NCBI RefSeq assembly: GCF_035751725.1
Contig: NZ_CP142104.1
Location: 4,216,001-4,280,000 of the forward strand
From: Pseudomonas frederiksbergensis
GTDB taxonomy: Bacteria > Pseudomonadota > Gammaproteobacteria > Pseudomonadales > Pseudomonadaceae
Direction of reading: 5' to 3'
Length of the DNA stretch: 64,000 nt
Position 1 is the stretch's first letter. Every line of letters begins with the position of its first letter. This document shows, piece by piece, positions 1-64,000 of the stretch. The notes under the pieces were generated by a model. It was not told where the DNA came from, searched no databases, and was given only the letters and a program-made list of their open reading frames with translations. The translations under genes and the position numbers were made by a program.

Positions 1-1096
1 GAACGGTGGTCTCGGCTTCGCTGACCGGTTTTTCGGCGGGCGCGGCGGCAGGAGCGCGAGCCGGGGCAGGCGCCGCTGCGGTGGCAGGCTTGGGTGTTTC
101 GGCTTTCGGTTCCGCTGCCTTGGCAGCCGGCTTCGGCGCGGCCTTGGCGGCGGGCGCAGCCGTGGCGGCAGCAGCAGGCGCAGCGGCAGCCGTACCCACT
201 TCGCTGAACTTGCCCTTGCCGTGCAGCTCGTCGAGCAGCGATTCGAATTCGTGGTCGCTGATCAGATCGCTACCGGCTGCCGCGGCCGCTGGCTTGGCCG
301 GCGTCGGCGCCGAAGCGATGGCCGAGTCCAGCGCATCGACGGCAAAATTGCCCTTGCCGTGCAACTGGTCGAGCAAGGCTTCGAATTCGTCATCGGTAAT
401 GTCGGAGTCATCACCCGCTGCCTTTGGCGCAGCCGGGGCAGCCGGGGCCGCGACCGCATCGGGGGCGAACTGGCCCTTGCCGTGCAGTTGGTCGAGCAGC
501 GACTCGAACTCGTCGTCGGTAATTTCATCGCTGGCGGCGGCATTGGCGGCTGGCGCAGCAGGCGCGGCCGGCGCTTCGGCTTCGGCCTTGACGGCGCTCA
601 GCGAGTCCAGCAGCGATTCGAATTCGTGATCGGTAATGTCACCCGATTCTTCGGCAACCGGCTCTTCAACCACAGGCTCGGCAACCGGCGCGGCTTCATC
701 AGCCGACTGCGGCTCGGCCAGGCGCGACAGCGCGGCGAGCAGCTCGGGGGTGGCTGGGGTGATCGGCGAGCGCTCGCGCACTTCGCTGAACATGCTGTTG
801 ACCGCATCCAGGGCTTCGAGCACCACGTCCATCAGTTCCGAGTCGACGCGACGCTCACCCTTGCGCAGGATGTCGAACACGTTCTCGGCAATGTGGCAGC
901 ACTCCACCAGCTCGTTGAGCTGGAGGAAGCCGGCGCCTCCTTTTACAGTGTGGAAACCGCGAAAAATTGCATTGAGCAGATCCGCATCATCAGGTCGGCT
1001 TTCCAGCTCGACCAGCTGTTCGGACAGTTGCTCTAGAATCTCGCCGGCCTCAACCAGGAAATCCTGAAGGATCTCTTCATCGGCGCCGAAGCTCAT
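1..1096 (-). CDS. cheA: Chemotaxis histidine kinase CheA (N-terminal part; gene runs off the window)
   Basis: The kinase receives signal from chemoreceptors through CheW and phosphorylates CheY and CheB. Only about 365 N-terminal residues are inside the window. The P1 HPt domain is at the N-terminus, with phospho-acceptor His49 in the motif FHTVKGG. From about residue 150 onward the protein is an Ala/Pro-rich linker carrying four copies of an acidic motif of the type DDEFESLLDQLHGKG (residues about 152-167, 189-210, 231-251, 276-297). The catalytic domains lie beyond position 1. The ATG at 1096 follows an AGGAGCAGCC Shine-Dalgarno-like stretch and the gene lies 30 bp after cheZ, so cheY-cheZ-cheA read as one operon. 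The P1 identity is certain; the role of the repeats is inference. Confidence 0.95.
   Translation of the reverse strand, partial: MSFGADEEILQDFLVEAGEILEQLSEQLVELESRPDDADLLNAIFRGFHTVKGGAGFLQLNELVECCHIAENVFDILRKGERRVDSELMDVVLEALDAVNSMFSEVRERSPITPATPELLAALSRLAEPQSADEAAPVAEPVVEEPVAEESGDITDHEFESLLDSLSAVKAEAEAPAAPAAPAANAAASDEITDDEFESLLDQLHGKGQFAPDAVAAPAAPAAPKAAGDDSDITDDEFEALLDQLHGKGNFAVDALDSAIASAPTPAKPAAAAAGSDLISDHEFESLLDELHGKGKFSEVGTAAAAPAAAATAAPAAKAAPKPAAKAAEPKAETPKPATAAAPAPARAPAAAPAEKPVSEAETTV
206..643 (-). repeat. Four-copy acidic linker repeat in CheA
   Basis: Four in-frame copies encode variants of [DE]-I-[TS]-D-[DH]-E-F-E-[SA]-L-L-D-x-L-H-G-K-G. The copies are at 596-643 (shortened, lacking the HGKG end), 467-532, 344-406 and 206-271, separated by Ala/Pro-rich spacers of about 60-75 bp. 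The DNA copies are similar but not identical, which suggests old duplications kept by selection on the peptide. The motif resembles the LID (localisation and inheritance domain) elements described in Vibrio and Pseudomonas CheA proteins, which contact ParP/ParC-type polar factors. Confidence 0.85.
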
Positions 1097-1126
1097 TAAT
1101 GGCTGCTCCTAAAATAGGGCTAAAAC

Positions 1127-1912
1127 TCAAAATCCAAGGCTGGACAACAAATCGTCCACATCGTCCTGACCGGACACAACGTCTTCTCTTTTATCGGCAT
1201 GAATCTGCGGACCTTCACCCTGAGAGAGATGTTTTTGTGGATCTTTTTCAGCAAGTATCGCCGCGCGGTCGTGTTCGATGCCGGCAAAGCGATCCACTTG
1301 GCTTGCCATCAACACCAGCTTGAGCAAATTGCTTTCAACTTCGGTGACCAACTGGGTCACACGCTTGATCACTTGGCCGGTCAGGTCTTGATAGTCCTGG
1401 GCTAGCAAAATGTCGTTGAGGTTGCCGGCCACGGCGCGGTTCTCGGTGCTGCTGCGCGCCAGGAATCCGTCGACCCGACGGGCCAGTTCGCGAAATTCCT
1501 CGGCGCCGACTTCGCGACGCATGAACCGTCCCCAATCGGTGCTCAACGCCTGGGCTTCCTCGCTCAGGCCGTTGACCAGGGGCGTTGCGCTTTCCACCAG
1601 GTCCATGGTGCGGTTGGCCGCGGCTTCGGTCAGCTTGACCACATAACCCAGGCGCTCGGTCGCATCGGTGATCTGCGAGACTTCCTCGGCCTGCGGCATG
1701 TTCGGATCGATCTGGAAATTGACGATCGCGCTGTGCAGTTCACGGGTGAGCTTGCCGACTTCCTGGTACAGACCACGATCACGGGTCTGGTTGAGCTCAT
1801 GAATCATTTGAACCGCATCGCCGAAGCGGCCCTTTTCAAGGCTGTCGACCAGTTCGCGGGCATGTTTTTTCAGGGTCGATTCGAAATCGCCCATTGAAGA
1901 TTCGTTGTCCAT
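1127..1912 (-). CDS. cheZ: CheY-phosphate phosphatase CheZ
   Basis: CheZ stimulates dephosphorylation of CheY-P in the cytoplasm and ends the turning signal. The 261-residue protein is mostly helical. The segment AQDYQDLTGQV at residues 171-181 matches the active-site helix of the CheZ family. The C-terminus, DDVDDLLSSLGF, is the peptide that docks on CheY in this family. It starts at the ATG at 1912 after a GGGGAG ribosome-binding site and lies 18 bp downstream of cheY and 30 bp upstream of cheA. Both length and motifs are normal. Confidence 0.96.
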   Translation of the reverse strand: MDNESSMGDFESTLKKHARELVDSLEKGRFGDAVQMIHELNQTRDRGLYQEVGKLTRELHSAIVNFQIDPNMPQAEEVSQITDATERLGYVVKLTEAAANRTMDLVESATPLVNGLSEEAQALSTDWGRFMRREVGAEEFRELARRVDGFLARSSTENRAVAGNLNDILLAQDYQDLTGQVIKRVTQLVTEVESNLLKLVLMASQVDRFAGIEHDRAAILAEKDPQKHLSQGEGPQIHADKREDVVSGQDDVDDLLSSLGF

Positions 1913-1930
1913 AGCTCCCCCGTGGCGCCG

Positions 1931-2302
1931 TTAACCGATGCGTTCGAAGATTTTTTCGATCTTCTCTTTCAACGCCTGGGCCGTGAAGGGTTTGACCACA
2001 TAGCCGTTCACACCGGCCTGGGCGGCTTCGATGATCTGCTCGCGCTTGGCTTCGGCAGTCACCATCAGCACCGGCAGGTGCTTGAGTTTTTCATCGGCGC
2101 GCACGTGGCGCAGCAAGTCGATACCGGTCATGCCAGGCATGTTCCAGTCGGTCACCAGAAAGTCGATGCTCCCGCTATTGAGGACCGGAATGGCGGTAGT
2201 GCCATCGTCGGCCTCGACCGTGTTGGTGAACCCGAGGTCACGCAACAGGTTTTTTATGATCCGCCGCATCGTTGAGAAGTCATCAACGATGAGGATTTTC
2301 AT
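1931..2302 (-). CDS. cheY: Chemotaxis response regulator CheY
   Basis: This is a single receiver domain of 123 residues. It is phosphorylated by CheA and binds FliM to change motor rotation. The acidic pocket (LIVDDFS), the phospho-acceptor Asp in VTDWNMPG, the conserved Thr in VTAEA and the Lys in VVKPF are all present. I chose the ATG at 2302 (MKILIVDD), the family's usual N-terminus. An upstream TTG at 2326 would add eight residues, and the GGAGG at about 2320 is rather far from the ATG, so the start is slightly uncertain. The gene is first in the cheYZA group and follows a 168-bp gap after fliA. Confidence 0.96.
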
Positions 2303-2470
2303 GTTCTTGTCCAATTCGACCTCCAAGCAGTCTTAAACGCGCCCAGCACCTGGACGCGCCATTTCAATCAATCCGGCACAACACTCGACAACGGTCTGGA
2401 GCACAACGGGTGGAGACTGGCCCGGCGCATGCCATGCCAACCTCGCTCGCAGTGTCCCCCACACTGCTCG

Positions 2471-3214
2471 TCAGCGCGCTCGCCACTCCCCCAAACGCCC
2501 CCGCAAGCGGGCCGCGCACTGGCTGTGTAACTGGCTGACCCGCGATTCGCTGACCCCCAGGACCTCACCGATTTCCTTGAGGTTCAGCTCTTCGTCGTAG
2601 TACAGCGCCAAGACCAGTCGCTCACGCTCCGGCAAATTGGCAATCGCATCCGCCAGCGCGCTCTGGAAGCGTTCATCTTCCAGGTCACGCGACGGCTCCA
2701 TGTGAGCACTCGCGCCATCCTCGTGCAGCCCTTCGTGTTCGCCGTCCTGCAACAGGTCGTCGAAACTGAACAGGCGACTGCCCAAGGTATCGTTCAAAAT
2801 CCCGTAATAATCATCGAGACTCAACTGGAGTTCGGCCGCAACCTCGTGATCTTTAGCGTCTCGTCCGGTTTTCGCTTCAATCGCGCGAATCGCATCACTG
2901 ACCATGCGCGTGTTGCGATGCACCGAACGCGGCGCCCAGTCGCCCTTGCGGACTTCATCGAGCATCGCCCCGCGGATGCGGATACCGGCATACGTCTCGA
3001 AACTGGCGCCCTTGCTCGCGTCGTATTTGTTCGACACTTCGAGCAGGCCGATCATGCCCGCCTGGATCAAGTCTTCGACCTGCACACTGGCCGGCAAGCG
3101 CGCCAGCAAGTGATAGGCGATGCGCTTGACCAGGGGCGCGTAACGCTCGATCAATTCGTACTGGGCGTCCCGTGCCGATTTTTTGTAGAGATGGTTGTAA
3201 CCGCTGGCTGTCAT
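2471..3214 (-). CDS. fliA: RNA polymerase sigma-28 factor FliA
   Basis: FliA is the alternative sigma factor for late flagellar genes such as fliC and is held in check by the anti-sigma factor FlgM. The 247-residue protein shows region 2 (YAPLVKRIAYHLLARLP, EDLIQAGMIGLLE), region 3 and a region 4 helix-turn-helix near the end (LNLKEIGEVLGVSESRVSQL). The ATG at 3214 overlaps the TGA of fleN (ATGA), so translation is probably coupled. In-frame codons further upstream lie inside fleN and give no family match. Length equals that of P. aeruginosa FliA. Confidence 0.97.
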   Translation of the reverse strand: MTASGYNHLYKKSARDAQYELIERYAPLVKRIAYHLLARLPASVQVEDLIQAGMIGLLEVSNKYDASKGASFETYAGIRIRGAMLDEVRKGDWAPRSVHRNTRMVSDAIRAIEAKTGRDAKDHEVAAELQLSLDDYYGILNDTLGSRLFSFDDLLQDGEHEGLHEDGASAHMEPSRDLEDERFQSALADAIANLPERERLVLALYYDEELNLKEIGEVLGVSESRVSQLHSQCAARLRGRLGEWRAR

Positions 3215-4041
3215 AACACGGGCCCTGCTGTTTGTTGCACGAGACGCTCGACGAAAAATTCCAGATGCCCGCGTGGGTTGGCCGGCAGGGGCCAGGTATC
3301 GACCTTCTGGGCGATCGCCTTGAACGCCAGCGCGCATTTGGAACGTGGAAAAGCTTCATAAACGGCACGTTGCTTCTGGACTGCCTTGCGTACACTTTCG
3401 TCGTAAGGCACTGCGCCGACGTATTGTAGGGCGACGTCCAGGAAGCGATCCGTGACCTTTGTCAACTTGGCGAACAGGTTGCGTCCTTCCTGTGGGCTCT
3501 GGGCCATGTTGGCCAGGACGCGGAAGCGGTTCATGCCATAGTCGCGGTTAAGCAATTTGATCAGGGCGTAGGCGTCGGTGATCGACGTCGGCTCGTCGCA
3601 GACCACCAACAAGACTTCCTGGGCGGCGCGCACGAAACTGACCACCGAGTCACCGATACCGGCAGCCGTGTCGATCACCAGTACATCGAGGTTGTCACCG
3701 ATGTCGCTGAACGCCTGGATCAGGCCGGCGTGCTGCGCAGGCGTCAGGTGCACCATGCTCTGGGTGCCGGAGGCGGCCGGCACGATGCGAATCCCGCCGG
3801 GGCCTTGCAACAGCACGTCGCGCAATTCACAGCGCCCTTCGATCACGTCCGCCAGCGTGCGCTTGGGCGTGAGCCCCAGCAGCACGTCGACGTTCGCCAG
3901 GCCCAGGTCGGCGTCCAGCAGCATGACCCGTCGGCCAAGCTCTGCCAGAGCCAGGGACAAGTTCACTGACACGTTAGTCTTGCCGACGCCACCTTTGCCG
4001 CCGGTCACCGCGATCACCTGTACGGGATGCATGCTGCCCAT
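3211..4041 (-). CDS. fleN: MinD-like ATPase FleN, flagellar number regulator
   Basis: FleN is a MinD/ParA-family ATPase of 276 residues that binds the AAA+ activator FleQ and keeps polar flagellar number low. The deviant Walker A motif GGKGGVGKT is at residues 14-22. The switch motifs DADLGLANVD and VIDTAAGIGD follow. The ATG at 4041 gives the usual MGSMHPVQVIAVTGG start, with AAGG 12 nt upstream. The gene lies between flhF and fliA, as in other pseudomonads, so number (FleN) and placement (FlhF) factors are adjacent. Confidence 0.96.
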   Translation of the reverse strand: MGSMHPVQVIAVTGGKGGVGKTNVSVNLSLALAELGRRVMLLDADLGLANVDVLLGLTPKRTLADVIEGRCELRDVLLQGPGGIRIVPAASGTQSMVHLTPAQHAGLIQAFSDIGDNLDVLVIDTAAGIGDSVVSFVRAAQEVLLVVCDEPTSITDAYALIKLLNRDYGMNRFRVLANMAQSPQEGRNLFAKLTKVTDRFLDVALQYVGAVPYDESVRKAVQKQRAVYEAFPRSKCALAFKAIAQKVDTWPLPANPRGHLEFFVERLVQQTAGPVL

Positions 4042-4155
4042 GTTCGTTCTTTACCTTGTCTTACTTAGACGGAGGCCACATTACTGGCTGCGCGTTCACT
4101 CGGAACAATGCATGGCAGACCATCGATGTAGGTACAAAAAATATTCATGATTACC

Positions 4156-5505
4156 TCAGCCAACCTGCTTGGTCGGGCTGTGGTAGATGTCAGCGAACAT
4201 ATCAGCCATGGCTTCTTCGCTGGGTTCTTCCTGCATTTGCACACTCACGGCACGACTGACCAATTGATGACGGCGCGGCAGATGCAAATCATCCGGGATC
4301 CGCGGCCCGTCGGTCAGGTAGGCCACCGGTAGTTCATGACCGATCGCCAGGCTCAACACCTCGCCCAGGCTTGCCGTTTCGTCCAGCTTAGTCAGGATGC
4401 AGCCGGCCAGCCCGCAGCGTTTGTAGCTGTGGTATGCGGCGGTTAGAACCTGTTTCTGGCTGGTGGTTGCCAACACGAGATAATTTTTTGACTTGATGCC
4501 ACGCCCGGCCAGGCTTTCCAGCTGCATGCGCAGGGCCGGATCGCTGGCTTGCAGGCCGGCGGTGTCGATCAGCACGACACGCTTGCGCATCAGCGGCTCC
4601 AGCGCCTGGGCCAGGGATTGACCCGGATCCACATGGGTCACCGACACATTGAGGATCCGGCCCAGGGTCTTGAGTTGCTCCTGGGCGCCGATGCGGAAAC
4701 TGTCCATGCTCACCAGGGCGATGCTCTGGGCGCCATACTTGAGTACATAACGGGCCGCGAGCTTGGCCAGGGTCGTGGTCTTGCCCATGCCGGCCGGGCC
4801 GACCATGGCAATCACTCCGCCCTCCTCCAGTGGCTCGACTTCCGGCGTTGCGATCATCCGCGCCAGGTGGGCCAGCAACATGCGCCAGGCCTGGCGAGGC
4901 TCGTCGATGTCGTTGATCAGGGCCAGCAGGTCGCGCGCCAACGGGCCGGACAGGCCAATGCGTTGCAGGCGACGCCACAGGTTGGCCTGGGCCGGACGGC
5001 TGCCTTGCAGTTGATTCCAGGCCAGCGAACCGAGCTGGACTTCCATCAACTCGCGCAGGCTGTTGAGTTCGAAGCGCATCGAGTCCAGGGCACGCGGATC
5101 AACGCCTGAGGCCGGGGCGGCTGGCGCGGGTGCCGGACGACGCGGCTCGGCCGGCGTCGGCTCGATCAGCGGTTCGGCAGCGGTCAGCGGCAGGCCTGCG
5201 GTCAAGGGCTGGCCGGCGAACAATTGACGATTGGTGCCCGCGCTGCCGGTGCCTTCGCTGGCGCGCAGGCTCAGTTCGGCCTGGGCGCTGGCGATGCGCG
5301 ACTGGGTCTTGCGCAGCTCGTCCTCGAGTTCCATGTTCGGAACGCGTGGGGCCAGCGCCGACAATTTGTAATCCAGGGCCGCCGTCAGCTCGACACCGCC
5401 GGCGATACGACGGTTGCCGATGATGGCTGCTTCAGCGCCCAGCTCGTCACGAACCAGTTTCATGGCCTGACGCATATCGGCGGCGAAAAAACGCTTCACT
5501 TGCAT
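4156..5505 (-). CDS. flhF: SRP-family GTPase FlhF, polar flagellar placement
   Basis: FlhF is a signal-recognition-particle-type GTPase that sets the polar site of flagellar assembly. The 449-residue protein has an N-terminal basic domain starting MQVKRFF, a Pro/Ala-rich linker (about 85-140) and a C-terminal NG domain. GTPase motifs are visible: G1 GPAGMGKTTT, G3 DTAGL and G4 TKLDE. It lies 11 bp downstream of flhA and upstream of fleN, the standard flhA-flhF-fleN order. No strong separate promoter was seen; transcription probably enters from flhA. Confidence 0.96.
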   Translation of the reverse strand: MQVKRFFAADMRQAMKLVRDELGAEAAIIGNRRIAGGVELTAALDYKLSALAPRVPNMELEDELRKTQSRIASAQAELSLRASEGTGSAGTNRQLFAGQPLTAGLPLTAAEPLIEPTPAEPRRPAPAPAAPASGVDPRALDSMRFELNSLRELMEVQLGSLAWNQLQGSRPAQANLWRRLQRIGLSGPLARDLLALINDIDEPRQAWRMLLAHLARMIATPEVEPLEEGGVIAMVGPAGMGKTTTLAKLAARYVLKYGAQSIALVSMDSFRIGAQEQLKTLGRILNVSVTHVDPGQSLAQALEPLMRKRVVLIDTAGLQASDPALRMQLESLAGRGIKSKNYLVLATTSQKQVLTAAYHSYKRCGLAGCILTKLDETASLGEVLSLAIGHELPVAYLTDGPRIPDDLHLPRRHQLVSRAVSVQMQEEPSEEAMADMFADIYHSPTKQVG

Positions 5506-5516
5506 AAACCACTACC

Positions 5517-7646
5517 TCAGCCGTTGGGCCCTACTGTCGCAACGATGGTCACTTGCTTGTTGTCCGGTATTTCCTGGTACGCCAGCACATGCAGCCCCGG
5601 GACCGCGAGGCGCCCGAATCGCGAGAGCATCGCGCGAATCGGACCGGCCACCAGCAGGATCACCGGTTGGCCTTGCATCTCTTGCCGCTGGGCTGCGTCG
5701 ATCAGCGAACGCTGCAGCTTCTCGGCCATGCTTGGCTCCAGCAGAACACCCTCTTCCGAGCCTTGTCCTGCCTTCTGCAGACTATTGAGCAATATCTGTT
5801 CCAACCTTGGTTCCAGAGTGATCACAGGCAGCTCAGACTCAGTGCCTACAATGCTTTGGACGATTGCGCGGGATACGCCGACCCGCACCGCAGCCACCAG
5901 AGCGGCGGTATCTTGACTCTTCGAAGCGTTGTTGGCGATCGCTTCGGCAATGCTGCGGATATCGCGCACCGGCACCTGTTCGGCCAGCAGCGCCTGCAAT
6001 ACCTTGAGCAATTGCGACAGCGAAACCACGCCTGGCACCAGCTCTTCGGCGAGCTTCGGCGAGCCCTTGGCCAGTACTTGCAGCAGTTGCTGGACTTCTT
6101 CGTGACCAATCAGCTCGCTGGAATGCTTGTACAGAATCTGGTTCAAGTGGGTCGCCACGACCGTGCTGGCGTCCACCACGGTATAACCGAGGGACTGGGC
6201 CTGGGCCCGCTGGCTGATTTCGATCCACACCGCTTCCAGGCCGAAAGCCGGATCCTTGGCGGTAATACCATTGAGCGAACCGTAGACCTGCCCGGGATTG
6301 ATCGCCAGCTCGCGGTCCGGGTAGATCTCGGCTTCGGCCAGGATCACGCCCATGAGCGTCAAGCGATAGGCGCTCGGCGCCAGGTCGAGGTTGTCGCGGA
6401 TATGAACGGTGGGCATCAGGAAGCCCAGGTCCTGGGACAGCTTCTTGCGCACGCCCTTGATCCGTGCCAGCAATTGACCACCCTGGTTGCGGTCGACCAA
6501 TGGAATCAGGCGATAGCCGACTTCCAGGCCGATCATGTCGATCGGGGTTACGTCATCCCAGCCCAGCTCCTTGGTTTCCATGGCGCGGGCCGGCGACGGC
6601 AGCAGTTCCTGTTGACGCTTGACCTCTTCCAGCGCCTGGACCTTCTGCACATTCTGCTTTTTCCAGAACAGGTAGGCGGCACCTGCAGCCAAGGCCGCCA
6701 TGCTCAGGAAAGAAAAGTGCGGCATCCCCGGCACCAGGCCCATCACTGCCATCAGGCCAGCCGCCACGGCAAGGGCCTTGGGCGAGGCGAACATCTGACG
6801 GTTGATCTGCTTGCCCATGTCTTCGGAGCCCGAAGCTCGGGTGACCATGATCGCCGCAGCTGTGGATAACAACAGTGATGGCAATTGCGCCACCAAACCG
6901 TCACCAATGGTCAGCAAGGCGTAGACCTTGCCGGCGTCGCCGAAGGTCATGCCGTGCTGGAAGATACCGACTGCCATGCCGCCAATCAGGTTGATGAAGA
7001 GAATCAGCAGGCCGGCGATGGCGTCGCCGCGGACAAATTTACTGGCACCGTCCATGGACCCGTAGAACTCGGCTTCCTGGGCGACTTCCAGACGGCGCAG
7101 CTTGGCTTGGCCCTGGTCGATCAGGCCAGCGTTGAGGTCGGCGTCGATCGCCATCTGCTTACCGGGCATCGCATCGAGAGTGAAACGCGCGCTCACCTCG
7201 GAAATACGTCCGGCGCCCTTGGTCACCACGACGAAGTTGATGATCATCAAAATCGCGAAGACCACGATACCGACCACGTAGTTGCCGCCGATCACCACCT
7301 CACCGAAGGCCTGGATCACCTTACCGGCGGCGGCGTGGCCCTCGTGGCCATGAATCATCACCACCCGGGTGGATGCCACGTTCAGCGCCAGGCGCAACAG
7401 CGTCGCCACCAGCAATATGGTTGGGAAGACGGCGAAATCCAGTGGGCGCAAGGCATATACGCACACCAGCAGCACCACGATCGACAGGGCGAGGTTGAAC
7501 GTGAAGAACACGTCCAGCAGGAACGGCGGCACCGGCAGCATCATCATGGCGAGCATGACCAGCAGCAACAGCGGCACGCCCACGTTACCCCGGCTGAGGT
7601 CTGCTACGTTGCTGCGCGCGGTGCTGAGTAACTGAGAGCGATCCAC
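5517..7646 (-). CDS. flhA: Flagellar type III export gate protein FlhA
   Basis: FlhA is the large nonameric export-gate protein of the flagellar type III apparatus. It has about eight N-terminal membrane segments and a cytoplasmic domain that docks chaperone-substrate complexes. The 709-residue product starts at a GTG (7646), giving VDRSQLLSTARSN, with GGGGA about 7 nt upstream. A longer open frame continues to 7796 but has no family match and crosses a REP palindrome. The FHIPEP signature region (GKQMAIDADLNAGLI) is present. A sigma-54-type promoter lies 63 bp before the start. Confidence 0.96.
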   Translation of the reverse strand: MDRSQLLSTARSNVADLSRGNVGVPLLLLVMLAMMMLPVPPFLLDVFFTFNLALSIVVLLVCVYALRPLDFAVFPTILLVATLLRLALNVASTRVVMIHGHEGHAAAGKVIQAFGEVVIGGNYVVGIVVFAILMIINFVVVTKGAGRISEVSARFTLDAMPGKQMAIDADLNAGLIDQGQAKLRRLEVAQEAEFYGSMDGASKFVRGDAIAGLLILFINLIGGMAVGIFQHGMTFGDAGKVYALLTIGDGLVAQLPSLLLSTAAAIMVTRASGSEDMGKQINRQMFASPKALAVAAGLMAVMGLVPGMPHFSFLSMAALAAGAAYLFWKKQNVQKVQALEEVKRQQELLPSPARAMETKELGWDDVTPIDMIGLEVGYRLIPLVDRNQGGQLLARIKGVRKKLSQDLGFLMPTVHIRDNLDLAPSAYRLTLMGVILAEAEIYPDRELAINPGQVYGSLNGITAKDPAFGLEAVWIEISQRAQAQSLGYTVVDASTVVATHLNQILYKHSSELIGHEEVQQLLQVLAKGSPKLAEELVPGVVSLSQLLKVLQALLAEQVPVRDIRSIAEAIANNASKSQDTAALVAAVRVGVSRAIVQSIVGTESELPVITLEPRLEQILLNSLQKAGQGSEEGVLLEPSMAEKLQRSLIDAAQRQEMQGQPVILLVAGPIRAMLSRFGRLAVPGLHVLAYQEIPDNKQVTIVATVGPNG

Positions 7647-7708
7647 CAATATTCCCCGTTCCTGTGAAGCAAACTTTTGACGCCCAGAAGGGGCGCAGAC
7701 GGGGTATT

Positions 7709-7722
7709 GCAAGAAGCTTTCC
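7709..7722 (-). promoter_or_regulatory. Candidate sigma-54 promoter of flhA-flhF-fleN
   Basis: On the minus strand the sequence reads GGAAAGCTTCTTGC, a GG-N10-GC element with the preferred TTGC at -12. It lies 63 bp upstream of the flhA GTG, in line with the other sigma-54 sites of this window. The -24 half (TTGGAAAG) is weaker than TGGCACG. Confidence 0.6.
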
Positions 7723-7769
7723 AACTTTTGCGGAAGACTTGAACAGAGCGCCTTGGCGCACATCCATCC

Positions 7770-7797
7770 TGTGGGGGCGAGCCCGCTCGCTCCCACA
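7770..7797. repeat. Single REP palindrome between flhB and flhA
   Basis: The palindrome TGTGGGGGCGAGC / GCTCGCTCCCACA with a CC-containing centre is a Pseudomonas REP core. It belongs to the same sequence family as the pair at 13357-13446 and sits between the flhB stop and the flhA promoter. Confidence 0.8.
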
Positions 7798-7826
7798 TCG
7801 GTCTTTGTGCCAGCAGGAATCAGGAA

Positions 7827-8963
7827 TCAGGAATCGCGGCGCAGATCCGGCGGGATCGGCAGATCCTTGAGCGGCTCCGGACGCTTGCCCTTGCCCGCGC
7901 GATGCTGGCGGATCTGGTAGACGTAGGCCAGCACCTGGGCCACGGCCAGGTACAGGCCACCCGGGATTTCCTGGTCCAGTTCGGTGGAGTAGTAGATCGA
8001 CCGCGCCAAGGCCGGGGATTCGAGCAGCATCACTTCGTTGGCGACGGCGATCTCGCGAATCTTCAGCGCCAGGAAATCGCTGCCCTTGGCCAGCAGGACC
8101 GGTGCGTTGCCTTTGTCGGGATCGTACTTGAGCGCGACGGCATAGTGCGTCGGGTTGGTGATGACCACGTCGGCGTCGGGAATCGCCGCCATCATCCGCC
8201 GCTGGGAGACCTCGCGCTGCAACTGGCGGATCCGCTGCTTGACCTCCGGCTTGCCCTCCGAGTCCTTGTACTCATCGCGCACTTCCTGTTTGGTCATCAT
8301 CAGCTTCTGTTTGCTCTGATAGAGCTGGATCGGCACGTCGATGGCGGCGATGAGAATCAGCCCGCACGCCATCCACAAGGTGCTCCAGCCCACCAGCTGC
8401 ACGCTGTGGACAATGGCTTGCTCAAGCGGCTCGTGGGCGATGCGCAGCAGATCGTCGATATCGGCTTGCAGCACCGTCAGCGCGACGAACAGCACCAGCA
8501 GGAACTTCCCCAGCGCCTTCAGCAGCTCCATCACCGCAGTGGTGGAGAACATCCGCTTGAGGCCAGCCGCAGGATTCATTCGACTGAATTTCGGAGCCAT
8601 GGTCTTGCCGGAGAACAACCATCCCCCCAAGGAAATTGGCCCGAGGAAAGCAGCCAGCAGCAAAAATATCAGTATCGGCTGCATTGAAATAATTGCGATC
8701 TTGCCGGAATGCAGCAGGTACTGAGCCATGGCGCCAGGACTCAGCAGCACTTCGCGCGGCAGCGAAAAATTCAGGCGCATGATTTCCAGCAGATCCAACG
8801 CCAGCCCGCCGCCATAGATCAGCAGCCCGCCAGCGCCCGCCAGCATGATTGCAAGGGTATTGAGCTCCTTGGAGCGCGCAATTTCCCCCTTGTCCCGGGA
8901 TTCCTTCTTGCGTTTCTCCGTGGGATCTTCTGTCTTGTCCTGACCACTCTCGCTCTCGGCCAT
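7827..8963 (-). CDS. flhB: Flagellar export switch protein FlhB
   Basis: FlhB switches the export apparatus from rod/hook to filament substrates by autocleavage. The 378-residue protein has a charged N-terminus, four membrane segments and a cytoplasmic domain with the NPTH cleavage motif at 270-273, matching Asn269-Pro270 of enterobacterial FlhB. It starts 3 bp after fliR and ends the fliLMNOPQR-flhB operon. The stop codon lies within a three-copy 7-bp repeat (AGGAATC, 7815-7835 on the plus strand). Confidence 0.97.
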   Translation of the reverse strand: MAESESGQDKTEDPTEKRKKESRDKGEIARSKELNTLAIMLAGAGGLLIYGGGLALDLLEIMRLNFSLPREVLLSPGAMAQYLLHSGKIAIISMQPILIFLLLAAFLGPISLGGWLFSGKTMAPKFSRMNPAAGLKRMFSTTAVMELLKALGKFLLVLFVALTVLQADIDDLLRIAHEPLEQAIVHSVQLVGWSTLWMACGLILIAAIDVPIQLYQSKQKLMMTKQEVRDEYKDSEGKPEVKQRIRQLQREVSQRRMMAAIPDADVVITNPTHYAVALKYDPDKGNAPVLLAKGSDFLALKIREIAVANEVMLLESPALARSIYYSTELDQEIPGGLYLAVAQVLAYVYQIRQHRAGKGKRPEPLKDLPIPPDLRRDS

Positions 8964-8966
8964 GGT

Positions 8967-9749
8967 TCAGCGTGCCTGTGCCATGTCGCGCAACAGCTGC
9001 AAGGCCTGGGTGGCCAACGGCTGGTACTGGTTAAGAATATCCCCCATGGTGATCCAGAAAATCACCATGCCCAGCACCAGGGTCAGCGGGAAGCCGATGG
9101 AGAAGATGTTCAGTTGCGGTGCCGCCCGAGTCATCACGCCAAACGCAATGTTGACCACCAACAGGGCCGTGATCGCCGGCAGTACCAAAAGCATCGCCGC
9201 CCCCAGGACCCAGCCGAGCTTGCCGGCAATGTCCCAGAAGTGATTGATCAGCATCGCACTGCCCACCGGCATGGTCGTGAAGCTCTCGGTCAGCACCTCG
9301 AACACCACCAAATGCCCATTCATGGCCAAGAACAGCAACGTCACCAACATCGTCAGGAATTGCCCGATGACAGCAGTGTTGACGCCGTTGGTAGGGTCGA
9401 TCATGGAGGCGAAGGCCATGCCCATCTGAATCGAAATGATCTGCCCGGCCACCACGAATGCCTGGAAGAACAGCTGCAACGAAAACCCCATCAGGGCACC
9501 GATGAGAATCTGCTCGGCCACTAGCATCAGCGCGCTGAGGTCAAGGGCGTTGACCGGCGGCATCGGCGGCAGCCCGGGAGCGATGACCACGGTGATTGCC
9601 AGGGCCAGATACAAACGCACGCGCCCCGGCACCAGGGTCGTGCCGAAGACCGGCATGCTCATCAGCACCGCGGTGACACGAAACAACGGCAGGATGAACG
9701 ACGCCACCCAGGTACTGATCTGGGTGTCCGTCAGCGCGAGCATCGACAT
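8967..9749 (-). CDS. fliR: Flagellar export gate protein FliR
   Basis: FliR is an integral membrane component of the FliPQR export channel. The 260 residues form about six hydrophobic segments. The N-terminus (ALTDTQISTWVASF) and the FGTTLVPGRVRLYLAL segment match the FliR/SpaR family. It begins 4 bp after fliQ ends and is followed within 3 bp by flhB, so the export genes form one compact unit. Confidence 0.96.
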   Translation of the reverse strand: MSMLALTDTQISTWVASFILPLFRVTAVLMSMPVFGTTLVPGRVRLYLALAITVVIAPGLPPMPPVNALDLSALMLVAEQILIGALMGFSLQLFFQAFVVAGQIISIQMGMAFASMIDPTNGVNTAVIGQFLTMLVTLLFLAMNGHLVVFEVLTESFTTMPVGSAMLINHFWDIAGKLGWVLGAAMLLVLPAITALLVVNIAFGVMTRAAPQLNIFSIGFPLTLVLGMVIFWITMGDILNQYQPLATQALQLLRDMAQAR

Positions 9750-9753
9750 CAGG

Positions 9754-10023
9754 TCAACCGATCAACTGCGGAATACTGCCGTACAACTGCAGGATGTATT
9801 CCATGAAGGTTTGCACCAGCCAGGGACCGGCAACAATCAGCGTCACCAGCATCACCAGCAGGCGCGGCAGGAAACTCAAAGTCTGTTCGTTGATCTGCGT
9901 GGCGGCCTGGAACATCGCTACCAGCAAGCCCACCAGCAGGCTCGGGATCACCAGGATGGCCACCATCACGGTGGTCAGCCAGAGGGCCTCGCGGAACAGG
10001 TCTACCGCTACTTCAGGCGTCAT
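9754..10023 (-). CDS. fliQ: Flagellar export gate protein FliQ
   Basis: FliQ is a small subunit of the export gate with two transmembrane hairpin helices. The 89-residue product shows the family pattern MTPE..VDLFREAL at the N-terminus and the central sequence ATQINEQTLSFLPR. Length is typical. It lies between fliP (23 bp) and fliR (4 bp) in the conserved order. Confidence 0.96.
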   Translation of the reverse strand: MTPEVAVDLFREALWLTTVMVAILVIPSLLVGLLVAMFQAATQINEQTLSFLPRLLVMLVTLIVAGPWLVQTFMEYILQLYGSIPQLIG

Positions 10024-10046
10024 ATCGTGCTACCCGCGCAAGTGGT

Positions 10047-10796
10047 CTAAACACCGCCGAAACTGCCCGCCAGGGTGCCGATGATCAACGCCCAGCCATC
10101 CACCAAAACGAACAACATGATCTTGAACGGCAAGGAAATGATCAGCGGCGACAGCATCATCATACCCATGGCCATGAGGATACTGGCGACCACCAGGTCG
10201 ATGATCAGGAACGGGATGAAAATCATGAAACCGATCTGGAACGCGGTCTTGAGTTCAGAGGTCACGAACGCCGGTACCAGGATAGTCAACGGCGCCTGGT
10301 CGGGGCTGGCGATGTCGGTGCGCTTGGACAGGCGCATGAACAGCTCCAGGTCGCTGCTGCGAGTCTGGGCGAGCATGAAATCCTTGATCGGCACCTGGGC
10401 CCTCGCTACCGCATCCTGGGCGCTGAGGGTTTCCGCCAGATAGGGTTGCAGCGCATCCTGGTTCACCCGGTCGAACACCGGCGCCATGATGAACAGGGTC
10501 AGGAACAGTGCCATGCCGGTGAGGATCTGGTTCGATGGCGTCTGTTGCAGGCCGAGGGCCTGGCGCAGGATCGAGAAGACGATGATGATCCGAGTGAAAC
10601 TGGTCATCAGCATGACGAACGCCGGGATGAAGCTCAGCGCGGTCATGATCAGCAGGATCTGCAAGCTGACCGAGTATTCCTGTGCGCCTTCGGCGTTGGT
10701 GCCCAAGGTAATCGCGGGGATCGACAGCGGGTCGGCGGAGAACGCCAGCGGCGCGGCCAGCATCAGGGCCAACGCCAACAGAATGCGCAACGGCAT
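10047..10796 (-). CDS. fliP: Flagellar export gate protein FliP
   Basis: FliP is the main subunit of the FliP5Q4R1 export pore. The 249-residue precursor has an N-terminal signal peptide ([21 protein letters not shown]) and four membrane segments. The FliP signature region ([21 protein letters not shown]) and [14 protein letters not shown] loop ([12 protein letters not shown]) are present. Its ATG overlaps the last base of the fliO stop codon by one nucleotide, which points to translational coupling. Confidence 0.97.
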
Positions 10797-11233
10797 TACT
10801 TTTTATCCTTTTGGTCTTTTCCCAGCAGTTCCATGAGCCGTTGGGCAAACTCGGGCGTGGCCTGCTCGGTGGTGGGCACCTGCACCGGCTCCTTGAGGAC
10901 ATGCAATGCAGTGATGCTGCCAGGGCTCAGGCCAAGCAGGATCTGCTCGTTGCCGACCTGCACCAGCACCAGCCGATCACGCGGGCCCAGCGCGCGTGAA
11001 CCGACGATGTCGATGACCTGCCCTTTACCGGCAGGCCCCGCCTGCTGCACCCGCCGCAGCATCCACGCCAGGAAAAAAATCAACCCGAGCACGACCAGCA
11101 GGCCCAGCACCAGTTGCGCCAACTGCCCGGCCACGCCGCTGCCACTCGCCGGCGCAACGGCCGCAGTGGCCACCGGCTCGGCAGCCAACACGCTGAACGG
11201 CAGCATCAAGGCTGCGGCGATAAAGCCTTTCAT
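10796..11233 (-). CDS. fliO: Flagellar export assembly protein FliO
   Basis: FliO helps stabilise and assemble FliP in the membrane. The 145-residue protein has a cleavable-looking N-terminal signal ([20 protein letters not shown]), a low-complexity Ala stretch, one transmembrane helix (about 35-58) followed by RR, and a small cytoplasmic domain containing [12 protein letters not shown]. The ATG follows the fliN stop directly (TGA-ATG). Sequence is variable in this family, so position in the operon is part of the evidence. Confidence 0.93.
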
Positions 11234-11692
11234 TCAGCGCAGCTTCTTGATGCGTTCGCTCGGGCTGATCACGTCCGTCAGGCGAATGCCGAACTTCTCG
11301 TTGACCACCACCACTTCGCCATGGGCGATCAGGGTGCCGTTGACCAGCACATCCAGCGGCTCACCGGCGAGGCGATCCAGCTCGATCACCGAGCCCTGGT
11401 TGAGCTGCAGCAGGTTGCGGATGTTGATATCGGTGCTGCCAACTTCCATGGAAATCGACACCGGGATGTCGAGGATCACGTCAAGGTTGGGACCATCGAG
11501 GGTCACTTGTTCGTTGCTTTTCGGCACGCTGCCGAACTCTTCCATCTGCAGACGGTTGGAAGCGTGATTACCAGTGTCGGCCGCCAGCAATGCATCGATG
11601 TCAGCCTGCCCGGCATCGCCGGTTTCTTCCAGGGCCGCAGCCCATTCATCGGCCAGCGCCTGGTCATCCTGGGTATTCATATCGTCAGCCAT
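11234..11692 (-). CDS. fliN: Flagellar motor switch protein FliN
   Basis: FliN forms the lower C-ring with FliM and helps dock FliH. The C-terminal SpoA domain is clear (LDVILDIPVSISMEVGSTD and VLVNGTLIAHGEVVVV). The product is about 152 residues, longer than enterobacterial FliN, because of an acidic N-terminal extension that contains ADIDALL at about residues 30-36. This closely resembles the CheY-binding EIDALL of FliM. Two ATGs in tandem (11695 and 11692) are possible; GAGG is seven bases before the second, so I chose that. Confidence 0.95.
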   Translation of the reverse strand: MADDMNTQDDQALADEWAAALEETGDAGQADIDALLAADTGNHASNRLQMEEFGSVPKSNEQVTLDGPNLDVILDIPVSISMEVGSTDINIRNLLQLNQGSVIELDRLAGEPLDVLVNGTLIAHGEVVVVNEKFGIRLTDVISPSERIKKLR

Positions 11693-11751
11693 CATGTTTC
11701 CTCGGCGGGCAAAAATCAGTTAAAAACCAAAACTTAAGAAGTTGACACCGC

Positions 11752-12720
11752 TCAGCGGCGTTCGATCGGCTCGATCACCTGCAACGCCAGGTTGCCTTTG
11801 TGAGAGCCCATTTTGACCTTGAAGGCCGGCACGCCATTGGCGCGCATGATCATGTCTTCCGGCATCTCGACGGGGATGATGTCCCCTGGCTGCATGTGCA
11901 GGATGTCCCGCAGTCGCAGCTGGCGCCGGGCGACCGTCGCACCGATCGGCACGTCGACATCCAGCACGTCCTGGCGCAAGGCGTTGATCCAGCGTTCGTC
12001 CTGATCGTCGAGGTCCGACTGGAAACCGGCGTCGAGCATTTCGCGCACCGGCTCGATCATCGAATACGGCATGGTCACGTGGAGGTCGCCGCCGCCACCG
12101 TCCAGCTCGATATGGAACGTCGAGACGACAATGGCTTCGCTCGGGCCGACGATGTTGGCCATCGCCGGGTTCACCTCCGAGTTGATGTACTCGAAGTTCA
12201 CTTCCATGATCGCCTGCCAAGCTTCCTTCAAATCGACGAAGGCCTGCTCCAGCACCATGCGCACCACACGCAGTTCGGTCGGTGTGAATTCGCGCCCCTC
12301 GATCTTGGCGTGGCGACCGTCACCGCCGAAGAAGTTGTCCACCAACTTGAACACCAGCTTGGCGTCGAGGATGAACAGCGCCGTGCCGCGCAGCGGCTTG
12401 ATCTTCACCAGGTTGAGACTGGTGGGCACGTACAGAGAGTGGACGTATTCACCAAACTTCATCACCTGCACGCCACCGACGGCCACGTCGGCCGAGCGGC
12501 GCAGCATGTTGAACATGCTGATACGGGTGTATCGGGCAAAACGCTCGTTGATCATTTCCAGGGTCGGCATGCGTCCGCGAACGATGCGATCCTGGCTGGT
12601 CAGGTCGTAGCTTTTGACGCTGCCCGGTTCAGCAGCGTTTTCGGTCTGCACCAGGCCGTCGTCGACACCATGCAACAGCGCGTCGATTTCGTCCTGGGAC
12701 AACAAGTCCTGCACGGCCAT
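11752..12720 (-). CDS. fliM: Flagellar motor switch protein FliM
   Basis: FliM is the CheY-P receptor in the C-ring. The 322-residue protein has the N-terminal CheY-binding peptide LLSQDEIDALLHGV (6-19), the middle CheC-like domain, including GGDGRHAKIEGREFT, and a C-terminal SpoA domain. Length and order are as in P. aeruginosa. It lies 9 bp after fliL and 59 bp before fliN. Confidence 0.97.
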   Translation of the reverse strand: MAVQDLLSQDEIDALLHGVDDGLVQTENAAEPGSVKSYDLTSQDRIVRGRMPTLEMINERFARYTRISMFNMLRRSADVAVGGVQVMKFGEYVHSLYVPTSLNLVKIKPLRGTALFILDAKLVFKLVDNFFGGDGRHAKIEGREFTPTELRVVRMVLEQAFVDLKEAWQAIMEVNFEYINSEVNPAMANIVGPSEAIVVSTFHIELDGGGGDLHVTMPYSMIEPVREMLDAGFQSDLDDQDERWINALRQDVLDVDVPIGATVARRQLRLRDILHMQPGDIIPVEMPEDMIMRANGVPAFKVKMGSHKGNLALQVIEPIERR

Positions 12721-12729
12721 GTCGTGTTC

Positions 12730-13233
12730 CTACTGCAATACGAAGTTAGTGAAGAGCAACTGTTCGATCACCACTTTGCCGAGTTCTTTCTGGGCCACTT
12801 CCTGCACGCTGGCCGTGGCTTTCTGACGCAGCATTTCCTGGCCGACCGGAGTGGCCAGGGTGTCGAAATTCTGTCCGGAAAAGAGCATGACCAGATTATT
12901 GCGAATCAGCGGCATGTGCACGCGCAGCGCTTCCAGATCTGCCTGGTTGCGGCCCTGCAAAGTAATGCTGACCTGCATGTAGCGTTGACGACCGTTCACG
13001 GTGTAGTTGGCGACGAAGGCCGGCGCCATGGGTTCGAAAATCGCGGGCTGCTTACCCACCGGGGCCGCTTCCACCACTTCTGCCGGCTTGCTTTGGGCGC
13101 TGTGCATGAAATACCAGGTCGCCCCCACAGACACACCCACCGCCAGGAGCAAGCCCACCACGATCAGGATGATCATCTTGAGTTTGCCTTTGGTTGCGGG
13201 GTCTTTTACAGCTGCTGCTTCGCTCTTCGCCAT
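12730..13233 (-). CDS. fliL: Flagellar basal body protein FliL
   Basis: FliL is a single-pass inner-membrane protein that surrounds and supports stator units. The 167 residues include a short cytoplasmic N-terminus, a transmembrane helix at about 20-43 (MIILIVVGLLLAVGVSVGA) and a periplasmic stomatin-like domain. It is the first gene of the fliLMNOPQR-flhB operon, with its own sigma-54-type promoter 53 bp upstream. Confidence 0.95.
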   Translation of the reverse strand: MAKSEAAAVKDPATKGKLKMIILIVVGLLLAVGVSVGATWYFMHSAQSKPAEVVEAAPVGKQPAIFEPMAPAFVANYTVNGRQRYMQVSITLQGRNQADLEALRVHMPLIRNNLVMLFSGQNFDTLATPVGQEMLRQKATASVQEVAQKELGKVVIEQLLFTNFVLQ

Positions 13234-13285
13234 GCCAATAATCCGTCACTAATCGGGGGGTTCACTGTTGCATGGCTAGGCAGGA

Positions 13286-13299
13286 GCAAGTGTTATGCC
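13286..13299 (-). promoter_or_regulatory. Sigma-54 promoter of fliLMNOPQR-flhB
   Basis: The minus strand reads TGGCATAACACTTGCT, a good match to TGGCACG-N4-TTGCW. The GC of the -12 element is 53 bp before the fliL ATG. It lies between the REPIN at 13357-13446 and fliL, so the REPIN is upstream of the core promoter. Confidence 0.75.
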
Positions 13300-13356
13300 A
13301 GAAGTGTCCGAGCCTGGAATAGCGAGCTGACGCAATCTTTAGGACCGCAGAAACCA

Positions 13357-13446
13357 GTGTGGGAGCGGGCCTGCTCGCGAACGCAGTGTGTCAGTCAAAT
13401 TAATGTTAACTGACACACTGCCTTCGCGAGCAAGCCCGCTCCCACA
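13357..13446. repeat. REPIN (inverted REP pair) between fliK and fliL
   Basis: A 90-bp inverted repeat has arms TGTGGGAGCGGGC...TCGCGA and its complement. Inside it is a second perfect pair, GCAGTGTGTCAGT / ACTGACACACTGC, around an AT-rich loop. This is the arrangement of two REP cores in opposite orientation typical of Pseudomonas REPINs. It starts 18 bp after the fliK stop codon and could also mark the end of the fliK transcript. Confidence 0.88.
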
Positions 13447-13463
13447 GGGTTTGTTGCGTTGAA

Positions 13464-14834
13464 TCAGGCGTAGAAGTCGACCGCGCTGGTGCCAATCACG
13501 CTGGTGGTGCTGGCCGCCACGTCGGCAACGCTGGCCGGCACGTCTTCATCCACCGAATCCACTCGCCCGCCGGAGGACGTGGTGCGCCCAGCCTGTGCCT
13601 GCTGCTGGGCTTGCTGGTCCTGGTTCTGCGAGCCACGGGATTGATCCGAGACATTTACATCGACCTGCCCCATGCCCTGCTGGGCGAAGCTATCGCGCAG
13701 GCGATGCATCTGGCCTTCGAGGGCTTCGCGCACGCCTGAGTGGGCACTCATGAAGGTGACCTGGGTCTGTTGGTCCGGAATCACGTTCACCCGGATATCC
13801 AGGCGCCCGAGTTCGGCCGGTTGCAACTGGATATCGGCCGCCTTTAGATTGGCGCTCGACAAGTACATCACCCGGTTGACCACTTCCTCGGTCCAGCCGC
13901 TCTGGTTCATGGCGATGGGCTGGTTGACCGGTACCGCGTTGGCGGTTTTCGGCGTGGCGGCCTGGGTCAGTGCCGCCAGGCGATTGGCAAAGTCGTCCAC
14001 GCGGGTATCACTGGAAGCGGCCGTCAAATCCTTGAGGCCTTCGCTGATCAGGCCACTGAACGCCTTGTCACCACCCTGGCTGCCAGCACCGGTGCTGTCC
14101 TGGTCGGCCTGCACGGTGAGCATGTTCGCCATACCGGCGGCAAAAGTCTGGGCCGACGTTGGCTCGCCATCGAGAGACGCGGGAGCAGCGGCCTTCGGCT
14201 GTGCCTGGCTGGAAGCGGACACATGACCACTCTGCTCCATCGCCAACCGCAACGCTGGCAATGCATCGAGCGGATCGGCCTGTGGGTCGAACTCCGGATC
14301 AGTCACGGGCGCCGAGGCATTGGCTACCACGCTCGGAACAACGGGAGTCGCCACCGCCGCGGTGACTTGAGCTTCGGTCGCGATGGCCACGGGGGCCGGC
14401 TGTACCTCAGCGATGACATCAGTAACCACAGCGCCTGGTAACAACGCTGGGTCGAGCGCCGGATCCACAGGCGCGGCGTCCGCGACAGGCGTTTCAGGCG
14501 TCTCGCCATTGGCGTCATCCGTCGTCTTGCCATCAGCGGTAGCCGGCTTGTCGGCGGGCAAGGGTTTGCCGCTATCGGCAACCGCCGGCTCCGGAGCGGC
14601 AGCCGTATCACTGTCGGCGTCCTTCTTGACGGTGTTATCGGACGTCTTGTCGCGCACCGGTTTTGCCGAGGGCTCAGGCACCGTCGGTGATTTGACAGGT
14701 GCCTGCTTGGCGAAGACCTGCGCGAAGCTGGAGGCTTTATTCCCGGCGTCCGGGCCTGCTGCCAGTGGATTGACGGCGGCCTGCGGCTTGGCCTGGGCAG
14801 TGGCCTGGAGCAGTGTATTTGGCGTAACGGGCAT
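13464..14834 (-). CDS. fliK: Flagellar hook-length control protein FliK
   Basis: FliK is a secreted molecular ruler that triggers FlhB switching when the hook is complete. The 456-residue protein is rich in Ala, Pro, Asp and Thr over about 300 N-terminal residues. The conserved C-terminal domain has the QLQPAELGRLDIRVNV motif followed by THEFSAHSGVREAL-like sequence (VTFMSAHSGVREALE), then a Gln-rich tail. Such N-terminal low complexity is normal for FliK. It has its own sigma-54-type promoter and is separated from fliL by a REPIN. Confidence 0.93.
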   Translation of the reverse strand: MPVTPNTLLQATAQAKPQAAVNPLAAGPDAGNKASSFAQVFAKQAPVKSPTVPEPSAKPVRDKTSDNTVKKDADSDTAAAPEPAVADSGKPLPADKPATADGKTTDDANGETPETPVADAAPVDPALDPALLPGAVVTDVIAEVQPAPVAIATEAQVTAAVATPVVPSVVANASAPVTDPEFDPQADPLDALPALRLAMEQSGHVSASSQAQPKAAAPASLDGEPTSAQTFAAGMANMLTVQADQDSTGAGSQGGDKAFSGLISEGLKDLTAASSDTRVDDFANRLAALTQAATPKTANAVPVNQPIAMNQSGWTEEVVNRVMYLSSANLKAADIQLQPAELGRLDIRVNVIPDQQTQVTFMSAHSGVREALEGQMHRLRDSFAQQGMGQVDVNVSDQSRGSQNQDQQAQQQAQAGRTTSSGGRVDSVDEDVPASVADVAASTTSVIGTSAVDFYA

Positions 14835-14884
14835 AAAATGGTCTCCGCTGCACTGGAATCATAGATGCAGTCGGACATGACAAT

Positions 14885-14898
14885 GCAAGGGACGGGCC
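14885..14898 (-). promoter_or_regulatory. Sigma-54 promoter of fliK
   Basis: The minus strand reads TTGGCCCGTCCCTTGCAT, close to TGGCACG-N4-TTGCW. The -12 GC lies 51 bp before the fliK ATG, in the short gap after hptB. Confidence 0.75.
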
Positions 14899-14919
14899 AA
14901 CGCGCCGGGCGGCACGATT

Positions 14920-15264
14920 TCAGCAGTGAAAGCCCTCGCGCTCCTCCCGGCAAAGGGTGCGCACGTGTGCGAACTCACTATCGATTTCGTTGACCAGGCT
15001 TTCGATACCGCGCAACGACGGCTGCTTGGCACGCTGCTCCAGCTCACCGCACAGCTCGGCGAGGCGGATGGCGCCCATATTGCTGCTGCTGCCTTTGAAG
15101 CTATGGGCAGTGGCACTCAGCATTTCGGCATCCCTCGCCTCGTGCAATACACGAAGGCGTGCCTCGGAATCCTTGAGAAAGGTATCCAGCAGTTCCGGAT
15201 ATCCGTCCTCCATGACTTCCTTCAACGTACTGAGCACGTCGAGATCCAGATGAATTTCGCTCAC
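14920..15264 (-). CDS. hptB: Histidine phosphotransfer protein HptB
   Basis: HptB is a single HPt domain of 114 residues. In P. aeruginosa it receives phosphate from several hybrid kinases (including RetS and PA1611-type sensors) and passes it to HsbR. The phospho-acceptor is His54 in ATAHSFKGSSSNMGA. The start is a GTG at 15264, preceded by GGGAG at good spacing. It is the last gene of hsbA-hsbR-hptB here; in P. aeruginosa the same trio lies beside flgM rather than between fliJ and fliK. Confidence 0.92.
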   Translation of the reverse strand: MSEIHLDLDVLSTLKEVMEDGYPELLDTFLKDSEARLRVLHEARDAEMLSATAHSFKGSSSNMGAIRLAELCGELEQRAKQPSLRGIESLVNEIDSEFAHVRTLCREEREGFHC

Positions 15265-15295
15265 TTGTTCGCTCCCTGATCAAGAATGGCCCCGA

Positions 15296-17002
15296 TTATG
15301 ACAGAGCCTCCCAGAAAAACTCCACGCGCGCATTGCGACCATCGTCTGACCAGGAGGCCTGATGGCAGAGTTGGCGCACCAGGCTTACGCCGCGCCCTGA
15401 CAATCGGTCCCGGTCCAGCGGCCGTGCCAGCACCTTGGCGACATCAAAACCTTTGCCGCTGTCTTCGACTTCGATGACCAACCGGCCACCATCGCCCTGA
15501 GGCGTGACGTGCAGATGCACCCGAACGTGACCGTCACCCAGCTCGTCCAGGCGCGCATTGCGCTCTTGGTAATAACGAGCAAAACCCGTCGCATCACGCT
15601 TCAGGCTTGAATCGAGCCCCAGCACCCCGTGTTCCAGGGCGTTGGAATAAAGCTCCGACAACACATTGTACAACGCACCGCTTTGCGCCCTCAGCCCATG
15701 GACCTCCAGCAATAATTGCAGCAGGTACGGCATCGGATTGAAGCGCTTGAGCGTCTGTGCGCGAAACTCGAAGCTCACCGACCAATCCAGTGGGCTGGAC
15801 TGGCCGCTATCGGAATAGACCGGCGGTGGCGGGTTGAGTTGCGTCGGCGCGACCAACCGCACCTCGACCATGCTGAAGTCGTCACGCGCCTCACCGCGAA
15901 AATCCCGCAGGGCCTGCTGAATATCCTCGAAGAGACGGTCAGGTTCGCGGTTGGCCGAGAACACCTGCTGCAACCGCTCCACGCCAAACGGCTGGTCGTC
16001 GCGATCGCTGGTCTCGATCACCCCGTCGGACAGCAGGAACACCCGATCGCCCACCGATAGCGGATGGACTTCGGTGCGATCGTCGAACAACTGGGGCGTC
16101 AGCACACCCAGCGGCAAATGCCGCGCCGGCAGCGGCGTACGTACACCGCTGAGGCTGTCGTGCAGATAGCCGTCGGGCATGCCGCCATTCCAGACTTCCA
16201 CGGTGCAGCGCTGGAAACTCATGCTCAGCAGCGTCGCACAACAGAACATGTCCACCGGCAGGATGCGCTTGAGCTTGGCGTTCATCTCCCGCAGGATTTG
16301 CGCCAGGCCGTAGCCCTTGGCCGTCATCCCGTAGAACACCTCAGCCAGCGGCATCGCCCCGACCGCCGCCGGCAAGCCGTGCCCGGTGAAATCGCCGAGC
16401 AGGATATGCATGTCGCCGGCCGGGTTGAACGCAGCCAGCAGCAAGTCGCCATTGAACAAGGCATAGGGCGACTGCAGGTAACGGATATTGGGCGCGCTCA
16501 GGCAACCAGAGTGGGCGATCTTGTCGAACACGGCCTTGGCGACGCGCTGTTCGTTGAGCAGGTAGTCGTGGTGCCGGGCGATCTGGTCGCGCTGCTCGAC
16601 CACCGTCGCCTGTAACCGACGCAAGCGGTCCATGGCTTTGATTTTCGCAGCCAGGATGACTTGGTTATAGGGTTTGGCCAGGAAATCATCGCCCCCGGCC
16701 TCCAGGCAACGGGCCAGCCCTTCGCTTTCGGTCAACGAGGTGAGAAAAATGATCGGGACCAGTTGGTCCCCGGCCAATTGCTTGATCTTCTGGGCCGCTT
16801 CGAAGCCATCCATGACGGGCATCATCGCGTCCATCAGCACGAGGTGCGGACGTTGTTGCGAATAGACCTCGACCGCCTCGGCGCCATTGGCCGCCGTGAG
16901 CACCTGGTGCCCCTGTCGACGGACAATGGTCGACAACAGCAGTCGGTCAGCGGCACTGTCTTCGGCAATCAGGATCGTCAGCGGCTCCGGTGACGATTGC
17001 AT
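15296..17002 (-). CDS. hsbR: Response regulator/phosphatase/anti-sigma-type kinase HsbR
   Basis: HsbR is the output regulator of the HptB pathway and controls the phosphorylation state of the anti-sigma antagonist HsbA. The roughly 568-residue protein has three parts: a receiver (LIAEDSAADR, phospho-acceptor Asp58 in VLMDAMMP), a PP2C/SpoIIE-type phosphatase domain (DFTGHGLPAAVGAMP, LLSDGVIE) and a C-terminal HATPase domain of the RsbW/SpoIIAB type (LYSNALEHG, VEDSGKGFD). I chose the ATG at 17002. A TTG at 17011 is also possible, and either start lies next to or within the hsbA stop, so translation is likely coupled. Confidence 0.92.
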   Translation of the reverse strand: MQSSPEPLTILIAEDSAADRLLLSTIVRRQGHQVLTAANGAEAVEVYSQQRPHLVLMDAMMPVMDGFEAAQKIKQLAGDQLVPIIFLTSLTESEGLARCLEAGGDDFLAKPYNQVILAAKIKAMDRLRRLQATVVEQRDQIARHHDYLLNEQRVAKAVFDKIAHSGCLSAPNIRYLQSPYALFNGDLLLAAFNPAGDMHILLGDFTGHGLPAAVGAMPLAEVFYGMTAKGYGLAQILREMNAKLKRILPVDMFCCATLLSMSFQRCTVEVWNGGMPDGYLHDSLSGVRTPLPARHLPLGVLTPQLFDDRTEVHPLSVGDRVFLLSDGVIETSDRDDQPFGVERLQQVFSANREPDRLFEDIQQALRDFRGEARDDFSMVEVRLVAPTQLNPPPPVYSDSGQSSPLDWSVSFEFRAQTLKRFNPMPYLLQLLLEVHGLRAQSGALYNVLSELYSNALEHGVLGLDSSLKRDATGFARYYQERNARLDELGDGHVRVHLHVTPQGDGGRLVIEVEDSGKGFDVAKVLARPLDRDRLSGRGVSLVRQLCHQASWSDDGRNARVEFFWEALS

Positions 17003-17007
17003 GGCGA

Positions 17008-17313
17008 TCAACTGATATCGAACAGCTTGTCGAAATTCGAAATCGCAAGGATCTTCTTGACGTCGCTGCTGCTGTTGACGACGCGGATATCCGATTCATC
17101 GCCGCCGGCATGATCACGCAACAGCAGGAGCATGCCCAAGGCGGAGCTGTCGAGGTACGTGGCTTCTTTCAAATCAACCACGATCGACTCGGGTTTCATA
17201 TTGAGCTTTTCATAAGACTCACGAAACTCCTGGTGACGGCCAAAATCGAAGCGACCCTTGATCGAGATCGTCAGTTTTTGCCCATCAGGAGACACTTCGG
17301 TAACGACAGACAT
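17008..17313 (-). CDS. hsbA: Anti-anti-sigma (STAS) protein HsbA
   Basis: HsbA is a 101-residue STAS-domain protein. In P. aeruginosa its unphosphorylated form binds the anti-sigma factor FlgM, freeing FliA, while its phosphorylated form acts with the diguanylate cyclase HsbD. The phosphorylation-site motif DSSALG places the acceptor at Ser56 or Ser57. The ATG at 17313 follows AGGAAG at ideal distance; the longer open frame from 17346 is not needed. FliA is encoded in this window; FlgM is not. Confidence 0.92.
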   Translation of the reverse strand: MSVVTEVSPDGQKLTISIKGRFDFGRHQEFRESYEKLNMKPESIVVDLKEATYLDSSALGMLLLLRDHAGGDESDIRVVNSSSDVKKILAISNFDKLFDIS

Positions 17314-17413
17314 ATTCACTTCCTTGTCGTGGACATACGTGTACAAGGTTTAGCACCTGGTAGAGGTCTGAGCAAGGTTTGAAATCGCCAACCCGACAAC
17401 TCTACCGCCTCTA

Positions 17414-17863
17414 TCAATACGGATCCTGGCGCGGCAGGCGCTGGGACAGTTCATCCAGCAGTTTCTGCTCGCGCTTATCCTCCAATTGCCGCGCCTCGTC
17501 GATGTAACGCTGTACAAGCTTGCGCAACCCTTCGACGCGGGCGAACGCTTCCTGCCAACTCTGGCGAGCTTTTTCCAGATTGTTCTGATGCCAGACCAGG
17601 CTTTGACGCTGTTGGTCGATGGCGGTACCCAACTGCGCTAGGAACCCTTGGTAACCCAACAGCCACTGGCCGGAAACCCCGTGGCTGCCACGGGCGATCC
17701 ACTGCTCCTGGTATTCGAGCCGGAAATTCTCAAGGTCCGCCAACTTGCTTTCGGCAACCGCCACTTGCCCCTGGAAATACGCCAACCGCTGGACGGCGGT
17801 CTTCTCGGCCTTTTCCGCCATGTCCACCACTGGCGCCAGGCGCGCCGCACGACTCGTGGCCAT
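17414..17863 (-). CDS. fliJ: Flagellar export chaperone FliJ
   Basis: FliJ is a small coiled-coil protein that sits in the FliI ATPase ring like a rotor stalk and contacts FlhA. The 149-residue product is almost entirely helical, with heptad-like charge patterns (MAEKAEKTAVQRLAYFQG, ARQLEDKREQKLLDEL). It starts 6 bp after fliI and closes the fliEFGHIJ operon. Confidence 0.94.
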   Translation of the reverse strand: MATSRAARLAPVVDMAEKAEKTAVQRLAYFQGQVAVAESKLADLENFRLEYQEQWIARGSHGVSGQWLLGYQGFLAQLGTAIDQQRQSLVWHQNNLEKARQSWQEAFARVEGLRKLVQRYIDEARQLEDKREQKLLDELSQRLPRQDPY

Positions 17864-17869
17864 GATCGG

Positions 17870-19228
17870 TTACGTGCCGGAGACTGGGGCGAAAATGGTT
17901 TGCAGGTGCGCTTCGCTGGCGCCCATGCCAATGCTGTCGTTCAGCGCCTGGCGCAGATACACCGCCATGGACGGATAGAGGCTGATGGCCGTGTCGGTCT
18001 CACGATCACCACCGGGCACATAGGCACCGACGCTGATGAGGTCGCGGCTTTGCTGGTAACGGGACCAGTACTGTTTGAACTGTTGTGCACGCTTCATGTG
18101 CTCGGCACTGATGACCGATGGCATGACCCGGCTGATCGACGCTTCGATGTCGATGGCCGGGTAATGCCCCTCCTCCGCCAGGCGCCGGGACAAAACGATA
18201 TGGCCGTCGAGCACGCCACGGGCCGAGTCGGCGATGGGGTCTTGCTGGTCGTCCCCCTCGGACAGCACGGTGTAGAACGCGGTGATGGAACCGCCGCCCT
18301 TCTCCGCGTTACCGGCACGCTCCACCAGCTTTGGCAGCTTGGCAAAGACGGAAGGTGGATAACCCTTGGTGGCCGGCGGCTCGCCAATGGCGAGGGCGAT
18401 TTCCCGCTGGGCCTGGGCGAAACGGGTCAGCGAATCCATCAGCAACAGGACGTTCTTGCCCTTGTCGCGGAAATATTCAGCGATGCGCGTGCAGTACATG
18501 GCGGCACGCAGGCGCATCAATGGCGCGTCATCCGCCGGCGAAGCCACGACGACGGAACGCTTGAGCCCTTCTTCGCCGAGGATGTGCTCGATGAACTCCT
18601 TCACCTCGCGACCCCGCTCGCCGATCAGCCCGACCACGATGATGTCGGCTTCGGTAAAGCGAGTCATCATGCCCAGCAGCACACTCTTGCCCACCCCGGT
18701 ACCGGCAAACAGGCCCAAGCGCTGGCCACGCCCGACCGTCAACAAACCGTTGATGCAACGAATGCCCACGTCCAGCGGTACGCTGATGGGGTCACGCTTG
18801 AGCGGGTTGATGGTCGGGCCGTCCATCGGCACCCAATCCTCGGCCTTCATACCGCCCTTGCCATCCAGGGCCCGTCCGGCGCCGTCCAGAACGCGGCCAA
18901 GCATGCTCATGCCCATGGGCAGGCGGCCAGTGTCGGCCAGCGGCACGACGCGGGCACCCGGGGCGATACCGGCGACACTGCCCACCGGCATCAGGAATAC
19001 TTTACTGCCGGAGAAACCCATGACCTCGGCTTCGACCTGCACCGGGTGATAGCTGTCATCGTTGATCACCAGGCAACGGCTACCCATGGCGGCACGCAAG
19101 CCTTCCGCTTCAAGGGTCAGGCCGACCATGCGCAACAGGCGACCTTCCAGGATCGGCTGGCCGGCCAGTTCGGTGGCCTCGGCGTAACTGCCCAGGCGCT
19201 TGCCGAAGCTGGTTCGTTCAAGGCGCAT
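17870..19228 (-). CDS. fliI: Flagellum-specific ATPase FliI
   Basis: FliI is the F1-beta-like ATPase that energises substrate unfolding and release at the export gate. The 452-residue protein has the Walker A motif [11 protein letters not shown], the Walker B region [10 protein letters not shown] and the family motif ([20 protein letters not shown]) with the catalytic region. I chose the ATG at 19228 (MRLERTSF), the usual start. It overlaps the end of fliH by 11 bp. Confidence 0.97.
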
Positions 19229-20048
19229 CGCGGTCGTCCGTAACAGGGATAAGCGGCTCGGCACTCTCCGGATCGACGATAGCGGCGGCCTTGGGTTCGT
19301 CCGGCAAATCCAGGCTCAGGTCGGCCGGGGCCGGATGCAGGGCCTGTTCGTGCAGTTGGTCAAAAAGTTTTGCCATGATCTGGCTGATGCGTGTCTCGAT
19401 GGTCGCGTCGATGCGACTGTGCTCGGTTTCTACGCGGCAACCGCCCGGCAGCAGGGATTCGTCCTCGACGATGCGCCAGGTTTCCTCGTGGCGCTCGCGC
19501 AAGGCCTTGACCAGCTCGAAGTCCTGCGGGTTGATGTACAACCGCACGTTGCCCACGCCCAGCGGCAGGAGCTTGAGGGCTTCGCGCATGACGTGTTCGA
19601 TCTGGCTTGAATCGATGGCCAGCTCGCGCTGGATCACCTGGCGAGTGATGTGCTGCACCAGCCCGACCAGTGATTTCTCGATCTGGGTGTCCTGCTCGGC
19701 AATGGGCTCGAACAGGTTGAGCATCAGCGATTCCAATGCGCGCAGCTTCGCCGTGAGCGCGACGTCGGCTTCTTGGCGGACCTTGATCGTGGTGCTGTGG
19801 AAGCCTTCTTTTTCGCCAATGGCAAAGCCTTCGTTGTAGGCCTCCTGGCGAATGCTTTCGACTTCCTCCAGGGTCAGTGGCTGGACTTCCTCCAGCGGCA
19901 CTTCCTCCATCTCCGGCAGTTCTTCCACCGGTTCCGGCTCAGGCTCGGGCACAAAGGGGTCGAAACTGGGCAGCGACCAGACGTCGAAACCTCCGACGTC
20001 CCGGGCGCGGATCAGGTCGCTGGGTGCATCATCACTCTTGGCAGACAT
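19218..20048 (-). CDS. fliH: Flagellar export ATPase regulator FliH
   Basis: FliH is the stator-like partner of FliI that anchors the ATPase to FliN. The 276-residue protein has an N-terminal acidic Pro/Glu-rich stretch (about 32-58), a coiled-coil region and a C-terminal FliI-binding domain ([13 protein letters not shown]). The N-terminal Trp residue in [11 protein letters not shown] fits the FlhA-binding Trp region of FliH. Length is typical of Pseudomonas. Confidence 0.94.
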
Positions 20049-20055
20049 AACGACC

Positions 20056-21075
20056 TTAGATCATCTCTTCGCCGCCCTTGCCACCGAGCACGATTTCTCC
20101 GGCTTCGGCCATACGGCGGGCGATGGTGAGGATTTCCTTCTGTGCGGTTTCCACGTCGCTGACGCGCACCGGGCCCTTGGCCTCGAGGTCGTCGCGCAAC
20201 AGTTCGGCCGCCCGTTTGGACATGTTCTTGAAGATTTTCTCCTTGACGCCTTCGTCCGAACCCTTGAGGGCCAGGACCAGGACATCGGAGGACACTTCGC
20301 GCAACAGTGCCTGGATGCCACGATCGTCGACATCGGCCAGGTTGTTGAACACGAACATGAGGTCTTCGATCTGACCGGACAGGTCTTCGTCGACTTCGCG
20401 GATCGAGTCCATCAATTGACCTTCGATCGAACTGTCGAGGAAGTTCATGATGTCCGCCGCGCGCTTGATACCGCCCAAGGTGGTGCGCGAAGCATTGGAG
20501 TTGCCCGAGAACTGCTTCTCGAGGATCTGGTTCAATTCTTTCAGGGCCGCCGGCTGCACGGTGTTCAACGACGACACGCGCAGGATGATATCGAGGCGAA
20601 CCTTATGGTCGAAGTTGCCCAGCACTTCGCCGGCCTGGTCCGGGTCGAGGTACGCCACCACGATCGCCTGGATCTGGGGGTGCTCGTAACGGATCACGTC
20701 TGCCACCGCGCGCGGCTCCATCCACTTGAGGCTGTCCAGGCCACTGGTGTTGCCACCCAGCAGGATCCGGTCGATCAAACCGTTGGCCTTGTCCTCGCCC
20801 AGCGCCTGGGTGAGCATCTTGCGCACATAATCGTCGGAGCCGACGCCCAGGCTGGTCTGATCGCCGACGATGTCGACGAACTCGCTCATGACCTGCTCGA
20901 CCTGCTCGCGGTGCACGTTACCCATCTGCGCCATGGCCACGCCGACGCGCTGGACCTCCTTGGGCCCCATGTGACGCAGCACCTGGGCAGCGTCGGTCGA
21001 ACCCAGGGACAGCAGCAAGATCGCGGCTTTGTCGACCCGGGACAATTTGGCAACAGCGGCTCGATTATCACTCAT
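20056..21075 (-). CDS. fliG: Flagellar motor switch protein FliG
   Basis: FliG links the MS-ring to the C-ring and contacts the stator. The 339-residue protein has the three armadillo-like domains. The C-terminal torque helix has the charged pattern LFVFNNLADVDDRGIQALLREV. The EHPQ motif is in IRYEHPQIQAIV. The start overlaps the fliF end by 8 bp. Standard length. Confidence 0.97.
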   Translation of the reverse strand: MSDNRAAVAKLSRVDKAAILLLSLGSTDAAQVLRHMGPKEVQRVGVAMAQMGNVHREQVEQVMSEFVDIVGDQTSLGVGSDDYVRKMLTQALGEDKANGLIDRILLGGNTSGLDSLKWMEPRAVADVIRYEHPQIQAIVVAYLDPDQAGEVLGNFDHKVRLDIILRVSSLNTVQPAALKELNQILEKQFSGNSNASRTTLGGIKRAADIMNFLDSSIEGQLMDSIREVDEDLSGQIEDLMFVFNNLADVDDRGIQALLREVSSDVLVLALKGSDEGVKEKIFKNMSKRAAELLRDDLEAKGPVRVSDVETAQKEILTIARRMAEAGEIVLGGKGGEEMI

Positions 21076-22852
21076 CTGCGTTAATCCACTCTTTCACGAC
21101 CTGGGCCACACGACCCGGATCTTCTGCCACCAGACTCTTGATGGCGTTCAACTGAGCGTCATAGCCTTCGCTCGGGCTTGGCAGCAGGATGCTCTGCGGC
21201 CCGCCGAGGCTGACGCGATCGTTGGCCAATTCGCCATCCAGGCCACCCATGCCTCCCAGCTCTACATCGCCCAAGCCTGCCAACTGCTTGTTCTTGCCGC
21301 CACCGGTGATGTTGTTGAGTACCGGACGCAACACACCGAACACCAGGATCAGGATGAACAGCACACCCAATACTTGCTTGACCACATCCCAGAACCAGGG
21401 TTGCGAATAAAACGGAATGTCGGCGATTTCTTCGCCGCGCTCCAGGGAGAACGGCACGTTGATCACGCTGACACTGTCGCCACGACTGGCGTCGAAACCG
21501 ACGGCGTCCTGAACCAGGCGAGTGAAGCGCGCCAATTCGTCGGCGCTCCACGGCGCACGGCTGGTTTCGCCGTTGGCCGGGTTGACCTTGACCTGATCGT
21601 CCACGACCACGGCGACCGACAGGCGATTCAAACGGCCCTGCTGCTGTTTGGTGTGGCTGATGGAACGGTCGAGCTCGAAGTTCTTGGTGGATTGTTGACG
21701 CTTGTCGGCCGGGTACGGTGCCAGCATCGGCTGGCCGGTGGCCGGGTCCATGATCTGCTGGCCATTGGCATCGATCAGCGGCTGGCCGGGCTGCACCATG
21801 CCCGCGGCGGCGGTGGCGCCACCGGTGGTTTGCGGCGCGCTGGCCGGCGATGGCGGCTGGTTGCTCAGGGCACCCGGCACGCCTTGCGGACCATTGCTGG
21901 CGGTACGCTGTTCGTTCACCGACTGCTCGCTGCGCAACGCTGGCTGATCCGGATTGAACTGCTCGGAAGTCGATTCGACCGCGCTGAAATCCACATCTGC
22001 CGAGACTTCGGCCTTGTAGCGGCCGTTGCCCAGGATAGGTTGCAGGATGTTGTGCACGCGCTGGGTGAACATGCCTTCCATGCGGCGGCTGTAGTCGTAT
22101 TGCTTGCCGGCCATGGTCAGTTCGGAATTTTCCGCCTGGTCGGACAGCAGGTTGCCCTTCTGGTCGACCACGGTGATTTGCGACTTGCTCAATTCGGGAA
22201 CGCTGGTCGCCACCAGGTTGATAATGGCAACGACTTGGCCTGGCTCCAGGGAGCGGCCGGAATACAGTTCAACCAGTACCGAAGCACTCGGCTTGCGCTC
22301 ATCGCGCACGAACACCGAGCTTTTCGGAATCGCCAGATGCACACGGGCGGCCTTGACGTTGTTGAGGCTGGAGATGGTACGCGCCAGTTCGCCTTCAAGG
22401 CCGCGACGATAACGAGTCGCTTCCATGAATTGGCTGGTGCCCAGGCCCTGGTCCTTGTCGAGGATCTCGAAACCGATATTGCCATCGGTCGGCGTCACGC
22501 CGGCGGCAGCGAGCTTGAGGCGCGCGCGTGCCACATCGTCGGCCTTGACCAGCAAGGCGCCAGAGTTGGGTTCAACGGTGTAGGGAATGTCGGCAGAAGC
22601 CAGGGTCTCCATGACTTGCTTGGCATCCATGCCTTCCAGGCTGCCGTACAACGGACGGTAGTCTGGCTGCTGGGACCACAACACGACGGCGAAACCAATC
22701 GCCACGCTGGCAGCCAGGCCGACCAACAGGCCCACCTGACGCAGCATGGTCATCTCGGAGAGGTTTTCCAGGAAAGACAGACCGAACAACGGCGGTTTGC
22801 CGTCTACCGGAGTGGCCTTGGCTGGAACGTTATCAACGGCTGCTTCTGCCAT
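21068..22852 (-). CDS. fliF: Flagellar MS-ring protein FliF
   Basis: FliF forms the MS-ring in the inner membrane, the first structure assembled. The 594-residue protein has two transmembrane helices (about 38-58 and 450-475), YscJ-type ring-building motifs at about 60-230 and a long low-complexity Pro/Ala/Gly loop (about 315-375). The C-terminal tail, ending AQVVKEWINADE, binds FliG. It lies 15 bp after fliE. Confidence 0.97.
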   Translation of the reverse strand: MAEAAVDNVPAKATPVDGKPPLFGLSFLENLSEMTMLRQVGLLVGLAASVAIGFAVVLWSQQPDYRPLYGSLEGMDAKQVMETLASADIPYTVEPNSGALLVKADDVARARLKLAAAGVTPTDGNIGFEILDKDQGLGTSQFMEATRYRRGLEGELARTISSLNNVKAARVHLAIPKSSVFVRDERKPSASVLVELYSGRSLEPGQVVAIINLVATSVPELSKSQITVVDQKGNLLSDQAENSELTMAGKQYDYSRRMEGMFTQRVHNILQPILGNGRYKAEVSADVDFSAVESTSEQFNPDQPALRSEQSVNEQRTASNGPQGVPGALSNQPPSPASAPQTTGGATAAAGMVQPGQPLIDANGQQIMDPATGQPMLAPYPADKRQQSTKNFELDRSISHTKQQQGRLNRLSVAVVVDDQVKVNPANGETSRAPWSADELARFTRLVQDAVGFDASRGDSVSVINVPFSLERGEEIADIPFYSQPWFWDVVKQVLGVLFILILVFGVLRPVLNNITGGGKNKQLAGLGDVELGGMGGLDGELANDRVSLGGPQSILLPSPSEGYDAQLNAIKSLVAEDPGRVAQVVKEWINADE

Positions 22853-22867
22853 GACTCAATAATTTCC

Positions 22868-23194
22868 TTAAACCGGCATCTGCATGATGTCTTGGTAGGC
22901 TTGGACCAGTTTGTTGCGTACCTGGGTCAATGCCTGAAACGAGACACTGGCTTTCTGCGAGGAGATCATTACGTCCGTCAGGTCTACGCCACTTTTGCCA
23001 ATCTCGAAAGCACTGGCCAACTGGTTCGAAGCCTGCTGGGTATCGTTCACTTTATTGACGGCCTGACCGAGCATGTCGGAAAAGCTGCTGCCGCCCACCT
23101 GAGGGACAGCTACCGATTTAGGCTGGGCCATGGCGTCCATTTGCATGGCCCGCATGTCCAACATCAATCGATTAAATTCAATACCTTGGCTCAT
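22868..23194 (-). CDS. fliE: Flagellar rod/MS-ring adaptor FliE
   Basis: FliE joins the MS-ring to the rod and is the first export substrate. The 108-residue protein ends with the conserved pattern [25 protein letters not shown]. It is the first gene of fliEFGHIJ, with a strong sigma-54-type promoter 63 bp upstream. Confidence 0.96.
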
Positions 23195-23256
23195 GGTCTA
23201 TTCTCTCTGGCGGCCCGCGTTTTTTTGACACTTACTCAGCGGGTACATAGGTGTTA

Positions 23257-23270
23257 GCAACAAGGGTGCC
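23257..23270 (-). promoter_or_regulatory. Sigma-54 promoter of fliEFGHIJ
   Basis: The minus strand reads TGGCACCCTTGTTGCTAA, nearly the consensus TGGCACG-N4-TTGCW. It lies 63 bp before the fliE ATG and just after fleR, whose product or FleQ would activate it. Confidence 0.85.
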
Positions 23271-23391
23271 AGCTCCATGGCCGTCAGAAACAAATGCGCG
23301 CGCGAGCGCATCCGGCGCTACACGGTTCAACGGTTTTCAGGCATGGGCGTTTCGCACTCATGAGCGGGCCAGCGCCCTTGCGACGGGGGGT

Positions 23392-24780
23392 TCAACTAGC
23401 GAAGAGATAAGCCTCGACGTCCATTCCTGCATCACGCATCTGCGCCAACTTGTACCGCAAGGTACGTGGGCTGATGCCGAGGCGCTCGGCTGCTTCCTTG
23501 CGTCGACCACGCTCGGCGCGCAGGGTGTCGATGATCATTTGGAATTCACGGCGACGCAGATCGTCTTCCAAGGCGCCAGCGGTTTCACCGGGCGTATCCA
23601 GCATAGAAATTGACGCCGGCGCGGCCGGCAACGTTGGCAAAGGCGCACATGCCACCGGACCCGCCAGGCAAAAATCCTCGGGCTGGATCAAGCCGCCCTG
23701 TTGCAGAATGAGCGCGCGCTGAATGGCGTTATCCAACTCCCGAACGTTGCCGGGCCACGGATAAGCGATCAGGCAAGCCTGGGCTTCTGCGGACAGCCGT
23801 GCCGTCGCATGCTTCATTTTATTGACGTGCTTGGCCAGCAGGCGCTCGGCCAGCGGCAGGATATCGGCGGTGCGTTCACGCAACGGACGCCAGGCCAACG
23901 GAAAAACCGACAGCCGGTAATACAGGTCTTCTCGGAAACGGCCCGCCGCCACTTCACCCGCCAGGTCGCGGTTGGTTGTCGCCACCACGCGGATATCCAG
24001 GCTGATGGGCTTGCGTGCGCCGACCCGCTCCACTTCACGTTCCTGCAATACACGCAACAGCTTGGCCTGCAGGCCCAGCGGCATTTCGGAAATCTCGTCC
24101 AGCAAGATAGTGCCGCCGTCAGCCTGTTCAAACTTGCCGGCCTGGGCCGCGATGGCGCCGGTGAACGAGCCCTTCTCATGCCCGAACAACGTTGCCTCGA
24201 GCATGTTGTCGGGAATCGCCGCGCAGTTGATGGCAATGAACGGTTCACTGGCGCGACGGGATTGCTGGTGGATATACCGGGCCAACACTTCCTTGCCCGT
24301 ACCGGACTCGCCGGAAATCAACACGGTTGAATCACTGCGCGCCACCCGCGCAGCCAGTTCCAATAATTGCGCACTGGCCGGCTCGATGGCCACCGGGCCT
24401 TCGCCTTCGGCGGCCAGACTGCCCAAGGCATGACGTGCGACCAGGTCCAGCAGCGCCTTGGGCTCGAACGGCTTGACCAGATAGTCCGCCGCACCTTGGC
24501 GCATGGCATCCACCGCACGCTCGACCGCACCGTGGGCAGTCATCAACAGGACCGGCAATTGCGGCTGACGGGCGCGCAACAGACCGAGTAATTGATGACC
24601 GTCCATGCCCGGCATGTTGACGTCGCTGACGACCAGGCTGAACGGTTCACAAGCGACAGCCTGCAACGCCTCCTCTGCCGAACCGACGGCGGCATAATCA
24701 TGCCCGGCCAACAGCAGCGTATCGGCGAGCGCCTCGCGCAGGGCGCGATCGTCCTCCACCAGCAAAACCTTGATTGCCAT
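23392..24780 (-). CDS. fleR: Sigma-54-dependent response regulator FleR
   Basis: FleR is an NtrC-type activator of middle flagellar genes, phosphorylated by FleS. The 462-residue protein has a receiver (LLVEDDRALRE, acceptor Asp53 in VVSDVNMPG), an AAA+ domain with GESGTGKE and the sigma-54-contact loop GSFTGA, and a C-terminal Fis-type HTH (KEAAERLGISPRTLRYKL). I chose the ATG at 24780; upstream codons in the same open frame lie inside fleS. It is 5 bp downstream of fleS. Confidence 0.96.
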   Translation of the reverse strand: MAIKVLLVEDDRALREALADTLLLAGHDYAAVGSAEEALQAVACEPFSLVVSDVNMPGMDGHQLLGLLRARQPQLPVLLMTAHGAVERAVDAMRQGAADYLVKPFEPKALLDLVARHALGSLAAEGEGPVAIEPASAQLLELAARVARSDSTVLISGESGTGKEVLARYIHQQSRRASEPFIAINCAAIPDNMLEATLFGHEKGSFTGAIAAQAGKFEQADGGTILLDEISEMPLGLQAKLLRVLQEREVERVGARKPISLDIRVVATTNRDLAGEVAAGRFREDLYYRLSVFPLAWRPLRERTADILPLAERLLAKHVNKMKHATARLSAEAQACLIAYPWPGNVRELDNAIQRALILQQGGLIQPEDFCLAGPVACAPLPTLPAAPASISMLDTPGETAGALEDDLRRREFQMIIDTLRAERGRRKEAAERLGISPRTLRYKLAQMRDAGMDVEAYLFAS

Positions 24781-24785
24781 TACCT

Positions 24786-25994
24786 TCACTCCACCCCTGG
24801 CGCACTGGAAAACAGCGGCAGGATGACCAGCGCACACGTGCCGCGTCCCGGCCGCGAGCGCAACTGCAATTCTCCCTGATGGGCCCGGGCCACGGCCTTG
24901 ACCACGGTCAGGCCCAGGCCCGTCCCGGTGGTCTTGGTGGTGAAAAAAGGCTCGCCCAGGCGGGACAACACGGTTGGATCGATACCGCTGCCGTTGTCGC
25001 TGACGCACAGGCGCAACGTGTTGCCGCGGGTGTACAGATGGACTTTCAAGCGGACGCCATCGGCGCTGGCCTGGATCGCGTTTTCAATCAGGTTCAACAC
25101 CGCGCCCACCAGCGTGTCGCGATTACACAGGATCTCGCCCGCATGGCTGTCGCACTGCCAGCGGATCGGCAAATCCTGCACATGGGTCAATGCCGCAGCT
25201 TGCAAGGATTGCAGCAATGCCTTGGGCGTCACGCGATCAGTCAACGGCAATTCGCCCCGGGCGAAGACCAGCATGTCGCGCACTTGGTGCTCCAGCTCGT
25301 GCAGACGCTCTTTCAAGCGGCCAGCAAAGCGCTGCTGGGTTTCCATGGGCAACTGCTGCTCAGTCAAATGGCTGGCGTACAGCAACGCGGCGGACAGAGG
25401 CGTACGGATCTGATGGGCCAGCGACGCCACCATCCGCCCGAGGGAAGACAGGCGTTCGTGGCGGGCGAGTTGATCTTGCAGATGACGGGTTTCAGTCAGG
25501 TCATTGAGCAGCACCAATTGCCCGGGCTCGGCGTCCAGCGAACGGGTCGAGATGGACAGGCGACGACCGTCCTTCAGGGAGACTTCATGACCGTCGTCTT
25601 CTCGCGGAGCGAAGCAGCGCGCGATGACATGGCGCCAAAGCTGACCTTCCAGCGGCAGCCCGAGCAGCTCGCACGCCGCCGGATTGGCTTCGCGCACAAA
25701 ACCGTGGGCGTCGATGACAATGACGCCGCCAGGCAATAGATCAAGGAGATTTTGCAGCCGATTGGCCAGGCGTTCTTTTTCCGCCAGTTCCTGCATGCGC
25801 TGGGCGCTGACAACCGCCAGCTCACCCTTGAGCTCGGTGACCCGGGCTTCGAGCAAACTGTAGGAGTCAGTCAACTGGCTGGACATCTGGTTAAACAGCG
25901 AAAACGCCTGTTCAAGTCCAAGCCGGCTAGCCTGCTCGGCGGACGGCATGTGTCCCGGCTCGGGGACAGGAGACATCAGGGCGGCTTGGGTCAT
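24786..25994 (-). CDS. fleS: Sensor histidine kinase FleS
   Basis: FleS is the kinase partner of FleR. The 402-residue protein has no clear membrane segment. It contains a coiled coil (about 35-80), a PAS domain (about 85-190), a HisKA box with the acceptor His in SLAHQIRTPLSAAL and a HATPase domain (NLIENAIQASADG, VSDNGSGID). Soluble FleS is normal for Pseudomonas. A consensus sigma-54 promoter lies 55 bp upstream. Confidence 0.95.
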   Translation of the reverse strand: MTQAALMSPVPEPGHMPSAEQASRLGLEQAFSLFNQMSSQLTDSYSLLEARVTELKGELAVVSAQRMQELAEKERLANRLQNLLDLLPGGVIVIDAHGFVREANPAACELLGLPLEGQLWRHVIARCFAPREDDGHEVSLKDGRRLSISTRSLDAEPGQLVLLNDLTETRHLQDQLARHERLSSLGRMVASLAHQIRTPLSAALLYASHLTEQQLPMETQQRFAGRLKERLHELEHQVRDMLVFARGELPLTDRVTPKALLQSLQAAALTHVQDLPIRWQCDSHAGEILCNRDTLVGAVLNLIENAIQASADGVRLKVHLYTRGNTLRLCVSDNGSGIDPTVLSRLGEPFFTTKTTGTGLGLTVVKAVARAHQGELQLRSRPGRGTCALVILPLFSSAPGVE

Positions 25995-26048
25995 CGTGCT
26001 CTCTCGCTTGGCTGACCGTCAGTTAAACGGAACGTTGCGAGGGCAGTA

Positions 26049-26062
26049 GCAATACCCGTGCC
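26049..26062 (-). promoter_or_regulatory. Sigma-54 promoter of fleSR
   Basis: The minus strand reads CGGCACGGGTATTGCTA, matching GGCACG-N4-TTGCW exactly. It lies 55 bp before the fleS ATG and directly after the fleQ terminator. In P. aeruginosa fleSR is a FleQ/RpoN target. Confidence 0.9.
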
Positions 26063-26063
26063 G

Positions 26064-26092
26064 AAAAAAAACCGCCTGAAATTCAGGCGGTT
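26064..26092 (-). terminator. Rho-independent terminator of fleQ
   Basis: The stem AACCGCCTGAA / TTCAGGCGGTT is perfect and is followed on the minus strand by a run of T. It lies 13 bp after the fleQ stop codon and insulates fleQ from fleSR. Confidence 0.92.
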
Positions 26093-26104
26093 ATAAAACA
26101 GGCG

Positions 26105-27580
26105 TCAATCATCCGCCTGTTCGTCTCCTTCGCGACGGCTCATGCCGTACTTACGCATCTTTTCCACCAGGGTCGTGCGGCGGATGCGCAGCCGTTCCGC
26201 CGCGCGCGCCACGATGCCATTGGCATCGTCCAAGGCCTGCTGGATGAGGCCCTGTTCCAGGCCTCCGAGGTAATCCTTGAGATCCAGGCCTTCCGGCGGC
26301 AGCAAGGCATTGCTGGTGAAATCCGGGGTATGGCCGTTGATCGCCACGCGTTCTTCCAGATCGCTGCGCAGGCTGTCGACCATTTGCTCATCTTCGTCGT
26401 CGACGTAGCGGAATTTCTTCGGCAGCTCGGCCACGCCGATCACGCCGTAGGGGTGCATGATCGCCATGCGTTCAACCAGGTTGGCCAGCTCACGGACGTT
26501 GCCCGGCCAGCCATGGCGGCACAGGGACATGATCGCCGCCGAGTTGAAGCGGATCGAACCGCGCTTCTCATGCTCCATGCGCGAGATCAGTTCGTTCATC
26601 AGCAGCGGAATGTCTTCGACCCGCTCGCGCAGCGGCGCCATCTCGATCGGGAACACATTGAGGCGGTAATAGAGGTCTTCGCGGAAACTGCCGACCTCGA
26701 TCATGCTCTCCAGGTTCTTGTGGGTCGCGGCGATGATCCGCACGTCGACGCTCTGGGTCTTGTTGCTGCCCACGCGCTCGAACGTGCGCTCTTGAAGTAC
26801 CCGCAGCAGCTTGACCTGCATCGGCAGCGGCATGTCGCCGATTTCATCGAGAAACAGCGTGCCGCCATTGGCCAATTCGAAACGCCCGGCGCGGCTGGTG
26901 ATTGCCCCAGTAAACGCGCCCTTCTCGTGACCGAACAATTCGCTTTCCAGCAACTCGGCTGGGATCGCCCCGCAATTGACCGGTACGAACGGCGCTTCGC
27001 GGCGTTTGGAATGGTAATGCAGGTTGCGCGCGACCACTTCCTTGCCGGTACCGGACTCGCCCAGGATCAGCACGCTGGCGTCGGTGTCGGCCACCTGCTG
27101 CATCATCTGGCGCACGTGCTGGATCGCACGGCTGGTGCCGACGAGGCTGCGGAAAAGATTGGGCTCACGATGCCGACCCCGCTCGCGCGCCTGGTCGTAC
27201 ATCTCGCGATAAACCTGGGCACGGTGCAGCGAATCGAGCAATTTGCTGTAGCTCGGCGGCATTTCCAAGGTGGAAAGTACCCGGCGGCGCTGGTCTTCCG
27301 GCAAGTCTAGGGAAGAATTTTCGCCCATTAGCAAAACTGGAAGGAACTCATCCCAGGTTGACAGTGTCTTTAGCAAGCCCAAAAGCGATGCGGGGGCATT
27401 TACGGTCCCGATAAGGACGCAAATGACTTCACGACTGGACGACAAGGCGCCGACAGCCTGCTGCCAGTCATGACTGCCGCAGGGTAAATTTTCTTCGCCG
27501 AGAAAATTAAGGATCACCGCCAAGTCGCGGCGGCGGACGCTGTCGTCATCGATCAGGAGAATTTTGGTTTCACGCCACAT
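26105..27580 (-). CDS. fleQ: Flagellar master regulator FleQ
   Basis: FleQ is a sigma-54-dependent activator that also binds c-di-GMP and FleN, switching between flagellar and biofilm genes. The 491-residue protein has an N-terminal atypical receiver in which the phospho-acceptor region reads CVLIGTV (no acidic residue), as known for FleQ. The LFRS motif at 142-145, part of the c-di-GMP site, is intact. The AAA+ core has GESGTGKE and GAFTGA, and a Fis-type HTH lies at the C-terminus ([17 protein letters not shown]). It is monocistronic between two noncoding gaps. Confidence 0.97.
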
Positions 27581-27685
27581 GCAATAGCAACTTCCCTAGT
27601 CAACTCAGTGCCCGAATTTGGGGGCAAGCTAGACGCTTGCAGACTTGTCATGCCTGTAGACGCCTGAAATCTGTAAACAGCCACT

Positions 27686-27714
27686 AGTTAAGTCAAAAAA
27701 TCGTGCACAGTCAA
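27686..27714 (-). promoter_or_regulatory. Possible sigma-70 promoter of fleQ
   Basis: The minus strand has TTGACT, a 17-bp spacer and TTAACT, about 105 bp before the fleQ ATG. FleQ is transcribed by the housekeeping sigma factor in P. aeruginosa. The -10 box is weak, so this is a candidate only. Confidence 0.4.
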
Positions 27715-27753
27715 ATTTATGGCGCACTTTGTTCGGATTAAATGAAAATTAAA

Positions 27754-28050
27754 TCATCCGAACAGGTTGTAAACCTTCGCCGCGTTCTGTGACTGATGCA
27801 CCTGCGACATTTCGTTCACGATCGCCTGACGCTCCCCAGTCGCCGCCTCCAGCAATTGCCGGTACACCCCCAGCAACTCTTCCAGATTGTTACGCAACGC
27901 CGCCTCGTCCACCTCGGACTCGCTCATGACGTCTTCCATGCAGGAACGGCATGCCAGGTCCAATTGACCGATGGCTTCCCAGTTTCGTTCGGCCAAGGCA
28001 TCAACCAAAGCGTCACGGGTTTGTTCGATTCGCTGCAAGACAAGACTCAT
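27754..28050 (-). CDS. fliT: FliT-like flagellar chaperone
   Basis: This small helical protein of about 98 residues lies directly after fliS, the position of FliT-family export chaperones (of which the filament cap FliD is the usual client). In P. aeruginosa the gene at this position is variously named fliS-prime or fleP. Sequence similarity within the family is low, so the call rests on size, helical character, three acidic/Cys residues in RSCMEDVM and operon position. I chose the ATG at 28050, nine bases after GAGG; an ATG at 28056 is too close to it. Confidence 0.75.
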   Translation of the reverse strand: MSLVLQRIEQTRDALVDALAERNWEAIGQLDLACRSCMEDVMSESEVDEAALRNNLEELLGVYRQLLEAATGERQAIVNEMSQVHQSQNAAKVYNLFG

Positions 28051-28061
28051 GAGCATATTCC

Positions 28062-28457
28062 TCAGAATTGCGGACCAGGCGTGGCAATGGCATCCCAGCC
28101 TTCCTTGACCGTGCGAAGCAGATCGGCGACTTCGTCGAGGATCTTCGGATCGGCCTTGACGTTGGCCTCGGCCAGACGTTTCATCATGTACGCGTAAAGA
28201 GCATCCAGTTCAGCAACCGACTCGGCCCGATTTTCCAGGTCCAGGCCTTCACGCAAACCACCGACGATGCCGATGGCCTTGCTGATCAGGATGCCTCTGT
28301 TTGCGATATCCTTGCGCTCCATGGCGCCCTTGGCCTGGGCGATACGGTCCAGCCCGCCCTCCATGAGCATCTGCACAAGACGATGGGGACTTGCTTCGGA
28401 GGTTTGCGCCTGGGCGCCAATCTTCTGGTATTGGCGAAGGGCTAACATCGGATTCAT
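28062..28457 (-). CDS. fliS: Flagellin export chaperone FliS
   Basis: FliS binds the C-terminus of flagellin and prevents premature polymerisation. The 131-residue product starts MNPMLALRQYQKI and has the family pattern SPHRLVQMLMEGGLDRI and helices typical of FliS. It is 11 bp upstream of fliT. A hairpin at 28537-28575 and a sigma-70-like promoter at 28486-28514 separate it from fliD, so fliST may be expressed independently of fliD. Confidence 0.95.
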   Translation of the reverse strand: MNPMLALRQYQKIGAQAQTSEASPHRLVQMLMEGGLDRIAQAKGAMERKDIANRGILISKAIGIVGGLREGLDLENRAESVAELDALYAYMMKRLAEANVKADPKILDEVADLLRTVKEGWDAIATPGPQF

Positions 28458-28485
28458 GTTCTACCTCATCAAAAAACTTCGGTTC

Positions 28486-28514
28486 GTATAAACAGCGTAT
28501 CGACGCTGCGTCAA
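28486..28514 (-). promoter_or_regulatory. Sigma-70-like promoter of fliST with a dyad in the spacer
   Basis: The minus strand has TTGACG, a 17-bp spacer and TTATAC, 29 bp before the fliS ATG. The spacer is almost filled by a perfect dyad, CAGCGT-N4-ACGCTG (28493-28508), placed where a dimeric repressor or activator could act. Confidence 0.55.
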
Positions 28515-28536
28515 AAAACTTTAGACCGAAAAGCCG

Positions 28537-28575
28537 AAAGCCCGGAACGTTGTCAAAACGTTGCCGGGCTTTTTT
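28537..28575. terminator. Terminator-like hairpin between fliD and fliS
   Basis: The stem AAAGCCCGG-AACGTT / AACGTT-G-CCGGGCTTT with loop GTCAA lies after fliD. The plus strand ends in six T; the minus strand, the direction of fliD, has only TTT then CGGCTTTT. It may be a partial terminator that lowers read-through from fliD into fliST. Confidence 0.6.
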
Positions 28576-28589
28576 GCGTCTGTCGAAAA

Positions 28590-30020
28590 TCAACTGTTTC
28601 TCTGTTGTGCCGTCAGCGCTTCGAACATCGAGGTGATGTTACTGGCAGTCGCTTTGAGCTTCCCGACCAGAGTGTCCATGTCGTTGTACTTTTTGGTCAA
28701 CGTGGCAGTCAATGTCTCGACCCGGCGATCCAGAGCCTCCTGATCAGCCTTCAGCCGCGTCTGGGTCCTGTTCAGCGCCGTGGTGCGCTGATCGAGGATA
28801 CCGCCGGTCTGACTGTAGGGTTCGATAGCTTTGCCCATGCGTTCCAGCAAGCCGTTGGTGCCAGTGAACAAGGTCTGCACTTCACCGCTTAGCTTTTTAT
28901 CGTTCATCGCTGCGCTGAACTTGACGCTATCGAAGTTCAGTGCGCCGGTCTTCTGGTCGGTGGTGATACCCAGTTGGGCCAGCGCTGTGAGCTTGTCCCC
29001 AGAGCCCGTCTCGGACAAGGGAGTACGAATCGCCGCCAACAGCGAGCGAGGCAACGCATCGCCAGTCAATTTGGCCGATACCGTCGGGTTGCCATCATCG
29101 TCGAGCGACGGCTTGGTCAGTGCGGTGATGCTGTTAGCGACTGCGTTATAGGCATCGACGAATTTCTGAATCGAGGCTTTCAGGCCATCGTTGTTCGGCG
29201 CCACGGTAACGGTTGAAGTGCCGCCATCGGCTACTCCGAGCAAATTCAACGTCAATCCGGAAATCGCCGTGCTGACCGTATTACTCTTACTGGTCAGCAC
29301 CATGCCATCGACGGTGAAGTTGGCATCCTGGGCCAGGGCACCGATGGCGCCCGCCGAAGTGGCCGTCAGCGCGGTATTGCCAGCGCCCACAACGTTCGTG
29401 CCATCGATCTCCAGCCCCGCGATGCCGCTCACCGAGATATCGGAACCTGCACCGGTCGTGGTCGAACCCAACACCAGGCGCGAACCAAAGGAGTCGGTGA
29501 TGATGTTCGCACTGACTCCGGCAGCCTTGAGCGAAGAGTCGGCGTTGATCGCGTCTCGAACCGATTGCAAGGTGGAGCCATCCGGCACATTGAGGTTGTA
29601 GTTGTTACCGCCCTGCGAGATGGTCATCGTACCCGTGGGAATGGCACTGGTCGTACCACCCGCGAAGGCCGCCGAAGTGACCTTGGACGCAGTGGCCAGG
29701 TTGGTGACTTTGATGGCGTAAGTGCCATTCACCGCCGTGTTGCTGGCGGTAGCCGTGAGAACACCGGGAGCTGAAGATGTCGCAGCAAAACCCGAGAATT
29801 GCGGGGTCGTTGTGCTGGACAAGTCCTTCATGGCGGTATTGAAAGCTGCCAACAATGACTTCAGGGTACCCACCCCGGAAATGCTGTTGGTAGTCGTCGT
29901 TGTCGCTCGGGTGATCTGACCTTGCTTGGCGGCCTTGTCGGAATCGACCAGCGCCTTGACGATCGCAGTGGTATCGAGGCCAGAGCCTAGACCCAAGCCA
30001 GGTAGAATTGGACTTGCCAT
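28590..30020 (-). CDS. fliD: Flagellar filament cap protein FliD
   Basis: FliD forms the cap that guides flagellin polymerisation at the filament tip. The 476-residue protein has the conserved N-terminal segment PGLGLGSGLDTTAIV and the C-terminal coiled coil (LNRTQTRLKADQEALDRRVE). The central surface domain is Ala/Thr/Gly-rich, as in other FliD proteins. It lies 82 bp after flaG. Confidence 0.96.
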   Translation of the reverse strand: MASPILPGLGLGSGLDTTAIVKALVDSDKAAKQGQITRATTTTTNSISGVGTLKSLLAAFNTAMKDLSSTTTPQFSGFAATSSAPGVLTATASNTAVNGTYAIKVTNLATASKVTSAAFAGGTTSAIPTGTMTISQGGNNYNLNVPDGSTLQSVRDAINADSSLKAAGVSANIITDSFGSRLVLGSTTTGAGSDISVSGIAGLEIDGTNVVGAGNTALTATSAGAIGALAQDANFTVDGMVLTSKSNTVSTAISGLTLNLLGVADGGTSTVTVAPNNDGLKASIQKFVDAYNAVANSITALTKPSLDDDGNPTVSAKLTGDALPRSLLAAIRTPLSETGSGDKLTALAQLGITTDQKTGALNFDSVKFSAAMNDKKLSGEVQTLFTGTNGLLERMGKAIEPYSQTGGILDQRTTALNRTQTRLKADQEALDRRVETLTATLTKKYNDMDTLVGKLKATASNITSMFEALTAQQRNS

Positions 30021-30083
30021 GTGGGACTCCCTTCAGTGTGTCGCCGGCCTTTTGACCTTTACAACGCCCAAAAGAACATAACA

Positions 30084-30097
30084 ACAAAATTCGTGCC
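30084..30097 (-). promoter_or_regulatory. Variant sigma-54-like element before fliD
   Basis: The minus strand reads CCGGCACGAATTTTGTTG: a consensus GGCACG at -24, but GT instead of GC at -12. Its distance to the fliD ATG (64 bp) matches the other sigma-54 sites here, which supports it despite the mismatch. Confidence 0.4.
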
Positions 30098-30102
30098 GGC
30101 TG

Positions 30103-30468
30103 TCAGGCTTCAGCGCTGAACAACAAGCTGTTTGCATCATTCAAACTGTTGGCCAGTTTCAGAACTTCTTCGTTCGGGATCTGGCGAATCACTTCACCGG
30201 AGCCACTGGCAATCACTTTGACTACTACTTTGCCTGAAGGCTCATCAATAGAGAACTCCAGGTTGCGCTTGACCGACTGGACGAACTTCTCGATTTCCTG
30301 AACGGCCTTCTTGAGTTTGTCCTGCTCGGCGGCAGCGTCTTTAGGCGCTTGCTTGACCGGGGTTACGGTAGCAACGTCGGCTTGAGGCTTCTCCACGGGC
30401 TTGTCGACCACGGTGGGTGCCGGCTTCGCCGCTGGATAAGACAAGTTCAGCTTCACGCTCATATCCAT
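30103..30468 (-). CDS. flaG: Flagellar protein FlaG
   Basis: FlaG is a small protein associated with filament length control in polarly flagellated bacteria; its exact mechanism is not settled. The product of about 121 residues has a Pro/Lys-rich N-terminal half and a C-terminal domain with the FlaG pattern (LEFSIDEPSGKVVVKV, IRQIPNEEVLKLA). Several in-frame starts exist within 15 bp; the ATG at 30468 is eight bases after GAGG. It lies just downstream of fliC beyond a terminator-like hairpin. Confidence 0.9.
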   Translation of the reverse strand: MDMSVKLNLSYPAAKPAPTVVDKPVEKPQADVATVTPVKQAPKDAAAEQDKLKKAVQEIEKFVQSVKRNLEFSIDEPSGKVVVKVIASGSGEVIRQIPNEEVLKLANSLNDANSLLFSAEA

Positions 30469-30488
30469 GTCCATCACCTCTTGAACGG

Positions 30489-30524
30489 AAAAAGCGAGAG
30501 AGCACGCAAGCGCACTCCCCCGCT
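30489..30524 (-). terminator. Rho-independent terminator of fliC
   Basis: The minus-strand RNA can form a 13-bp stem (AGCGGGGGAGTGC with GTGCTCTCTCGCT, including four G-U pairs) around a GCTTGC loop, followed by a run of T. It lies 17 bp after the fliC stop codon. Because of the wobble pairs it would be much weaker as DNA or on the plus strand. Confidence 0.75.
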
Positions 30525-30540
30525 AAAACTCATCCGGCTA

Positions 30541-31389
30541 TTACTGAAGGAGCTTCAGTACAGCGGATGGCAGTTGGTTGGCCTGGGCCAGAACCGAGGT
30601 AGACGCTTGCTGCAGAGTCTGCTGCTTGGTCAGTTGTGCAGTTTCAGCAGCGAAGTCGGTATCTTGTACGCGACCCAGTGCAGCACTGGCGTTTTCGTTG
30701 ATGTTCTGCAGGTTGGAGATAGTGCTGTTCAGACGGTTCTGGGCAGCACCGAGGTCCGCACGAGCACTGTTGATGGTGTCGATGGCGCTGGTGATTGCGT
30801 CCATGGCGGCCGAGAAGTTGGTTTCAGCAGTAGCGCTGTCGGAACCAACGATGGTGATCGCCGAGTCAACACCCAGAGTTGCAGCGTCGAAGCTGGCGCT
30901 CAGAGTCAGAGTGATCTGGTTGTCAGAACCGTTGTTCGAACCGACCTGGAAGGTCATGGTGCTAGCGGTACCGTCAAGCAGGTTCTTGCCGTTCAGGTTG
31001 GTGCTGTTGGCGATACGGGTGAGTTCGTCGCTCATCTGCGAGAACTCTTTGTTCAGAGCGATACGGTCATCTGCGCTGTTGCTGTCGTTACGTGCCTGGA
31101 TGGCCAGTTCACGCATACGTTGCAGAATGTTGGTCTGCTCTTGCATCGCGCCTTCAGCGGTCTGCGCCATGGAGATACCGTCGTTGGCGTTTTTGATCGC
31201 CATGTTTTGACCGCGGATTTGCGAGGTCATACGGGTAGCGATCTGCAGGCCAGCGGCGTCGTCTTTGGCGCTGTTGATTTTCAGGCCGGAAGACAGGCGG
31301 GTCATCGAAGTGGACAGAGCATCGGAAGCCTTGTTCAGGTTCTTCTGAACGTTCAACGATGTGACGTTAGTGTTTACTGTTAAAGCCAT
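30541..31389 (-). CDS. fliC: Flagellin FliC (short form)
   Basis: Flagellin is the filament subunit. The 282-residue protein has the conserved N-terminal D0/D1 helices (MALTVNTNVTSLNVQKNLN, LSSGLKINSAKDDAAG) and the C-terminal helices ending QLPSAVLKLLQ. The middle (about 150-200) is short and Ser/Thr/Asp-rich, so surface domains D2/D3 are essentially absent. Ser and Thr in this segment are the likely glycosylation acceptors, consistent with glycosyltransferase genes next door. Transcription is from a sigma-28-type promoter. Confidence 0.97.
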   Translation of the reverse strand: MALTVNTNVTSLNVQKNLNKASDALSTSMTRLSSGLKINSAKDDAAGLQIATRMTSQIRGQNMAIKNANDGISMAQTAEGAMQEQTNILQRMRELAIQARNDSNSADDRIALNKEFSQMSDELTRIANSTNLNGKNLLDGTASTMTFQVGSNNGSDNQITLTLSASFDAATLGVDSAITIVGSDSATAETNFSAAMDAITSAIDTINSARADLGAAQNRLNSTISNLQNINENASAALGRVQDTDFAAETAQLTKQQTLQQASTSVLAQANQLPSAVLKLLQ

Positions 31390-31469
31390 GACGAATTCCT
31401 CGTTGGTTGGGTACTGCGGCTTCCGGCCCTGGCAACCGCCGGGTGTGGCCTAGAGAACCTTCGTAATAG

Positions 31470-31496
31470 TTATCGTCGGGTTGGGAACTTGCTTGA
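31470..31496 (-). promoter_or_regulatory. Sigma-28 (FliA) promoter of fliC
   Basis: The minus strand has TCAAG, a 14-bp spacer and GACGATAA, close to the FliA consensus (T-AAAG/TCAAG and GCCGATAA). It gives a 5' leader of about 75 nt. An A/T-only tract at about 31500-31516 lies directly upstream of the -35 box and may be an UP element. Confidence 0.8.
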
Positions 31497-31532
31497 GGGC
31501 TTTTTTTAAAAAATTTACTAGCAGACTGCCAC

Positions 31533-31549
31533 CCCTTGTGAAACAAGGG
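31533..31549. repeat. Short perfect dyad upstream of the fliC promoter
   Basis: The sequence CCCTTGT-GAA-ACAAGGG is a perfect hairpin/dyad about 37 bp upstream of the fliC -35 box. It has no adjoining T run on the minus strand, so it is not a good terminator; it could be a protein-binding site. Confidence 0.45.
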
Positions 31550-31610
31550 CTTAGCGATGGATAAAGGCCCGAAAAATGGCGCCAATAAACCGTAGGACAT
31601 GGTCAGGGGC

Positions 31611-31645
31611 AAAAAAATAGCGCTTCAGGCGAACCTGAAGCGCTA
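31611..31645 (-). terminator. Rho-independent terminator of the KAS III-like gene
   Basis: The perfect 12-bp stem TAGCGCTTCAGG / CCTGAAGCGCTA with a TTCG tetraloop on the minus strand is followed by seven T. It lies 19 bp after the stop codon and separates the glycosylation island from fliC. Confidence 0.97.
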
Positions 31646-31664
31646 TCAGAAGGAGAGGATCGGA

Positions 31665-32591
31665 TCAGTCGCGATAGAGAATCGCCGAGCCCCACGACAG
31701 GCCAACACCGAAACCGCTGATCGCCACGCGCTTCCAGTCGGCATCCAGGACGTGCTTTTCCAGCAACAGCGGAATGCTCGACGACACGGTATTGCCGGTC
31801 TCGACCATGTCCTTGATGAATTTCTCAGGCTCACCCTCGAAACGCCGTGCAACGGCATCGACGATAGCCGCACTCCCCTGATGGATGCAGAACGCGTCGA
31901 TATCACTGGCTTGCAATGACGATTCGTTCAGCAGTTCATGCAAATGAGCCGGCACTTTCAGTAAGGCGAAGTTGAAGACCTGGCGACCATTCATGAAAAA
32001 CACACCGTCGCTCACCTTCAGGTGCGGCGCACCGGAACCGTCAGTCCCGAACTTGGACTTGCCCAACTGCCAGTTGGCCCCTTCTGCCATCCAAGTGGCC
32101 GTGGCGGCGTCGCCGAAGAGCATGGTGGTGTTGCGGTCTTCAGGGTCGACGATTTTCGAATAGGGGTCAGCGGTGACCAGTAACCCGTTTTTCAGCCCTG
32201 CAGCCTCCATGAAGCCTTTCAGGGCATAGATGCCATAGACATAGCCCGAGCAGCCCAGGGATATGTCGAACGCCGCCACATGGGTCGGCAGCCCGAGTTT
32301 GTCCTGCACGATGGCGGCCGTGTGCGGCAATCCTTCCTCATCACCGTTCTGGGTGACGACGATCAGCGCGTCAATCGATTCGCGCGAAAGCTGTGGGTTG
32401 TTGGCGAACAGCGCGTTCACTGCTTCGACACACAGGTCCGATGTTTCCTGATCAGCGTCTTTGCGCGGCAGGAACGCCGAACCAATCTTGCCGAGGATGA
32501 ACTCTTCATCCTTCTCGAATTTGGCACCCTGAGCGTAGTTATCCACACCAGCGGTCGGCACATAACTCGCTATGCTTTTTATGCCAATCAT
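31665..32591 (-). CDS. 3-oxoacyl-ACP synthase III-like enzyme of the flagellin glycosylation island
   Basis: The 308-residue protein belongs to the KAS III (FabH) thiolase-fold family. The catalytic triad is visible: Cys114 (DISLGCSGY), His237 (CIHQGS) and Asn267 (ETGNTVSSS). A KAS III gene (orf3) lies beside fliC in the P. syringae glycosylation island, and its product is thought to help make the 3-hydroxybutyryl group of the modified sugar. The same role here is inference. FabH for primary metabolism is usually elsewhere. I chose the ATG at 32591, seven bases after GGGAAG; the tandem ATG at 32594 is closer. Confidence 0.85.
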   Translation of the reverse strand: MIGIKSIASYVPTAGVDNYAQGAKFEKDEEFILGKIGSAFLPRKDADQETSDLCVEAVNALFANNPQLSRESIDALIVVTQNGDEEGLPHTAAIVQDKLGLPTHVAAFDISLGCSGYVYGIYALKGFMEAAGLKNGLLVTADPYSKIVDPEDRNTTMLFGDAATATWMAEGANWQLGKSKFGTDGSGAPHLKVSDGVFFMNGRQVFNFALLKVPAHLHELLNESSLQASDIDAFCIHQGSAAIVDAVARRFEGEPEKFIKDMVETGNTVSSSIPLLLEKHVLDADWKRVAISGFGVGLSWGSAILYRD

Positions 32592-33041
32592 CATGGCTTC
32601 CCGATCATGTACTGCGACTAGGTTCACCCCCAAAAGCTCAGGGGCGCTTCAAAATGGTTGATTTCCGAGGGCGGAAGCCTTGCCAGGCGAACGAACGGGC
32701 CTCCACTCCGGGGAATACAATACAGTGAAGATGCACTTTATGACCTATGCGTCACGCTGTTTTGTCCTCAAGGGGCATTTTTTCATGACAAATGAAGCAG
32801 TGTCATTTCTCGCGATCGGATTGGACACCGGACAGGAATGTAGGGGATGGCGATGCAATTGTGTGAGAGCGACGGTAGATTTACCTGCCGTACCCGGTGG
32901 AAAACTGCAGAAGGCGTTTGATTAATTGTGGCGGGGGAGCTTGCTCCCGCTTGAGTGCGAAGCGCTCACAAAAGGGGCTGCTTCACAGCCCAGCGGGAGC
33001 AAGCTCCCTCGCCACGATTCATCCGCACGGTTATGCGGCGG
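32592..33041. other. 450-bp noncoding gap with a REPIN
   Basis: No convincing gene was found here. A REPIN occupies 32929-33016. A GG-N10-GC element on the minus strand (32671-32684, GGCAAGGCTTCCGC) is 80 bp before the KAS III start but lacks TTGC at -12. Composition drops to more A/T-rich DNA at about 32700-32800, which may hold the KAS III promoter. Confidence 0.6.
32929..33016. repeat. REPIN (inverted REP pair) after the glycosyltransferase gene
   Basis: Two oppositely oriented REP cores (GTGGCGGGGGAGCTTGCTCC and its near-complement at 32993-33016) flank about 40 bp with its own short stem (GGGGCTG / CAGCCC). The core (GGCGAGGGAGC type) differs from the GTGGGAGCGGGC-type cores at 7770 and 13357, so two REP families occur in this window. 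Confidence 0.88.
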
Positions 33042-35936
33042 TTAGTTCAGCAAGTCGGTCCAAGGTACGTTGCGCACCGGTCCGAGGGTAAAACCCGCAC
33101 CTTGCAGCGCCAGGTTGCCGTTGTAGAACCGGTCCTGGGCGAACGCCCCGGACCACTTCTCACGCAGCGCCGCAAGCGCCTGCGGCGTACTCGCCAGCAC
33201 GCCGGGCTGGATCACTTGCACATGCGGCGTCCATACCGTCAGATAACCTGCCTGGCCAACCCGGAGGCACAAGTCGACGTCACCCAGCGCATCGTCGAAC
33301 AATGCCGTATCAATGCCGTCGGCCGCTTCGAACAATTGCTTGGCAATCATCAGGCAGGCGAAAGACACCGCCGAACAGTTCTGCTCGACTACCAACCTGT
33401 TCATGTAGCCCCGGACGGTCTTCGGCTCACCGACGAAAGCCGAGCCGACTGTGTCGTTCAGTCCCAGGATCAGGCCAGCCTGGGCGATGCTTCCATCGCG
33501 CTCGACCAGCTTGGCGCCGACCACGCCGACCTCCGGGCGCAACACTTGATTGAGCAGCGATTCGATCCAGTTGACGTTGACCACTTCGCTGTCAGCCGCA
33601 AGCGTCACCAAGTAGTCGCCCTTGGCTTCCTGGCTCACAGCGTTAATCAGGGTCCCCGTCGCGACGCCCGCGTCGATATCCAGCAACCGGACGCGACCGG
33701 CCTGGTGCCCCTGACCGTCGAGCCAGGTGCGCAGCACCGAATGGTTAGCGGTCGGGGTGGGGACCAGCACTTCGTAGCGCTGATATCGAGTGCGCTGCAG
33801 GACGCTGAGCAAACAACGTTGCAACGCTGTCAGATCGCCAATGCCGTGGACAATGATCGACACCATCGGGCGGACGGCAAAGCGATAGTCGATCTTATGC
33901 GTCCCCGGCACCACTGAGCTTACGTCAGCTTGATAGCCACGAACCGCCAGGTGACGCAGCAGTGTCTTGCGCTCATCGGCGTTGTTTTCCGCCGGTGGCG
34001 CCTGGCAGACCAGCAGGGGCTCATCCAGATGAGCAAGCCCTTCCAGTCCGTCCTGCTCGATCAGACGCAACAGTAGGTCGAACTCCATCGCGTTCTTGAA
34101 TTCACGCGAATAACCGCCAAGCTTCAGGAATGTCTCGCGGCGGATCAGCCAATGACGGGCCATCAACGCCGGGTTGCTTTGCAGCAAGTCCAAGTTGAAC
34201 CCAGGCCGGAATACATCAGCCAAGGTCCCGTCCGGCTGGCGCTGGAACTCGTCCATTGCCACGGCCTGGCACTGCCCAGCGTCCAGTAGCTCCAAACCCG
34301 CGCGGAACAGGCCTCCCGGCGTGACTTCATCGCCGGCTTCGGCCATGACCACCCAATCGCAATCGATCTGGTTGACCACCTGATTGATCTTCTCGACGTA
34401 ATTGCTTTCGTTGACCTTGACGAAATGCAGGACGTTTTGTGGCGTCGTCTCGGCCGGCAGGTCGCCGGTGGTGAACACCACAATCTTGAACGCCCGGCAG
34501 TAGCCGTTGATTATGCTGTCGAAGGTGGCCTGCATCTTGAAAATGTCGGCTTCCAGATCGAGGATCAAAATACCGAAGGTAGGTCCACCGTTGCGAGCGG
34601 CCAGGTATTGGGACACTTTCTGAGCTTCACTGGCACTCGGTTCGCGCGCCTCGAGCCAACGCAGCAATTGACCGGAGCGCGTGGCGTCGAACAACCTCGC
34701 GGTATTTTCAAACGCCGAAGCCTTGAGTCGTTGGTCCCAGGCCTGAAGCATCTGCACGTAGCGCGTGTCACCCTTGGCCTGCATGAGCCCGAGCAATTGC
34801 TTCACCAGATCCTGATTGAATGCATAGCTCAAAAAAGCCCTCGCCAGCTGTTCATCAAGCGGTTCGGCACTGGTATTGCGCTGAGGGCGCGACAGTTCTT
34901 TCTGCCTGAGCATGACCGCTTCCAGCTCTCTCAGCTGCACCTGTCCGCTTGGCGCCGCATGAATCAGGAATTCCAGCGCCGCGAGCACATCGAAGAAAGC
35001 CTGGTTGTAAAAAGGCAACTCAACGTACTGCGTCGGCTCGAAACGTCGGATCGGTTCGCCACGCCGCGAATCCCAGGTCGATTCGAACAGTTTCCCAGCC
35101 TGCGGCGCCGAACGCTCGACCAGCTTCTTGAGTATGGCCCGGGCATGTTCCAGCGCCGAATCATCCATACCAGAAGCGCTGGTCAGCATCGTGGCCATGC
35201 GTTCCTGTTCAGCGACGGCTCGCAAGTCCTCGGTACCAGGCGCCGTGCCGACGGGGTTGCATGGCTTCGCCACGCGACTACGCTCGTTTACGCCATGGGG
35301 AATGTCCAGCAAGCGGACCCTTGCATCCGTCACCAACCCAAGGGAATGACCAGCCTCCTGCAACCGAGAGTCAAAATCGGCGGGCAACGAAGCGTAGCTG
35401 CGCCGCAGGGTTTCAGTGCGTGTCACCGCGTTAACCAGTGAAGGACAATCTTCAGCAAACACCGTCAGCCGAGCTTCGGCCGATGCGCCGGAGTAATCTT
35501 CGCAGCCCTTGCGATCGAGCAAATAATAGTCGACACGGTCGGCATGGGCCTCGAACGCCAGGCTGTAGCCTTGGCATACGCCATATTCAGCATGCGCCTC
35601 CAGGAAACTCAACGATTGTTCGAGCGCCTGGGGTAGCAGGAAACTTTCGGCATCGGCAATCGCCAGGTAAGGCGTGGCAACGCGCTCGAGGGCCTGGCGA
35701 ACCTTTTCGCCGAAGCCGCGCGCCTCAGGCGCATGCAGGCACTGCACGCCGGGGAATGCCATCGAGATACTGCCATCGATCCGGCTTGATGAGTCAACCA
35801 CCAACACGGCGAATGAACTGTCGCGGTAATAGCGCAACGCCCGCCGCAGGGCGGTCGACTGGTCATGAGCAAGCAGTACCAGCGTAAACCGTTCACTCAA
35901 CGGCGCAGTCGTTCCTGTTGGGACATTGCTTTGCAT
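33042..35936 (-). CDS. Giant flagellar glycosyltransferase A (TIGR00180-like plus two GT2 modules)
   Basis: This roughly 964-residue protein probably transfers a sugar to flagellin or extends the glycan. Residues about 17-290 resemble the TIGR00180-type glycosyltransferase region (FTLVLLAHDQ, DSSSRIDGS, IADAESFLLP). Residues about 450-690 form a GT2-like module (VMAEAGDEV). Residues about 700-960 form a second GT2 module (SIIVHGIGDLTALQRCLLS, LAADSEVVNVNW). It ends with the tail GPVRNVPWTDLLN and has no C-terminal GT4 domain, unlike its two paralogues in this window. It is 62 bp after glycosyltransferase B. I chose the ATG at 35936, six bases after AAGGA. Donor and acceptor are unknown. Confidence 0.85.
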   Translation of the reverse strand: MQSNVPTGTTAPLSERFTLVLLAHDQSTALRRALRYYRDSSFAVLVVDSSSRIDGSISMAFPGVQCLHAPEARGFGEKVRQALERVATPYLAIADAESFLLPQALEQSLSFLEAHAEYGVCQGYSLAFEAHADRVDYYLLDRKGCEDYSGASAEARLTVFAEDCPSLVNAVTRTETLRRSYASLPADFDSRLQEAGHSLGLVTDARVRLLDIPHGVNERSRVAKPCNPVGTAPGTEDLRAVAEQERMATMLTSASGMDDSALEHARAILKKLVERSAPQAGKLFESTWDSRRGEPIRRFEPTQYVELPFYNQAFFDVLAALEFLIHAAPSGQVQLRELEAVMLRQKELSRPQRNTSAEPLDEQLARAFLSYAFNQDLVKQLLGLMQAKGDTRYVQMLQAWDQRLKASAFENTARLFDATRSGQLLRWLEAREPSASEAQKVSQYLAARNGGPTFGILILDLEADIFKMQATFDSIINGYCRAFKIVVFTTGDLPAETTPQNVLHFVKVNESNYVEKINQVVNQIDCDWVVMAEAGDEVTPGGLFRAGLELLDAGQCQAVAMDEFQRQPDGTLADVFRPGFNLDLLQSNPALMARHWLIRRETFLKLGGYSREFKNAMEFDLLLRLIEQDGLEGLAHLDEPLLVCQAPPAENNADERKTLLRHLAVRGYQADVSSVVPGTHKIDYRFAVRPMVSIIVHGIGDLTALQRCLLSVLQRTRYQRYEVLVPTPTANHSVLRTWLDGQGHQAGRVRLLDIDAGVATGTLINAVSQEAKGDYLVTLAADSEVVNVNWIESLLNQVLRPEVGVVGAKLVERDGSIAQAGLILGLNDTVGSAFVGEPKTVRGYMNRLVVEQNCSAVSFACLMIAKQLFEAADGIDTALFDDALGDVDLCLRVGQAGYLTVWTPHVQVIQPGVLASTPQALAALREKWSGAFAQDRFYNGNLALQGAGFTLGPVRNVPWTDLLN

Positions 35937-35998
35937 ATTCATTCCTTAACAAGTGGGTGGCCGCATCAGCGACACCGGGAGTTTCGCGGGGAAACCCA

Positions 35999-38900
35999 TC
36001 AATCCGGCAGCCAACCATTGGCCCAGTACTGCAGGTTATCGCCGCGCAAGATAAAGTCGCGCAGCACCACTTCACGTAATTCGTCGCCCATCCGGTAACT
36101 GGCAATCGGATCTGCCAAATGCATACGGATTGCCTCAAGCCACTCTTCGGTACTGTTGGTGAGGACTCGCGTGCAAGGCAAATGACCTCGGTAGGCCTCC
36201 GTATCCGAGCAGATGACTGGATAGCCACACGCACCGTACTCCAACAGGCGAAGGTTGCTTTTGCAGTCGTTGAATATATGAAATTCCAACGGCGCCAGGG
36301 CCAAGTCCAAATTCAGACTGGCCAGTTTTGCCGGATAAAGCGCAAGGCTAACGCCTGGATGGAATTCATGGATATAGGGCTTGAGCAAATCGGGGCACAT
36401 GCCAAAGAAAACCCATTCGACTTCATCAGCGAGTTCCCGAACGACATCGGCGATAAGCTCCAGGTCGCCACGGTGGCTGGTGCCGCCCCCCCAACCGATA
36501 CGCGGCTTGCTGGAGGTCGCACGCTGGCTTCGAAGCTGGTTCCACAGGCCGGCCGCCAGCATGTTCGGCACGACGCGAATATCGTGGTGCATGCTCGACA
36601 AAGCGTCCGCCAACGGATGGGTGGACACCACGACCCGATCGCACTGGGCGATACCTTGGCGCAGCAAGTCTTCGAGGTTGTCCGGCATATTGCGACGGTG
36701 TTCGTTTTTCTCCGGGACCCTGGCGATGTAATCATCCAGTTCATAGATGCGCATGGCCTTGGAGTAAGTCTTGACCTGGGCAATGTCCTTGAACTTACCC
36801 ACGTTATAGCGACCCTGGAGAATGATCACATCCGGTGACTGGCGCTCGATGTCAATGATCGAGGGCGTATCGTAGGCAACACGCCCGACGATTCGACCCG
36901 CCGCCTCCAGCTCGAACAATGGCTGGCTGACCCGGTAATGCCCCACCGCCGAGGTGTTGACCGCCATCCCCAGGATCGAGGGCACGTTACGGGTGATCAA
37001 CGGATTCCAGCCGGTGCGTGGCCCGGGTTCAAGGCTGAAGCTTTTTCCGGTCAGGGTCAGGTTACGGTTGTAGGCGGGATCGTTGGCGATTTTGGGCAAC
37101 CAGCGCTGATAGAATGCCTCCTGCTCCTCCTCCAGCCGCTGCTTCCAAGAAGGATCACGACCAGGCTCCACACCGGAGGCCAGCACGACATCGCTGTATG
37201 GCGTGGTGACGATCAGGTAACCGTTTTTTCCGACCTGCTGGCACAACTCCAGAGAATTGATGCGCTGCGTTGTGATCGACTCATCGAACCCGCCAGCTTC
37301 CTCCAGAACTTGCTTGCGTACCAACAGGCAATGATCGCCAACGGCGCTCCAGTTCTGCACGGTCTGCAAGCGCTGCATGTAGCCGCCAGACGTTACCGAT
37401 TCGTTGACAAAGGCCCTGCCCGCCAACCCGCCCATCCCCATGATCATGCCGGCATCGATGACCCGGCCCTGCTGGTTAAGCGTGCGAGGCCCCACGATAC
37501 CGACCTCGGGGCGTTGCCCATGATTGAGCAGCTCATCCAGCCAAGCGGCTTCCAGCACGATGCAATTGGGGTTGAGCAATAACAGATATTCGCCACGGGC
37601 ATGCTGTAGGGCGAAGTTGCGGATCACTGCTTCACTACTACTTCCCGGGTGCAGGAGTATTCGCAATTTTTCGCTGCCCAGCTCAGCCATGCCCCGCAGC
37701 CAATGCTGCAGCGCGGCGTTTTCACTGGCGTTATCGACAATGATGATTTCGTAGTGCGGATATGTCGTCGCACTGAGCAGGCTGTTGATACAACGCTCCA
37801 GCGCACTCAGGTCATCCTTGACGCTGATGACGATCGACACCAGAGGACGCTCGGCGAAGAGGTATTCAATGCGCGGAACCAGCGCGAGGAGCGCCCCGGG
37901 GTGAAGCCGGTGCGGAATGCCGATACGCTGCAGATGCGCACTGATCAGCCGGGTGTTTTGCTCGATGACTTCCGGCTGCGACAGCCATTGGGCGAACGAT
38001 AACGTCGACTCGACCTGGACTTCAGGGATATGACCAATAACTTGCGGCCCGTCCGTTTCGACCAGTCGCCAGATCAAGTCATGGGGCGCCAATTCGCCCA
38101 GGCTCGAATCGAATCCACCCGAGGCCAGGAATCGCGCGCGCTCGAAAGCCAGAGTCCGACCGACATAGGGGTAACCGCGCATCAGATCGAGGTTGAAGTC
38201 GGGCTTGAAGATCGGCTCCGCCGATTTGTCATCCACCAGCGCGCCTTCATCGCTGTAGATGCAGGCAGCACTTGGCGAGCTGACAATCCGGTCGGCCATG
38301 ACCAGGAGCGCAGACTCGGTCAAGCGGTCGCCGGCACGCAGCAGGTAGAACCAATCGGCGCCGTCCAATTGAGGCAAAAGCCCATTGAGCTGCTGCACCC
38401 AGTCAGCCTGCAGTCCAAGGCGCAGGATATGGTTGTCCACACCCTGGCGACCGTTGGACAGCAGCAGCACCGATTCGCAGGCATAGGCCTGGGCCGTGAT
38501 ACTTTGCAGGGTAATGCCGAGCGCATAAGGATCGTCCTGCTCATCGATAATGACGGGGACGATCCTCGGACGATAGGCCCAGCGCGCGATCTGCCGGGAC
38601 AGGACTTGCTTGCGCAATGGACTGAAACGGCGGCACTCCAACCACTGCACATAGAGGTCTGCGTAGCTTTCGATGTCAGTGCCAACTTGCGAGCCGATAA
38701 CGCCCTGCCGAGTCGCGATGACCGAGTAAACGTTTATTTCTTCCCACTCGGTCGCATCCTCCTTGCTTCGGTCCAGCGCCTGGTAACGCACCCAGCCACT
38801 GGCCGGCGCCGGCTCGCCACTGCGCTGGCCAAGCATTTCCTTGAGCCACGTCAGCTCCACCGTGGCCGCTTCAAGCATTTTGGCCTGACGCGCCAGGCGG

Positions 38901-39577
38901 TCCGGATGCAAGCGCTGACCGCTTCCCTCGGCGTACAGTTGGACCAGGTTACCCCGTCGCAACAGGCAGATGAACAAGGCAAAATCCAGGACCGCCTCGA
39001 AGCCTTCGCCGGGCCGCGCCAACGCCGGCAGCAAAGCCTCGACGTCGGTGCGACGCATCAATGCACCACTTAAACCGCCAAGGATATTGCGGGTGGTTTT
39101 TTCAAAATACGCCAGCATGTCGCTGCCGTTGAACAGCGCATCGAACTGGGTGATGCCGGTGTTTTCAACACGGATCGGCAAGGCGTAGTTGTCGGCATCG
39201 ATCAGGTGATGCTTGTTGATCACCAACGATACTTGCGGATGTTCTTGCAGGATGGCCGCCTGCTGGCTGACGCAGAACGCCAGCAACTGATCGTCATCGC
39301 AGAGGAACTTGATGTACTCGCCCCGGGACTCTTCAAGGCAACGCAACAGGTTTTGCTGGAACCCCAGCCGGGTAGGGTTGCGCAGGTAGCGCACCGCAAC
39401 ACTCGAGCCTGCTTCAAGCTCCTGGACAATACGCTCGACTTCATCGCCGCGGCAATCGTCGCAGATTACAATCTCAAGATTCTCGTAGCTCTGCTCGAGC
39501 GCGCTTTGCAAGGCGAGGCGGAAAAAGCGTGAGTGGTACGCGGGGATGGCGATGCTGACAAGAGGAGCTGATTTCAC
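35999..39577 (-). CDS. Giant flagellar glycosyltransferase B (three GT2 modules plus GT4)
   Basis: The protein has about 1192 residues. An N-terminal GT2 domain (VSIAIPAYHSRF, ICDDCRGDE, FLCDDDQL) has an intact DxD-type motif. Two further GT2-like modules follow: about 340-590 (LLRAGDRL) and 595-850 (VSIVISVKDDLSALERCI, LLNPNCIVLEAAW), with poor metal-binding motifs. The C-terminal GT4-like domain (about 880-1190) has the nucleotide-sugar pattern SNLRLLEYGACGYPVIC. P. syringae Fgt1/Fgt2 are comparable large enzymes that glycosylate flagellin. The gene follows flgL by 110 bp. The start may be GTG 39577 (MKSAPLVSIAIP) or TTG 39592. Confidence 0.85.
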   Translation of the reverse strand: MKSAPLVSIAIPAYHSRFFRLALQSALEQSYENLEIVICDDCRGDEVERIVQELEAGSSVAVRYLRNPTRLGFQQNLLRCLEESRGEYIKFLCDDDQLLAFCVSQQAAILQEHPQVSLVINKHHLIDADNYALPIRVENTGITQFDALFNGSDMLAYFEKTTRNILGGLSGALMRRTDVEALLPALARPGEGFEAVLDFALFICLLRRGNLVQLYAEGSGQRLHPDRLARQAKMLEAATVELTWLKEMLGQRSGEPAPASGWVRYQALDRSKEDATEWEEINVYSVIATRQGVIGSQVGTDIESYADLYVQWLECRRFSPLRKQVLSRQIARWAYRPRIVPVIIDEQDDPYALGITLQSITAQAYACESVLLLSNGRQGVDNHILRLGLQADWVQQLNGLLPQLDGADWFYLLRAGDRLTESALLVMADRIVSSPSAACIYSDEGALVDDKSAEPIFKPDFNLDLMRGYPYVGRTLAFERARFLASGGFDSSLGELAPHDLIWRLVETDGPQVIGHIPEVQVESTLSFAQWLSQPEVIEQNTRLISAHLQRIGIPHRLHPGALLALVPRIEYLFAERPLVSIVISVKDDLSALERCINSLLSATTYPHYEIIIVDNASENAALQHWLRGMAELGSEKLRILLHPGSSSEAVIRNFALQHARGEYLLLLNPNCIVLEAAWLDELLNHGQRPEVGIVGPRTLNQQGRVIDAGMIMGMGGLAGRAFVNESVTSGGYMQRLQTVQNWSAVGDHCLLVRKQVLEEAGGFDESITTQRINSLELCQQVGKNGYLIVTTPYSDVVLASGVEPGRDPSWKQRLEEEQEAFYQRWLPKIANDPAYNRNLTLTGKSFSLEPGPRTGWNPLITRNVPSILGMAVNTSAVGHYRVSQPLFELEAAGRIVGRVAYDTPSIIDIERQSPDVIILQGRYNVGKFKDIAQVKTYSKAMRIYELDDYIARVPEKNEHRRNMPDNLEDLLRQGIAQCDRVVVSTHPLADALSSMHHDIRVVPNMLAAGLWNQLRSQRATSSKPRIGWGGGTSHRGDLELIADVVRELADEVEWVFFGMCPDLLKPYIHEFHPGVSLALYPAKLASLNLDLALAPLEFHIFNDCKSNLRLLEYGACGYPVICSDTEAYRGHLPCTRVLTNSTEEWLEAIRMHLADPIASYRMGDELREVVLRDFILRGDNLQYWANGWLPD

Positions 39578-39687
39578 ACGCTTGGCTCTCAACCGGTGGG
39601 CGCCAACTCAGGCGAGAGCAGGACGTCCTGAATCGTATAAAGAAACGGGTCGGGGACCGCTTATAGCATCACGGCCCCTGCCCTGGA

Positions 39688-41253
39688 TCACATCTTGTTG
39701 AACAAGCCCAATTGAGCGATCTTGCTGAACGCCAACTGCGACGCTTGAAGCATAGTCTGCTGCAACGTCAGGCGCGTCATCACCTCCGCTGGGTCGGAGT
39801 CACGAATCGCCGACTGGGTTTGCGAATTGGCGAGGACGAAGCTCTGGTTGGTATCGCTCTGGGTATCGAGCGACTGCCCACGTCCACCAACCGAACTCAA
39901 TGCGCTGGTCAATTGGTCGGTGCCGCTGGCCAGGTTACCGATACCCGAAGCCAGCGCCGCGTTCAACTTCTGGATGGCGATGTTGTCGCCATCAGCCGGT
40001 GTGTTCAATGCGGTCCGCAACTGGCTCACGGTGTCCAGGATGTTCTGGGTCTCGTGGGTGTTGACTGCGATGCTGAACTGATCGTTGGCCGCCGCAGCAC
40101 CATTAAGGGTGAAACTCACCCCGGATGCGGTGGCGACGTTGCCTGCCAGGGTGCCGCTCGATACTGGTTTGCTGTCGGCGGTCAGTGGCGCGGCGTAGAG
40201 GTCGAAATCCGTGGCGCTGGTGAACTTCAGAACGGCAGACCCCGTCGGAAAACTGGCGTGGTAAGCAGCCGGATCGGTGATCTGGCTGCCCGTAATCTGG
40301 GTCGCGGTGGTATTGCCCGGGCTGCGTGCCGGCGTGATTGAGTCAGGTTTGGCGGCCAGGGTGAAGGTACGACCTGTCAAAACCGTGTCCGCGACCTCGC
40401 CTGCATGAAGGTTGACGTTCAAGGTCAGGTCAACACCGCGAAAGCTCACGGTCTGCCCGGCCTGGTTGTTCGGTTGGATGACACCGCCCTTGCTGGCTTC
40501 GGCGGTCACATCGTTGCCGCCCGAGTCGGTGATTTTCAGTTGGGTGCCGCTGACGAACTCAACGGTGTACGGCTCACCACTGCGGAACTGGCTGTTGTAG
40601 CTCACGCTGGACGACACCTGGCCGTTGGTCAACACCACACGACCATCATCCACTGGCGGCGCGGTCATGGTGACCTGAGTACGACTGGTGTTGACGGCTT
40701 GCTGGAACACTTCCCAGCCGGTGCTGTTGGTGGCCATGGACATGGTGTCGCCGATCGGCAGGTCCAGGGTGACCTGGTCGCCGTTGTAGCTGTAGGTGCC
40801 GTCGTCATTGCGGGTGAACGGCACGACATCGCCCTTGGAACCGGCGAAGATGTATTTGCCGTTCTCATCTTTGGTGTTCATCAGGCTGAGCAGCTGTTCT
40901 TCAATCGAGCCCAATTCCGAAGCGACCGCTTTACGGTCTGCGTCGGTGTAGGCGGCGTTGCCGGCACTAACGGCCAACTCCTTGGCGCGCTGCAGTACGT
41001 TGCCGATACTGGTCATGACCGCTTCGGTGTTGCCCAGGGTCGCCTTGATGGTGGTGACGTTAGCTTCGTACTGGGACAGCATCGAAGCCTGGTTACCCAG
41101 TTGCAGCAAGCGCGAAGCACCGACTGGATCATCGGCGGCGGTGTTCACACGCACCAGGCTGCTGGCCTCCTCGCTGCTCTTGACGACCTTGGCGAAGTTT
41201 TTCTGGTAGTTCGCAGCCGTGCTTTCGTAAAACTGAGAAGTAGAAATGCGCAT
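39688..41253 (-). CDS. flgL: Hook-filament junction protein FlgL
   Basis: FlgL (HAP3) joins hook and filament. The 521-residue protein has the conserved N-terminus (MRISTSQFYESTAANYQKN) with D0/D1 helices and the C-terminal helix region (AEVMTRLTLQQTMLQASQLAFSKIAQLGLFNKM). The Thr/Gly-rich middle is longer than in enterobacteria but normal for Pseudomonas. It starts 13 bp after flgK. Confidence 0.96.
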   Translation of the reverse strand: MRISTSQFYESTAANYQKNFAKVVKSSEEASSLVRVNTAADDPVGASRLLQLGNQASMLSQYEANVTTIKATLGNTEAVMTSIGNVLQRAKELAVSAGNAAYTDADRKAVASELGSIEEQLLSLMNTKDENGKYIFAGSKGDVVPFTRNDDGTYSYNGDQVTLDLPIGDTMSMATNSTGWEVFQQAVNTSRTQVTMTAPPVDDGRVVLTNGQVSSSVSYNSQFRSGEPYTVEFVSGTQLKITDSGGNDVTAEASKGGVIQPNNQAGQTVSFRGVDLTLNVNLHAGEVADTVLTGRTFTLAAKPDSITPARSPGNTTATQITGSQITDPAAYHASFPTGSAVLKFTSATDFDLYAAPLTADSKPVSSGTLAGNVATASGVSFTLNGAAAANDQFSIAVNTHETQNILDTVSQLRTALNTPADGDNIAIQKLNAALASGIGNLASGTDQLTSALSSVGGRGQSLDTQSDTNQSFVLANSQTQSAIRDSDPAEVMTRLTLQQTMLQASQLAFSKIAQLGLFNKM

Positions 41254-41266
41254 GGGCTACGGCTCC

Positions 41267-43333
41267 TTAAAGACTGTTGATCAATGTACTGAAGATTTGT
41301 TGCGCAGCCTTGATGATCTGCGAGGATGCGGTGTAGTACTGCTGGAACTTGACCAGGTTGCCGGTTTCTTCATCCAGGTCCACGCCGGACAACGAATCGC
41401 GGGCATTCTTGGCGTTGTCCAGGATCGCGCCAGTGGCGGCGCTGTCCAGCTTGCCCTGGGCAGCCTTGGCACCGACGCCTTCCACCAACTTGCCGTAGGC
41501 ATCGTTCAGGGAAATGCCTTTACTGCCGGAGTTGGTGTCCACAGTCTTGGCGGTCTGCAAGCCCGCCAGGATGGTCCCGTTACGGTTGTCCAGGCTGCCG
41601 GGCTGGCTGAGACTGATGTTGATACCTGAGCCGTCGGATGGAGCGCCGGCGATCGACATGTCGAACGTGACGGTACGCTGCACCGGCGGTACGGACGAAT
41701 CCATGATCGGGGCACCCGTGGCGTCCTTGAGCGGAACGCTCAGGCTCAGGGTGTTGCTCTGGCCGGGTATGATCGTGCCGCTGCTGATCAAGCCACCCTG
41801 GGCATCGCGTAGTTGGTAAGCCTGGCTGGAGCCACCGGCCGACGTCGCCCCGAACACCACCTTGACCGGCATCGAGTTCTTGATGCCGTTCTGGATGATG
41901 CTGGTGGTGGCTTCGTCGTAGATGTCCAGCTTGGTGGTCATGGTCGGCTGGCCGCTGGCCGGAATGGTCAGCGTGCCGCTGCCGCCCGGCGTGATGGCGG
42001 CGCCCAGCGGCGCGGCAATCGCCAGCCGCTTGGAGTCGGTCATCTCGGTCTTGATGCTGCCCGCCGCGTTGCGGGTCGGGGTGATCTTGAACGAATCACC
42101 GGCCACCGCCGGGCCACCGCCGAAGGTCAAGGCGAAACCATCGACCACCGGTGGAGGCGTGGTCGCGGTGTTGAACGCCCCCATCGAGGTGTTATCGGGC
42201 AAGCGCTGCACCGTGTAGTCGGTAGCGCTGGTGAACGTGATCTTGTAGTCGTTGGTGGTCAGCTTGCCGGTGTCTTCGATGGACACGTTGAAGTTGCCGG
42301 ACCCGGCGCTGTTGCCCAGCGAGGCGACGCTGCGCTGGCTCATCTGGGCGGCGCTGTTGATGCTGCTGAACAGGTTGGAGCCAAACGCACCGTTCTTGTC
42401 GATGCCCGAGGCCTGGATGCTGTTCATCTGGTCTGCGACGACCAGCGCCACGCGACCCAGCTCGTTCATGGCGGGGTCGAGCACGGTGCTGCGGTAGCGC
42501 ATCAGGCCGCCGATTTCACCACCGGTCAGCACCTGGGTAAGGTCCATGACGCTGGAGCCGCTGTTGAGCTGGATACCCATGCGGCCAGGATCGTTCTTGT
42601 CCGGCACTGCTTCCAGTTTATTGGTGATATTGCCCATCACCAGTGGCTGGCCGGAACCCAGGTAGATGTCCAGGCTGCTGCCGTTCTCCACGACCTGAGT
42701 GCCGGTGAAGGTGGACAGCTGGCGAATGGTTTCGCTGCGGGCGTCGAGCAGGTCGTTCGGAGCGCCGCCGGAGTTGGAGACTTCGGCGATTTTCTTGTTC
42801 AACTGGGCGACGGTGGTGGCCAGGCTGTTGATCTGGTCGACCATGTTCGACAGGTTGCCGTTGATGTTCTCGTTCTGCGCGGTCAGCTGGCTGGCAACCG
42901 AGTTGAAACGGTTGCTCAGGGCCTGGGCATCGCTGAGCAGCAACTGGCGGGAAGCATCGTCGCCCGGCTTGGCGTTGACGTTCTGCACCGAGGCGAAGAA
43001 CTTGGTCAGTGCGCCATTGAGGCCGGTGCCGCTGTCCGACAGCAGGGAATCGAGTGGGGTGATCTGCCCCTGATAGGCCGCCGCATCGCTGTTGAGCGAG
43101 GTGGTGGTCTTCAGTTGTGCTTCAAGGTACGAGTTATAGACCCGGCGCACATCCGCCAGGGTCGTGCCGGAGCCGATGAACACGTTGCCGTACTGGTTCG
43201 ACGCCTTGGTGGTCTGCACGGTCTGCTGACGCGAATACCCGGCGGTATCGACGTTGGCGATGTTGTTACCCGTGGTCACCAGTGCGGTCTGGCTTGCGGA
43301 CAGACCCGACATCCCGATATTGAGCAAACTCAT
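41267..43333 (-). CDS. flgK: Hook-filament junction protein FlgK
   Basis: FlgK (HAP1) is the hook-proximal junction protein. The 688-residue product has the rod/hook-family N-terminus (MSLLNIGMSGLSASQTALVTTGNNIANVDTAGYSRQ) and the C-terminal motif SGVDLDEETGNLVKFQQYYTASSQIIKAAQQIF. The middle (about 330-600) is variable and extended. Part of flgFGHIJKL; it begins 10 bp after flgJ. Confidence 0.97.
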   Translation of the reverse strand: MSLLNIGMSGLSASQTALVTTGNNIANVDTAGYSRQQTVQTTKASNQYGNVFIGSGTTLADVRRVYNSYLEAQLKTTTSLNSDAAAYQGQITPLDSLLSDSGTGLNGALTKFFASVQNVNAKPGDDASRQLLLSDAQALSNRFNSVASQLTAQNENINGNLSNMVDQINSLATTVAQLNKKIAEVSNSGGAPNDLLDARSETIRQLSTFTGTQVVENGSSLDIYLGSGQPLVMGNITNKLEAVPDKNDPGRMGIQLNSGSSVMDLTQVLTGGEIGGLMRYRSTVLDPAMNELGRVALVVADQMNSIQASGIDKNGAFGSNLFSSINSAAQMSQRSVASLGNSAGSGNFNVSIEDTGKLTTNDYKITFTSATDYTVQRLPDNTSMGAFNTATTPPPVVDGFALTFGGGPAVAGDSFKITPTRNAAGSIKTEMTDSKRLAIAAPLGAAITPGGSGTLTIPASGQPTMTTKLDIYDEATTSIIQNGIKNSMPVKVVFGATSAGGSSQAYQLRDAQGGLISSGTIIPGQSNTLSLSVPLKDATGAPIMDSSVPPVQRTVTFDMSIAGAPSDGSGINISLSQPGSLDNRNGTILAGLQTAKTVDTNSGSKGISLNDAYGKLVEGVGAKAAQGKLDSAATGAILDNAKNARDSLSGVDLDEETGNLVKFQQYYTASSQIIKAAQQIFSTLINSL

Positions 43334-43343
43334 GGTTCAGACC

Positions 43344-44645
43344 TTATAAAGTCGTGGTGGCACCAGCCGAGGCGTAGTTTTGGTAACTCGTCATCTGCCG
43401 GGCTATGTTCGAAATCTTGTTGGCGTAGTTCGGGTCGGTGGCGTAACCGGCCTTCTGCAACTCGCGTACAAACTGTTCCGGGTTATCGGCCGACTTCAGC
43501 ACATCTTGATAGCGACTGTTGCTTTGCAGCAGGTTCACCAGATCATGAAAACTGTCGCGGTACGAGGCGTAGGAGCGGAACTCGGCCGTCTCCTTGACCA
43601 TCTCGCCATTGCGGAACTCGCTGGTGATCGCCCGCGCCGAATCGCCCGTCCAGTTCTTGCTGGCCTTGATACCGAACAGGTTGTGGCTGCTGCTGCCATC
43701 GGGCTGACGCATCACCGATTTGCCCCACCCGGTTTCCAGGGCGGCCTGGGCCACCAGGTAACGTGGGTCGACCCCGATGCGATCAGCGGCTTCCTTGGCC
43801 ATTGGCAGCATGGCGTTGACGAATTCATCGGCATCGCGGAAGGCCTTGCGCGCCGGTGCCAGCGGTGGCTGGGCCACGGCGCGACCGTAAACCTGCATGT
43901 CGCCTTTGGGCTCGGCAGCCTTGAGCGCGGCCAGCCAGTCACCATTGGCCAGCTCACCGGTGGCAGGCTTGACGGCGGCAACGGCACGATCCGGCAAGAC
44001 GTTCTGCGCCACGGCCTCAGGCTTGACCGACGCCGAAGGCACCAGCCCGGCGAGCAGGCGGTCGGCCAGTTTCGGCGGCAGGGCCAGGCGGCGCTGGTTG
44101 ATCAATTCCATGTCGTTGCGGTGAATGCCCTCGGCCCCTTGCGGCGCGCTCACAGCCCGCGAGGCCCAGAGCGGACGCTGGCCGTTGCTGCGCGACAAAG
44201 GCCCATCGGGCAGCGTTCCGGCCGCCACAGGCGTAGGCACTGGCGCCTTGGCCTTGTCCAGCGCCTCTTGCTGCTTGGCGGCAGACAAGGTGGCCGCCTC
44301 GCCCGAGGCCAGCGGCTTGTTCTTCGACATCTGGCGCAACAGCACATCGGCCAGGCCGATACCCCCGCCTTCGCGGGACATGGAAACGGCCAACTGCTGG
44401 TCGTACATTTCCTGGTATTGCTTGGCTTCCGGCGTGTTCATCGGGTTGTCCTTGCCCAGGGCCTCGGTGGCCGAACGCATGGACTTGAGCATTTCACCGA
44501 GGAACAGCGACTCGAATTCCTGCGCCACTTTGCGCAGGTTGCCTTCGCTGTTCTTGTCGCCGACCTTGAGCTGGTTGAGGCGATTGAGGTCCGAATAGGA
44601 CGCTGAATCCCCACTGATCAAGGCGCCTTTGCGCATATCCACCAT
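43344..44645 (-). CDS. flgJ: Rod cap/peptidoglycan hydrolase FlgJ
   Basis: FlgJ caps the growing rod and cuts peptidoglycan. The 433-residue protein has an N-terminal rod-cap domain (about 30-110, VAQEFESLFLGEMLKSMRSA), a variable linker and a C-terminal glucosaminidase-type muramidase domain (about 270-425, RYLVAQAALETGWGKSVM with the catalytic Glu, HNLFGIKAS). The ATG at 44645 has a good AGGAAGG site. It is 11 bp downstream of flgI. Confidence 0.95.
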   Translation of the reverse strand: MVDMRKGALISGDSASYSDLNRLNQLKVGDKNSEGNLRKVAQEFESLFLGEMLKSMRSATEALGKDNPMNTPEAKQYQEMYDQQLAVSMSREGGGIGLADVLLRQMSKNKPLASGEAATLSAAKQQEALDKAKAPVPTPVAAGTLPDGPLSRSNGQRPLWASRAVSAPQGAEGIHRNDMELINQRRLALPPKLADRLLAGLVPSASVKPEAVAQNVLPDRAVAAVKPATGELANGDWLAALKAAEPKGDMQVYGRAVAQPPLAPARKAFRDADEFVNAMLPMAKEAADRIGVDPRYLVAQAALETGWGKSVMRQPDGSSSHNLFGIKASKNWTGDSARAITSEFRNGEMVKETAEFRSYASYRDSFHDLVNLLQSNSRYQDVLKSADNPEQFVRELQKAGYATDPNYANKISNIARQMTSYQNYASAGATTTL

Positions 44646-44656
44646 GACCGCCTTCC

Positions 44657-45772
44657 TTAAATCACGATCAGGTCGGCTTGCAACGCGCCGGCCTGCTTCA
44701 AGGCTTCGAGAATCGCCATCAAGTCGCCCGGTGCCGCGCCGACCTGGTTCACCGCCCGGACGATTTCATCCAGGGTAGTGCCCGGGCCGAACTTGAACAT
44801 CGGCTTGGCTTCCTGCTCGGCATTGACCCGCGAACGCGGGACCACGGCGGTCTGGCCGTTGGACAATGGGCCCGGCTGGCTGACGATCGGGTCTTCGGTG
44901 ATGGTCACGGTGAGGCTGCCGTGGGTCACGGCGGCCGGCGAAACCTTGACGTTCTGGCCGATCACGATGGTGCCGGTGCGCGAGTTGATGATGACTTTCG
45001 CCACCGCCTGGCCCGGGTCGACTTCGAGGTTTTCCAGGATCGACAGGTAGTCGACGCGCTGGCTCGGGTCCAGTGGCGCGGTGACGCGAATCGAGCCGCC
45101 ATCGATGGCCTGGGCCACGCCTGGGCCGAGCATGTCGTTGATCTTGTCGACGATGCGCTTGGCCGTGGTGAAGTCGGAACGGTTGAGGTTCAACGTCAGG
45201 CTGTTGCCCTGGTTGAAACCGCTCGGCACCGCACGTTCCACCGACGCACCACCAGGGATGCGACCGGCCGATGGAACGTTGACGGTAATCTTCGAACCGT
45301 CGCGGCCCTCGGCATCGAAACCGCCCACCACCAGGTTGCCCTGGGCGATGGCGTAGACGTTGCCGTCGATACCCTTGAGCGGCGTCAGCAACAAGGTGCC
45401 GCCACGCAGGCTCTTGGAGTTACCAATGGACGATACGGTGATATCCACTTGCTGGCCGGGCTTGGCGAACGCGGGCAGATCGGCACTGACCGACACCGCC
45501 GCGACGTTCTTCAATTGCACGTTGCCGGAACCGGCCGGCACCTTGATGCCGAACTGCGACAGCATGTTGTTGAAAGTCTGCAGGGTGAACGGGGTCTGGG
45601 TGGTCTGGTCACCGGTGCCGTTCAAGCCCACGACCAGGCCGTAGCCGATCAACTGGTTGGAACGCACGCCGGAAATGCTGGCGATGTCTTTCAGGCGCTC
45701 GGCTTGAGCGGTGAAGGCTGCCGACATCACCAGGGCACCGATCAACAGCTGTTTAAGATTCAACTTGATCAC
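44657..45772 (-). CDS. flgI: Flagellar P-ring protein FlgI
   Basis: FlgI forms the P-ring bushing in the peptidoglycan. The 371-residue precursor has a signal peptide ending SAAFTAQA just before ERLKDIASI. The start drawn here is the GTG at 45772, next to the flgH stop codon. It lacks a clear Shine-Dalgarno sequence. A TTG at 45766 with AGGTGA at good spacing is an alternative giving a protein two residues shorter. Both give the same mature protein. Confidence 0.95.
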
Positions 45773-46468
45773 CTAGAAAGGGAACTTCGGGCTGAGGAAG
45801 AAACGGTCGAACCAACCTGGCTGACTCGCATCGGCAAAGGCACCAGTGCCCGAATAGGTGATGCGCGCATCGGCCACGCGGGTCGATGGAACAGTGTTGT
45901 CGGTGGAAATGTCATCGGCGCGGACCATGCCGGCGATGCGCACCAGTTCGTCACCGGTATTGAGCGTCAACCACTTCTCGCCGCGCACGGCGATGATGCC
46001 GTTGGGCAATACATCGGCCACGGTCACGGTGATCGAGCCGGTCAGGCTGTTGCTCTGGCCGGACTGGCTGTCGCCTTTGCTCGATCGGTCGGCACCGTAT
46101 CCGGCATTGAGGCTCAGGTCGCCGCCACCGATCGGATTGTTGGTGGTCAGGCTGGAGCCGAACAGCGAGGTCAGGCCGACGCTGGTCTCGCTGGTCTTGT
46201 CGATCTGCGAGTTGGCGTTCTTGCTGGCCTGGGTCCGCTCGTTCAGGGTAATGGTGATGATGTCACCGACCCGGAAAGCCTTACGGTCGCTGTACAGGTT
46301 CTGTTCGAAACCGGCCTGGTAGATCGAGCCGTTATTGGCGGCGGCCGGCAACGGCGTGCGTGGCAACACCGGAGCGTAATACGGGTCATTGGGCCTTGGT
46401 GTTGGCGCGACACAGCCCGCCAATGCGGTAATCCCACTCAATGCCAGAACAGATACGAAGCGATTCAT
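45773..46468 (-). CDS. flgH: Flagellar L-ring lipoprotein FlgH
   Basis: FlgH forms the L-ring in the outer membrane. The 231-residue precursor has a lipoprotein signal peptide with the lipobox LAGC (acylated Cys19). The mature part has the FlgH pattern ([21 protein letters not shown]) and the conserved C-terminal region [22 protein letters not shown]. It abuts flgI with no gap and follows flgG by 63 bp. Confidence 0.96.
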
Positions 46469-46531
46469 GACCCTACCTCTTGGTGTTGCAGGCGGCCTCA
46501 GGCCGCCCTGTCTACGGATTTTGCGACGCGA

Positions 46532-47317
46532 TTACAGATTCTGCGTGACGAACGAGAGCATCTGGTCGGCGGTGGAGATCACCTTGGAGTTCATTTCGTA
46601 GGCGCGCTGGGTGGTGATCATGTTGACCATCTCCTCAACGGTGCTCACGTTCGAAGTTTCCAGGGTGTTCTGCAGCGTGGTGCCGAAACCGTTCAGGCCC
46701 GGAGTGCCGACTTGCGGCGCGCCGCTGGCGGCGGTTTCCATGAACAGGTTGTTGCCCACGGCTTGCAGGCCGGCCGGGTTGATGAAGTCAGCGGTCTGCA
46801 GGTTGCCGATCACTTGGGAAGCAGGGTTGCCGGCCACGGTGATGGACACGGTACCGTCGCGGCCCACGGTGAAGGTCTGGGCATCGTTCGGGATGACGAT
46901 GGCCGGTTCCAGGGCGAAACCGCTGGCGTTGACGATCTGGCCATTGGAGTCGAGGTGGAAGGTACCGTCACGGGTGTAGGACGTGGTGCCGTCCGGCTGC
47001 AGGATCTGGAAGAAACCGCGACCGTCGATGGCCATGTCCAGCGGCTGCTCGGTGGTTTGCAGGCTACCGGCGTTGAAGTTTTTCTGGGTGCCGACGATGC
47101 GCACACCGGTACCCACTTGCAGGCCCGACGGCAATTCGCTGTCCTGGGTCGACTGGGCGCCTGGCTGGCGTTTTACTTGGTACAGCAGGTCCTGGAACTC
47201 GGCGCGATCACGTTTGAAGCCCGTGGTCGAGACGTTCGCCAGGTTGTTGGAAATAGTGGAAAGGTTGGTGTCCTGGGCGGACAGACCTGTTTTGGCAACC
47301 CAAAGAGCCGGAAGCAT
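46532..47317 (-). CDS. flgG: Distal rod protein FlgG
   Basis: FlgG forms the distal rod. The 261-residue protein has the rod/hook-family N-terminal motif (ALWVAKTGLSAQDTNLSTISNNLANVSTTGFK) and the C-terminal motif LETSNVSTVEEMVNMITTQRAYEMNSKVIST. Length is typical. It lies 49 bp after flgF. Confidence 0.97.
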   Translation of the reverse strand: MLPALWVAKTGLSAQDTNLSTISNNLANVSTTGFKRDRAEFQDLLYQVKRQPGAQSTQDSELPSGLQVGTGVRIVGTQKNFNAGSLQTTEQPLDMAIDGRGFFQILQPDGTTSYTRDGTFHLDSNGQIVNASGFALEPAIVIPNDAQTFTVGRDGTVSITVAGNPASQVIGNLQTADFINPAGLQAVGNNLFMETAASGAPQVGTPGLNGFGTTLQNTLETSNVSTVEEMVNMITTQRAYEMNSKVISTADQMLSFVTQNL

Positions 47318-47366
47318 TCGATTCTCCTCTCACGCCTGTTTTTCGGCGCAGCGCTGTAATTAATGA

Positions 47367-48104
47367 TTAGATCTGCAAGACCCGAGCCATGGCTTCATCG
47401 CCTTCTTTGGCGGTGTTCATCATCTTGACGTGAAGCTCGAATTGCTTGGCCAACGCCAGCACGGAAGTCATTTCATCCACGGCATTGACGTTGCTCGCCT
47501 CCTGGAAGCCCGACACCAGTTGCACGTTGCCGTCGATCGGCGCCGGCTGGCCGTCCTTGGTACGGATCGAGCCATCCAGGCCCTTGGTCATGTTCCTGAG
47601 GTCCGGGTTGACCAGCTTGATGCGGTCCACCTCAGCCATCACACGCGGGCCTTCGCCCATGGCGCGGATACTGATGGTGCCGTCCTGGCCGATTTCGATT
47701 TTCTGCTCCGGCGGCACGGCGATCGGACCGCCATTGCCCATCACCGGCATGCCGTTGCCGGCCCGCAGCACGCCCAGGGCGTCAACGTTGAGGCTGCCGG
47801 TGCGCACGTAGCTTTCACCGCCGTCGGGATTCTGCACGGCCATCCAACCCGGCCCGCTGACCGCCACGTCCAGGTCACGGCCGGTTTCCACCAGCGCACC
47901 CGGGGTGAAGTCAGTGGCAGGCCGCTCGGACATGGCAAATGCCCGCGCCGGAAAGCTGTCGCCGAATACCGGCATCGAACGTGCCTGCTCCAGGTCTTTC
48001 TGAAAACCATTGGTGGAAATGTTCGCCAGGTTGTTGGCATGGGCCCGTTGCGCCAGTGCGTTCTGGCTGGCGCCGGTCATTGCCACATAAAGGTACTTGT
48101 CCAC
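47367..48104 (-). CDS. flgF: Proximal rod protein FlgF
   Basis: FlgF is a proximal rod subunit. The 245-residue protein has the rod-family motif NALAQRAHANNLANISTNGFQ and the C-terminal pattern LVSGFQEASNVNAVDEMTSVLALAKQFELHVKMM. It starts at GTG 48104, six bases after GAGGA; an ATG at 48140 upstream has no such site. It is the first flg gene here: flgBCDE do not precede it. A sigma-54-like promoter lies 58 bp upstream. Confidence 0.96.
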   Translation of the reverse strand: MDKYLYVAMTGASQNALAQRAHANNLANISTNGFQKDLEQARSMPVFGDSFPARAFAMSERPATDFTPGALVETGRDLDVAVSGPGWMAVQNPDGGESYVRTGSLNVDALGVLRAGNGMPVMGNGGPIAVPPEQKIEIGQDGTISIRAMGEGPRVMAEVDRIKLVNPDLRNMTKGLDGSIRTKDGQPAPIDGNVQLVSGFQEASNVNAVDEMTSVLALAKQFELHVKMMNTAKEGDEAMARVLQI

Positions 48105-48161
48105 TGTCGTTCCTCTGCATGCCGGACGTTTGCCGTCCACTGCTGTGTTGCACAGCCTTAA

Positions 48162-48175
48162 GCAAATTGCAGACC
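48162..48175 (-). promoter_or_regulatory. Candidate sigma-54 promoter of flgFGHIJKL
   Basis: The minus strand reads TTGGTCTGCAATTTGCTT: GG at -24, TTGCT at -12, correct N10 spacing, 58 bp before the flgF GTG. The -24 side (TGGTCTG) departs from TGGCACG. Confidence 0.55.
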
Positions 48176-48192
48176 AACTTTTTTCTGGCGGG

Positions 48193-48229
48193 CCCAGGCC
48201 CGGAAAACAAAGGGTTCCGGGCTCCTGGG
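48193..48229. repeat. Long GC-rich inverted repeat upstream of flgF
   Basis: Arms CCCAGGCCCGGAA and TTCCGGG-CT-CCTGGG with a 9-nt loop could form a strong hairpin between the aminotransferase gene and the flgF promoter. No T run follows on either strand, so it is not a classical terminator. It may still help stop or protect the sugar-operon transcript. Confidence 0.65.
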
Positions 48230-48277
48230 GTTGTGGAGGCGTTATGTCGAAGTCGAAAAACCGGCGGAGTTATGCCG

Positions 48278-49429
48278 CTAGGTGGCAAGCGCCGCCAACG
48301 CACCGCCGAGCACATCGACAACCCGGTCTTGCTGTTCATTCGTCAAACCGAGCCATAGCGGCAATCGCAACAGACGCTCGGAATACCCGTCGGTTATGTC
48401 CATCGAGCCGTGCACGCGCCCATACCGCATCCCGCCGGGCGACGAATGCAGCGGTACGTAGTGGAACACCGCGTAGATGGCGTGGCTCTTGAGTTTTTCA
48501 AGAACAACTTGGCGCTCGACACCAGGCGCCAGCAGCACGTAATACATGTGCGCATTGTGCTGGCAATTTTCAGGCACTATTGGACGACGCAACAATCCTT
48601 GCAGCTCAAGCTCTGCCAAAGCGCCATGGTAGTGATCCCAGATTGCCAAGCGGCGATTGGTGATGGACTGAGCCTCTTCCAACTGGGCCCAGAGGAAGGC
48701 AGCCGTCATTTCTCCGGGCAGGAACGAGGAACCCACCTCTTGCCAGGTATATTTATCTACCTCGCCCCTGAAGAACCGACTGCGATCGGTGCCTTTCTCG
48801 CGGATGATCTCGGCGCGCAAGGCCATGGCTGGATTGTTGGCCAGTAAAGCCCCACCCTCCCCCGAGATCACGTTCTTGGTTTCGTGGAAACTGAACGCCC
48901 CAAGGTCGCCGATGCTGCCCAACGCACGCCCCTTGTAAGTCGACATCACGCCTTGCGCAGCGTCTTCCACCACCGCCAACCCATGCTTGTGCGCAATCGC
49001 CAGTATCGTGTCCATCTCGCAGGCCACGCCGGCATAGTGAACAGGCACGATAGCTTTGGTCCGCGACGTAATTGCAGCCTCGATCAAGCGTTCGTCCAGG
49101 TTCAGGGTATCGGGTCGTATATCGACGAAGACCGGCACCGCGCCACGCAGCACAAAGGCGTTGGCCGTGGAAACGAAGGTGAACGAAGGCAGGATGACTT
49201 CGTCGCCAGGCTGGATATTCAACAGCAGCGCCGCCATTTCCAGCGCAGCAGTACATGAATGGGTGAGCAACGCCTTGTTGCAGCCCGTGTGCGACTCCAG
49301 CCAGCCATGACATTGCTTGGTGAATGGACCATCACCGGCGAGCATGTTGCCGAACTTGGCCTGGGCAATGTAGTCCAGCTCCTTGCCGGTCATGAACGGG
49401 CGATTGAACAGGATTGTTTCTTGACTCAT
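48278..49429 (-). CDS. DegT/DnrJ-type nucleotide-sugar aminotransferase (WecE-like)
   Basis: This PLP enzyme of 383 residues resembles WecE/VioA, which convert dTDP-4-keto-6-deoxyglucose to a 4-amino-4,6-dideoxyhexose. The Schiff-base Lys is in SFHETKN (Lys185), and the PLP-Asp region VVEDAAQGV is intact. The ATG at 49429 follows GGGGA. It is the last gene of the sugar operon. Viosamine on P. syringae flagellin is made by a related aminotransferase, so a 4-amino sugar for flagellin is a reasonable inference. No rmlA/rmlB genes are in the window. Galactose or glucose configuration cannot be told. Confidence 0.88.
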   Translation of the reverse strand: MSQETILFNRPFMTGKELDYIAQAKFGNMLAGDGPFTKQCHGWLESHTGCNKALLTHSCTAALEMAALLLNIQPGDEVILPSFTFVSTANAFVLRGAVPVFVDIRPDTLNLDERLIEAAITSRTKAIVPVHYAGVACEMDTILAIAHKHGLAVVEDAAQGVMSTYKGRALGSIGDLGAFSFHETKNVISGEGGALLANNPAMALRAEIIREKGTDRSRFFRGEVDKYTWQEVGSSFLPGEMTAAFLWAQLEEAQSITNRRLAIWDHYHGALAELELQGLLRRPIVPENCQHNAHMYYVLLAPGVERQVVLEKLKSHAIYAVFHYVPLHSSPGGMRYGRVHGSMDITDGYSERLLRLPLWLGLTNEQQDRVVDVLGGALAALAT

Positions 49430-49480
49430 TGCAAGTTCCCCTGGGTGGGCATGGTCATGGGTGGCGCACAGCACAAGGCA

Positions 49481-50158
49481 TCAAACTGCACTGATCCGCC
49501 CACCTATCTGGCTGCCTATGTCGAGATTTTCATAGAAATATGGGGTGAAGCCGGCACGTTTCATGGCGAGCTGGGTTTCGCCGATGTCGTATTCCACCCG
49601 GTGCAAGTTGAACGCTTCACCGTCCCAGGTGGCGAACGCTGCCCGGGGATCACCGTCACGTGGCTGGCCGACTGAACCGGGATTGCAATAGACCTTGTCC
49701 TCGCCGAGCCATAGGTGCTGGACATGGGTATGACCCGATGCGAAATATCGGCCGGGCAACGGCGCAAAGTAGGCCTGCGAGGGACGCACGTACTCGTCCA
49801 GCGGATCGCTCCAGCCACCATGGACGATGCTCAGTCCGTCCTCCGTGGAGCGCTCCGGGAGCGATCCCAACCAGGCCAGGTTCTGCGCAGTGATAACACC
49901 CTGTTGATAGTCGAGGCAGGTATTGGCGCTGTTGGAACGAGGGCATCGCTCATCCCTGGCCAGATACCAGTCATGGTTGCCCATCACCGAGAATATGTTT
50001 CGCTCGCGCAGGGCCTCGCAACACTCGTTGACTTGACTGTAGTAACCGGCCGTATCGCCCAGGCAGATGATCCGCGATACGCCGAGCCCATCAAGCTTGG
50101 CAAGCACTGTTCGAAGGGCGCTGTAATTGCCATGTACGTCAGAAATGATCCCGATCAT
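49481..50158 (-). CDS. Calcineurin-like metallophosphoesterase of the sugar operon
   Basis: The 225-residue protein has all the core motifs of the superfamily: SDVHGN, LGDTAGY, GNHDWY, and GHTHVQH near the C-terminus, so a two-metal active site is expected. It resembles YfcE/MJ0936-type phosphodiesterases in size. The substrate is unknown. Its start overlaps the ATP-grasp gene by 20 bp, which implies tight coupling of the two products. It might remove a phosphate or nucleotide from a sugar or sugar-acid intermediate. A TTG at 50164 is an alternative start. Confidence 0.85.
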   Translation of the reverse strand: MIGIISDVHGNYSALRTVLAKLDGLGVSRIICLGDTAGYYSQVNECCEALRERNIFSVMGNHDWYLARDERCPRSNSANTCLDYQQGVITAQNLAWLGSLPERSTEDGLSIVHGGWSDPLDEYVRPSQAYFAPLPGRYFASGHTHVQHLWLGEDKVYCNPGSVGQPRDGDPRAAFATWDGEAFNLHRVEYDIGETQLAMKRAGFTPYFYENLDIGSQIGGRISAV

Positions 50159-51116
50159 AGACAATGAAATCCTCTATATAACGAACAGCGAAGCCAGTGC
50201 GAATGGTTGGCTGGGCCAGTGTCTTGCCGTCGAGGTAATAATCCAGGCACATCGCGGCCTCGTTGTAGCCAAACGCGCGACGTATCGAGCTGGTCGAGGA
50301 GATTCGCGGATTGATCTCGAGCAGGCTCCATGAGCCGCCCTTGCCACGACGGAACTGCAAGTTGGTCGGCCCTACCGGCTTGAAGGCACGGCACAGCCTG
50401 GCGACCACATCGTCCAGCGAATCGTCCTGGTACACCCAGGCCTTGGCAGTGGATCCATCGGAAGCCAGCTTGCGCTGGAAGGCAATCATTGGACCGGTAT
50501 CACCTCGTCCGTCGCCAAACGCCGCCACGGTGAATTCGTCGGCGGCGCTGCCAATGATCGGCTGGGCCATGAGGTAGTCACCCAGCAGTGCGGCGTGCGG
50601 GGTGAAATCGCCCTCCTCGCGAACCCAGACCAGCCCTTTGGAGGCGTAACTCCGGCGCGGCTTGAGCAGGAACGGCAGGCCCAAGGCAGCCTTGAGCGAA
50701 TGGAAGTCTCCCGCCAGCAGGCTGGGAATACGGCTGGAATCCCCGAGGGCCAGCAGCGCCTGGTCCATCGCCCACTTGTCCCTGGAGAGTTCGATCAACT
50801 GCTGGTTGTTGAGCACGACCTGACAATCGAACGTGTCCAAGAAGGCTCGGTGGTCCGAGAACCAGTGGATATCCTGTTCGATTCCAGGAATCAGCAGATC
50901 GACTTTGTGCAGGGCCAGGGTATCGCCCAGCCACTGGCTATAACCGGGGTCAGCCGTCAACGGAGCTTGCACGAACACGTCGCTCCAGCCACGGCCGACC
51001 GCATCGTCGTAGATGTCCGTGCCGACCAGGCGAACAGCGGGATTTGCCGCACGCAGCGACTTGAGCAGGCCATAGCCCATGATGGCGCCTACTCCAGTCA
51101 CCATGACGGTCTTCAT
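50139..51116 (-). CDS. ATP-grasp ligase of the sugar operon
   Basis: The 325-residue protein has an N-terminal Rossmann-like pre-ATP-grasp domain (VMVTGVGAIMGYGLLKSL, LVGTDIY) and an ATP-grasp domain with the phosphate/metal-binding pattern LLEINPRISSTSS. Relatives include carbamoyl-phosphate-synthase-like and PylC-like ligases that join a carboxylate to an amine through an acyl-phosphate. The substrate is unknown. Attachment of an acid to the amino group made by the downstream aminotransferase is one possibility. It overlaps the epimerase stop by 4 bp (ATGA) and the phosphoesterase start by 20 bp. Confidence 0.82.
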   Translation of the reverse strand: MKTVMVTGVGAIMGYGLLKSLRAANPAVRLVGTDIYDDAVGRGWSDVFVQAPLTADPGYSQWLGDTLALHKVDLLIPGIEQDIHWFSDHRAFLDTFDCQVVLNNQQLIELSRDKWAMDQALLALGDSSRIPSLLAGDFHSLKAALGLPFLLKPRRSYASKGLVWVREEGDFTPHAALLGDYLMAQPIIGSAADEFTVAAFGDGRGDTGPMIAFQRKLASDGSTAKAWVYQDDSLDDVVARLCRAFKPVGPTNLQFRRGKGGSWSLLEINPRISSTSSIRRAFGYNEAAMCLDYYLDGKTLAQPTIRTGFAVRYIEDFIVYDRDHF

Positions 51117-51961
51117 GACAGGATCTCCCGCTGCACTCGCATCAATTCGAAGCCCCGACGAATGTCTATTCGCGGGACGAAATCAATTCGTTCATACAGC
51201 TCATGTGAACAATCGAAGTCAGGCAGATCGGGAATGTCGCTTTTTTCCGGCAGGAAGCGGACAGCCGACGGTTTGCCGAACGCCCTGAATGCGGCATGGG
51301 CGATCTCGGAAAGACGGGGGGATTCGGGATGGCCGCAATTGTAAAAGCCGGTTACGCCTTTCTCCGCCAGCCGAGCGCAGACCTCGGCAAGGTCGCTCAA
51401 ATGCAGGTAGTTGCGCTTGGCGTCATTGCTGCCATACAGCTCGACGGTTTGCCCCGCCTGCGCCTTGTCGGCGATGGCGTAAAGCAACGGTTGATGAGGC
51501 CTGCACTGCTCGTCGCTATCGTAGACCTGGCTGATGCGCAGGACCGTCAACGCCATGCCGCGCTCTTGGCAGTAGAGGCTCGCCGCTTCTTCGGCATGGC
51601 GCTTGGAGAGCGAGTAGATGCCAAAATAGGGATCCGTCGGCTGGTGGCTGGCCCAACGCGACGACAGCAGAATGAACTGGCGTGCTCCGCATTGTTCGGC
51701 CAGTCGACAGGCAGCCAGCGTCCCGACAACATTGTTCAGCTCGGCACGAATCAGATCATCCGGCGCGCGACCACCGAAATCGGCTGCGGCCAACACAACG
51801 ACATCGAAGCGCTCGTCGCAGGCACAGGGTACCTGGCTACTCAGGTCGAAGGTGAGATCGGCCTCCCGACGCCCTGCCAGCTTGACCTGGCCATAGCGTG
51901 ACAGCATTCGGGCGACCGCCTTTCCAATGACCGAAGTACTTCCGATGACCAGGCTTTTCAT
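51113..51961 (-). CDS. NAD-dependent epimerase/dehydratase family protein
   Basis: The 282-residue extended SDR protein has a nucleotide-binding turn near the N-terminus (GSTSVIG, 7-13) instead of the usual GxxGxxG, a VVVLAAA strand and the catalytic YSLSK (Tyr116-Lys120). Members epimerise, dehydrate or reduce NDP-sugars; RmlD-like reduction is possible given the short length. The ATG at 51961 lies inside the methyltransferase stop (ATGA), so translation is coupled. Substrate unknown. Confidence 0.85.
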   Translation of the reverse strand: MKSLVIGSTSVIGKAVARMLSRYGQVKLAGRREADLTFDLSSQVPCACDERFDVVVLAAADFGGRAPDDLIRAELNNVVGTLAACRLAEQCGARQFILLSSRWASHQPTDPYFGIYSLSKRHAEEAASLYCQERGMALTVLRISQVYDSDEQCRPHQPLLYAIADKAQAGQTVELYGSNDAKRNYLHLSDLAEVCARLAEKGVTGFYNCGHPESPRLSEIAHAAFRAFGKPSAVRFLPEKSDIPDLPDFDCSHELYERIDFVPRIDIRRGFELMRVQREILS

Positions 51962-52686
51962 GACTGGACGACTGTCGCTTCCAGCATCATCGCGCAGCAA
52001 AGCTCAGGGTAGTCGATGCCAACAGTGCACATTGCCTGAACGATGTCCGCACCTAAGTTCAATTCTTTCAATTGTCCAGTGGTGAACGGCTTGAGAAACA
52101 CACCTTCCTTGCGCACCACCTGGAGCCCGGCGGCTTCCAACTCAGCGGTCAGGGTTTGTAACGAGTAGCTGCGCACATGGCCCAGCTCCAGATCGCCACC
52201 GCCCAATGCCGTCATATCGCCAAGCAACCCGGCCGCATGGCCTAACCTGCGATGCAACGACTCACCATTGGGAACCAGTACAAAGCAACGGCCACCCGGC
52301 GCCAGGAAGCGCTTGAACCGTCGCAGTATGGTTTGTGGATCCTCGACGTGCTCAAGGACAAATCCCATCACAATCAGATCGAAACGCTTGTCGGTATCGA
52401 AGGTCTCGAAATAACCCTCGACGATTTCCGCCTTACTGTCCGGGTACTGGGACTTGAATTGAGCAATCACCGATGCGGAGCCATCAATGACCGTGTGTTC
52501 ACTGAAAAACCGCGAGAAGCGGTTTGTGCTGAAGCCATGGCCAACACCAAGCTCCAGCAGGCTTTGCGCCTGGGTGCACAGCGCCATGATGCGTTGCGGA
52601 TACCAGTTGAGAATGATGTTGTTGTCATACGCATAGCCAAAGCTGTCGCTGTAGGCTGCGATGAAGGAATCAAGATCGTTGCTCAT
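51958..52686 (-). CDS. SAM-dependent methyltransferase of the sugar operon
   Basis: The 242-residue class I methyltransferase has SAM motif I LLELGVGHG (43-51), the post-I acidic residue VIDGS, and the motif FVLEHVEDP. It is of the UbiE/COQ5-like type often found in glycan loci. By analogy with the 2-O-methyl group on the modified viosamine of P. syringae flagellin it may O-methylate the sugar, but N- or C-methylation cannot be excluded. It overlaps the epimerase gene by 4 bp and lies 45 bp after glycosyltransferase C. Confidence 0.87.
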   Translation of the reverse strand: MSNDLDSFIAAYSDSFGYAYDNNIILNWYPQRIMALCTQAQSLLELGVGHGFSTNRFSRFFSEHTVIDGSASVIAQFKSQYPDSKAEIVEGYFETFDTDKRFDLIVMGFVLEHVEDPQTILRRFKRFLAPGGRCFVLVPNGESLHRRLGHAAGLLGDMTALGGGDLELGHVRSYSLQTLTAELEAAGLQVVRKEGVFLKPFTTGQLKELNLGADIVQAMCTVGIDYPELCCAMMLEATVVQS

Positions 52687-52731
52687 GTCACATGCACTCC
52701 GCTGGGCAGTCAAAGTAATAGTCAGTACAGA

Positions 52732-55700
52732 TCAATCGGCCAGCCAGGCCCGTCGCCAGGCCTCCAGGCGTTCGCCTTCGAGCAACCACTGCGCGCGCAC
52801 CGTCGACTGCAAGGCATCGCCCAAGGCCGCGGACGCGTCGCGGTCTTCCAGATGCAAACGAATCGCCCGGACCCAATCTTGCGTCTGGTTATCTACTCGC
52901 GTCAGCGGCAGAACCTCGCCCCCGACGAAACCCGGCACACGACTGCAAATGACCGGATGCCCGTACGCGGCATGCTGCAACACACGCAAGTCACCCGAAC
53001 AGGCATTGCCAACGGTGTGCGCCATGGGCACCAGTGCCAAGTCAAGATTCAACGCGGCCATGGCTGTTGCCAACTGCTGCTGCGGGACATTGGGGTGTTG
53101 CTCCTTCAGGAATGGCTGCAGCGCCGCAGGGCAGTCACCTAGCACCACCCAATCCACTTCACCCGCGAATGCGGGCAGCACGTCAGCCAGCAGTTGAGTA
53201 TCCTTGCCGCCCAGCCAGCCCAGGCGCGGCTTGGCCCCTACTCTCCGGTTGCTTTGTACACGCCCCCATTCAGCCGGTAGCACGGGCTCCAGCACGCGGA
53301 TGTCGTCGTGCTGGCCTTGCAGCAGTTCAGCCAGCGCCGCCGTGGGGACCAACACCCGATCGACCTGCAGCAGCCCGAACCGCAGACGCTCCAGCAGTTC
53401 ATCGGCAGAGCACGCCCCCTTCAAGTCCACCTCCGGCAAATAACCGTCCAGATCGTAGACGGTAAAGGCCTTGGAAAACGCTCTCAGGCGGCTCAGGGTA
53501 AGAAGCCCGGCATCATCCAGAGGACGCTGCAGCACCACAGCGGTCGGTGCCAGGCGCTCGATCTCCACCGGCGACAACAGACTCGAAACGGCAGCGCCTT
53601 CGATCTGCCCCGCTTCGACCAAAGTGCTGAACGGCTGGACCAGCCGCGAATAGGCCCCCGCCTGCTGGTCGGTGACGCAAACCAACACCTTCGGGACGCT
53701 GCCTTGCAGAGGAAACCAGCTCAGGTCATTGTTTTGCGGAACAAAGCCGCCAGCGGCGCGCAGAGAAAAATTGGCGTTGTAGGCCGGATCGCAGGCCAAC
53801 CGAGGCATCCAGCGGGCAAAAAAGGCATCCTCCTGCTCGCTACTCGCCTGTATATCTGGCAAAGGGTCAACCAACAGTCGTGCAAAAGGCGTCCAGACAT
53901 TCACGTAGCCTGCCTGCTGCAGCTTCAAGCACAGGTCAACATGCGTCCAGGGTGCCAACAGCGGATCGGTATCGAAGCCGCCGGCCTCAAGGAACAGGGA
54001 TCGACGCAGCATCAGACACTCGCCGCCCAGGGCCGAATAGCTCTGCTCAAGTCCGAGCCGTCCCATGTGCCCTGCGGCATGGGCCGACGCGCCCTCAAAA
54101 GCCCGACCGACCACACCACCCAGCCCCAACACCAGGCCCGCCTGGCGTATACGCCCCTGGCTATCCTGCAACTTGCCTCCCACGGCGCCGACTTCCGGGC
54201 GCTGGGCCTGATTGAGCAAAGCTTGCATCCAACCCGGCTCAAGCACAGCACTATGGGCGTCGAGCCAGAGCAAGTAATCGCCCCGCGCCTCCTGCGCCGC
54301 CGCATTGCACATCGCTGCACGGGACTGGCCCGGCATGAACCGCAATAACTGGAAACGGCCTGCACCCATCTGCTCCACCAGCCCCAGCCACTCCAGCAAT
54401 GCCGGGTCGTCGTTGCCCGGTTCGATCAGCAGTACTTCGAAGTCCACGGCGCTGGTCTGTATCAGCAGGCTTTCCAGGCAACGCTGGAAATTTGCCAGTT
54501 GCCCTTCCAGGTAAATCGCAATACTGACCGAGGCCTGTTGTTCGTGGCCGTAGTCGATACGATAACGACTTGGATCCTCTTGCAATGCAATGGCTCGCGC
54601 CTGAGCGTAGCCACGCGCCTGCAGATGAGCTTCCATGACGGCGCGCTCATCGGAGCATTCCGACTGTCGTAATTCGTTGGCGATCAGCAGGGGTTCGCTG
54701 ACATGGCCAATGCTCGCCATCCCTTGCTCGCCGATCAGGCGCAGTTGGTAAGCCAACTCGAAGGCGCCACCGCACGAGGGGTCAAAACCGCTAAGGCGCA
54801 CCAACGCCTCGCGACGATACATCCAGTGGCGGGAAAGACTGGCCGCAGAGGCCAAGAGCAAATCGAGATTCAGGTCGGGCCGCAACGAAAGATTAACGAC
54901 CCCGCCTATACGTACGGCTTCGTCGGCGAAAACCGCCAGGCAACTGTCGGGGGCTTCGAGCAAATTCACCGCCGCCACCAGCAGCCCCGCGGCGACGAAC
55001 GTCTCCCCTGCCTCGACCAACATGAGCCAATCGGTCTGGGTGCCGTCGAGCAAACCATTGATCACTCCCGCCGGTCGGCCGGGATCTCCCTCTACCCATT
55101 GCACGTTGGCACGCGCCGGGTCAGTCCCACCCACCACGCACACATGGATACGCTGATACAGCTGTTGATCCAGGCTGTCCAGGGTCAGGGCCAGCGCCGA
55201 CTGATCTCCATTATCGCGGACCAGAACAGTGAAGCTGGGCGCAGTTGGGCTCGCCAAGCGCTCATTGATCTGGAGCAGTTGCTGAGCGGTCGGGGTACGT
55301 TGGCGCAACCAATCGAGCACACCCAGACGGTTGCCGACCGCCTCGCGATCGGCAGCCTCCTGGGTCCTGTCGATAAACACGTCCAACTGTTGCCAGAACG
55401 ATGCCGTGCGTTCGACATAACGCGGCAAGGCTTCACCGAGGCTAGCTCGAGCATGTGCCAACGGCTCCGGATGATCGAGCATGGCGAAACCGACACTGCC
55501 GAAGAAGCTGTTGTCGAGCAGTGGCTGGTCGACGCCATGGCCTGGAATGAAGATCACCGGGCAGCCACATAACACCGCCATTACGCAGGTCATCGACCAC
55601 TCATAGGAATACATCACCTCTGCCTTGCGCAGCGCCTCGGCCAACTGCGGCAGGGTCAGGGGGTTGGTCATGCTCAGCAGGCGGATATCGGCTGGCAGTA

Positions 55701-56274
55701 GTGAGTAATCGACCTGCTCCAGCGGATGGCGGTTCTGGTAGAGATAACTGCCCGCGCGCTCGGTTCCGGCGGGCGGTGGCGCGAACAGTTCGATGTCGAT
55801 GGCCGGCAGGCACAGCAAGTCGCCATCTGGATCACCACGGTGCTCGGCGAGCCGGGCCGCGTAATAGAAAAACAAGTCGGACGGCGCAGCGTCCATGCCA
55901 TTTCCCGTGAGGAACCCCTCGAAATTCAGCAGGAAACGCGCCACGACCGAACAGTTGAGCGGATTGCCAGGGAACACCTCGGGATAAACCGCAATTGGCA
56001 CTTTGCCTGCCGCCTTATGGCGCTGCTTGATTGCGGAAGTGATGACCGGTGTCTTCAGGTCTGGATTGACCACGTCCGAGCCACACATGTAGGCCTCACG
56101 CCCACTAAGATTGAGCATATGGCAAAGATAGTGCAGGGAGACGACGCCCGACGACGACTCACGGTATGCCGGCGCCAGGAAGTAATAAGGATGCTCGGGC
56201 TTGGCATACATCAACCGCAGACGCGCCAACGCCTGTTCGTGCGAGTAAGCGTCCAGCTGCGCTAGGTTAGACAT
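52732..56274 (-). CDS. Giant flagellar glycosyltransferase C (GT-B-like, two GT2-like and degenerate GT4 modules)
   Basis: The protein has about 1180 residues. Residues about 30-330 look like a GT-B-type domain (VVSLHYLCHMLNLSG, YSYEWSMTCVMAVLCGCPVIFIPG). Two GT2-like modules follow: about 345-600 (LVEAGETF) and 610-860 (LLWLDAHSAVLEPGW). A C-terminal GT4-like domain (about 880-1180) carries LRVLQHAAYGHPVIC, where the usual Glu of the GT4 motif is Gln. The last three modules are clearly paralogous to those of glycosyltransferase B. I chose the ATG at 56274 (MSNLAQLDAYSHEQ), preceded by GGAG; a TTG at 56283 is closer to that site. Substrates unknown. Confidence 0.83.
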   Translation of the reverse strand: MSNLAQLDAYSHEQALARLRLMYAKPEHPYYFLAPAYRESSSGVVSLHYLCHMLNLSGREAYMCGSDVVNPDLKTPVITSAIKQRHKAAGKVPIAVYPEVFPGNPLNCSVVARFLLNFEGFLTGNGMDAAPSDLFFYYAARLAEHRGDPDGDLLCLPAIDIELFAPPPAGTERAGSYLYQNRHPLEQVDYSLLPADIRLLSMTNPLTLPQLAEALRKAEVMYSYEWSMTCVMAVLCGCPVIFIPGHGVDQPLLDNSFFGSVGFAMLDHPEPLAHARASLGEALPRYVERTASFWQQLDVFIDRTQEAADREAVGNRLGVLDWLRQRTPTAQQLLQINERLASPTAPSFTVLVRDNGDQSALALTLDSLDQQLYQRIHVCVVGGTDPARANVQWVEGDPGRPAGVINGLLDGTQTDWLMLVEAGETFVAAGLLVAAVNLLEAPDSCLAVFADEAVRIGGVVNLSLRPDLNLDLLLASAASLSRHWMYRREALVRLSGFDPSCGGAFELAYQLRLIGEQGMASIGHVSEPLLIANELRQSECSDERAVMEAHLQARGYAQARAIALQEDPSRYRIDYGHEQQASVSIAIYLEGQLANFQRCLESLLIQTSAVDFEVLLIEPGNDDPALLEWLGLVEQMGAGRFQLLRFMPGQSRAAMCNAAAQEARGDYLLWLDAHSAVLEPGWMQALLNQAQRPEVGAVGGKLQDSQGRIRQAGLVLGLGGVVGRAFEGASAHAAGHMGRLGLEQSYSALGGECLMLRRSLFLEAGGFDTDPLLAPWTHVDLCLKLQQAGYVNVWTPFARLLVDPLPDIQASSEQEDAFFARWMPRLACDPAYNANFSLRAAGGFVPQNNDLSWFPLQGSVPKVLVCVTDQQAGAYSRLVQPFSTLVEAGQIEGAAVSSLLSPVEIERLAPTAVVLQRPLDDAGLLTLSRLRAFSKAFTVYDLDGYLPEVDLKGACSADELLERLRFGLLQVDRVLVPTAALAELLQGQHDDIRVLEPVLPAEWGRVQSNRRVGAKPRLGWLGGKDTQLLADVLPAFAGEVDWVVLGDCPAALQPFLKEQHPNVPQQQLATAMAALNLDLALVPMAHTVGNACSGDLRVLQHAAYGHPVICSRVPGFVGGEVLPLTRVDNQTQDWVRAIRLHLEDRDASAALGDALQSTVRAQWLLEGERLEAWRRAWLAD

Positions 56275-56323
56275 CGGGTGCAATCTCCAGAATCAAATCA
56301 ATCAGGGGTGTCGCAAGGCCCGC

Positions 56324-57025
56324 TCAGGCAGTCCATTTCTTCAGAAAAGCCGATGCATCCGCGCCGGTATTGAACAATAGGTCGATGACACTGAGCGCAT
56401 GTTGGAACTCTCCGTACACCTGGGGATATTCGGGATAACCTGCATAGCTCATGTACGAGACCGAAATGCCCTTGGCGGCGAACGCCGCTTCGTCGAGGTA
56501 GTGACTGGCTGCCGGTCCCGAGAGGTACTCGCTGGCGCCCAGGGTATGGCACAAATGGATAAGGCGTTCATTCTTGCCCTCCACTCCCCCTAGGTCTTCG
56601 GAACGGTAAAGCGGCGTATGAATTCCCAGCAGGGGACACAAGCCGGCGATGAACAAGTGGTTAATGCGGCTCAGATGAGTCAGGTTGGCAGCCTGCTCGT
56701 AGAGCGCGCGGATCGGCGCCTCCATCTGCGCGAAACACGCTGCGCGCCGGTAGCTCTGCTCGATCGTCTTCCAGTGCGCCGGTGCCCAGTCCGGATGGGT
56801 GATCTGGACCTCATTGATCAACTGTCCGAGACGGCCCTTCTTCATGACCGGAATGCTCAGCCAATGCTCACCCTGGGCAGTCTTGATCTTGTTACGGTTG
56901 CGCCAATCGCTGCGGGTGTACTGCACGTCGTCATAGAGGATGAACGCATCGACGCTGCGGATCAGATCGAAATAGCCCTTCCAGGGAATATAGTTCGACT
57001 GCACCACAGCTATTTTCTTATGCAT
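56324..57025 (-). CDS. WbqC-like family protein
   Basis: The 233-residue protein starts MHKKIAVVQSNYIPWKGYFDLI, the signature of the WbqC-like family found in O-antigen and glycan loci. Conserved segments DDVQYTRSDWRNRN, WLSIPV and LSGPAASHYLD are present. No enzyme activity is proven for the family; roles in amino-sugar acylation or transfer have been suggested. It is the first gene of the sugar operon, with a sigma-54-type promoter 93 bp before the ATG at 57025. The open frame continues upstream, but without family match. Confidence 0.82.
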   Translation of the reverse strand: MHKKIAVVQSNYIPWKGYFDLIRSVDAFILYDDVQYTRSDWRNRNKIKTAQGEHWLSIPVMKKGRLGQLINEVQITHPDWAPAHWKTIEQSYRRAACFAQMEAPIRALYEQAANLTHLSRINHLFIAGLCPLLGIHTPLYRSEDLGGVEGKNERLIHLCHTLGASEYLSGPAASHYLDEAAFAAKGISVSYMSYAGYPEYPQVYGEFQHALSVIDLLFNTGADASAFLKKWTA

Positions 57026-57117
57026 CCTTAACCTCACGTACGCGGCGGAAACCGGGGGCCCTGCCCTGTCAAAAAATCGCCACCCGACATGAATAAGCGT
57101 GGACAGGACGGGACACA

Positions 57118-57131
57118 GCAAATCTCATACC
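57118..57131 (-). promoter_or_regulatory. Sigma-54 promoter of the sugar operon
   Basis: The minus strand reads CTGGTATGAGATTTGCTG, fitting TGGYAYG-N4-TTGCW well. It lies just past the phhR stop codon, 93 bp before the first gene. Together with the flagellar sites in this window it suggests FleQ/RpoN control of the glycan genes. Confidence 0.65.
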
Positions 57132-57133
57132 AG

Positions 57134-58693
57134 CTAGGATTCGGTTTTGCCCACCTCATACTCTCTCAACTTATTAGCAATAGTCGTATGGGAAACCCCC
57201 AGCCGCTTGCCCAGTTGCCGGCTGCTCGGGTGTTCGGAATACAGGCGTTCGAGGACGGCCTTCTCGAAGCGGCCAACGATCTCGTCCAACCCTCCGTCGA
57301 GGGAAAAATCGCCGAGGGGTTGGCGCACGCCGTAGTCCGGCAGGCGGATGTGCTCGGCCTTCACCGTGCCGCCGTCACACAGGGAGACGGCCTGGAACAA
57401 TACGTTTTCCAACTGCCGGACGTTGCCCGGCCAATGGTAGTGACTGAGACGATCCATCGCCGCCGGGGCCAGCTTGGGCAGCGGGCAACCGATCTGGCGA
57501 CTGGCCTGGTCAAGAAAATGCTCGACCAGCGGGGCCAGCCCATCGAGGCATTCACGCAACGGCGGAATGTGCAAGGACAGCACATTCAGGCGATGGTACA
57601 AATCTTGACGGAATTCTCCCCGGGCACAGAGCTCGGACAAATCGACTTGGGTCGCGCAAATCACCCTGACATCCAGGTACACCTCTTCGTCGCTGCCTAC
57701 GCGACGGAAGCACCCATCCTGCAAGAAGCGCAGCAGTTTCACCTGCAGGCGCGGGCTCATTTCCCCGACGCCGTCGAGAAACAGCGTCCCGCCCGCCGTC
57801 AGTTCCAGCAGGCCGAGCTTGCCTTCGGCCCGGGCGCCTTCGAAAGCACCTGGGCCGTAGCCGAACAGCTCGGTTTCAGCCATCGACTCCGGCAGACCGG
57901 CGCAATTGAGGGCCATCAACGGTGACTGCCCTCGTGGACTGGCCAAGTGGCAAGCACGGGCCAGCAATTCCTTGCCGGTACCGGTTTCGCCTTCGATCAA
58001 CAACGGCGCGTCGAGAGGCGCCATGCGCCGGGCCTCCCGGACCACTGCGGCCATCACTTTCGAACTCTGGAAGATGCTGTCGAAGCCACGCAGTTCTTGC
58101 TTGCGTACGTTATAGATGCGCTCGCCCACCCGGTCGGCGCGGTGCAGCGTCAGCACCGCGCCGGCCATGGCTTCGCTGTCGTCATGTTCCGATTGCAAGG
58201 GCGCGATGTCCGCCAGGAACACGTCGCCCTTGACCTTGACCCGCAAGCCATTGATGCGCGACTTGTTGGCGCGCACCAGTTCCGGCAGGTCGAAATCCTC
58301 GGCGTAGCGGGACAACGGGATCCCCGGCACCTCGTCCACCCGAACTCCCAGCAACTGCGCCGCCGCCCGGTTGGCCGCGACGATGGAGCCGCCCATGTCG
58401 ATGGACAGCACCGGGAACTCCAAGGCGCCTAGCAAGGCGTTGAGCTCCATGTGCCGACGTTCGCTGGGCATCAGGCCTACACGCTTGACGCCGAATACCC
58501 CGGCGATGCCTTCGAATTTCGGACGCAGGGCTTGGAACTGGATATTGATCAGGTTCGGGCAATGCAGGTAGATCGCGTTGCCATGCTCGCCCCCTACTTC
58601 ACCGCGGGCGACGTTGATGCCGTATTCCACCAGCAGGTTGAGAATATCCCGCAGGATGCCGATGCGGTTCTGGCAATGGACTTTGATGCGCAT
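57134..58693 (-). CDS. phhR: TyrR-family regulator PhhR
   Basis: PhhR activates phenylalanine and tyrosine catabolism genes in response to aromatic amino acids. The 519-residue protein has an N-terminal ACT domain (1-75), a PAS domain (about 80-150), an AAA+ domain with Walker A GETGTGKE (235-242) and a C-terminal TyrR-type HTH (SSRQLGKRLGVSHTTIANKLREYE). The sigma-54 contact loop reads GAFEGA (282-287) rather than GAFTGA, and Walker B reads FLDGVGE rather than FLDEIGE. Both changes point to a protein that does not work as a normal sigma-54 ATPase. It is divergent from phhA. Confidence 0.96.
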   Translation of the reverse strand: MRIKVHCQNRIGILRDILNLLVEYGINVARGEVGGEHGNAIYLHCPNLINIQFQALRPKFEGIAGVFGVKRVGLMPSERRHMELNALLGALEFPVLSIDMGGSIVAANRAAAQLLGVRVDEVPGIPLSRYAEDFDLPELVRANKSRINGLRVKVKGDVFLADIAPLQSEHDDSEAMAGAVLTLHRADRVGERIYNVRKQELRGFDSIFQSSKVMAAVVREARRMAPLDAPLLIEGETGTGKELLARACHLASPRGQSPLMALNCAGLPESMAETELFGYGPGAFEGARAEGKLGLLELTAGGTLFLDGVGEMSPRLQVKLLRFLQDGCFRRVGSDEEVYLDVRVICATQVDLSELCARGEFRQDLYHRLNVLSLHIPPLRECLDGLAPLVEHFLDQASRQIGCPLPKLAPAAMDRLSHYHWPGNVRQLENVLFQAVSLCDGGTVKAEHIRLPDYGVRQPLGDFSLDGGLDEIVGRFEKAVLERLYSEHPSSRQLGKRLGVSHTTIANKLREYEVGKTES

Positions 58694-58745
58694 AAAAGGC
58701 CCGATGTGTTTGCAAGCATGGAAATGGGTGGGCTACCTCGTAGCC

Positions 58746-58770
58746 CAGCGGGAGCAATCTCCCTCGCCAC
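58746..58770. repeat. Single REP core upstream of phhR
   Basis: The sequence CAGCGGGAGCAATCTCCCTC with GCCAC following is a slightly decayed core of the same type as the REPIN at 32929-33016. It lies in the divergent gap near the phhR start. Confidence 0.75.
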
Positions 58771-58870
58771 GGTTTTCTGCGCTGCGGCGCAAATAGCCGT
58801 CAAGATTATGTGACAGTTGTAGGAAGTTTCCCAAGCAAAAACGCCCGAAATATCGAGACGCACCGACATA

Positions 58871-58888
58871 CGTAACGAAATTTTTACG
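58871..58888 (+). promoter_or_regulatory. PhhR/TyrR box upstream of phhA
   Basis: CGTAAC-GAAATT-TTTACG fits the TyrR/PhhR pattern TGTAAA-N6-TTTACA, with GTAA-N8-TTAC symmetric. It lies about 135 bp before the phhA ATG. Confidence 0.7.
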
Positions 58889-59022
58889 ATATGGGTTATG
58901 ACGGGCCGTTTAACCTCGGGGTAGCCTGCTGCGCCGATCACTGCTTCAAGTTATCTCTACTGCATCGCTGGATATAACAACAAACAAGTCTTCCCCCTGA
59001 GGGATATCAGCAGGAGAGCAGC

Positions 59023-59808
59023 ATGAAGCAGACGCAGTACGTGGCCCGCGAGCCCGATGCGCAAGGTTTTATCCACTACACCGCCGAAGAACATGCGGTG
59101 TGGAACACGCTGATCACTCGCCAGCTCAAAGTCATCGAGGGCCGTGCGTGCCAGGAATACCTGGACGGCATCGACAAGCTCGGCCTGCCCCACGACCGCA
59201 TCCCGCAACTGGACGAAATCAATAAAGTGCTGGGCGAAACCACTGGTTGGCAGGTCGCCCGGGTGCCGGCGCTGATCCCCTTCCAGACTTTTTTTGAATT
59301 GCTTGCCAGCAAGCAGTTTCCAGTCGCGACCTTCATTCGTACCCGTGAGGAACTGGATTACCTGCAAGAGCCGGACATCTTCCACGAGATCTTTGGCCAC
59401 TGCCCCTTGCTGACCAACCCTTGGTTTGCTGAATTTACCCACACCTACGGCAAACTCGGCCTACAGGCTTCCAAGGAAGAGCGCGTCTATCTGGCGCGCC
59501 TGTATTGGATGACCATCGAGTTCGGCCTTGTGGAGACTCCGCAGGGCCGGCGCATCTATGGCGGCGGTATCCTCTCGTCGCCCAGGGAAACCGTGTACTG
59601 CCTGTCTGACGAGCCGGAGCATCAGCTCTTCGATCCGTTGGAAGCCATGCGCACGCCGTATCGCATCGACATCCTGCAGCCCGTGTATTTCGTGCTGCCC
59701 GAGCTCAAGCGCCTCTTCGACCTGGCCCATGAAGACATCATGGGCATGGTCAAGCGCGGGCGGGAATTGGGGTTGCACGCGCCGAAATTCCCACCCAAAG
59801 CGGCGTGA
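59023..59808 (+). CDS. phhA: Phenylalanine-4-hydroxylase PhhA
   Basis: PhhA converts phenylalanine to tyrosine using tetrahydropterin, iron and oxygen. The 261-residue protein has the iron ligands His121 and His126 in HEIFGHCP and Glu166 in TIEFGL. Length is typical of the bacterial enzyme, without the mammalian regulatory domain. The ATG at 59023 has GGAG eight bases upstream. First gene of phhABC. Confidence 0.97.
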   Translation: MKQTQYVAREPDAQGFIHYTAEEHAVWNTLITRQLKVIEGRACQEYLDGIDKLGLPHDRIPQLDEINKVLGETTGWQVARVPALIPFQTFFELLASKQFPVATFIRTREELDYLQEPDIFHEIFGHCPLLTNPWFAEFTHTYGKLGLQASKEERVYLARLYWMTIEFGLVETPQGRRIYGGGILSSPRETVYCLSDEPEHQLFDPLEAMRTPYRIDILQPVYFVLPELKRLFDLAHEDIMGMVKRGRELGLHAPKFPPKAA

Positions 59809-59838
59809 ACCGCTAGTTTTGATTCCAATTGAGTCTGT

Positions 59839-59870
59839 TGCGCCAAGCGGCTTTGCTTTAGCGTGGCGCA
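59839..59870. repeat. Inverted repeat between phhA and phhB
   Basis: Arms TGCGCCA and TGGCGCA are separated by 18 nt in the 98-bp gap between phhA and phhB. It may shape relative expression of the two cistrons; no T run follows. Confidence 0.45.
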
Positions 59871-59906
59871 TCGACGTTTAATAAATATTCGATCCAGGAA
59901 CACACC

Positions 59907-60263
59907 ATGAACACTCTGAACCAAGCCCACTGCGAAGCCTGCCGCGCTGATGCCCCGCAAGTCAGCGACGAAGAACTGCCAATGTTGATCAAGCAGATCC
60001 CCGACTGGAACATCGAAGTGCGCGACAGTGTGATGCAGCTGGAGAAAGTCTTCCTGTTCAAGAACTTCAAGCACGCCCTGGCATTCACCAACGCCGTCGG
60101 CGAGATCTCCGAGGCCGAGGGCCACCACCCAGGCCTGCTCACCGAATGGGGCAAAGTCACCGTCACCTGGTGGAGCCATTCGATCAAGGGCCTGCACCGT
60201 AACGACTTCATCATGGCCGCCCGCACCGACGAGGTCGCCAAGACCGCCGAGGGCCGCAAGTAA
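59907..60263 (+). CDS. phhB: Pterin-4a-carbinolamine dehydratase PhhB
   Basis: PhhB recycles the pterin product of PhhA. The 118-residue protein has the family motif [22 protein letters not shown] with active-site His residues. Its stop overlaps the phhC start by one base, so coupling is likely. Confidence 0.97.
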
Positions 60264-61456
60264 TGCATTTCGATGCCATCGGTCGCGTGCCCGGCGACCC
60301 GATCCTGGGCCTGATGGAGGCCTATGGGGCGGACAGCAACCCCGGGAAATTCGACCTGGGCGTGGGCGTCTACAAGGATTCCCAGGGCCTGACGCCGATC
60401 CTGCAGTCCGTGAAACAGGCCGAGCAGCGGTTGGTGGACCGCCAGTCCACCAAGACCTACATCGGCGGTCATGGCGATGCCGCGTTCGGCCAGTTGATCA
60501 ATGCGCTGGTGCTGGGTGCCGACTCGCCGCTGATCAGCGCAAAACGCGCCGGCGCCACCCAGACACCCGGCGGCACCGGCGCCCTGCGCCTGAGCGCCGA
60601 TTTCATCGCCCAGTGCCTGCCGGGCCGTGGCGTCTGGCTGAGCAATCCGACCTGGCCAATCCACGAAACCATCTTCGCCGCCGCAGGCGTCAAGGCCAGC
60701 CATTACCCCTACGTGGGCGCCGACAATCGCCTGGATTTCGACGCAATGCTCGCGACCCTGGGCGACGTGCCGAAGGGCGACGTGGTGCTGCTGCATGCCT
60801 GCTGCCACAACCCGACGGGATTTGATCTGTCCCACGAGCAATGGCGCCAGGTGCTGGAAGTGGTGCGCAGCCGTGATCTGCTGCCGTTGATCGATTTCGC
60901 CTACCAGGGCTTCGGCGACGGGCTGGAACAGGATGCCTGGGCCGTGCGGTTGTTTGCCGAAGCGTTACCCGAAGTATTGGTCACCAGCTCTTGCTCGAAG
61001 AACTTCGGCCTCTATCGCGACCGCACCGGCGCGCTGATTGTCTGTGCCCGCGATGCCGACAAGCTGGTCGACATTCGCAGTCAGCTGGCCAACATCGCCC
61101 GCAACCTATGGTCGACGCCGCCGGACCATGGCGCGGCGGTGGTGGCGACGATCCTTGGCAATCCGGAACTCAAGGGCTTGTGGGCAGACGAAGTGGAAGC
61201 CATGCGCCTGCGCATCGCGCAACTGCGCAGCGGCCTGCTGGAGGCGCTCGAACCCCACGGCTTGCGCGAGCGCTTTGCCCATATGGGGGTGCAACGCGGG
61301 ATGTTTTCCTACACCGGCCTGACGCCGGAACAGGTCCAGCACCTGCGCGAACGCCACAGCGTCTACATGGTCGGCACCGGCCGGGCCAACGTGGCCGGCA
61401 TCGACGCGACACGCCTGGATGCGCTGGCCGTAGCGATTGCGGATGTCTGCAGGTAG
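60263..61456 (+). CDS. phhC: Aromatic amino acid aminotransferase PhhC
   Basis: PhhC is a fold-type I PLP aminotransferase (TyrB/AspC-like) of 397 residues, which transaminates tyrosine and phenylalanine in the same pathway. The PLP Lys lies in SCSKNFGLYRDR and the substrate-carboxylate Arg near the C-terminus in GTGRANVAG. It starts one base into the phhB stop codon. Confidence 0.95.
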   Translation: MHFDAIGRVPGDPILGLMEAYGADSNPGKFDLGVGVYKDSQGLTPILQSVKQAEQRLVDRQSTKTYIGGHGDAAFGQLINALVLGADSPLISAKRAGATQTPGGTGALRLSADFIAQCLPGRGVWLSNPTWPIHETIFAAAGVKASHYPYVGADNRLDFDAMLATLGDVPKGDVVLLHACCHNPTGFDLSHEQWRQVLEVVRSRDLLPLIDFAYQGFGDGLEQDAWAVRLFAEALPEVLVTSSCSKNFGLYRDRTGALIVCARDADKLVDIRSQLANIARNLWSTPPDHGAAVVATILGNPELKGLWADEVEAMRLRIAQLRSGLLEALEPHGLRERFAHMGVQRGMFSYTGLTPEQVQHLRERHSVYMVGTGRANVAGIDATRLDALAVAIADVCR

Positions 61457-61477
61457 CTTTCTGTCGCCGCTGGTCTC

Positions 61478-61505
61478 ATGGCGAGGGAGCTTGTTCCCTC
61501 GTCAC
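61478..61505. repeat. REP core between phhC and the nitroreductase gene
   Basis: ATGGCGAGGGAGCTTG followed by TTCCCTCGTCAC is a REP core of the 32929 type, lying between two converging genes and followed by AAAAAA. It may work as a stop signal for the transcripts. Confidence 0.75.
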
Positions 61506-61531
61506 AAAAAAGCGGAGCCAGGCTGGTTCTA

Positions 61532-62095
61532 CTAGACGCCCGTCCACTCCCGGACAAACTGCCCGATATCCTCTTGCGGCGCCGTGCGCGCTTCTCTCTG
61601 CGGTGTGCCCAGGTAGAGGAAACCGATCACCTCTTCCCCGTCGTCAAGGCCAAGCCCCCTGGCCACGTGCGGCGAGTACGCCAGTTCGCCGGTGCGCCAC
61701 ACGCCGCCGATCCCTTGGGCATACGCGGCCAGCAAAATGCCATGGGCCGCGCAGCCGGCGGCCAGCAGTTGCTCGGATTTCGGGATCTTGAAATGGTCCT
61801 GCAAACGGGCAATCACCACCACGACCAAAGGTGCGCGCAACGGACCATTGAGGGCCTTTTCCACAACGGCTTCGGGCACCAGCGGATCATTGAAACGTGC
61901 GGCTTCGGCCAGCAACTCACCCATGCGATGACGCGCTTGCCCTTCGACCGTCAGGAACCGCCATGGGCGCAATTGGCCGTGATCGGGGGCGCGCATCGCG
62001 GCCGCAAACATGACTTCGCGCTGTTCCGGCGTGGGCGCCGGGTCCACCAGGCGTGGAACGGAAACACGGTTGAGCAAAGCATCTAAAGCCTGCAT
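61532..62095 (-). CDS. Nitroreductase family protein (YdjA-like)
   Basis: The 187-residue FMN-binding fold of the nitroreductase family resembles E. coli YdjA. The N-terminal FMN-binding segment RAPDHGQLRPWRFL and the central GCAAHGILLAAYAQGIGGVWRTG are typical. It uses NAD(P)H to reduce nitro or related compounds, but the natural substrate is unknown. It converges on phhC and diverges from trkH. Confidence 0.9.
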   Translation of the reverse strand: MQALDALLNRVSVPRLVDPAPTPEQREVMFAAAMRAPDHGQLRPWRFLTVEGQARHRMGELLAEAARFNDPLVPEAVVEKALNGPLRAPLVVVVIARLQDHFKIPKSEQLLAAGCAAHGILLAAYAQGIGGVWRTGELAYSPHVARGLGLDDGEEVIGFLYLGTPQREARTAPQEDIGQFVREWTGV

Positions 62096-62249
62096 CGGCG
62101 ACCTCCTGGAAAAATGTTCGGCTATTCTAGTGGCTGTGCCGTCAATTCGTTAGCCCAAATTCAGATACGAGCAACGCCGGACGCCGGTTTACATGCCGCT
62201 TGTCGCAGGTAGAATGGCGCCCTTTCCCCTTTCAGCCCGAGCGGACTTC

Positions 62250-63704
62250 ATGGCGTTGCCGACCCTGCGGATCATTGGTTTCATCATCGGCATCTTCCTG
62301 ATCACCCTGGCGATCTTCATGGTCGTGCCGATGGCCACGTTGCTGATCTACGAGCGCACCGGCGATCTGCCATCGTTCCTGTGGTCGAGCATGATCACCT
62401 TTGTCGCCGGCCTGGCGCTGATTCTTCCCGGGCGCCCGGAGCATATCCATCTGCGCCCCCGAGACATGTACCTGCTGACGGTCAGCAGTTGGCTGGTGGT
62501 GTGTGTGTTTGCCGCGCTGCCCTTCCTGTTGACCCAACACATCAGCTACACCGATTCGTTCTTTGAAAGCATGTCGGGCATTACCGCCACCGGCGCGACG
62601 GTGTTGAGCGGCCTGGACACGATGTCGCCCGGGATCCTCATGTGGCGCTCGCTGTTGCACTGGCTCGGCGGCATCGGCTTCATCGGCATGGCCGTGGCGA
62701 TCCTGCCGCTGTTGCGCATCGGCGGCATGCGGTTGTTCCAGACCGAATCGTCCGACCGCTCGGAGAAAGTCATGCCGCGCTCGCACATGGTGGCGCGACT
62801 GATCGTGGCGTCCTATGTGGGCATCACGATCCTCGGCACCCTGGCGCTCTGGTGGGCCGGGATGAGCCTGTTCGACGCGATCAACCATTCGATGTCGGCG
62901 ATTTCCACCGGTGGTTTCTCCACTTCGGACCTGTCCCTGGCCAAATGGACCCAGCCCGCCGTGCACTGGGTCACCATTGTCATCATGATCCTCGGCAGCC
63001 TGCCGTTCGCCCTGTACGTCTCGACGCTGCGCGGCAATCGCCGGGCGCTGATCAAGGACCAGCAGGTCCAGGGCCTGATCGGCGTGCTGCTGGTCACCTG
63101 GCTGGTGCTTGGCACCTGGTATTGGGCGACTACCGACCTGCATTGGCTCGAAGCGCTGCGGCACGTGGCCTTGAACGTGACATCCATCGTCACCACCACC
63201 GGTTTCGCCCTGGGGGACTACAGCCTGTGGGGCAATTTCTCACTGATGTTGTTCTTCTACCTTGGATTCGTCGGCGGCTGCTCGGGCTCGACTGCCGGCG
63301 GGATCAAGATTTTCCGCTTCCAGGTCGCCTATATCCTGCTTCGGGCCAACCTTAATCAATTGATTCACCCTCGTGCGGTGATCAAGCAGAAATACAACGG
63401 CCACCGCCTCGATGAAGAGATCGTGCGGTCGATCCTGACCTTTTCGTTCTTCTTCGCCATCACCATCTGCGTGATCGCCCTGCTGCTGTCGCTGTTGGGC
63501 GTGGAATGGATGACGGCGTTGACCGGCGCGGCCAGTACCGTATCCGGCGTCGGTCCGGGGCTTGGCGAGACCATCGGGCCGGCCGGCAACTTCGCGCCGC
63601 TGCCGGACGCGGCCAAGTGGATCCTCTCGGGCGGCATGTTGTTGGGCCGACTGGAGATCATCACGGTGTTCGTGCTGTGTATTCCGGCGTTCTGGCGTCA
63701 CTGA
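62250..63704 (+). CDS. trkH: Potassium uptake channel subunit TrkH
   Basis: TrkH forms the K+-translocating membrane channel of the Trk system and works with TrkA. The 484-residue protein has about ten hydrophobic segments and four repeated selectivity-loop regions (ITATGATVLSGL, ISTGGFST, VTTTGFALGDY, VSGVGPGLGET). The ATG at 62250 gives the usual length. Its 3' end overlaps the convergent AraC-type gene by 44 bp. Confidence 0.95.
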   Translation: MALPTLRIIGFIIGIFLITLAIFMVVPMATLLIYERTGDLPSFLWSSMITFVAGLALILPGRPEHIHLRPRDMYLLTVSSWLVVCVFAALPFLLTQHISYTDSFFESMSGITATGATVLSGLDTMSPGILMWRSLLHWLGGIGFIGMAVAILPLLRIGGMRLFQTESSDRSEKVMPRSHMVARLIVASYVGITILGTLALWWAGMSLFDAINHSMSAISTGGFSTSDLSLAKWTQPAVHWVTIVIMILGSLPFALYVSTLRGNRRALIKDQQVQGLIGVLLVTWLVLGTWYWATTDLHWLEALRHVALNVTSIVTTTGFALGDYSLWGNFSLMLFFYLGFVGGCSGSTAGGIKIFRFQVAYILLRANLNQLIHPRAVIKQKYNGHRLDEEIVRSILTFSFFFAITICVIALLLSLLGVEWMTALTGAASTVSGVGPGLGETIGPAGNFAPLPDAAKWILSGGMLLGRLEIITVFVLCIPAFWRH

Positions 63705-64000
63705 CCGGCTTGGCCACGCCCCGCGCCCGATAGTCGCCGGGCGTGGTGCCGAACCAGCGGCGGAAGGCCCGGAAAAAATTGCTCGGGTCGGCAAACCCCA
63801 GCAGGTAGGCGATCTCCAACAAGGTCATGCTCGGTTGCGCCAGGTATTGCTCGGCCAGCTCGCGGCGGGTGTCGTCCAGCAAACTCTGGAAACTGGTGCC
63901 CTCTTCCTGCAAGCGCCGCTGCAAGGTGCGTTGCGACAGGTGCAGCGTCTGCGCCACCACGTCACGCTTGGGTTCGCCCTGGGGCAACAGCCGACACAGT
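63661..64000 (-). CDS. AraC-family transcriptional regulator (C-terminal part; runs off the window)
   Basis: About 112 C-terminal residues are in the window. The AraC/XylS double HTH is clear: first helix-turn-helix VVAQTLHLSQRTLQRRLQEEG and second LLEIAYLLGFADPSNFFRAFRRWFGTTPGDYR. This resembles OruR/ArgR-like or other AraC members with an N-terminal arabinose-binding-like domain not shown here. The reading frame stays open to position 64000 with residues LCRLLPQGEP upstream. The regulated genes are unknown. Confidence 0.93.
   Translation of the reverse strand, partial: LCRLLPQGEPKRDVVAQTLHLSQRTLQRRLQEEGTSFQSLLDDTRRELAEQYLAQPSMTLLEIAYLLGFADPSNFFRAFRRWFGTTPGDYRARGVAKPVSDARTPEYTARTP

Follow-up and report, generated by a model that had tools for sequence, protein, structure and literature searches.

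A seven-gene cassette proposed to tailor the flagellin glycan of Pseudomonas carries an overlapping ATP-grasp and metallophosphoesterase gene pair

We describe a seven-gene cassette in a 64,000-nucleotide stretch of the Pseudomonas frederiksbergensis genome (hereafter the window). On balance we regard it as a mobile flagellin-glycan tailoring set, in which an ATP-grasp ligase would acylate the amino sugar Fuc4N, a phosphoesterase would carry out a dephosphorylation and a giant glycosyltransferase would attach the finished sugar.

Results

The cassette lies between phhR upstream (57134-58693) and flgF downstream (47367 to about 48104), both on the minus strand, and an ORF and Pfam reading of the window places all seven genes on that strand, each with a Pfam match above cut-off. 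The first encodes a WbqC-like protein (56324..57025; PF08889, 257 bits, E = 2e-76) and is followed by genes for a giant multidomain glycosyltransferase of 1180 aa (52732..56274; PF00535 at residues 585-715 of the 1183-aa ORF), a class I SAM methyltransferase (MT; 51958..52686; PF13489), an extended short-chain dehydrogenase/epimerase of 282 aa (SDR; 51113..51961; PF01370), a predicted ATP-grasp ligase of 325 aa (50139..51116), a calcineurin-like metallophosphoesterase of 225 aa (MPE; 49481..50158) and a WecE-type sugar 4-aminotransferase of the DegT/WecE family (383 aa; 48278..49429). With the start codons that we chose, three of the six junctions are overlaps (MT/SDR, 4 bp; SDR/ATP-grasp, 4 bp; ATP-grasp/phosphoesterase, 20 bp) and the remaining three are gaps of 45-51 bp. 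Coordinates and Pfam matches agree with the preliminary description, which gave a seven-gene set in one direction from flgF to phhR with overlaps of 4-20 bp. Its view that the operon lacks an acyltransferase also held, as none of the seven genes matches a Pfam family of CoA- or ACP-dependent acyltransferases. A sigma-70 promoter scan returned 1 site against 3.5 expected and a terminator scan 3 against 9.8 expected, and a sigma-28 pattern of our own, used without a chance control, had no minus-strand match directly upstream of the WbqC gene.

Our strongest new observation is that the ATP-grasp and phosphoesterase genes form an obligate pair. Judged from stop and start codons, 79 of 80 loci show an overlap between the two, and the 16 of 298 Pseudomonas genomes that carry one gene are also those that carry the other. 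Beyond Pseudomonas, the pair is present in Bacteroidota, Bacillus and candidate phyla. A phosphoesterase is absent near the ATP-grasp gene in one locus (L078), and the pairing weakens among distant ATP-grasp relatives (28-30% identity), where one locus (L217) has no phosphoesterase match and another (L218) a weak one. Within flanks of up to 10 kb, a WbqC match is found at 68 of the 80 loci and a DegT aminotransferase at 66, with one or the other at 75, so that the pair is not found mainly outside glycan loci, and the preliminary reading is not refuted on this count. MT matches accompany the pair at 66 of the 80 loci and SDR matches at 59, and the best MT match lies upstream in 54 of those 66; on these counts, and with the MT mostly upstream, it is unsure that the MT and the SDR share in the same reaction.

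Both members of the pair have intact catalytic residues. The phosphoesterase scores 71 bits against PF12850 (cut-off 27), and its residues D7, H9, D35, N61, H62, H113, H143 and H145 are invariant across 80 sequences, of which 94% keep T144, a pattern that fits the motifs D-x-H, GD, GNHD, H and GHTH, which we take to be those of calcineurin-like metallophosphoesterases. The ATP-grasp protein matches PF15632 (ATPgrasp_Ter; 43.2, cut-off 29.1) as its only Pfam family and reaches 204.6 bits, below the cut-off of 218, against the carbamoyl phosphate synthase-like NCBIfam model PRK12767.1-1. In all of 81 sequences K114, K152, E194, R215, E267, N269 and R271 are invariant; K152, E267, N269 and R271 are presumably the nucleotide and metal residues. 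The predicted ATP-grasp fold (pLDDT 91.6) has 2pn1 as its nearest PDB structure, followed, among the matches listed, by PurK and biotin carboxylase chains and, ranking below these, by PylC. Both PylC and an L-amino acid ligase are among the 50 listed PDB neighbours of the model.

The aminotransferase bears on the identity of the sugar. It exceeds the cut-offs of two WecE families (TIGR02379, 631 bits against 435; PRK11706, 615 bits against 375), and its nearest PDB sequences are 4piw (491 bits) and 6blg (479), with the third at 185; we take 4piw and 4zah to be structures of E. coli-type WecE. No other DegT match in the genome covers most of the profile, which leaves this gene as the sole full-length one, and the genome holds one RmlB over cut-off. 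Because the aminotransferase is of the WecE type, the cassette sugar is probably Fuc4N (4-amino, galacto configuration) rather than viosamine, and the 4-amino-4,6-dideoxyglucose put forward in the preliminary description becomes less likely. In E. coli the WecE product is used for enterobacterial common antigen. Among PDB sequences E. coli-type WecE is thus the nearest, but the use of the product would differ, since a destination on flagellin is proposed here.

Related operons indicate what the ATP-grasp protein may do with such a sugar. We counted 57 Pseudomonas WecE loci, drawn from the best up to 6 candidates per genome and scored over the fetched part of an 8-kb span: the pair is present in 12 and a hexapeptide acyltransferase in 35, with both in none, while 4 further loci carry a methyltransferase-TylF-DAO module and 6 carry none of these. 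The hexapeptide scan misses some true members, such as one at L068 that Pfam found, and some of the 35 matches are weak or on the opposite strand (20-37% to the query). The value of 9e-7 obtained for this alternation overstates independence, because the counts span related genomes and different kinds of locus. A swap within one frame is seen between L030, which reads GT2-[MT-SDR-ATPg-MPE]-EamA-WecE, and L188, which reads WbqC-GT2-[MT'-PglD-propeller]-EamA-WecE. At the distant locus L068 the pair and a hexapeptide protein stand side by side, and at L088 and L106 a hexapeptide protein lies 5.6-8.8 kb from the pair. The alternation supports, without proving, acylation of the amino sugar by the ATP-grasp protein. 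The preliminary view of the cassette as an amino-sugar set for the flagellum is supported, with an ATP-grasp protein in the place that an acyltransferase has in related sets; on amide formation, which is a proposal, the alternation bears indirectly.

The acyl source suggested earlier was the KASIII homologue beside fliC (31665..32633, minus strand). Its relatives adjoin fliC in six loci (L160-L163, L166 and L172) of genomes with no ATP-grasp match at E <= 1e-30, so the KASIII gene is not specific to the cassette and a role as its acyl donor is not supported. An ATP-grasp ligase would take a free acid and not an acyl-ACP.

We considered whether the MT-SDR-ATPg-MPE block might instead work on the sugar backbone or at the nucleotide level, for example with the phosphoesterase as a nucleotide-sugar hydrolase, while the amino nitrogen is acylated by WbqC or left free. 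This is unlikely in our judgement. It would accord with the frequency of WbqC at pair loci and with the lack of any significant match between WbqC and a solved (PDB) sequence, as well as with the nearest PDB relatives of the phosphoesterase, which are an uncharacterised protein (3rqz) and the Ap4A hydrolase/phosphodiesterase SapH (3qfm). However, WbqC is retained in flagellar sets with and without the ATP-grasp gene and is present in hexapeptide-acyltransferase and DAO-module sets, and therefore does not track the acylation module.

The fold neighbours of the ATP-grasp protein raise another reading, quite improbable in our view, in which a PurK/CarB-like carboxylase would form carboxyphosphate from bicarbonate and carboxylate the sugar nitrogen; the MT could cap the resulting carbamate as a methyl carbamate. 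The PurK and biotin carboxylase chains next after 2pn1 among the listed matches would suit such an enzyme, as would the matches of the ATP-grasp profile to CarB and PurK by sequence and the MT relative at most pair loci, usually upstream. Yet the pair stands without an MT match at L044 and at L028/L045 (the latter two in one genome), and a bare carbamate would be labile; a carboxylase would also leave the phosphoesterase without a job.

For the finished sugar we propose the giant glycosyltransferase as the dedicated transferase. Over residues 281-1180 it is 33% identical to the 1197-aa Fgt-like flagellin glycosyltransferase of the window (35999..39592), and over 319-856 it is 36% identical to the 966-aa one (33042..35942), both encoded on the minus strand in the flgL-fliC island. 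The giant transferase (at least 52% identity, from the best 2 candidates per genome) was found in 17 genomes and the ATP-grasp gene in 13, with 12 holding both (hypergeometric 1e-16, uncorrected for kinship).

The cassette is an insertion between phhR and flgF. These genes lie at most 12 kb apart in 46 of 99 genomes searched, with a spacing of at most 450 bp in 38 of the 46 and of 9.0 kb in 2. Six further Pseudomonas genomes fetched have the entire block at this same site, with proteins 77-97% identical apart from one genome's broken ATP-grasp gene, so the ORFs do not stand together by chance. In P. frederiksbergensis SI8 the proteins of the cassette are 99-100% identical. Close ATP-grasp relatives (at least 64% identity) occur in 13 of 298 Pseudomonas genomes: 7 at phhR-flgF, 3 inside the Fgt-KASIII-fliC island, 2 in which the set is elsewhere and the matching giant transferase sits beside KASIII-fliC, and 1 (G230) with no phhR-flgF, fliC-island or fliC-adjacent giant-transferase link. 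In Pseudomonas the cassette is therefore tied to flagellin, and we propose that it is a horizontally moving, swappable sugar-tailoring kit for the flagellin glycan. That it decorates lipopolysaccharide or another surface glycan, with its flagellar neighbourhood due to chance, is hardly probable: related sets (L030, L049, L050 and others) do carry a GT2 together with a small EamA-type membrane protein, much as lipid-carrier sugar pathways do, but 10 of the 13 Pseudomonas genomes have the set at flgF or between Fgt and fliC, its giant transferase adjoins KASIII-fliC in two more, and 19 of the 80 wider loci, including some in Janthinobacterium, Kiloniella and Bacillus, have flagellar genes close to the pair. 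As only these 19 do, the pair serves other glycans too.

Discussion

In the pathway that we propose, RmlB would supply dTDP-4-keto-6-deoxyglucose, which the WecE-type enzyme would aminate to dTDP-4-amino-4,6-dideoxygalactose (Fuc4N). The ATP-grasp protein would then activate a small free carboxylic acid as an acyl-phosphate and couple it to the 4-amino group, as its family suggests, standing in for the hexapeptide acyltransferase of related sets. We can only guess at the nature of the acid, at the part of WbqC and at the phosphoesterase substrate, which might be a phosphate on the acid or on the ligation product; the MT and the SDR (Ser100, Tyr116 and Lys120 conserved in 97-98% of 60 sequences) would alter the sugar or its acyl group, the SDR step being likewise a guess. 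By analogy with P. syringae, the giant transferase may put the finished sugar on a rhamnose-based glycan built on flagellin by the Fgt enzymes.

In P. syringae the viosamine island is vioA-vioM-vioT-vioS-vioB-vioR-acp, and its VioT finishes a rhamnose glycan on flagellin (PMC3927599). Like the cassette, the island is a separate block with a sugar aminotransferase, a methyltransferase and a giant transferase, VioT (1173 aa), which is comparable to the cassette transferase in size and family. N-acylation there involves KASIII, a ketoreductase, ACP and VioB (PMC3927599), whereas the cassette has none of the four and carries the ATP-grasp/phosphoesterase pair; the vio block lies between gs and hk, in contrast to a position at phhR-flgF with a WecE-type aminotransferase.

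Two other flagellin loci have ATP-grasp genes. The C. difficile type B locus (CDR20291_0244-0247; PMC5207246) holds an ATP-grasp gene and an FdtB-like sugar aminotransferase relative, and in the ATP-grasp mutant the flagellin glycan ends before a sulfonated peptidylamido sugar, the exact role being left open in the paper. That ATP-grasp protein belongs to PF13535 and has FemAB-like and ornithine cyclodeaminase-like partners, unlike the PF15632 protein here, which has no such partners; conversely, the portion of the paper available places no phosphoesterase, WbqC or SDR beside it (PMC5207246). The decoration route that the preliminary description called new is thus not wholly new in kind, as C. 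difficile already offers a case in which a flagellin sugar bearing an amide is tied to a protein of the ATP-grasp class. The sfmABCDE operon of Shewanella oneidensis (PMC3765264) likewise serves flagellin modification. It encodes SfmE, an ATP-grasp protein, together with a predicted methyltransferase, and their loss shifts flagellin migration; it differs in that SfmA resembles PseI, indicating a nonulosonate-type pathway, and the portion of the paper available mentions neither a phosphoesterase nor WecE (PMC3765264). In the open-access literature searched we found no description of the present gene set, nor any assay or glycan structure for it, and ATP-grasp, carbamoyl, WbqC and phosphoesterase are all absent from the main text of PMC4875605, which deals with flagellin islands in Enterobacteriaceae.

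A broader idea, speculative and rather doubtful at present, is that the overlapping pair serves many phyla as a general unit that acylates NDP-4-amino sugars in two steps. Its ligase would couple an acid that carries a phosphate, such as 3-phosphoglycerate or a phospho-hydroxy acid, to the sugar nitrogen and its phosphoesterase would then dephosphorylate the product, making it a plug-in that replaces hexapeptide acyltransferases in flagellar and lipid-linked sugar operons. If so, a common phosphorylated metabolite would become an N-acyl group with neither CoA nor ACP involved. Should the main reading hold, one small gene pair, recognisable by its overlap, would mark CoA-independent acylation of amino sugars. 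Flagellar sugar caps vary among bacteria and bear on motility and host recognition. The natural swaps of ATP-grasp, DAO and hexapeptide modules in similar operons offer a ready comparison of what each module contributes.

Some smaller observations concern the MT. A VioM-like role by similarity was rejected, as the protein does not truly resemble the 211-aa MT found in DAO-module sets, and its nearest solved chain is 2p7h, annotated 'Hypothetical protein'. In PADLOC the MT gave a mad2 methyltransferase-region match and the phosphoesterase a marginal one, both of which we take to be generic.

Insertion and distribution of the cassette

The seven cassette genes (48278..57025) separate phhR from flgF and are all on the minus strand; from first to last they encode WbqC, giant glycosyltransferase, methyltransferase (MT), dehydrogenase/epimerase (SDR), ATP-grasp ligase, metallophosphoesterase (MPE) and DegT/WecE aminotransferase (families by Pfam). 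The preliminary description of a same-direction set with overlaps of 4-20 bp was borne out at three junctions (MT/SDR, 4 bp; SDR/ATP-grasp, 4 bp; ATP-grasp/MPE, 20 bp), and the remaining three are gaps of 45-51 bp. The cassette has been inserted at this site. When phhR and flgF were sought in 99 Pseudomonas genomes, 46, picked by hand, had both on the same contig at most 12 kb apart. The gap between them measured 209-450 bp in 38 genomes, about 2 kb in five and 0.8 kb in one, whose phhR match is incomplete; in the other two, the window genome and genome G010, it was 9.0 kb. Five of the 99 genomes (G061, G070, G006, G079 and G044) carry about 2 kb of different DNA at the insertion site.

Elsewhere in the window is the usual island for flagellin glycosylation, named from its proteins (flgL, two large Fgt-type transferases, KASIII and fliC). 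Among 298 Pseudomonas genomes, 13 encode a close ATP-grasp relative (at least 64% identity), and G028, G076 and G280 have more distant matches (43-48%). Seven of the 13 carry the full set at phhR-flgF; in three the same genes stand with an Fgt gene on one side and KASIII-fliC on the other. In two others (G127 and G226) the ATP-grasp part lies near rmlB and the fliC island holds the giant transferase, accompanied in G226 by WecE; the last (G230) has a version with a GT2 and an EamA-type protein. A giant transferase of at least 52% identity was found in 17 genomes, 12 of them among these 13. With this distribution and co-occurrence, the link to flagellin is firmer than position alone would make it, and reading the cassette as a plug-in module that serves a 4-amino sugar of the flagellum is well supported.

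In the G290 cassette (locus L029), otherwise complete, the ATP-grasp gene is broken into two pieces (hits L013 and L018) with one in-frame TGA reported, reflecting a sequencing error or decay. The closest named record in our scan for relatives was Pseudomonas frederiksbergensis SI8, whose cassette proteins are 99-100% identical.

Probable identity of the amino sugar

Against the WecE subfamily profile the aminotransferase scored 631 bits (cut-off 435), and against PRK11706 it scored 615 (cut-off 375). Its nearest PDB sequences were 4piw (491 bits) and 6blg (479 bits), the third reaching only 185. It is also the sole DegT match in the genome spanning most of the profile (seven others are shorter and below 37 bits), and RmlB is present above its cut-off in one copy. 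On these grounds of sequence, the cassette sugar is most likely dTDP-Fuc4N rather than the viosamine of P. syringae; the 4-amino-4,6-dideoxyglucose proposed earlier is less likely for an enzyme exceeding the cut-offs for WecE, whose type of sugar is Fuc4N.

Pairing of the ATP-grasp and MPE genes

The genome search proposed for the ATP-grasp/phosphoesterase overlap was run with one genome per species. Among the best 80 loci of 132 relatives, the ATP-grasp gene is followed in 79 by a co-directional MPE gene; the exception, L078, gave no MPE match. Each of the 79 pairs overlaps, the shared stretch ranging from 4 to 89 bases with a median of 20, as computed from called stop codons and the start codons nearest the expected position. 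Judged by organism name, these loci span about nine phyla. Within Pseudomonas, ATP-grasp (E <= 1e-30) and MPE (E <= 1e-20) match the identical 16 of 298 genomes and are adjacent in each.

Strict profiles in a 299-genome phylum sample matched ATP-grasp in five genomes and MPE in seven, three being common to both. The two ATP-grasp-only genomes show just 28-30% identity, with no MPE found in L217 and only a weak one (E 2e-5) in L218; pairing is therefore a trait of the closer family. The four MPE-only matches, with about 30% identity to the window MPE and open frames of about 530-550 aa, are apparently a different protein. These distant relatives (L213-L216) occur in genomes of about 2 Mb, and the longer frame has an extra N-terminal part, read in L213 only. 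In L212 and L219 the gene order is ATP-grasp, SDR, MPE.

Flanks of up to 10 kb around the same best 80 loci matched the WbqC query in 68, the query for the aminotransferase (counting DegT relatives of any kind) in 66, MT in 66, SDR in 59 and flagellar genes in 19. Neither WbqC nor DegT was found in the flanks of L061, L080, L083, L095 and L101, some of which are on short contigs.

Alternation with acyltransferases

The 298 genomes yielded 57 WecE-type loci, window included, and we compared all of them over 8 kb as far as sequence covered. Twelve had ATP-grasp and MPE with no hexapeptide acyltransferase found, 35 had the acyltransferase with no ATP-grasp found, and four had an MT-TylF-DAO module. 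Six had none of these, one of them (G226) carrying the ATP-grasp set elsewhere. The zero co-occurrence of pair and acyltransferase has a chance of 9e-7 under independence, kinship ignored; among the hexapeptide loci several resemble O-antigen clusters, and some of the acyltransferase matches are weak or on the opposite strand. Counter-cases to alternation are L068, where the pair adjoins a hexapeptide protein, and L088 and L106, where that protein lies farther away.

Same-frame swaps are more telling than these counts. L030 reads GT2-[MT-SDR-ATPg-MPE]-EamA-WecE, whereas L188 reads WbqC-GT2-[MT'-PglD-propeller]-EamA-WecE, MT' being another methyltransferase. At the fliC island, L024-L026 read WbqC-giant GT-[MT-SDR-ATPg-MPE]-WecE and L160-L162 read WbqC-[MT'-TylF-DAO]-WecE-giant GT; L163 also has MT' and TylF query matches. 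In L160-L163 (genomes G190, G057, G189 and G102) the MT-TylF-like-DAO module, DAO being an FAD oxidoreductase, occupies the position taken in other Pseudomonas by MT-SDR-ATP-grasp-MPE, with WbqC, WecE-type and giant transferase genes retained.

Proposed function

The checked catalytic residues of ATP-grasp and MPE are invariant (100%) across the 80-81 sequences compared, and both predicted structures are confident (pLDDT 91.6 and 96.5, respectively). The ATP-grasp model has 2pn1, PurK, biotin carboxylase and PylC as structural neighbours, and the MPE model 3rqz and the Ap4A hydrolase SapH. The fold and residues of the ATP-grasp enzyme, taken with the alternation with acyltransferases, lead us to infer that it forms an N-acyl bond, and would join an acyl group to the nitrogen of the 4-amino sugar. 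The strict pairing suggests that one enzyme works on the substrate or product of the other; our guess is that MPE would take off a phosphate carried by the acid, which would account for its pairing with the ligase. Alternatively, the ATP-grasp enzyme may act as a carboxylase, or the cassette enzymes may act at the level of the sugar backbone. The KASIII gene at 31665, earlier put forward as the acyl source, is not a cassette-specific partner, as KASIII lies beside fliC in six loci (L160-L163, L166 and L172) from genomes without an ATP-grasp match.

The closest functional model is the viosamine island of P. syringae, which has the same logic but acylates by another route and probably makes a different sugar (PMC3927599). 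An island reported in Dickeya zeae, flanked by fliA and fliC and holding WbqC, DegT, methyltransferase and glycosylase genes, resembles the wider family of cassette-like sets (PMC9650423). The suggestion of a new way to decorate a flagellar sugar can hold only in part. In C. difficile, mutation of an ATP-grasp gene already leaves type B flagellin without an amide-bearing sugar (PMC5207246), so ATP-grasp tailoring of flagellin glycans is not new as such; no earlier description of the ATP-grasp/MPE pair was found in the mostly open-access literature searched.

Variation around the pair

The loci inspected fell into two broad layouts. The first combines a GT2 with WecE of roughly 50% identity or higher, several of its loci adding a small EamA-type membrane protein; the second has distant DegT, distant WbqC and paired GH130/GH32-like propeller proteins. 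In that second layout the propellers (family F6, 30 of the 80 loci) come after MPE, frequently accompanied by another methyltransferase, and form a tandem pair in L059, L064, L089 and L093. Clustering places a TPP enzyme (family F34) directly upstream of ATP-grasp, in place of MT-SDR, in five loci (two inspected, L099 and L105), and in L068 a split transketolase pair and SDR stand there; TPP-dependent enzymes at this position may hint that other acids or sugars serve as precursors. In L112 a second, PF13535-type ATP-grasp protein (6329-7456) shares a cluster with the pair. Lastly, L041, from a record titled Pantoea sp. Ap-967, carries an Fgt-KASIII-fliC island resembling those of Pseudomonas, and that title appears to be mistaken.
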